Shown: positions 1 through 25,225 of the stretch, in pieces
Layout: every line of letters starts with the position of its first letter
Numbering within the stretch: the stretch's first letter is position 1
Assembly (NCBI GenBank): GCA_029060585.1
Contig: JAIDTS010000087.1
Span: 1-25,225 of the forward strand
Source of the DNA: Muribaculaceae bacterium
GTDB lineage: Bacteria; Bacteroidota; Bacteroidia; Bacteroidales; Muribaculaceae
Direction of reading: 5' to 3'
Length of the DNA: 25,225 bases
Translations under genes and position numbers: made by a program
The notes under the pieces: generated by a model
What the model saw: only the letters and a program-made list of their open reading frames with translations
The model's database searches: none
What the model was told of the DNA's origin: nothing

Positions 1-769
1 CGTTGCCGTCGGCGTCGCTGATCGTTACGTTCGCGCCGTCGATGAGGTCGAATGTGATGTAGCCGTAGTTCTCGGCGGCGCACATCCAGCCGTTGCCGGC
101 ATAGTCGGCTGCCCAGTACCATCCGGCATTGTCCTCACCTTCCGACGAGGGCACCTCATCGGGATTGATTGCTGTAGCGGCATCCCAGGGATCGGAATCG
201 CGGTAGTTGGCGGCGGCGTTCTCCGTCTCCGTGGCTGCATGGAGATGATCCCACGTGAAATTTGGATTCCAGTACCAGTGCGGGCCGCCCCAGTATGTAG
301 TCTTTGTCGAACCGTCCTCGAGCACTGCAAGATCAAGCTGCCATGTCTTGCTCTGGCCGACACCGCCGCTTATACGCTTCCAGAGATAGTTGTCGACAAA
401 CTCAGCGCAGAAATCATCCACAGTGAAAGTGTAGGGATCGCTCCATACATAACCTCCCCTGGTGCTGACACCCATCTGCACCTCGTAGCTGCCGTCGAAA
501 GGAATCTGGAGGGTCACCTCGCTTGTGGAGCGGCGTCCCTGGGGAGTGATCCACGCCACGCTGTATTTGGAGGGCATGAGGCTCTTCAAATGGATTATGT
601 TGGGGTTCTGGGAATCATGCTCCACGGAGAATGCGACTCCCTCCACCAGCTGTTCGGTCTTGATGTCAGGATCGGGAAGACTGTAGGTGTCTTCCGAGCA
701 GGACACAGCACCCATGGCTACGGCACCGTAGAGTGCCGCGCAGCCTATATATTTAAATGCTTTGGTCAT
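1..769 (-). CDS. Surface glycan-binding lipoprotein (SusE/F-position), C-terminus cut by window edge
   Basis: The reverse strand is open from an ATG at 769 to base 1 without a stop, giving about 256 residues of an incomplete protein. It starts MTKAFKYIGC and has a lipoprotein signal ending at Cys24, followed by Ser-Glu-Asp, which resembles the acidic export signal of Bacteroidetes surface lipoproteins. Residues about 45-118 look like a PKD/Ig-like fold. Residues from about 120 are rich in Trp, Tyr and Gly (for example WGGPHWYWNP), as in carbohydrate-binding jelly-roll domains. It lies 123 bp downstream of susD on the same strand, the usual place for a surface glycan-binding protein, so it probably binds the PUL's polysaccharide at the cell surface. 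A catalytic domain beyond the edge cannot be excluded. The family is inferred from position and composition. Confidence 0.8.
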   Translation of the reverse strand, partial: MTKAFKYIGCAALYGAVAMGAVSCSEDTYSLPDPDIKTEQLVEGVAFSVEHDSQNPNIIHLKSLMPSKYSVAWITPQGRRSTSEVTLQIPFDGSYEVQMGVSTRGGYVWSDPYTFTVDDFCAEFVDNYLWKRISGGVGQSKTWQLDLAVLEDGSTKTTYWGGPHWYWNPNFTWDHLHAATETENAAANYRDSDPWDAATAINPDEVPSSEGEDNAGWYWAADYAGNGWMCAAENYGYITFDLIDGANVTISDADGN

Positions 770-892
770 TTTTTAATAATGGTTTTGCAGAAGATCGATA
801 TTTGTGTGGACGGACATATAAGACAAACGCCACAATCCGCGCAATATTATATCGAATCTTCAATATATCAGTATTTTAACTTTTAATAACTA

Positions 893-2581
893 TCAGTTGC
901 CCCATCCGGGGTTCTGCTTCAGGGTATAGTTGGAAAGCACGATCTGGTTGGTCGGAATCTGGAATAGACCGTTTTTCTCGATGATCTTCTCGCGCTTGTA
1001 GCTGACAGTGGCGTTGATGCCTGCGTTCTGCACGGGTCCGGCGGAGGCGCACACAGCATCGGCGAGCACATCGACACCCTGGCGGAGGAGGTCCCAGTAG
1101 CGGATTCCCTCAAACGCGAGCTCAAGTGCACGTTCGTTCATGACGTTTTCCTTCGTCACGGGGACGGAAGCCATTCCGGCGCGCGAGCGCACCTCGTCGA
1201 GAGCATCCTGAGCGCTCTTAGAGGGCACGCCACCCATTTCCGCGATCATCAGCAGCACGTCTGCGTAGCGCATAAGCACGTAGTCCTGAGAGTTCTGGGT
1301 CTGGAAGTCTCCGCTGCCGTCTTCCTTCCAGGCGTTCATGCCGTTGGCGAAGGCGATGGGGGAATACTTCTTCACGCAGAGGCCGGTGAACTCACGCCAG
1401 TCCTTCACGGAATTTGTATAATCGGACGCTGCCGACACTCCTTCGGAGGCTGTATTGATGACTGATGCCGTCAGACGCGGATCGGAGGCAGCGAACTTGC
1501 TTGCATAAGAGGGACACACAGTAGCCGCACCCCAGCCTTTGCCATAGGGAGCGAAATTAAGGCTACGCATACCGAGCATCACCTGCCAGCGGTTGGAGTC
1601 GTTGTTGCCGTTGTAGTCCTGGGTAGGAGTGAACTTCTGCTGAAGCATACACTCGGAGTTGGCCTGGCCGGCGTAGGTGGAAAGCTCCGGATCCCAGCCG
1701 TCGGCTCCGAGCGGAACAAGCGATGCGGCCGGCCATAGGTTCTTGAACTCCTCGACCAGTGCGAAGTTGCCGCTCTTGACTATATCGTCGAGGCCGTCGA
1801 GCACTTCCTGCTTCGTGAGGGTGCCTGTAGTCACACCGTCGGCTGTATAGCCGAGCTCCTTGCCATAGTAGCCGGTATAGTAGAGATATACGCGGGCGAG
1901 CATGGCCTCCATTGCATATTTCGTGATGCGTCCGTTGTCATTCTTGTCGAGGTTAGCGTCAGCGGGAATATTCGCGATCGCGTATTTCATATCCTCCACG
2001 ATGGCAGCGTAGACCTCCGCGGGATCTGTCGGAGTACGGTTCTCGTTGATGGCCTCGAGGAAGAGGGGGATGTTGCCCCACATACGCACCATGTCGAAAT
2101 AAAGGAGCGCGCGGATGGCGCGGCATTCACCCATATACAGGCCGTGGTTCTGCGACTCGCCTTCCCAGTTGATCTGGTTCTCATGGTCGCAGAGCTCGTT
2201 GCAGCGGTATACGGCTGCATAATATACCTTCCAGTCCTGCTCGAAGAGGTTCTGGTCGGCGGGGGAAAGGGAAAGGTCGAACTGGTCCATGGCCTGATAG
2301 CCGTAGCCGTCGTTGGCGCCTGTGCCGCCGTAGCATTCGTCACTGAAGACGCTGGCTGCAACCATGATTCCCACACCCGGGGCGGAGCTGATCTGGCGCC
2401 AGCCGTCGTAGCAGCCGAGCAGCGCGCGCCATGCGTCGCCTTCGGTCTTATAGAAGTTCTCGGTGTTTGACTCCACCTTCGACTCCACGTCGAGGAAACT
2501 TTCGGCGCAGCCCGTAGTCAAGGCTACAAGCGATGCCGCAGCGAATCCGAGAGATAATATATTTGATTTAAATAATTTCAT
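893..2581 (-). CDS. susD: SusD/RagB-family outer-membrane glycan-binding lipoprotein
   Basis: This 562-residue protein is normal in length for SusD. Its signal peptide ends in the lipobox TTGC (Cys25), followed by the typical SusD opening AESFLDVESK. Helical TPR-like segments include YNELCDHENQI-type and RALLYFDMVRMWGNIPL motifs around residues 125-175. The conserved C-terminal half has YVLMRYADVLLMIAE, ALDEVRSRAG, ERALELAFEGIRYWDLLRQG and the terminal QNPGWGN. SusD proteins form the lid of the SusC barrel and capture oligosaccharides at the surface. The start is 28 bp after the susC stop, so the two are surely co-transcribed. The exact glycan cannot be read from the sequence. Confidence 0.97.
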   Translation of the reverse strand: MKLFKSNILSLGFAAASLVALTTGCAESFLDVESKVESNTENFYKTEGDAWRALLGCYDGWRQISSAPGVGIMVAASVFSDECYGGTGANDGYGYQAMDQFDLSLSPADQNLFEQDWKVYYAAVYRCNELCDHENQINWEGESQNHGLYMGECRAIRALLYFDMVRMWGNIPLFLEAINENRTPTDPAEVYAAIVEDMKYAIANIPADANLDKNDNGRITKYAMEAMLARVYLYYTGYYGKELGYTADGVTTGTLTKQEVLDGLDDIVKSGNFALVEEFKNLWPAASLVPLGADGWDPELSTYAGQANSECMLQQKFTPTQDYNGNNDSNRWQVMLGMRSLNFAPYGKGWGAATVCPSYASKFAASDPRLTASVINTASEGVSAASDYTNSVKDWREFTGLCVKKYSPIAFANGMNAWKEDGSGDFQTQNSQDYVLMRYADVLLMIAEMGGVPSKSAQDALDEVRSRAGMASVPVTKENVMNERALELAFEGIRYWDLLRQGVDVLADAVCASAGPVQNAGINATVSYKREKIIEKNGLFQIPTNQIVLSNYTLKQNPGWGN

Positions 2582-2609
2582 TGCTATTGGATTATTGAAG
2601 GATTATCAA

Positions 2610-5600
2610 TTAGAAACCGAGGTTGACACCGAAGAGGACAGTGCGTGGAGTCGGATAGTAACCGACGTCGACACCGCTTACCCATGAGGAAGTACCGTAA
2701 CCGATCTCGGGATCCATGCCGTTGTATTTCGTGAAGGTGGCGAGATTCTGAACCTGAACGTAGAGGCGGGCCTGGCTGCACCACTTCTGCTTCATGATGG
2801 GAGCGAAGTCATAGCCGAAGGTCAGGTTGCTCAGGCGGAGGAAATCGCCGTCGTGGAGGAAGAGGTCGGAGAAGGCGCAGTTGATCATGCCGTTGGTCAC
2901 GCGCGGAATCCTGTCGGAAGTTCCTTCGCCTGTCCAGCGTCCAAGAATCTCGGTGGTGTAGTTGGCCTTCTGGTTGGCATAGTTTCGGTAGCTCTGCACG
3001 AGCTTGTTGCCGGCTACTCCGGTTGCCACGAGTCCGAGGTCGAAGTTCTTCCAGTTGAGATTGATGTTGAATCCATAGGTGAACTTGGGCACGCCGTTTC
3101 CGAGGTCTATCTTGTCGTCGTCGTTGATGACGCCGTCATGGTTCTGGTCTACGAAACGGACATCGCCCGGGCGCACATTCGCCTGGAGCACACCGTTGCC
3201 GGCGGCTATCCATTCGTCGATCTCACGTTGGTTCTGGAAGAGTCCTGCGGTCTGGAAGCCCCACCAATAGCCGATGGCGTGTCCGTTCTCGGCGCGGTAG
3301 AACTCAGTGGAGTTGTCGTAGAGCATGTTTGTCAGACCGTGGACGATGCCGTCTTCAGTTGGGATTGAGCCGACCTTATTCTTATTATAGGTGAAGTTGG
3401 CGCCGATGCTGTAGGAGAAGTCCTTGCCGATCACGTCGTTCCAGTTGAGGGCGAGCTCCACGCCGGAGTTGATTACGTTACCACCATTGATATAAGGCGC
3501 TCCGGCACCGGCTGTTGCGAGGATCGGAGCCTCCACGAGCCAGTCTTTCGTCATCTTGCGATACCAGTCGAAGTTCACATGCAGACGGCTTCCGAAGAGT
3601 GCTGCGTCGAAACCGAAGTCGAGCTGTTCGGAGGTCTCCCATGTCAGGTCGGCGTTGCCGAGACGGTTGGGATATGCTCCCCAGTTGGCACCGAGAGTGG
3701 TGGAATAATCAAAGTACTCACCCCCTTCTCCGAAATACTCACCGAAGAAGTAGTGGGTGTTGGAGACCTTCACGGGAGCGAGATATGCGTAGTTTGAGAT
3801 GTTCTGGTTGCCGACGCGGCCCCAGCTGCCTCGTATCTTGAGGAAGTCGAGCCATGAGTGGGATGCCTCCATGAACTCCTCGCTCGAGATGTTCCAGCCT
3901 GCCGATACGGAGGGGAATGTACCGAAGCGGTGTCCGCGGGCGAACTTTGACGAACCATCGCTGCGGACGGTTACGTTGATCATGTATTTCTCACGCCAGT
4001 TCCAGCCGAGACGGCCGAAGTAGCTGACCGAGCGGCTTACATCCCAAGGACTGCCGCCGGCGCTGAGGCCATCGGCTGAAGTGGCTGCCGTGCCGTTGTT
4101 GACCCATGCGTAGGGCCATGTGTCGAATCCTTCCTTAAGGTCGCGCTGACCCGCGCTTACAGAGGCACCGGAATTACGGTAGGCCTCCATACCGAGAAGG
4201 GCGTTGAAGGCATGGTCCTTGATGTTGAAGTCGTAGGATATAGTGTTGGTCCAAGTCATTCCGAGGCCGCGGCCCATGCTCTGGCTTACGGATGTATGTT
4301 GACGGTAGTCGTAGATCGAGAACTGATATATCGGTGAGTAACCGCGGTATTCGGAGGAGCTGGCCACGGCGCCGAATACAGTGCGGAGCTTAAGGTTCTT
4401 TATCGGTTCTATCTGGGCATATACATTTCCTGAGAAAGTGGTGCTCTTGTTGTCGCTCTGGTTGTTGATCATCATCGATCCGTAGGGGTTGCCTGCCGCG
4501 TTGTCCCAGTCGTTGTTGGTAGTGTCGTAGTATTCGCCCCCGGGACCGTAGACAGGGATGAGGGGAGAGACCCCGAATGCGCCGCGAAGCGAGTTGTTGT
4601 ACTGGTTGCCGACTCCGATACCATGGTTTTTCTTATAGACGAAGCTTACCTGCTCGCCGACGGTAACGATTCCGCCGAAAAGCTTATGGTCGGAGTTGAT
4701 TCGGAAGTTGTAACGCGAGTAGTCCGAGACCTTGCTTCCGCCGCCGATACCTTCCTGATTAAGGTAGCCGATGCTCATGGCGTAGGTGCTCGTGGCGTTG
4801 CCTCCTGTCACGCCGATGGTATAGCTCTGTGTGGCGGCGTTTTCCTTAAACATCTGATTGGTCCAATCGGTATCATACACGCCGAGACGGTTACCCTCCG
4901 AGTCGGTGCGCCAGATTGAAGACATGGTGTCCCATGCATAGGGATCGGAGTTGTCGGCGATCTGCTGCTCGTCCATGATTGTCATGTATTCGTGGGCGTT
5001 CAGCATCTTCACCTTGTGGGCCACATTCTGGATGCCGTAGTATCCGTCGAATGTCACTTTTGTGCGTCCCTCGCGTCCTTTCTTAGTAGTGACGAGGACA
5101 ACGCCGTTGGCTGCCTGCGCACCATAGATGGCAGCAGAAGCCGCGTCCTTCAGCACGTCGATGCTCTCGATATCTGCAGGATTAAGGGTGGAGATGTCAC
5201 CGCCCACTCCGTCTATAAGGTAGAGCGGACCGGCGTTGCCGATTGTTCCGAGGCCGCGGATGCGAACCTTCATGTCGGAACCGGGCTGACCGGAGTTGGA
5301 GCTGATGTTGACGCCGGCCAGCTGTCCCTGCATGGCCTGCAGCGGAGAGTTGGTGTTCATCTTAAGGATGTCGGCGCCTTCCATCTGGGAGGTTGCTCCT
5401 GTCAGAAGTTTCTTCTTCTGTACGCCGTAGCCGATCACGACGAGGTCGTCGAGAGTGCTGCTGTCGTCAAGAAGAGCCACGTCGAGGCGGGATGATTCCA
5501 CCTTGATTTCGCGCTGCTGCATCCCGACGTAGGAGAAGACGAGGGTTGAACCCTTCTGGGCCTCGATTCGGTAGTTGCCGTCAATGTCGGTGGCTGTTCC

Positions 5601-5780
5601 TGTGCTTGAGTTCTTCACCATGACGGTGACGCCGATAAGAGGCTCTCCGTCAGCGGCGGAGGTCACCGTGCCGGTCACGACGAGAGACTGCGCTGCGGCC
5701 AGTCCGATACCGCCGAGAAGGCAGCCCGCTGCGACCGCGAGGCGCAACAGCCCTCGCCTGCAAAAGTCTTTGAATTTCAT
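2610..5780 (-). CDS. susC: SusC/RagA-family TonB-dependent outer-membrane transporter
   Basis: A 1056-residue protein that imports oligosaccharides across the outer membrane using TonB energy. A signal peptide (about 1-30) is followed by a carboxypeptidase-regulatory-like domain (about 35-105; GEPLIGVTVMVKNSSTGTAT, DIDGNYRI). Next come a TonB-box-like segment LDDLVVIGYG, a plug domain (about 120-235) with LQAMQGQLAGVNI, VRIRGLGTIG and PLYLIDGVGG, and a large beta barrel. The barrel ends in TPRTVLFGVNLGF, with the terminal aromatic expected of outer-membrane proteins. The reading frame is intact. It is the first gene of the susC-susD-lipoprotein operon and is transcribed divergently from the HTCS. 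A good Bacteroidetes promoter lies about 50 bp upstream. Confidence 0.98.
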   Translation of the reverse strand: MKFKDFCRRGLLRLAVAAGCLLGGIGLAAAQSLVVTGTVTSAADGEPLIGVTVMVKNSSTGTATDIDGNYRIEAQKGSTLVFSYVGMQQREIKVESSRLDVALLDDSSTLDDLVVIGYGVQKKKLLTGATSQMEGADILKMNTNSPLQAMQGQLAGVNISSNSGQPGSDMKVRIRGLGTIGNAGPLYLIDGVGGDISTLNPADIESIDVLKDAASAAIYGAQAANGVVLVTTKKGREGRTKVTFDGYYGIQNVAHKVKMLNAHEYMTIMDEQQIADNSDPYAWDTMSSIWRTDSEGNRLGVYDTDWTNQMFKENAATQSYTIGVTGGNATSTYAMSIGYLNQEGIGGGSKVSDYSRYNFRINSDHKLFGGIVTVGEQVSFVYKKNHGIGVGNQYNNSLRGAFGVSPLIPVYGPGGEYYDTTNNDWDNAAGNPYGSMMINNQSDNKSTTFSGNVYAQIEPIKNLKLRTVFGAVASSSEYRGYSPIYQFSIYDYRQHTSVSQSMGRGLGMTWTNTISYDFNIKDHAFNALLGMEAYRNSGASVSAGQRDLKEGFDTWPYAWVNNGTAATSADGLSAGGSPWDVSRSVSYFGRLGWNWREKYMINVTVRSDGSSKFARGHRFGTFPSVSAGWNISSEEFMEASHSWLDFLKIRGSWGRVGNQNISNYAYLAPVKVSNTHYFFGEYFGEGGEYFDYSTTLGANWGAYPNRLGNADLTWETSEQLDFGFDAALFGSRLHVNFDWYRKMTKDWLVEAPILATAGAGAPYINGGNVINSGVELALNWNDVIGKDFSYSIGANFTYNKNKVGSIPTEDGIVHGLTNMLYDNSTEFYRAENGHAIGYWWGFQTAGLFQNQREIDEWIAAGNGVLQANVRPGDVRFVDQNHDGVINDDDKIDLGNGVPKFTYGFNINLNWKNFDLGLVATGVAGNKLVQSYRNYANQKANYTTEILGRWTGEGTSDRIPRVTNGMINCAFSDLFLHDGDFLRLSNLTFGYDFAPIMKQKWCSQARLYVQVQNLATFTKYNGMDPEIGYGTSSWVSGVDVGYYPTPRTVLFGVNLGF

Positions 5781-5830
5781 TTGCTTTGATTTTAGGTTGT
5801 TATAAAATTGAATTCAAATGTTAACGAATG

Positions 5831-5862
5831 CAAAGATAGGGCAAAAAGACTGCCCTATGAAA
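5831..5862 (-). promoter_or_regulatory. susC promoter (Bacteroidetes type)
   Basis: On the minus strand, TATCTTTG (5838-5831) matches the -7 consensus TAnnTTTG perfectly. TTTC (5862-5859), one base off TTTG, lies 20 bp upstream. The predicted transcript starts near 5826, giving a leader of about 45 nt before the susC ATG at 5780. Confidence 0.7.
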
Positions 5863-6049
5863 ACTTTGCGCTTCTAATAGAGAGGCCATTTGTTGCCAAA
5901 GGCATAATTCCTGGTCAGGATATGTTAATTCAAAGGGTATCGGATGTTTCCAAAGTCATCCACAAATCGCTGTTTTTCCGCATCTTGACCATACCCATGC
6001 AGCTGCCACCACACCATGCCGCCACCTCTACAAAATCTTGGTCCGCATG

Positions 6050-6081
6050 TTTGGAGATACGCCGATTATTTATTTACTTTG
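6050..6081 (+). promoter_or_regulatory. HTCS gene promoter (Bacteroidetes type)
   Basis: TTTG (6050-6053), 20 bp, then TTACTTTG (6074-6081), which is one mismatch from TAnnTTTG. The predicted start lies about 25 nt before the ATG at 6111. This supports that start codon over the upstream in-frame ATG at 5808. Confidence 0.6.
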
Positions 6082-6110
6082 CGTGTAAAACAGAAAAAAG
6101 GCCACACATC

Positions 6111-9100
6111 ATGACAAAAAGAACCGCAGTGGCGTTACTGACAATGGTCATCACAGCTATACTGGCCTGCGCACAGGAGCAGGCGCTGTCTATGCGCCAT
6201 GTCAGCCATACCGCCGGACTGCCTAACAACTACGTAACCGCACTCTACAAGGACTCCCGCGGTTTCCTCTGGATAGGATCCTCAGCGGGACTCTTCAGAT
6301 ATGACGGCTTTTCGGCCCGAAAGGTAGCGGAAATGGTAGATAGGAACTCCGGCGTACTGAGCGAGCAGACGATAGGAATCCAGGAAGACTCCAAAAGAAG
6401 GCTATGGGTGCAGAGCGAGGCCTCGCACGCCATCTACGATCCGGAGACGAACACCCTCATAGACTGGATATCAGACTACATCAGACAGTTCGGCATCACA
6501 GACTATGCGACCGCCGTCTTTGCCGACGACAACGGCGATATATGGATCGCAACGGATAAAGACGGGCTCTACCGGCTCGACATACAGGGAAACAAGGCTG
6601 AGAAAGCCACTTCCACCGGCCAGCCCTATACGAAAATATGCAGCCTCACGTCTGCAAGGGGGAAGATAATCGGAGTGACTTCTTCGGCTTCGCTGCTCGA
6701 GACAGATCCCGCGACCATGAAGACAAGACTCCTGGCTCCTCCGCCGGAGGATCCTTATCCCGACGCCGGGCACCACCGGATTTACAGCGATGCAGCCGGC
6801 CACCTATGGATAATCAACACCGACCGCATACTCCTCTACAATCTTGACAAAGCCTCCTGGCAGAATTCGCTGCTTCCAGCAGGAGGACACGTCGGCGTGG
6901 TCAAGGAAATACGCGAGGATTCGAAGGGAAACCTCTGGATAGCGCGCGACCATAAAGGAATCGAACGGCTGGAGATGCACGACGGAAAGTTCATTATAGT
7001 TCCTGTCGCGACTTCCGGGGATTTCTCACCTCAGTCTACGGTCTCCGCAATCCTTGAGGACGACAACGGGACACTGCTTTTCGGGACCTACAAGCTCGGC
7101 CTCTACGCCTACAACGAAAGCGTGGAGAAATTCAGGACCGAAAGGTTTCCCGGACAGTCAGACATGCCCGACGTAAACTGCATGCTCACCTCGCGCGACG
7201 GGAGCGTATGGATAGGGTCTGACAATTCGGGACTGTGGAAATGGACTCCCGCCGACAATGAACGCCGACACATAGCCGACATCACGGAAGATGCGGAAGG
7301 AGCCATCACATGTCTGGCGGAATCTCCCGAAGGCAAAATACTGATAGGAAAATTCGCCCGAGGCCTATTCGCAGAAAGCGAAGGAAAGGTAGCTCGCTTT
7401 GCGACGGGAAGCGACATCGACCGCTCATATGTATGGAGCATGGCCTTTGACCGCGACGGCATACTCTGGATTGGGACGCTCGGCAACGGAGTGTTCCGCT
7501 ATGATCCAAGGAGACGCACAGCCGACAACCTGACAACGAAAAACTCCGGTCTGAAGTCAGACTTCATCACCTCCATACTGCCATCGGAAGACGGCAAAGT
7601 ATATATAGGCTCCTCCGGAGGCATAAGACGATATGACCCTGCTACCGGGGAGGTGACCCCTGTGAGGATCGGATCTACGCCCTCGCTCAGCGACATCAAG
7701 GTGATACAGATATTCGAAGATTCGAGAGGACTGCTCTGGATAGCCACCACATCCGGACTTAAGGTGCTCGACAGGAAAAGAGACAAGGTCTTCAGCATCC
7801 CTACCGGCGCATCCGCACAGGGAGTCGACGTACTCGGCATCGCGGAAGACAACCGGAGCCACATCTGGGTCAGCAGCAGCGCGAGACTCACCGACCTGAA
7901 AGTGACTTTCGACGACTCTACGGGAGAGTTTCACGTAAGCCGAAGGGAATACGACAGTCATTCGGGACTTCCGGACTACGATTTCAACCAACGTTCCTTC
8001 GCCAGACTGGCCGACGGCAGCATCGCCGTCGGCGGCCCGTTCGGCATCACATGGTTCAATCCATCAGGCATCCGGATGAACGTCAGCAGGCCGAAAGTCA
8101 TATTCACCGACCTCTATATGGACGGACACCCGGTCAACCCCGGAGAGGAAATCAACGGAAAGGTGCCGCTGAAGAAAGCGATACATTCCGAGGAAAGAAT
8201 TGAATTGAGCCACAACGCGAAAGACTTCACAATATTCTTCGCCTCAGACAACTACGCTCTGCCTGAGAAGACACGGTTCAGATACAGACTCGAGGGCTAC
8301 AACGACCAATGGACAGAATGTCCGGAAGGCATAAACTACGTGAGCTACACCAACCTATCGCCGGGCACCTACCGCCTGCAGGTGACGGCCGTCAACGAAG
8401 ACGGCTACGAAAGCGAGCATCCGGCATCTATTCAGATCAGGATCCACCATTCATTCTGGGGCTCACCCTGGGGCTGGGGACTCTACGCGCTGGCAGCCGC
8501 GGCATGCGTATGGATCATAGTGCTTATCGCAAGAAAGCGCGAACGGCGTCTGCTCTATCAGCGCAATCTGGAAGAGAGCCGTAGGAAACAGGAGGAACTC
8601 AACCAGATGAAATTCCGGTTCTTCACCAACGTCAGCCACGACCTGAGGACGCCTCTCTCGCTTATAGTCTCCCCTTTGGAAGACATGCTCAAGGAATCGA
8701 CCGACAGTCGACAGACCAAACGCCTCAACCTTATGCGCAATAACGCCTTGCGCCTGCTCTCGCTCGTCAACCAGCTGCTCGATTTCCGGAAATCCGAGGA
8801 ATCGGAGCTGGGGCTTAATCCATCGGAGGGAGACATAGTGGCCTTCGCCCGCAATGTATGCAATTCATTCCTGAGCCTATCCGAACGCAAGGATATTCAC
8901 CTCACTTTTTATTCCGATGAAGAACGCATCGACATGCTCTTTGACAGCGACAAGATGGAGAAGATACTGATGAATCTGCTGGGAAACGCATTCAAGTTCA
9001 CACCCTCGGGAGGACGAATCGACGTGGCCATCGACCATAGCGGAGACAACGGCTCCAACCTGCGCATCAAGGTAGCGGATACCGGAATCGGTATAAAGGA

Positions 9101-10175
9101 CAAGGATAAGAAACGTATCTTCGAGAGGTTCTATCAGGTGGATGATGAAGCAGAATCCCATCCGGGCACCGGAAGCGGCATCGGCCTCAGCATGGTGAGC
9201 GAGTATGTAAGGCTCCACGAAGGCTCCATAAGAGTGGTCGATAATGTCGAGAAAGGGAGTGTCTTCATAATAGAGATTCCGATCAGGCACGTGATCGCCG
9301 CCAACGACCAGATGACCTCAGGAAAAGAGGCCGACGATCTTACCACAGTAAAACTACACGACAATCAGTCTGACGAAACGAAGGAGCCGGACCGGAACCA
9401 GACGCGCAGGACAGCTCTTGTGGTAGACGACAGCCTTGACATGACCGAAATGCTCAAGGACAGCCTCGACGGCATCTATGAAGTGGTGACAGTCCACGAC
9501 GGCAGGAAGGCGCTCGAGAAGGCGAGGCAGCTGAAGCCGGACATTATCCTAACAGACCTGATGATGCCGGGAATGAACGGTATGGAACTCTGCCGCGCGC
9601 TTAAAGAAGACAGGAGGACTGTCAACATACCTATCATCATTCTTACGGCCAAGCATGACCTCGGAGTGAAACTCGAGGGACTGACCATAGGCGCGGACGA
9701 CTACATCACCAAACCATTCAATCTCGACGTGCTTCGCCTCAGGATGCGACGCCTCATCGAACTGAGTGCGAAGGGAGCGCGCCGTACGCTCATAGAGCCG
9801 GAACCCGACAACATCAGGATCACGCCCATCGACGAGAAACTGATAGAGAAAGCCGTGAAATACGTTTCGCAAAACCTAAGCCGTCCGGAACTTTCCGTAG
9901 AGGAACTGAGCGATCACTTAGGCATGAGCAGGGTGAGCCTCTACAAGAAAATCAAGCAGATCACCGGGAAGAGTCCGCTCGAGTTCATCCGCATAATACG
10001 TCTGAAGCGGGCCGCGCAGCTGCTGCGCGAAAGCCAGCTCAATGTCTCGGAGATAGCTTACAAGACGGGGTTCAACAATCCGAAGATGTTCAGCAGATAC
10101 TTCAAGGAGGAATTCGGCATCCTGCCGTCGGCATATCAGGATAAAGAGGGCGCTGAAACAAACTACACCCTTTGA
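6111..10175 (+). CDS. Hybrid two-component system sensor histidine kinase/response regulator (HTCS) of the PUL
   Basis: A 1354-residue one-protein signalling system. A signal peptide (1-24) leads into a periplasmic sensor of about 12-13 beta-propeller repeats of the type DSRGFLWIGSSAGLFRYD (about 30-690), then a Y_Y_Y domain (about 694-777). A transmembrane helix lies at about 789-810. The cytoplasmic part has a HisKA domain with SHDLRTPL (His843), an HATPase domain with NLLGNAFKFTP, DTGIGI and GTGSGIGLSM (about 940-1057), a receiver domain with phospho-acceptor Asp1149 in ILTDLMMPGMNG and KPFN, and a C-terminal AraC-type DNA-binding domain (about 1240-1347). All key residues are present. HTCS proteins bind a breakdown oligosaccharide in the periplasm and activate their PUL. 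The ATG at 6111 was chosen over 5808 because a signal peptide starts there and the promoter lies between the two. Confidence 0.97.
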   Translation: MTKRTAVALLTMVITAILACAQEQALSMRHVSHTAGLPNNYVTALYKDSRGFLWIGSSAGLFRYDGFSARKVAEMVDRNSGVLSEQTIGIQEDSKRRLWVQSEASHAIYDPETNTLIDWISDYIRQFGITDYATAVFADDNGDIWIATDKDGLYRLDIQGNKAEKATSTGQPYTKICSLTSARGKIIGVTSSASLLETDPATMKTRLLAPPPEDPYPDAGHHRIYSDAAGHLWIINTDRILLYNLDKASWQNSLLPAGGHVGVVKEIREDSKGNLWIARDHKGIERLEMHDGKFIIVPVATSGDFSPQSTVSAILEDDNGTLLFGTYKLGLYAYNESVEKFRTERFPGQSDMPDVNCMLTSRDGSVWIGSDNSGLWKWTPADNERRHIADITEDAEGAITCLAESPEGKILIGKFARGLFAESEGKVARFATGSDIDRSYVWSMAFDRDGILWIGTLGNGVFRYDPRRRTADNLTTKNSGLKSDFITSILPSEDGKVYIGSSGGIRRYDPATGEVTPVRIGSTPSLSDIKVIQIFEDSRGLLWIATTSGLKVLDRKRDKVFSIPTGASAQGVDVLGIAEDNRSHIWVSSSARLTDLKVTFDDSTGEFHVSRREYDSHSGLPDYDFNQRSFARLADGSIAVGGPFGITWFNPSGIRMNVSRPKVIFTDLYMDGHPVNPGEEINGKVPLKKAIHSEERIELSHNAKDFTIFFASDNYALPEKTRFRYRLEGYNDQWTECPEGINYVSYTNLSPGTYRLQVTAVNEDGYESEHPASIQIRIHHSFWGSPWGWGLYALAAAACVWIIVLIARKRERRLLYQRNLEESRRKQEELNQMKFRFFTNVSHDLRTPLSLIVSPLEDMLKESTDSRQTKRLNLMRNNALRLLSLVNQLLDFRKSEESELGLNPSEGDIVAFARNVCNSFLSLSERKDIHLTFYSDEERIDMLFDSDKMEKILMNLLGNAFKFTPSGGRIDVAIDHSGDNGSNLRIKVADTGIGIKDKDKKRIFERFYQVDDEAESHPGTGSGIGLSMVSEYVRLHEGSIRVVDNVEKGSVFIIEIPIRHVIAANDQMTSGKEADDLTTVKLHDNQSDETKEPDRNQTRRTALVVDDSLDMTEMLKDSLDGIYEVVTVHDGRKALEKARQLKPDIILTDLMMPGMNGMELCRALKEDRRTVNIPIIILTAKHDLGVKLEGLTIGADDYITKPFNLDVLRLRMRRLIELSAKGARRTLIEPEPDNIRITPIDEKLIEKAVKYVSQNLSRPELSVEELSDHLGMSRVSLYKKIKQITGKSPLEFIRIIRLKRAAQLLRESQLNVSEIAYKTGFNNPKMFSRYFKEEFGILPSAYQDKEGAETNYTL

Positions 10176-10255
10176 GTTAACAATCCGCACCTATGCCGAC
10201 CAACATATACCCTCCATATGATACGCATGACACCCTCTCTTCACGAATTAATCGT

Positions 10256-10263
10256 TAATTTTG
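10256..10263 (+). promoter_or_regulatory. Probable -7 element for the GH31-GH2 transcript
   Basis: TAATTTTG matches TAnnTTTG exactly and lies 39 bp before the GH31 ATG in the 127-bp spacer after the HTCS stop. No TTTG is visible 19-21 bp upstream, so this promoter may need an activator such as the HTCS. Confidence 0.5.
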
Positions 10264-10302
10264 CATCTTGGAAAATATAAATAAACCCAACATAACCCAA
10301 AT

Positions 10303-13185
10303 ATGAAACTAACTGCAATCCCTACCATGCTGCTTGCCGGAGCCGTGCTCGCGTCGTGCGGCAGCGGGCCCTACAAAAAGGAGGCGGGAGGAGTGACCGT
10401 CAGCGTCAGCAATCCCGAGACCGCTGGAGTGAGCAAAGTGCGCCTGCAGGTGTATGGCGACAAGATCATCCGCGTCAGTGCCACTCCTGACAAGAAATTC
10501 GCCGACGAGCCGAGCCTTGCCGTGCTCGAGCGTCCGGCCGACGTTAAATTCGACATCGAAGAGACCGACTCCAGCGTATCCGTAGTGACATCGGCCGTCA
10601 AGGCTACCGTCTCGCTCGCGAGCGGAGATGTGAAGTTCTATGATAAGGACGGCAAACTGATCCTCGCAGAAGCAGACGGGGGAAGGGAGTTCTCCCCCAT
10701 CGAAGTGGAAGGCACGAAGGGCTACACCGTAAGGCAGACATTCGAGTCTCTCTCCGATGAGGAGGGAATCTACGGCCTGGGACAGCATCAGAGCGACGAG
10801 TTCAACTACAAAGGAAAGAACGAGGAGCTATTCCAATACAATACCAAGGTATCCGTACCATTCGTGGTGTCGACCGACAACTACGGCATCCTATGGGACA
10901 GCTACTCGCTCTGCCGCTGGGGCAATCCCGACGGCTACAGCCAGCTCGGAGGAGTTTTCAAGCTCTTCGACAAGGACGGGAAGGAAGGCGCGCTGACCGG
11001 CACATACGTGCCAGCCAACACAGAGGAGCCGACACTCGTGCAGCGCGAGGACTCCATCTATTTCGAACACCTTATCCGCGGCGACCTCGCCCATGTGGTC
11101 AACCTTCCGAAGGACTTCAACTTCGCCGGCAGCCACGTGACCTACGAGGGTGAGATCGAGGCTGCCGAGACCGGCGAATACAAGTTCATACTCTACTATT
11201 CCGGCTATCAGAGCGTCTGGATCGACGGCAAAGAGGTAGTGCCCGAGCGCTGGCGTACGGCATGGAACCCGAACAGCTTCAAGTTTTCCGTAAATCTCGA
11301 GGCAGGCAAACGCGTGCCCATCAAGATAGACTGGGAACCCAACGGAAGCGTGGCATACTGCAGCCTCCGCGCCTACAATCCGCGCGACCCGAAGGAGCAG
11401 ATGCAGATGAGCTGGTGGGGCGAGATGCAGGACGGCATCGACTACTACTTCGTCTACGGCGACGACATGGACGACGTCATCTCCGGCTACCGCACCCTCA
11501 CCGGCAAGGCTCCTATCATGCCGAAATGGGCCATGGGCTACTGGCAGAGCCGCGAGAAATACAACACACAGGAGGAAGTGCTCTCCACATTGGCGGAATT
11601 CCGCCGTCGTGGAATCCCTATCGACAATATCGTGATCGACTGGCTTCACTGGAAGCAGGACTCATGGGGAAGCCACGAGTTCGACCGCGACCGTTTCCCC
11701 GACCCGAAGGGAATGGTAGACACAATCCACGACATGAACGCCCGCGTGATGATCTCGGTATGGCCGAAATTCTACGTCACGACCGACCACTACAAGGAAT
11801 TCGACGAGAAGGGATGGATGTATAAGCTTCCCGTGCAGGACAGCATCCGCGACTGGGTAGGTCCCGGCTATCTCGGCTCATTCTACGACGCCTACGACCC
11901 CGAGGCGCGCAAGCTCTTCTGGAGCCAGATCAACGACCACTACGTGCCCCTCGGCATTGACGCATGGTGGATGGATGCTTCTGAGCCCAACATCCGCGAC
12001 TGCACCGACCTGCAGTACCGTAAGGACCTCATCACGCCGACTGCCCTTGGCCCGTCGACCAAATACTTCAACGCATACGCCCTCGTCAACGCCGATGCCA
12101 TCTACAACGGTCAGCGCGAGACAAATCCCTACAAGCGCGTATTTCTTCTGACCCGCTCCGGCTTCGCGGGACTCCAGCGCTACTCCACCGCCACATGGAG
12201 CGGCGACATCGCGACCCGCTGGGAAGACATGAAGGCCCAGATCTCAGCCGGACTCAACTTCGCGATGAGCGGCATCCCATGGTGGACTATGGATATCGGC
12301 GGTTTCTGCGTCGAAGACCGCTACGTGAAGGCTCAGAACGAGTTCTACAAGACCGGCAAGGAGAACGCCGACCTCAAGGAGTGGCGCGAGCTCAACACCC
12401 GCTGGTATCAGTTCGGAGCATTCGCTCCCCTCTTCCGCGCCCACGGCCAGTGGCCCTACCGCGAGATATTCAACATTGCCCCCGAAGACCATCCCGCTTA
12501 TAAATCAGTGGTCTACTACACCAACCTCCGCTACGACCTGATGCCTTACATCTACTCGCTCGCAGGAAAGACCCACTTCGACGATTACACCGTGATGCGT
12601 CCGATGGTGATGGAATTCACGGCCGACAAGGCAACACGCGGGGTGAGCGACCAATACATGTTCGGCAACGCTTTCCTCGTCGCACCGGTATACGAATACA
12701 ACGCCCGCCAGAGAGAAGTCTACTTCCCGAAGGGAGCCACATGGTATGATTTCTACACCGGCAAGGTTGTGTCTGACGGCGGCGAGACAAAAGTCGCACC
12801 CGCTCCCTACGACCTTATGCCGCTCTTCGTACGCTCGGGAGCAATCGTGCCTTTCGGACCGGAAATGCAGTGGTCCGACCAGAAACCGGCCGACATAATC
12901 AACCTCTACGTCTACACCGGCGACAACGGAGAGTTTACCCTCTATGAGGACGAGAACCTCAACTACAACTACGAGAAGGGTGCCTACTCAATGATTCCTA
13001 TGAGCTATGACAACGCTTCCGGCACGCTCACCATCGGCGCGCGCAAGGGCGAGTTCCCGGGCATGCTGAAGGAGAGGACGTTCAACATCGTCAAGGTATC
13101 GCCCGAAACTCCTGTCGGCTATTCCCGCGATGCTAAAGGACAGCAAGTTAGCTATAATGGTTCTGAAGTAAAGGTTAAGATTTAA
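10303..13185 (+). CDS. GH31 glycoside hydrolase with inserted PA14 domain, alpha-xylosidase-like lipoprotein
   Basis: A 960-residue exo-acting retaining glycosidase. The signal ends at lipobox LASC (Cys19), so it is a lipoprotein. After an N-terminal beta-sandwich, a PA14-like domain (about 228-365; GEYKFILYYSGYQSVWIDGK) is inserted before the (beta/alpha)8 barrel. The barrel has PKWAMGYWQSREKY, the nucleophile Asp558 in WWMDASEP and the acid/base Asp635 in WSGDIATRW. A DUF5110-like domain (TGDNGEFTLYEDENLNYNYE) closes the protein. From family knowledge, PA14-carrying GH31 enzymes such as those of Bacteroides and Cellvibrio xyloglucan loci are alpha-xylosidases, and the barrel motifs here resemble them. 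Alpha-glucosidase activity remains possible. The gene is followed 63 bp later by GH2 on the same strand. Confidence 0.93.
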   Translation: MKLTAIPTMLLAGAVLASCGSGPYKKEAGGVTVSVSNPETAGVSKVRLQVYGDKIIRVSATPDKKFADEPSLAVLERPADVKFDIEETDSSVSVVTSAVKATVSLASGDVKFYDKDGKLILAEADGGREFSPIEVEGTKGYTVRQTFESLSDEEGIYGLGQHQSDEFNYKGKNEELFQYNTKVSVPFVVSTDNYGILWDSYSLCRWGNPDGYSQLGGVFKLFDKDGKEGALTGTYVPANTEEPTLVQREDSIYFEHLIRGDLAHVVNLPKDFNFAGSHVTYEGEIEAAETGEYKFILYYSGYQSVWIDGKEVVPERWRTAWNPNSFKFSVNLEAGKRVPIKIDWEPNGSVAYCSLRAYNPRDPKEQMQMSWWGEMQDGIDYYFVYGDDMDDVISGYRTLTGKAPIMPKWAMGYWQSREKYNTQEEVLSTLAEFRRRGIPIDNIVIDWLHWKQDSWGSHEFDRDRFPDPKGMVDTIHDMNARVMISVWPKFYVTTDHYKEFDEKGWMYKLPVQDSIRDWVGPGYLGSFYDAYDPEARKLFWSQINDHYVPLGIDAWWMDASEPNIRDCTDLQYRKDLITPTALGPSTKYFNAYALVNADAIYNGQRETNPYKRVFLLTRSGFAGLQRYSTATWSGDIATRWEDMKAQISAGLNFAMSGIPWWTMDIGGFCVEDRYVKAQNEFYKTGKENADLKEWRELNTRWYQFGAFAPLFRAHGQWPYREIFNIAPEDHPAYKSVVYYTNLRYDLMPYIYSLAGKTHFDDYTVMRPMVMEFTADKATRGVSDQYMFGNAFLVAPVYEYNARQREVYFPKGATWYDFYTGKVVSDGGETKVAPAPYDLMPLFVRSGAIVPFGPEMQWSDQKPADIINLYVYTGDNGEFTLYEDENLNYNYEKGAYSMIPMSYDNASGTLTIGARKGEFPGMLKERTFNIVKVSPETPVGYSRDAKGQQVSYNGSEVKVKI

Positions 13186-13197
13186 ATTGCAGTCAAA

Positions 13198-13236
13198 GAC
13201 TTTAAGGTCCTTAAATACTTTAAGGTCCTTAAAGTC
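13198..13236. repeat. Tandem palindromic repeat between the GH31 and GH2 genes
   Basis: A 15-bp palindrome with a one-base centre, TTTAAGGTCCTTAAA, occurs at 13201-13215 and again at 13219-13233. The whole 39-bp stretch, bounded by GACTTTAAGG and CCTTAAAGTC, is itself a near-perfect inverted repeat. It fills most of the 63-bp intercistronic gap and can fold into one long or two short hairpins. It may be an mRNA processing or stabilizing element, an attenuator or a protein-binding site. Confidence 0.85.
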
Positions 13237-13248
13237 CTTTTATATATC

Positions 13249-15759
13249 ATGATAAATCTGAAGACAATACTCACGACGCTGCTCGTGCTCCTATTCTCAC
13301 AGTGTGCTAATGCCGCTCGTGACAACCGCGCCCTTAACTTCGACAATGGATGGAAATTCACGCTGGATAACCCTGCAGAGGCCTCCAGTCCCAATCACGA
13401 CGACACTTCATGGAGAAGCCTTGACCTTCCCCACGACTGGGCCATAGAGGGCGAATTCAGCGAGGACAATCCTTCGGGAACAGGCGGAGGCGCGCTACCC
13501 GGAGGAATAGGATGGTATCGCAAGACATTCACCTTTACGCCCTCAATGAAAGGGAAGGACGTCTACATAGACTTCGACGGAGCCTATATGAACTCCACCG
13601 TCTTCATCAATGGCCATGAACTCGGCACACGCCCCTACGGCTATGCCTCGTTCAGCTACGATCTCACGCCCTGGCTGAAGCCGGGAAAAAATGTCATCGC
13701 GGTGAGGGTGGACAATTCCGAACAACCGAATTCAAGATGGTATAGCGGATGCGGCATCTACCGCCACGTGTGGCTTCGGATACTCGACCCGGTACACGTA
13801 AGCAAATGGGGCACCTTCGTAAGGCAGGATCTTGTCACGGAGCAGAGCGCCCGGCTTTCGGTCATAACCAATGTCGAGAACAACGGAAAGAAAGCCACGA
13901 AGGCCACGTTAGTGACCACCGTCTACACTCCCGACCATGGCGTAGCGGCTACAGCCTCCACTCCCCTCCTCCTTGAGGCAGGGAAGAAAAGCGAGGTTAC
14001 ACAGAATCTCTCCGTCAGCGATCCGGAACTATGGTCGGTGAAGACTCCCCGTCTCTACACGGTAGTCAATGAAGTAAAGGTAAAGGACCGTGTCGTAGAC
14101 AGATTCGAGACACGTACAGGTTTCCGCTTCATGGAGTTTGATGCGGAGAAGGGCTTCTCGCTCAATGGGGAGCGGATGAAAATCAACGGAGTCTGCCTGC
14201 ACCACGATGCGGGAGCGCTCGGCGCTGTAGTCAACAAGGCAGCCATCACACGCCAGCTGAAGATCATGAAGGAGATGGGAGCCAATGCCATCCGCTGCTC
14301 CCATAACCCTCCGGCGCCGGAGCTTCTCGAGCTCTGCGACTCACTGGGACTGATGGTGATGGACGAGACTTTCGACATGTGGCGCAAGAAGAAGACTTCT
14401 CACGACTACTCACGCTACTTCCCTGAATGGCATGAGCGCGACCTCACCGACCTCGTGGTGCGCGACCGCAACCACCCGTCGATAATCATGTGGAGCATAG
14501 GCAACGAGGTTCTCGAGCAATGGAGCGACGCCAGCGCCGACACCCTCAGTCTCGAGCAGGCCAACCTCATCCTCAATTTCGGCCACGGCGCCGACATGCT
14601 GGCAAAGGAGGGAGAGGAAATGAGCGTCAATTCCCTGCTTACGAAGAAACTGGCCGATATGACGCGTGAGCTTGACCCGACACGTCCGGTGACTGCCGGG
14701 TGCAACGAGCCGAATCCGGGCAACCACCTGTTCCGCTCCGGCGCGCTCGACATCATAGGCTTCAATTACCACGATGATTGGTTTAAGGGTGTACCGCAGA
14801 ACTTCCCCGGCAAACCGTTCATCGTGACCGAAAGCGTATCGGCCCTGCAGACAAGAGGCTACTACCTAATGCCTTCCGACAGTATCCGACTCTGGCCAGA
14901 AAGGTGGGACAAGCCTTTCTACGACGAGTCTTTCTCCTGCTCGGCCTACGACAACTGCCACGCTCCCTGGGGCAACACCCACGAGGGAACGATGCGCCAT
15001 GTGGAAGACAATGACTTCATAATGGGACAGTTCGTATGGACCGGTTTCGACTATATCGGAGAGCCTACGCCCTACGGATGGCCGGCGCGCAGCTCCTATT
15101 TCGGACTGGTGGACCTCGCGGGCAATCCGAAGGACTCCTACTACATGTATCAGAGCCGCTGGCGCCCCGACATCGACGTGCTCCATCTCTTCCCTCACTG
15201 GAACTGGAAGGAAGGAGAGGAAGTCGACATTTGGGCCTATTTCAACAACGCCGACGAGGTGGAGCTCTTCCTCAACGGGGAATCGCTCGGACGCAAGACT
15301 CCGGAAGGAGACGCATATCATGTGATGTGGCGCGTTCCGTTCGCCCCCGGCACAATCGAGGCTGTCAGCTATAAGGATGGCAGGGAAGTGAAGCGTACGT
15401 CAAGGCATACCGCCGGAGAGCCCTATGCCCTGCGTCTGACTCCCGACCGCCCTGAGATAGCTGCCGACGGAAGCGACCTGAGCTATGTGGCCGTGGAAGT
15501 GGTGGACAAGGACGGAAACCTCTGTCCCTTGGCTGAAAACGAAATATTCTTCTCGGTGGAGGGAAGCGGATTCAACGCCGGCACCGACAATGGCTCCCCA
15601 ATCTCCCTCGAGCCCTTCAAGTCAGACCGCAAGAAGGCCTTCTACGGCCGCGCCCTCGTCATAGTCCAAAACAATGGCGAGGAAGGCGACATCCGCGTGA
15701 AAGCCGCCTCCCCCGGCCTGAAGCCGGACGCTATAAAAATCGAAAGTAAAGTAAATTGA
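13249..15759 (+). CDS. GH2 family glycoside hydrolase, beta-galactosidase-like, secreted
   Basis: An 836-residue enzyme. A signal peptide is cleaved around ANA-ARD (about residue 22). The order of domains is a GH2 sugar-binding jelly roll (about 30-185; LPHDWAIEGEF, GGIGWYRKTF), an Ig-like domain (about 190-295), a TIM barrel (about 300-600), a DUF4982-like domain (LHLFPHWNWKEGEEVDIWAY) and a C-terminal Ig/invasin-like domain (about 715-830). Acid/base Glu420 is in MWSIGNEV. The probable nucleophile Glu528 is in FIVTESVSA. This Bacteroidales GH2 subgroup is usually annotated beta-galactosidase, and substrate cannot be fixed from sequence. With the preceding alpha-xylosidase-like GH31 it would fit trimming of galactosylated side chains in xyloglucan. 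It is the last gene of its operon, with a terminator right after the stop. Confidence 0.93.
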   Translation: MINLKTILTTLLVLLFSQCANAARDNRALNFDNGWKFTLDNPAEASSPNHDDTSWRSLDLPHDWAIEGEFSEDNPSGTGGGALPGGIGWYRKTFTFTPSMKGKDVYIDFDGAYMNSTVFINGHELGTRPYGYASFSYDLTPWLKPGKNVIAVRVDNSEQPNSRWYSGCGIYRHVWLRILDPVHVSKWGTFVRQDLVTEQSARLSVITNVENNGKKATKATLVTTVYTPDHGVAATASTPLLLEAGKKSEVTQNLSVSDPELWSVKTPRLYTVVNEVKVKDRVVDRFETRTGFRFMEFDAEKGFSLNGERMKINGVCLHHDAGALGAVVNKAAITRQLKIMKEMGANAIRCSHNPPAPELLELCDSLGLMVMDETFDMWRKKKTSHDYSRYFPEWHERDLTDLVVRDRNHPSIIMWSIGNEVLEQWSDASADTLSLEQANLILNFGHGADMLAKEGEEMSVNSLLTKKLADMTRELDPTRPVTAGCNEPNPGNHLFRSGALDIIGFNYHDDWFKGVPQNFPGKPFIVTESVSALQTRGYYLMPSDSIRLWPERWDKPFYDESFSCSAYDNCHAPWGNTHEGTMRHVEDNDFIMGQFVWTGFDYIGEPTPYGWPARSSYFGLVDLAGNPKDSYYMYQSRWRPDIDVLHLFPHWNWKEGEEVDIWAYFNNADEVELFLNGESLGRKTPEGDAYHVMWRVPFAPGTIEAVSYKDGREVKRTSRHTAGEPYALRLTPDRPEIAADGSDLSYVAVEVVDKDGNLCPLAENEIFFSVEGSGFNAGTDNGSPISLEPFKSDRKKAFYGRALVIVQNNGEEGDIRVKAASPGLKPDAIKIESKVN

Positions 15760-15762
15760 AAT

Positions 15763-15793
15763 AAAAAAGAGGATCAGGTTGATCCTCTTTTTT
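15763..15793. terminator. Bidirectional intrinsic terminator
   Basis: A perfect 14-bp stem, AAAAAAGAGGATCA (15763-15776) paired with TGATCCTCTTTTTT (15780-15793), has a 3-nt loop GGT. The T run on the plus strand ends GH2 transcription, and the A run serves the minus strand. It lies 3 bp after the GH2 stop and 2 bp beyond the stop codon of the orphan SGNH fragment, so it was probably shared by the two convergent genes originally. Confidence 0.95.
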
Positions 15794-15795
15794 AT

Positions 15796-15859
15796 TTATT
15801 TCTTGAGAGCTTCCGACACCTGGTCGGCAATCTGGCGCATACCGTGGATGTTTGGGTGA
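15796..15859 (-). pseudogene. Orphan 3' end of the SGNH hydrolase gene
   Basis: On the minus strand, codons for HPNIHGMRQIADQVSEALKK and a TAA stop are read without an upstream gene. The first 15 codons match the intact SGNH hydrolase at 17010-17714 almost base for base (one mismatch in 47). The last five residues (EALKK) differ from that gene's present end (AAISNL). The stop sits next to the hairpin terminator. I read this as the original end of the hydrolase gene, separated from its body by the DUF1016 nuclease insertion. Confidence 0.85.
15813..15859. repeat. Direct repeat, left copy, flanking the nuclease insertion
   Basis: This 47-bp stretch matches 17030-17076 in the same orientation at 46 of 47 positions; the only difference is A at 15841 versus C at 17058. 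Similarity stops at once on both sides. The repeat begins CCGACACCTGG and ends GTTTGGGTGA. Confidence 0.95.
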
Positions 15860-15891
15860 ATTCGGTTTTTACTTATCTATCCTTTGCTATT

Positions 15892-16935
15892 TCAGGTTAT
15901 GCGATAGTGTTCTTTTGCGATTGCAATTGCTCGTTGTAGTTTCTCGGAAAGAAGTTTCTTGTCCGGTAATTTCGTAAAGTATTGTGCCACTTTTATCGGG
16001 GAGTCTTCGTCAAGCATCAAATATTCTATATGCTCCGTATTTCCTTCTGAGCATAAGATCAATCCAATTGGAGAGGCTTCTCCTTCTTTCCTATCATGTC
16101 TATTTAGATAGCGCAGATAAAGAAGCATCTGGCCTTCATAAGCAGGTTTAAACTTTCCAAGTTTCAGGTCAATTGCCACCAGCCTTTTCAATCCTCTATG
16201 ATAGAACAGCAAATCCAGATGATAATCAATACCATCTACAGGAATTCTTTTTTGCCTGTCGACAAAAGCAAAGTCTGAACCAAACTCTTTTATGAATAAC
16301 TGTATCTGGTTTAATATGGCAGTTTCCAAATCACTCTCACTAAAGATATCTGGGAGTCCGAGCATGTCAAGAAAGTAGGTGCTTCGGAACACCATATCCG
16401 GCTGCAGTTCGTTTTGCTCTTTAGCTTTTTTTAACTCTGACTTAATGATTTCATCAGGTCTTCTACTGATAGCTGTCCGTTCGAACAACTGAGAGTCTAT
16501 TTTTTCATCAAGCATTCGGGTTGTCCAATGTTCAAGACGGCACATTTCCATATAGAACTGGCGAGCGAGATCATTGGGAACCGACATTAAGGACCGAAGA
16601 TGAGTCCAGCTCAATTGAGTACGCACTGCATACTCAATTTCCTCTTTCGAAAAAGTGTACGCACTGCGTACACAATGCTGGAGCTTCCCATATCCCCATC
16701 CGCTCCCGTATCGCTTAAGCAATTTCTTCGAAAGATTCTTTAGAACCTTCTCTCCATATTCAGCTCTCTGATTATATAGGACATCCTCCTTGATTCTGAC
16801 ACCGACGTTCCAGTTAAGCCAGCAAGCCTCAGCGTTAACAAACACCGCTACCTTATGACGAGTGTCATCTATTATCTCACAGACATCGTCATAAAGCCTC
16901 TTCTCAATTATATCCGAATTGTTAGTTTTCTCCAT
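15892..16935 (-). CDS. DUF1016/YhcG-type PD-(D/E)XK nuclease
   Basis: A 347-residue predicted cytoplasmic nuclease. The N-terminal DUF1016 domain (about 10-155) has the family motif TQLSWTHLRSL. The C-terminal PD-(D/E)XK domain (about 175-340) shows Glu204, Asp241 in YHLDLLFYH and Asp256-x-Lys258 in AIDLKLGKF, followed by YEGQMLLYLRYL. All catalytic positions look intact. The family is common near restriction-modification genes and in mobile DNA; its role is not settled. No partner gene is present. The gene is visibly more AT-rich than the PUL and sits between direct repeats of the SGNH hydrolase 3' end, so it is very likely acquired. I see no clear promoter in the 74 bp between its ATG and the hydrolase stop. 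Confidence 0.93.
   Translation of the reverse strand: MEKTNNSDIIEKRLYDDVCEIIDDTRHKVAVFVNAEACWLNWNVGVRIKEDVLYNQRAEYGEKVLKNLSKKLLKRYGSGWGYGKLQHCVRSAYTFSKEEIEYAVRTQLSWTHLRSLMSVPNDLARQFYMEMCRLEHWTTRMLDEKIDSQLFERTAISRRPDEIIKSELKKAKEQNELQPDMVFRSTYFLDMLGLPDIFSESDLETAILNQIQLFIKEFGSDFAFVDRQKRIPVDGIDYHLDLLFYHRGLKRLVAIDLKLGKFKPAYEGQMLLYLRYLNRHDRKEGEASPIGLILCSEGNTEHIEYLMLDEDSPIKVAQYFTKLPDKKLLSEKLQRAIAIAKEHYRIT
16613..16673. repeat. Two near-identical palindromes inside the DUF1016 gene
   Basis: A 27-bp inverted repeat centred at 16626 has 13-bp arms with one mismatch. A perfect 19-bp one is centred at 16664, with arms GTGTACGCA and TGCGTACAC. They share the 15-bp core GTACGCACTGC(A/G)TAC, at 16619-16633 and 16657-16671. 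The cores are 38 bp apart and so are read in different frames (AVRT versus VRSAY). The repetition is therefore at DNA or RNA level, not protein level. Confidence 0.8.
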
Positions 16936-17009
16936 ATCACTCAGGATGCCTCGTAACAGTTGTAGCTTTATTCACTTATAGGGTCAATATCTCCAACAGC
17001 CTGACAACT

Positions 17010-17714
17010 TCACAAATTAGAAATGGCAGCCGACACCTGGTCGGCAATCTGGCGCATCCCGTGGATGTTTGGGTGACCCGAAGTCTTGTCGATGTCCTGA
17101 AGCTGGACGTAGGGCACTCCGTAGCGGTCGCAGGCCTCGACGATGGAGGTCGTTATCTCAGGTTTGAGCCCGTCGTTGATGATATAGAGGAGCTCCGTAT
17201 TGGGATAGCGGTCTACGATATGCGATAGCATATACGCTAACGCGGGGCGGAACGACTTCAGCTGCTCGGTGGTCCAGTCGCTCCAGACGAACTCTCCGAT
17301 GGGAGCATTGGCCCAGGAGTCGTTGGTGGCACCGAATATGAGCAGGATGTCAGGAGAGCCGAGGTTATCCATACGGTTGATGAATGCCCGCTCGGTGTAG
17401 TCCTCGCCGCGATAACCGGTGGTGCAGACGGTGGATCCGGAATAGGAATTGTTCTGTTCAAGCTTGTAGCCCCCCTCCTTGATAAGCTGGTGCCACCAGG
17501 TCTGCTTGACGTCGCCTACGTCCGAGCGCTTGGGATCAGGATTGGGGAAATACCACATCTCGTTGGTTTTCGGCTCCACGAAATTCTCGAAAGTGGAATA
17601 GGAGTCGCCGAGAATGGAGACGCTCTTACGGCTCTGTGCCGACACTAACGATCCGGCGGAGATGACAATGGCGGCCGAAATGGCGGCGGCGCATCTGATA
17701 AAGTTTCTTTTCAT
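17010..17714 (-). CDS. Secreted SGNH/GDSL-family hydrolase, probable esterase
   Basis: A 234-residue protein with a signal peptide (about 1-26, ending SAQ). SGNH block I is VSILGDSYSTF with nucleophile Ser38. Block III is IFGATNDSW, supplying the oxyanion-hole Asn. The C-terminal SGHPNIHGM carries the probable catalytic His214. The usual Asp three residues before this His is not present; the nearest acidic residue is Asp209. SGNH enzymes often remove acetyl groups from glycans, and the neighbouring PUL makes that plausible but unproven. The gene starts 17 bp after the stop of the AAA/nuclease gene and runs convergently to GH2. Its last residues, AAISNL, are encoded by inserted DNA in place of the original EALKK. 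Confidence 0.9.
   Translation of the reverse strand: MKRNFIRCAAAISAAIVISAGSLVSAQSRKSVSILGDSYSTFENFVEPKTNEMWYFPNPDPKRSDVGDVKQTWWHQLIKEGGYKLEQNNSYSGSTVCTTGYRGEDYTERAFINRMDNLGSPDILLIFGATNDSWANAPIGEFVWSDWTTEQLKSFRPALAYMLSHIVDRYPNTELLYIINDGLKPEITTSIVEACDRYGVPYVQLQDIDKTSGHPNIHGMRQIADQVSAAISNL
17030..17076. repeat. Direct repeat, right copy, inside the SGNH hydrolase 3' end
   Basis: This is the partner of 15813-15859 (46/47 identical). It encodes HPNIHGMRQIADQVS of the intact hydrolase. Together the two copies bound 1170 bp (15860-17029) holding only the DUF1016 nuclease gene. Confidence 0.95.
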
Positions 17715-17731
17715 GGATGTTATATTGTATT

Positions 17732-19291
17732 TTATGATTCGATTTTCCAGCCCTCGATGCGCCGCGTCTCCGAGGAGAAGTTGACGCCGATTCTGAGAAG
17801 CTGACGCGTATCGGTCGCGAACTTAAGGGCATATCCATTCTCATTTATCTGGCGGAGGGCATCCTCGGCAGTCCCGTCGTATTTCAGCTCGATTACGTAG
17901 ATGTATTTCGGTGTCTCTACCAGCAGGTCGATACGCCCGTCGGAGGTATGCACCTCTGCCTTCGCGTCGATTCCTATCAGCGTAGTAAGGATATAGAAAG
18001 CGTTGTGGAAGTTGTTCTCGTTGTCCATCTTAAGGTCGTAGGGAATGCCCGCGAAATACGCGTCCAGACTCTTCATCATCTTCTCCGGCTCACCGTTGCG
18101 GATACCTTCCATGATACCGTCGATCACATTCTTAACAGTGCCGCGCTTTGGCTTCAGATATACACTGAGAAGATTTTTGAAAAGACCTTTGGTCACTTCT
18201 TCATTGGGCACCTTAAGACGCACTGAGTCGGAATCATAGTCATAGTCGGCTATAGTCAGATAACCTGTCTGATAGAGCAACGCCGTAGGATCGGCGTTAA
18301 GCAGGTCAAGTCCGGCAAGTTCATCGAGATTCCAGCTGGCATTCAGTATCCTTTCTATGTCTATATCTGCGTCATGAAGGGATTCGGCTATTACCGTCGA
18401 CGAACCGGTGGCATTCCAGTACGCTCCGATTCTTGACTCCGACATAGCATTAAGCACCGACCATGGATTGTAGATATCGCTGCCTTCAGGAGCGAACCGA
18501 TAGCCGTCATAATTCTTCTTCAGCAGGCGGCATGCGCCCTCATAATCTGTCTTTCTGGTAGTGGCCAACCTACAGATGCCTTCCTCGAAATTATCAAGCA
18601 ACTCCCTCTCGGTGATGCCGCATATATCGGCGAATTCTTCTGAGAATGAAATGTCCTTAAGATTGTTTAGATCAGAAAAGACACTCAGCTTACTGAAACG
18701 ACTGACTCCGGTCAGGAACACCAGACGTATATGCTCAGCCGAACTCTTGAAGTTGGAATAAAGGCCCGCGAGCTTCGCGCGGTAATGCTCGAAGTTGTCA
18801 TCCTTATTCAGGTTGCCCACGAGCGGCTTGTCGTATTCGTCCACGAGAATCACTACCTGACGGCCCGTCTTCTCGTGGGCATGCTTTATTATATTGCGGA
18901 ATCGCGACGAAATGTTATCAGCCTTATTCTCAACCCCGTATTTCTTCTCCCATTCCTGAAAAAGGTTGTCAAGCACGCTGTCAAGAATACCGGTTTCGTC
19001 GTACTTGTCTGTGTTGAGATCAAGACGGAGCACCGGATATGGCTCCCAGTCCCAGTCGATAGAGTCGATGTAAAGTCCCTTGAACAGTTCCTGTCTCCCC
19101 TCGAAGAAATAGCGAAGTGTAGAAAGGAACAGGCTCTTTCCGAAACGGCGAGGTCGAGCCAGAAAATAGTATTGGGTTTGACTATTTACTATTTTCTCAA
19201 TGAATGCAGTCTTATCTATGTATAGGGCGTTGCCTTCGCGCAGCGTCTTGAAGTCCTGCTGCCCTATCGGATATCTGTACTTATCTTCCAT
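17732..19291 (-). CDS. AAA-ATPase-like / PD-(D/E)XK nuclease fusion (DUF1703 type), complete copy
   Basis: A 519-residue protein from MEDKYRYPIGQQDF, the standard start of this family. The N-terminal AAA-ATPase-like domain has a Walker A RPRRFGKS (Lys52) and a Walker B ILVDEYDKP (about 145-155). The C-terminal DUF1703-type nuclease domain has Asp in GRIDLLVE and the E-x-K of YVIELKYDG (about 450-475). Family knowledge: these genes occur in many copies in Bacteroidales genomes and their role is unknown. An in-frame extension to 19471 was refused because it would contain the promoter at 19310-19341 and run into the neighbouring gene. The start is set by the promoter and family length. A second, partial copy lies at the right end of the window. 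Confidence 0.93.
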   Translation of the reverse strand: MEDKYRYPIGQQDFKTLREGNALYIDKTAFIEKIVNSQTQYYFLARPRRFGKSLFLSTLRYFFEGRQELFKGLYIDSIDWDWEPYPVLRLDLNTDKYDETGILDSVLDNLFQEWEKKYGVENKADNISSRFRNIIKHAHEKTGRQVVILVDEYDKPLVGNLNKDDNFEHYRAKLAGLYSNFKSSAEHIRLVFLTGVSRFSKLSVFSDLNNLKDISFSEEFADICGITERELLDNFEEGICRLATTRKTDYEGACRLLKKNYDGYRFAPEGSDIYNPWSVLNAMSESRIGAYWNATGSSTVIAESLHDADIDIERILNASWNLDELAGLDLLNADPTALLYQTGYLTIADYDYDSDSVRLKVPNEEVTKGLFKNLLSVYLKPKRGTVKNVIDGIMEGIRNGEPEKMMKSLDAYFAGIPYDLKMDNENNFHNAFYILTTLIGIDAKAEVHTSDGRIDLLVETPKYIYVIELKYDGTAEDALRQINENGYALKFATDTRQLLRIGVNFSSETRRIEGWKIES

Positions 19292-19309
19292 AATCTTCCT
19301 ATTTTTCCA

Positions 19310-19341
19310 CAAAGATAAGCTTTTTCCGCGGATTCTGCAAA
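19310..19341 (-). promoter_or_regulatory. Promoter of the AAA/PD-(D/E)XK gene
   Basis: On the minus strand, TTTG (19341-19338), exactly 20 bp, then TATCTTTG (19317-19310) is a perfect Bacteroidetes promoter. The -7 element ends 18 bp before the ATG at 19291, so the leader is very short and the gene is transcribed independently of the upstream TPR regulator. Confidence 0.85.
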
Positions 19342-19373
19342 TTTTGGCCGAATATGCAAAAACGGGGCGTAAA

Positions 19374-21146
19374 TCAAAGTTCTCTGAGGAGCTTGCGGAC
19401 GTAGATGCCGATGTTGGTCTCATGGCGGTCGATGCCGAGTTTCTTGCGGATGGCGCTGCTGATGTTGACATGGCTGCGCATCCGCATGTAGTTGCCTACA
19501 TCCTTGCCACGCAGACCGATGGCATATAGGCAGACATAGTTGATCTCGGCTACGGTCAGGCCATGGTCTTCGAAATACTTGATGAAAGCGGGATGCGAGG
19601 CCTGGAATGCGAGGCGGTTGCTGTCCATGAATTCCGCGGTGTTGGCCGTCAGTTCCGCAACCCAGTCATCATACGTCTTCTCAAACTCCTTATGGTCTGA
19701 AATCTGACTGGCAAGATAGGAGTTGAGCATCTCGATGCGCGTCTGGATCGCCTTGCGCACCTCCTCAGGCATCTCTTTCTGGGAGTCGAGTAGGTCCCTT
19801 AGGCCTTCGCTCTCTGATTCCAGTTCTTCAACACGGTGTGCAAGGATCTCTGCCTCCAGCACCTTGTTGTCGCGCTCGAGCTGGAGGTTCCTGTTCTCAA
19901 GAGCAAGCCGCTCACTCTCCTTCTTGAGGCTCTCATTCTCCAGTTCGGCCGTAATCACTTTTTGCTCAGCGAGGTTTTTCTTCATCCCGTTGCTTCGGAT
20001 TATCAGGACCATAATGGCTATTATCATCAAGAGACATACGATACCTCCTGTCAGCATCCACAACATCTTAGTATGCCTCTGCGCATCCCGCTCTGCCTGC
20101 AGCTCCATCCTATGCCTTTCTTCCATCGACCGGCTCTTCTGCTCGAACTTAGCGGAATTAATGGTCTCCAGTTTTAAACTCATGTCCTTATATGTAGCAA
20201 GGGCTTCTTCATATCTGCCAAGTCCTTCAAGAATTGGATATTTTATTGACAGATATTTCAATGTGTCATACTCTGCCCCGACCTCATCCAGATAATCGAG
20301 GTGCCGGATAGCCTCGTAGTTGTCTCCAAGTCTGTTGTATGCTCGTGCAAGATTCAGGATTCCGTTGACATCATATTGCACGCTGTCATTATCAATCAAC
20401 GTCTTTAAATCCTGTTTTGATCCGAAATTAAGTATGTAAGTCACTTTATCTCCCTGTAAAATTTTGTATTGCCTTTCATCAATCGTTTCAAATGTGTCAA
20501 GAATCTTGAAAAGGCTATCTGCTTGCTCCTTCCTTTTCAATATTATAGCTCCGTTCAATGCATTTAGAAGACAATCAAATTCATACCACTTAATATGTTT
20601 GCGATGGAAAATATTAGATGCTTTGATATAGTTGTCAGTATATCCAGCAAAATCATAGAATCCTTGATATATTATACCCTGCACTACCAGAGTTCTGGCA
20701 ATCGTCAACGAATCTTTACACTCCGCTGCTACATCCAATCCTCTCATGAAGGAAAGCAGGGCACTATCCCTATCATTCCTGTTCTGGTAGATTCGGCCTT
20801 GATAATAATATGTACGAAGTTTCTCATCGGGAGTTCCATTCTCAATAAAATAATCTATAGCAGGCTGCAGAACATCGAAATTCGTGGTGTCGACATAGGT
20901 CTTGTCAAGTGCCATTGATTTTAGCAGTGCATAGCGTGCCCTAAGACTCTTTTTATTCAACTCAGAGGTCTGAATTGAGTCAAGGATAATGATGGCAGAG
21001 TCCGGTCGACTTTCCATCAGGGCATCGGCCGCATCAAGTTGCCTGACTACAGAGGAAGTTCCTCCGCATCCGGACAGGCACATGATGATAGTGAATATCA
21101 TTACGGGCATTATCCTACGCATATGAAAGTACATTTTATATTTCAT
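19374..21146 (-). CDS. Membrane-spanning TPR regulator with coiled coil and C-terminal helix-turn-helix
   Basis: A 590-residue protein. The N-terminus carries a lipobox-like LSGC (Cys27). Residues about 35-345 form TPR-like helical repeats (ADALMESRPDSAIIILDSI, YYYQGRIYQNRNDRDSALL). One transmembrane helix (about 359-383) follows, then a charged coiled coil (about 385-460) and a C-terminal LuxR-like helix-turn-helix (about 520-590; LTVAEINYVCLYAIGLRGKD, VNISSAIRKKLGI). This layout, with a periplasmic sensor joined to a cytoplasmic DNA-binding domain, is found in Bacteroidales one-component regulators. It is divergent from the small secreted protein at 21462 and may control it. ATGs at 21134 and 21122 are alternatives, since the predicted -7 element lies only 5 bp before the ATG at 21146. 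Confidence 0.85.
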   Translation of the reverse strand: MKYKMYFHMRRIMPVMIFTIIMCLSGCGGTSSVVRQLDAADALMESRPDSAIIILDSIQTSELNKKSLRARYALLKSMALDKTYVDTTNFDVLQPAIDYFIENGTPDEKLRTYYYQGRIYQNRNDRDSALLSFMRGLDVAAECKDSLTIARTLVVQGIIYQGFYDFAGYTDNYIKASNIFHRKHIKWYEFDCLLNALNGAIILKRKEQADSLFKILDTFETIDERQYKILQGDKVTYILNFGSKQDLKTLIDNDSVQYDVNGILNLARAYNRLGDNYEAIRHLDYLDEVGAEYDTLKYLSIKYPILEGLGRYEEALATYKDMSLKLETINSAKFEQKSRSMEERHRMELQAERDAQRHTKMLWMLTGGIVCLLMIIAIMVLIIRSNGMKKNLAEQKVITAELENESLKKESERLALENRNLQLERDNKVLEAEILAHRVEELESESEGLRDLLDSQKEMPEEVRKAIQTRIEMLNSYLASQISDHKEFEKTYDDWVAELTANTAEFMDSNRLAFQASHPAFIKYFEDHGLTVAEINYVCLYAIGLRGKDVGNYMRMRSHVNISSAIRKKLGIDRHETNIGIYVRKLLREL

Positions 21147-21150
21147 GATG

Positions 21151-21182
21151 CAAATATAAACATTTTATTCCAACTTTACAAT
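21151..21182 (-). promoter_or_regulatory. Promoter of the TPR regulator gene
   Basis: TATATTTG (21158-21151, minus strand) matches TAnnTTTG perfectly. ATTG (21182-21179) lies 20 bp upstream, one base off TTTG. Transcription would begin at about 21147, so translation either is leaderless or uses an internal ATG (21134 or 21122). Confidence 0.6.
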
Positions 21183-21204
21183 ATATCGATACATAATAGT
21201 ATTT

Positions 21205-21228
21205 GTAGGGACGCACGGCTGTGCGTCC
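21205..21228 (+). repeat. REP-like palindrome with GTAG foot
   Basis: GTAG (21205-21208) is directly followed by a perfect 8-bp stem, GGACGCAC (21209-21216) and GTGCGTCC (21221-21228), with loop GGCT. A conserved GTAG next to a GC-rich hairpin is the hallmark of bacterial REP elements moved by TnpA-REP (RAYT) HUH enzymes. It stands out as GC-rich inside an AT-rich spacer. Only one copy is present in this window. Confidence 0.7.
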
Positions 21229-21396
21229 GCATAAAGAATGTCAAAAACCATCCCTGTAAAACACGATTCCGTACAAATACCCTTAGATATGAAAGTTCAA
21301 CTCCAACTGCGCAGAAATAAAATTCACCCAAGATATCATAGGATTGATTCTCAAGATAATATAAAAATTTAAATTTACAAAATATGAAACTTTTGA

Positions 21397-21429
21397 TTTG
21401 CAATCTGAAAGTTTAAGGCAGTAATTTTG
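21397..21429 (+). promoter_or_regulatory. Promoter of the small secreted protein gene
   Basis: TTTG (21397-21400), 21 bp, then TAATTTTG (21422-21429) gives full matches to both elements. The ATG at 21462 is 32 bp after the -7 element. Confidence 0.8.
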
Positions 21430-21461
21430 CATCGTCAAAACTTCAAAAAATACTATAACAA

Positions 21462-21833
21462 ATGAAAAAGTTTTTTACACTAATCATCGTCTTTATGGCG
21501 ATAGCGCTGCCTATGACAGCGAAAGATTCTGGCAATAAGCCGAATCCGACTCCCATAATTCTTGAGTCAACGCCAAATAACAATCATCCCAATCCAACTA
21601 TACCTCGCGCTCCCATGCGCATAAGTGTGGAGGCATGGTATGATGCAGCATCCGAGACCATCTCCATTCTCTATGACGGCTATTCATCAGGAGAAGTGTT
21701 CCTCTTCCGCAACGGTGAGCTCGTAGACAGGTCCTCTGAAATCAACACCACACTACAGACATGCGGCTCCGGAGTCTATACCATCGAGATTAATGCGGAA
21801 TCGTGGTGTGCAACCGGAAGCATCGACATCTGA
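21462..21833 (+). CDS. Small secreted DUF3244-like protein
   Basis: A 123-residue protein with a signal peptide (about 1-20, MKKFFTLIIVFMAIALPMTA). A Pro/Asn-rich linker follows (about 23-50). The C-terminal beta-rich domain (about 53-123) has the pattern EVFLFRNGELVDRSSEIN and GSGVYTIEINAESW, similar to DUF3244 proteins of Bacteroidetes and to secretion-sorting beta sandwiches. Two Cys in the domain could form a disulfide in the periplasm. The function of the family is unknown. It has its own strong promoter and lies divergent to the TPR regulator. The family call is by eye. Confidence 0.75.
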   Translation: MKKFFTLIIVFMAIALPMTAKDSGNKPNPTPIILESTPNNNHPNPTIPRAPMRISVEAWYDAASETISILYDGYSSGEVFLFRNGELVDRSSEINTTLQTCGSGVYTIEINAESWCATGSIDI

Positions 21834-22011
21834 ACCTTCACCGAAATAAAAAATAGGGGAAAAGATATAAGGCGGCAACATATCTTACAGACTCAACTGT
21901 ATAAAATGCGCAGAATCTTATCATATGTTATGAGTAAAACCACAATAATACTTAACCCTTATATGCAATCTATTAACGACAGTTCTTAAAAACAAAATCC
22001 GGCAGCAATTT

Positions 22012-22027
22012 TAGGGAACAATCCCTA
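22012..22027. repeat. Short inverted repeat upstream of the lipoprotein gene
   Basis: TAGGGA and TCCCTA are separated by ACAA, a perfect 6-bp dyad 59 bp before the ATG at 22086. It may be an operator or a weak hairpin. The rest of the 252-bp spacer (21834-22085) is AT-rich with no TAnnTTTG element that I can see. Confidence 0.35.
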
Positions 22028-22085
22028 TGCATAGCCTACTTTCTATTCTATCATATCAATGATTGACAATCTAAATTTCATCAAC

Positions 22086-23030
22086 ATGAAAAAAACTTTA
22101 TATTTATTTATGGCGTGTGTGATCCTTATTTTAGGATCTTGCCAAGAATCTTCCGTATGTATGGAAGGATGTATGGAAGGCCTTCAAGATTCCTCCTCAG
22201 AAATTATTTCAATCAATCATTCCAATACCGTTAAAGATGGAGTTATAGCCAGACTAGAAGCGTACAACGACAGCCTGCTATTGATTTCAGAATCGCCATC
22301 TTCATTGAAAGGAATTCTTTCCAAACAATATGTCAATGTGGCTGTAAAGGATTTCTTTGGGTTCTGGGAAGGAGCCGCCATTGGAATAACAATAGGTGGT
22401 TTAGCAGGACCAGAAGGTGCTGCTGCTGGAGGTCTGCTTATGGGAACATTGTTTGGAGCATACCAATCTTACAAGGCCGCCGATGCAATCACAAGAGCTT
22501 ACCCTATTTCGTTCGAAGATTGCCTATCAGCTTATATCAAAATGAAAGAAGAAATATCGGATTATTCTGATTATTATCCTACCACCTTATCGTTATCACT
22601 ACCAGAAGGGAAACAGGATTTACAGCTATCGGGGGCACAACATAACTTAGTTTTAGATAATCTTCAAAAAAGAAATTTCAGTAATACTTCCCTTGAGGAT
22701 GCATATGAAAACGGAACCATCACTGAAAATGAATACAATATATTATCGTCAACTGTCACCAAAACATTCTTCACAAACATAGGATCTGGATTAAGAGTTT
22801 CTACATCCGTACTGGGAGAATTACCAAATAAGATTATTGAACTTTATAAAGGTGTAATTCTGAATTCTTCGTCTTCTTACCATGACGTAGAATACACATC
22901 GAACAAATATATATCAGAGATTTTTTCAACCATAGAGTTAGATTCTACCGAAAAAGATAATGTCACATTCGCGATTTGTGTAATGACATCAAGCGTTGAA
23001 TATTGGAAACCATTTGAGCCACAACGTTAA
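22086..23030 (+). CDS. Unrecognised AT-rich lipoprotein with a glycine-zipper segment
   Basis: A 314-residue protein of no family I recognise. The start at 22086 is preferred over the in-frame ATG at 22059 because a lipoprotein signal begins there (MKKTLYLFMACVILILGSC, lipidated Cys19). A four-residue repeat, CMEGCMEG, follows shortly after. At about residues 85-130 a hydrophobic stretch has Gly or Ala at regular spacing (GAAIGITIGGLAGPEGAAAG), as in glycine zippers of membrane-inserting proteins and some bacteriocins. The C-terminal half is polar and mostly helical by composition. Base composition is clearly more AT-rich than the PUL, suggesting transfer. Two small membrane proteins follow on the same strand. 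A toxin-like role is a guess. Confidence 0.8.
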   Translation: MKKTLYLFMACVILILGSCQESSVCMEGCMEGLQDSSSEIISINHSNTVKDGVIARLEAYNDSLLLISESPSSLKGILSKQYVNVAVKDFFGFWEGAAIGITIGGLAGPEGAAAGGLLMGTLFGAYQSYKAADAITRAYPISFEDCLSAYIKMKEEISDYSDYYPTTLSLSLPEGKQDLQLSGAQHNLVLDNLQKRNFSNTSLEDAYENGTITENEYNILSSTVTKTFFTNIGSGLRVSTSVLGELPNKIIELYKGVILNSSSSYHDVEYTSNKYISEIFSTIELDSTEKDNVTFAICVMTSSVEYWKPFEPQR

Positions 23031-23060
23031 AGTCTAAGGAACATTGTTCATGGACACGAA

Positions 23061-23096
23061 TCTCCCTCCTTCCCAACTATATTAGAAGGAGGGAGA
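23061..23096. terminator. Strong hairpin after the lipoprotein gene, possible terminator
   Basis: A perfect 12-bp stem, TCTCCCTCCTTC (23061-23072) with GAAGGAGGGAGA (23085-23096), has a 12-nt loop and starts 31 bp after the stop codon. No T-run follows on either strand, so it may end transcription imperfectly, protect the 3' end or attenuate expression of the next gene. Confidence 0.55.
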
Positions 23097-23150
23097 TATA
23101 AACAAGATAGTAAACTACACCACCGTAATTACTTCTAAAAGACAATTATC

Positions 23151-23567
23151 ATGAAAATAAATAAAAATCTAAATAGTAAATCTAATTTGAAATATAAACG
23201 CTACTGTAGTTTTATAATCCTGCTGGGAAATACCTCTGCCTTACTTGCAGAAGCTTCAATATATTCTCAGGGGGGCTATAAGAACTTTTACATAACTCCA
23301 GTATTCTTTGCCGCTTTTATTCTTACCATAGGTTATTTTTTATTCAAAGCTATTAAGTACAAAAACTTTTTTAATTTTTTCATACGGCAATACAGATACT
23401 TCTCAAAGACTCCTATGGCAATAATAATGAGTATTTTATGCTCTATTGTACTTATCTCTCGTTGCCTTCTTCCTGACGAGATCGTATATTACATTCAAAA
23501 TATCTTGTACGTTTCCTCAGGAATATTACTTTTCATCGGCAGTGTGTTTCTCGTGATTAAGAAATAA
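23151..23567 (+). CDS. Small integral membrane protein, unknown function
   Basis: A 138-residue, AT-rich protein with a basic N-terminus (MKINKNLNSKSNLKYKRY) and about four predicted membrane spans: about 20-35, 48-67, 88-105 and 115-136. The second and third are separated by a basic loop (KAIKYKNFFNFFIRQYRYF). No family is recognised. It lies 120 bp after the glycine-zipper lipoprotein, beyond the hairpin at 23061, and 27 bp before the next membrane protein, with which it probably forms an operon. Size and topology would suit an immunity protein, but no motif shows this. Confidence 0.7.
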   Translation: MKINKNLNSKSNLKYKRYCSFIILLGNTSALLAEASIYSQGGYKNFYITPVFFAAFILTIGYFLFKAIKYKNFFNFFIRQYRYFSKTPMAIIMSILCSIVLISRCLLPDEIVYYIQNILYVSSGILLFIGSVFLVIKK

Positions 23568-23594
23568 CACTTAAAACCTTGAAGAATTAAAAAT

Positions 23595-23966
23595 ATGAAA
23601 ATTATCTCTGGCCATGACACATATGCCGACGCCCTGTCTACAGCTGCGTTCGCGACAATACCTTTTATCATTTTCGGAGTCATTGGACATCCGGTTGTGA
23701 TGTATGTCTCGTCGGCATTAGGGATTCTGCTTTTTTGCGGCTTCCTGATCAGATTCGCAGTCAATCAGCACAACCACTCCACTATAAGGACTTCAAAATG
23801 GCTCTCTAATCTTATGTCTCTTCTGCAGCTCCCTTATGTCTTCGCAGTCTCCGCATTGATACTGATATCTGACGGAATCGACGCCACAATAGTCATGTGG
23901 TTCTGTCTTGCTGTCGCGGTGCTGGGGGCCATCTGGTGCATCTTTGACTCGAAAAACGCGGAATGA
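23595..23966 (+). CDS. Small integral membrane protein, unknown function
   Basis: A 123-residue protein with four hydrophobic segments: about 15-35, 37-54, 77-92 and 97-115. A His-rich loop NQHNHSTIRTS lies between spans 2 and 3, and a short charged tail ends the protein. No family is recognised. The codons are more GC-rich than those of the preceding membrane protein, so the two may have different origins although only 27 bp apart. The gene ends 32 bp from the stop of the oppositely oriented AAA/nuclease copy. The ATG at 23595 is the first in frame and fits the first span. Confidence 0.7.
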   Translation: MKIISGHDTYADALSTAAFATIPFIIFGVIGHPVVMYVSSALGILLFCGFLIRFAVNQHNHSTIRTSKWLSNLMSLLQLPYVFAVSALILISDGIDATIVMWFCLAVAVLGAIWCIFDSKNAE

Positions 23967-23998
23967 AACACTTAAATCCAGACAACCATTCAGCATAG

Positions 23999-25225
23999 TC
24001 AGTCTTCGATTTTCCAGGCCTCGATGCGCCGCGTTTCAGAGGAGAAGTTGACGCCGATTCTGAAAAGCTGACGCGTATCGGTCGCGAACTTAAGGGCATA
24101 TCCATTCTCATTTATCTGGCGGAGGGCATCCTCGGCAGTCCCGTCGTATTTCAGCTCGATGACGTAGATGTATTTCGGTGTCTCGATCAGAAGGTCGATG
24201 CGGCCATCCGATGTATGCACCTCCGCCTTCGCGTCGAGTCCTATCAGCGTAGTCAGTATATAGAAGGCGTTGTGGAAGTTATTCTCGTTGTCCATCTTCA
24301 GGTCGTAGGGAATGCCCGCGAAGTATGCTTCAAGATTATTCATCATTTGCTCTGGGTCACCGTTACGTATCGCCTTGTTGATTTTAAACACCACTCCTTC
24401 CGCAAAACCATCCCTTCCCTTGACATAGAGGGGAAGAAGTTCGTTGAAGAGACCTTCCCTCACTTCGTCGTTCGGAACCTTCAGGCGCACTTCGTCATAC
24501 TCGAAATCATAGTCTGCGATGGTCAGATAGCCGGTCTGATAAAGCAACGCCGTGGGATTCGCATTCCGAAGATCAAGACCGGCGAGCCGATCAAGCCTCC
24601 AATGGGCATTAAGTATCTCCGAGATATCCACTTCGGCATTGTATAGCGCCTCAACAATGATGGAGGGAGTTCCCGTTGCATTCCAATATGAGCCTATCCT
24701 GCTCTTTTGAAGGCAGCAAAGCACTGACCAGGGATTGTAGATGTCACTTCCTTCCGGAGCGAATCGGTAACCGTCGTAGTTACGTTTCAGAGTTCTGCAA
24801 GCAGCATCCCAATCCTCTTTCCGCTTTGCTGCAAGGGCTGAGATTCCCTCTTGAAAATTTTCAAGCAGTTCCTTCTCTGTCACGCCACATATATCGGCGT
24901 AATCGTCATCGAAAGTGATGTCGTTTAGGTTATTTAGATCAGAAAAGACACTCAGCTTGCTGAAACGGCTGACTCCGGTCAGGAACACCAGACGTATATG
25001 CTCAGCCGAACTCTTGAAGTTGGAGTAAAGGCCCGCGAGCTTCGCGCGGTAATGCTCGAAGTTGTCATCCTTATTCAGATTGCCCACGAGCGGCTTGTCG
25101 TATTCGTCCACGAGAATCACTACCTGGCGGCCCGTCTTCTCATGGGCGTGCTTTATTATATTGCGGAATCGCGACGAAATGTTATCAGCCTTATTCTCAA
25201 CCCCGTATTTCTTCTCCCATTCCTG
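23999..25225 (-). CDS. AAA-ATPase-like / PD-(D/E)XK nuclease (DUF1703 type), second copy, N-terminus cut by window edge
   Basis: The frame is open from the stop at 23999 to the last base, giving about 408 C-terminal residues. An internal ATG at 25120 (MILVDEYDKP) is the Walker B of the paralogue and not a start. The alignment to the complete copy continues past it to the edge (QEWEKKYGVENKADN). The Walker A region lies outside the window. The nuclease motifs GRIDLLIE and YVIELKYDG are intact. Blocks near both ends are almost identical in DNA to the copy at 17732-19291, while the centre is diverged (for example CCLQKSRIGSYWNATGTPS versus NAMSESRIGAYWNATGSST). Same orientation as the first copy. 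Confidence 0.92.
   Translation of the reverse strand, partial: QEWEKKYGVENKADNISSRFRNIIKHAHEKTGRQVVILVDEYDKPLVGNLNKDDNFEHYRAKLAGLYSNFKSSAEHIRLVFLTGVSRFSKLSVFSDLNNLNDITFDDDYADICGVTEKELLENFQEGISALAAKRKEDWDAACRTLKRNYDGYRFAPEGSDIYNPWSVLCCLQKSRIGSYWNATGTPSIIVEALYNAEVDISEILNAHWRLDRLAGLDLRNANPTALLYQTGYLTIADYDFEYDEVRLKVPNDEVREGLFNELLPLYVKGRDGFAEGVVFKINKAIRNGDPEQMMNNLEAYFAGIPYDLKMDNENNFHNAFYILTTLIGLDAKAEVHTSDGRIDLLIETPKYIYVIELKYDGTAEDALRQINENGYALKFATDTRQLFRIGVNFSSETRRIEAWKIED

What the first reader, a model, noticed from the sequence alone, without database searches (positions are those of the whole stretch)
15796..17076. Nuclease gene inserted with duplication of the 3' end of a host gene, which stays intact
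A 47-bp segment of the SGNH hydrolase 3' coding end occurs on both sides of a 1170-bp insert that contains only a DUF1016 PD-(D/E)XK nuclease gene. The orphan copy continues in frame to EALKK and a stop beside the terminator, so it looks like the original gene end. The functional copy now ends on six codons (AAISNL) from the insert. The insert has no integrase or transposase. This resembles the 'insertion with long target duplication' described for restriction genes, or a homing-like nuclease cassette that spares its host gene.
Basis: partly seen in the sequence, partly recalled or inferred. Interest (0 to 1): 0.78.

Follow-up and report, generated by a model that had tools for sequence, protein, structure and literature searches.

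The report
Nuclease gene inserted with long duplication
A lone DNA-cutting (probable phage-defence) gene has been dropped into the tail end of another gene in a gut-type bacterium, copying 47 bases of that tail so the host gene keeps a complete reading frame, and the same signature recurs around this kind of gene, and around some unrelated lone genes, in related bacteria.

Summary
A 47-nt segment (46 identical) of the SGNH gene's 3' end flanks a 1170-bp insert holding only an intact DUF1016/YhcG nuclease gene. Relatives L001 and L004 have the uninterrupted site: one copy, gene end (ALKK, VMSK), hairpin, GH2, no nuclease. [quoted passage not shown] the orphan keeps the original gene end.

It recurs. 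Among Muribaculaceae loci not chosen for repeats, close two-copy flanking repeats occur at 9 of 115 curated DUF1016 genes and 2 of 305 neighbouring ORFs (p = 2e-4; looser filters give weaker contrast). In a Bacteroidota sample: 5 of 67. At hydF, a relative 96-98% identical holds exactly one 82-nt copy and no nuclease. Nineteen repeats, 23-215 nt, share no core.

It is not clearly nuclease-specific: Fic genes score 5 of 67 (four look like hairpins or promoters), Bro-N/Fic 5 of 29, AAA-ATPase genes 0 of 48. Best reading: bare genes captured at gene edges by non-site-specific insertion, as described for restriction-modification genes. The joining step is inferred.

The parts
17010..17714 (-). Host gene: SGNH/GDSL-like hydrolase, 234 aa, last gene of a SusCD/GH31/GH2 cluster; now ends ...QVSAAISNL*
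   Evidence: Pfam PF16255 265.9 bits; C-terminus
17030..17076 (-). Copy 1 of the duplicated 47-nt target, inside the functional SGNH gene
17010..17029 (-). First 20 nt of the insert, supplying the new C-terminal codons and stop (AAISNL*; the first base of the first Ala codon lies in the repeat)
   Evidence: L001, L002, L004, L012 end in ALKK, VLKK, VMSK, VLK
15860..17029 (.). Insert, 1170 bp, 41% GC against 54% for flanks
   Evidence: no match to it in the 15 SGNH loci L001-L015 as far as they reach
15892..16935 (-). DUF1016/YhcG PD-(D/E)XK nuclease gene, 347 aa, full length, co-directional with SGNH; PADLOC class PDC-S02
   Evidence: Pfam, PADLOC 383.9 bits; D241 and K258 invariant among 18 aligned homologues
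15813..15859 (-). Copy 2 (orphan) of the duplicated 47-nt target
15796..15812 (-). Original end of the SGNH gene (completes EALKK and stop)
   Evidence: collinear with L001 and L004
15759..15797 (.). Terminator-like hairpin (18-bp perfect arms, 3-nt loop) that originally followed SGNH and now follows the nuclease
   Evidence: a like hairpin directly after SGNH in L001, L002, L004, L012
13249..15759 (+). GH2 glycosidase, convergent neighbour that anchors the far flank of the empty site
   Evidence: L001 right flank 81.9% over 871 nt, L004 76.2% over 869 nt

Best explanation
A bare single-gene unit (DUF1016 nuclease ORF plus 94 bp upstream and 32 bp downstream) inserted into the 3' end of the SGNH gene and duplicated 47 bp of the target. 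SHOWN: the empty site in relatives, the duplication, the collinearity of the orphan copy with the terminator, and recurrence of such repeats around DUF1016 genes at unrelated sites. INFERRED: the DNA joined by a non-site-specific route that leaves variable long target duplications. Either a fragment was captured at a break with widely staggered nicks whose overhangs were filled in, or a replication fork switched template out to the donor gene and back to a point upstream of where it left. INFERRED: insertions at gene edges are the ones seen because the duplication leaves a complete or near-complete host gene. Here the nuclease now lies between SGNH and its terminator and can be co-transcribed with SGNH. 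The nuclease is cargo, probably a single-gene phage-defence candidate, and not the enzyme that moves the unit.
For: Repeat and insert. Empty sites: L001 and L004 align collinearly on both sides with overlaps of 46 and 44 nt, the size of the repeat. Exact second case: hydF in G144 (L219), left flank plus copy ends at 2486, right copy starts at 2405, overlap 82 nt = the repeat, 96-98% identity, no match to the nuclease gene; G167 (L221, 81% and 76% identity) has the same arrangement. Recurrence: 8 of 63 and 3 of 54 DUF1016 ORFs not chosen for repeats; curated 9 of 115 versus 2 of 305 neighbour ORFs, p = 2.2e-4; 5 of 67 in a Bacteroidota sample. Single-gene unit: L083/L086 share 1225 nt at 90% and nothing else found by blastn in 14.5 and 15.0 kb; L091/L093 share 1131 nt at 87% and nothing else in 9.0 and 8.8 kb. 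No inverted repeat longer than 8 nt within 150 nt of the ends of 14 inserts. No shared core among 19 repeats. Close repeats also at Fic 5/67 and Bro-N/Fic 5/29 (172 nt in L394 and 116 nt in L415 are the clear independent ones), which suggests that the cargo's own activity is not needed.
Against: 106 of the 115 curated DUF1016 genes show no close flanking repeat; these may be old or may have arrived otherwise. Without the two-copy and closeness filters the contrast is weaker: 9 of 63 against 7 of 138, p = 0.028. AAA-ATPase_like genes, also lone accessory genes, show no close repeat (0 of 48), so the route is not equally open to all genes; DUF1016 versus AAA is p = 0.039. Four of the five Fic repeats look like hairpins or promoters by eye, and two of the five Bro-N/Fic repeats (L388, L389) lie at the L126 site, which holds DUF1016 in G068. 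No donor copy is known for this insert, so junction microhomology cannot be checked. The empty-site relatives of the window are 76-82% identical in DNA, not the same species.
Confidence: 0.72

Rival explanations
1. Homing-like self-mobilisation: the DUF1016 nuclease cuts the target (with a wide stagger) and its own gene is copied in, so the nuclease drives its insertion.
For: Nuclease motif intact; the insert is just the gene; the host gene is spared; AAA-ATPase genes show no close repeats and most Fic repeats look like hairpins or promoters by eye.
Against: Targets share no sequence core and lie in unrelated genes. Fic genes show close repeats at a similar rate (DUF1016 versus Fic p = 1.0) and Bro-N/Fic loci L394 and L415 carry 172- and 116-nt repeats. 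At the L126 site the nuclease is replaced by a Bro-N/Fic gene inside the same flanks in G118 and G144.
Confidence: 0.12
2. A circle carrying the gene and a copy of the target piece integrated by one homologous crossover, which automatically yields flanking direct repeats (circle insertion is the model proposed for transposed Arabidopsis genes with flanking repeats, PMC2869330, abstract seen).
For: Explains variable repeat length and sparing of the host gene; would also allow spread of an existing insertion between strains.
Against: Needs every donor circle to carry already the right target piece, so it explains spread between strains, not first arrival; repeats as short as 23-47 nt are poor substrates for homologous recombination (general knowledge).
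Confidence: 0.15
3. Remnant or satellite of an integrative element that uses an integrase in trans and a gene-end attachment site.
For: 3' gene ends are classical attachment sites (general knowledge) and the host gene end is restored.
Against: No shared core in 19 repeats, lengths 23-215 nt; no integrase domain in the 14 window proteins scanned; 5' ends and terminators are hit as well as 3' ends.
Confidence: 0.03
4. The orphan is the relic of a decayed tandem SGNH duplicate, or the arrangement is an assembly artefact.
For: Only that a 47-nt homologous fragment is present and that the source of the window is not known.
Against: The orphan is exactly the part that joins the terminator and GH2 in L001 and L004; no further SGNH repeat was found beside it; the copies differ by one base; the same kind of arrangement occurs at hydF in two genomes (G068, G118).
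Confidence: 0.02

Closest known systems
Insertion with long target duplication of restriction-modification genes (Nobusato et al. 2000 Gene 259:99; Furuta et al. 2010 NAR 38:2428; neither paper read, known here from passages of PMC3031569, PMC3874152 and PMC1643837)
   Same: Gene inserted without a mobile element, long and variable direct duplication of the target ('in the order of 100 bp', PMC3874152), seen by comparison with a relative
   Different: Here the cargo is a lone DUF1016 nuclease gene without a methyltransferase, in Bacteroidota; some lone Fic and Bro-N/Fic genes show flanking repeats too
DUF1016/YhcG (COG4804, PF06250 + PF17761) PD-(D/E)XK nucleases; PADLOC candidate PDC-S02
   Same: Both domains above cut-off, nuclease motif kept
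   Different: No functional difference shown; the mobility pattern of the family is the new part
Transposed Arabidopsis genes with flanking repeats (PMC2869330, abstract seen)
   Same: Single non-transposon genes flanked by direct repeats homologous to the target site, mostly genic
   Different: Eukaryote; circle insertion proposed; no evolutionary link implied
Homing endonuclease genes (recalled, no paper consulted)
   Same: Solitary nuclease gene that leaves the host gene working
   Different: No fixed target, long duplication, and some non-nuclease genes look alike

Membership tests
DUF1016/YhcG nuclease family | DUF1016_N and YhcG_C domains above Pfam gathering scores | tested here: met
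   121.3 and 154.1 bits against cut-offs 32.8 and 32.5
DUF1016/YhcG nuclease family | PD-(D/E)XK catalytic motif | tested here: met
   D241 and K258 invariant in 18 sequences, D256 in the window; motif as described in PMC1189080 passages. Activity itself not tested
PADLOC PDC-S02 (candidate phage defence) | Match to PDC-S02 profiles | tested here: met
   PDLC04807 383.9 bits; candidate status only (PMC10855318 passages)
Insertion with long target duplication | Single-copy target in relatives without the insert | tested here: met
   L001 and L004 for the window; G144 and G167 for hydF
Insertion with long target duplication | Long, variable direct duplication at different sites | tested here: met
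   19 hand-picked loci, 23-215 nt, median 56; single-copy state proven at two of these sites only
Insertion with long target duplication | No transposase, integrase or terminal inverted repeats | tested here: met
   14 window proteins; ends of 14 inserts. Other loci were not scanned for integrases
Insertion with long target duplication | Association with restriction-modification genes (usual cargo in the literature) | tested here: not met
   The insert holds one gene, the nuclease, and no methyltransferase. L138 lies beside a type I restriction gene and L472 beside a Type ISP gene; the other 8 host genes scanned are unrelated
Homing endonuclease gene | Insertion into a fixed target sequence | tested here: not met
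   No shared word of 12 nt or more in 171 pairs of repeats
Integrase-type element in a gene 3' end | Integrase gene and constant attachment core | tested here: not met
   (window only)

The most novel reading that the evidence does not exclude
In Bacteroidota, bare single genes of unrelated families (DUF1016 nucleases, Bro-N/Fic and perhaps other Fic proteins) are moved by one common, still unidentified route that inserts an ORF with short untranslated flanks at the edges of host genes with 20-215 bp target duplications and needs no transposase, integrase or cargo activity; ORFs at such sites can also be exchanged. This would be a general way in which single-gene defence systems spread.
Probability: 0.4. 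Interest if true: 0.8.

Novelty: new variant of a known kind. Interest (0 to 1): 0.6.

Why it matters
How single defence genes without any mobile element get into new sites is an open question. These loci offer before-and-after comparisons with measurable duplications, so models of the joining step (staggered break repair, template switching, circle integration) can be tested on natural junctions and then in a laboratory Bacteroides strain. The finding also shows that a defence candidate can enter beside a host gene without breaking its reading frame. Identity between the two copies of such a repeat could serve as a clock for the age of an arrival.

Tried and rejected
No genome is held for the window, so its own genome could not be searched. 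One call was ill-formed (a locus where a genome handle was needed) and one did not complete because the machine was busy (repeated unchanged). Furuta et al. 2010 is not held.

Dropped as not being target duplications, by eye: L094/L024 (array of intergenic repeats), L099/L045 (short simple repeats), L097/L018, L102/L075 and L040 (repeats that look like Bacteroidales promoters, motif recalled), L145 (two tandem DUF1016 genes, so a tandem duplication). L131 was merged with L136 (same hydF site). L100/L017 was left out because its copies lie far apart; L132 (27 nt) because the tool found five copies. L426 and L453 fail the closeness or copy filter. Among the 19 listed loci some are weak: L161 (promoter-like), L101 (23 nt), L096 (819 nt downstream), L095 (gene broken, 556 nt upstream), L427 (76-83% identity), L437 (86%), L077 (complex, with masked bases).

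Selection. L094-L102 were fetched because one search had shown repeats there, so the counts are biased and were not used; L113 and L114 are not in the counted sets either. L117-L176 were taken down the list without looking at their sequence, skipping places near contig ends, fragments and some others. The phylum sample is 30 best-match loci plus 40 further down the list, not every place; it may include Muribaculaceae. Relatedness among the remaining counted loci was not removed further. One search printed five thresholds with three filters; p ran from 6.7e-5 to 0.028. At 40 bits without filters the counts are DUF1016 9 of 63 and 9 of 54, neighbours 7 of 138 and 5 of 167, Fic 7 of 67, AAA 3 of 48, Bro-N/Fic 5 of 29. 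Fic and Bro-N/Fic repeats were not curated for the counts; by eye three of the five Fic repeats are hairpin-like (L323, L334, L340), one promoter-like (L305), one a coding end (L327), and L403 is promoter-like.

Specificity for nucleases was my early idea; the Fic count did not bear it out.

E. coli was tried as a strain-level test: the plasmid gene from H24 found only 2 of 5426 genomes, both on plasmids. The two viral contigs (L046, L047) showed no flanking repeat. Empty sites for L114, L138, L173 and L095 gave the host gene in relatives but not both flanks cleanly, and these loci were not inspected further; for L114 the dprA match in G407 stops near the gene end. For L126, G156 aligns with the genes on both sides and has no ORF of 50 aa or more between them. 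In G144 the hydF gene holds about 286 extra nt further inside, away from the duplicated segment; not explained.

A structure prediction was not run. A sequence search of solved structures found none.

Full report
OBSERVATION. The 47-nt segment lies at 15813-15859 and 17030-17076 with one mismatch and the same orientation. The 1170 bp between hold one gene, 15892-16935(-), with DUF1016_N and YhcG_C domains far above cut-off. Read on the minus strand, the SGNH gene ends ...QVSAAISNL*, while the orphan copy reads HPNIHGMRQIADQVSEALKK* and its stop codon touches the terminator hairpin. The score of 85 bits compares with a maximum of 29.5 in 100 Markov shuffles. GC is 41% in the insert and 54% in the flanks.

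EMPTY SITE. A scan of GTDB genome contigs with the SGNH protein gave 15 loci, 14 from Muribaculaceae or 'Porphyromonadaceae' MAGs and one from an isolate. None matched the insert, as far as the loci reach. In L001 the SGNH side aligns to 1303-1987 and the orphan side to 1942-2807 (79.7% and 81.9% identity); in L004 the alignments are 2983-3665 and 3622-4483 (76%). The overlaps, 46 and 44 nt, are the size of the repeat, and the right side runs through the terminator into the same GH2 gene. In L001, L002, L004 and L012 the gene ends in ALKK, VLKK, VMSK or VLK directly before a like hairpin; in L002 and L012 the far side is a different gene. So the orphan end is ancestral, AAISNL came with the insert, and the event duplicated 47 bp of target.

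IS IT A HABIT OF THE FAMILY? The window protein was searched in 397 genomes of the family (283 with a match) and in the 15 genomes behind the SGNH loci (15 of 15). For each gene I compared up to 1.5 kb upstream with 1.5 kb downstream for direct repeats. The strict class was 40 bits or more, only two copies in the locus, both within 300 nt of the gene. Counted sets: L117-L176, taken down the list without looking at them, 8 of 63 DUF1016 ORFs; L016-L045 and L048-L076, the tool's best-match loci, 3 of 54. Neighbouring ORFs: 1 of 138 and 1 of 167 in L077-L116. After removing a tandem DUF1016 duplication (L145) and one repeated site (L131), the figures are 9 of 115 against 2 of 305, Fisher p = 2.2e-4. 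Without the copy and closeness filters the contrast is 9 of 63 against 7 of 138, p = 0.028. In a Bacteroidota sample, 5 of 67 (only 4 control ORFs there, so no real control).

WHERE THEY SIT. Nineteen hand-picked DUF1016 loci have repeats of 23-215 nt, median 56. The duplicated piece is a 3' coding end in DprA (L114, including its stop), a RecD2-like helicase (L095), a transglutaminase-like protein (L096), a Type ISP enzyme (L472), a glutamate dehydrogenase-family protein (L474) and a peptidyl-prolyl isomerase (L437). It is a 5' coding end in HydF (L136/L131), a type I restriction R subunit (L138), a helicase (L126) and the start regions of L113 and L101. It is terminator-like after groEL (L173) and in L487 (names from Pfam except L113, L101 and L487, which were read by eye). 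Many are co-directional with the host gene by eye; this was not tested.

SECOND EXACT EMPTY SITE. At hydF, query and relative are 96-98% identical. In G144 the left flank with copy 1 ends at 2486 and copy 2 with the right flank begins at 2405, an overlap of 82 nt, exactly the repeat; the nuclease gene has no match. In G167 the arrangement is the same (81% and 76% identity; the first 19 nt of the right copy did not align). By reading the sequence, the downstream hydF ORF now takes its start codon from the end of the insert, mirroring the window, where SGNH takes its stop from the insert.

ONE GENE IS THE UNIT. DUF1016 genes at different sites can share only the gene. L083 and L086 share 1225 nt at 90% and nothing else found by blastn in 14.5 and 15.0 kb; L091 and L093 share 1131 nt at 87% and nothing else in 9.0 and 8.8 kb. 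The shared pieces start 129 and 32 nt before the ORF and stop 15 and 20 nt after it, like the inserts bounded by repeats.

CONTROLS THAT CHANGED THE READING. Fic genes, accessory but not nucleases, score 5 of 67; AAA-ATPase_like/PDDEXK_9 relatives of the window's neighbour score 0 of 48. A Bro-N/Fic family scores 5 of 29, or 4 of 28 with one site merged. DUF1016 does not differ from Fic (p = 1.0). But by eye four of the five Fic repeats are hairpin- or promoter-like, which can recur without target duplication; the clearest non-nuclease cases are the Bro-N/Fic loci L394 (172 nt, 94%) and L415 (116 nt, 98%). At the L126 site, G118 and G144 carry a Bro-N/Fic gene instead of DUF1016, inside the same 5' leader and the same flanking copies, and G156 has neither: an ORF exchange. 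So the mobility is probably not a property of nuclease activity, though that is not proven.

MECHANISM. Repeats share no word of 12 nt in 171 pairs, insert ends have no inverted repeat beyond 8 nt, and no integrase or transposase domain was found in the 14 window proteins scanned. This speaks against a normal transposon or attachment-site element. What remains is non-site-specific joining with a long duplication, by filling in a widely staggered break or by template switching during replication, followed by selection for insertions that leave host genes working. Without a donor copy the two cannot be told apart here. In the window the insertion places the nuclease between SGNH and its terminator, so co-transcription is likely but untested.

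KNOWN KIND. Insertion with long, variable target duplication was described for restriction-modification genes in Helicobacter pylori and others; I saw this in passages of PMC3031569, PMC3874152 and PMC1643837, and did not read the original papers. YhcG is described as a PD-(D/E)XK family without assigned function and without obvious conserved neighbours (PMC1189080 passages). PADLOC lists it as candidate PDC-S02. A full-text search for DUF1016 gave 10 papers, none with the word in title or abstract; of these I read only passages of PMC4316617, which report DUF1016 on integrative conjugative elements. The searches listed no paper on long target duplications around DUF1016 or Fic genes, judged by titles and abstract starts of the rows shown, and those found none; most subscription papers are not in that library.

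Noticed in passing
L369:480-1364, L370, L126 (G118, G144, G068): At one site a DUF1016 gene and a Bro-N/Fic gene replace each other inside the same 5' leader (identity runs to 3 nt before the start codon) and the same flanking copies; in G118 and G144 a remnant of a Bro-N/Fic 5' end follows the intact gene.
   Followed up: partly
window 17732-19471 and 23999-25120: Two AAA-ATPase_like/PDDEXK_9 genes, 81% identical over 1238 nt, lie 6.3 kb apart in the same orientation; the match runs to the window's end.
   Followed up: partly
window 893-17714: The host gene ends what looks like a polysaccharide utilisation cluster: SusD, SusC-like receptor, hybrid two-component regulator, GH31, GH2, SGNH hydrolase.
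   Followed up: no
window 21462-23966: Four ORFs of 123-323 aa on the + strand between the two AAA-ATPase genes have no Pfam match.
   Followed up: no
L284, L323, L334, L340 (Fic loci): Fic genes flanked by 32-144 nt direct repeats, some of them hairpin-like; L340 has an identical 32-nt hairpin touching both ends of the ORF.
   Followed up: no
L219 (G144): The hydF region of the empty-site relative holds about 286 extra nt further inside, away from the duplicated segment.
   Followed up: no
L367 (E. coli plasmid pECO-109b): On this plasmid the DUF1016 gene overlaps a site-specific integrase gene, a different mode of carriage from the lone genes studied here.
   Followed up: no
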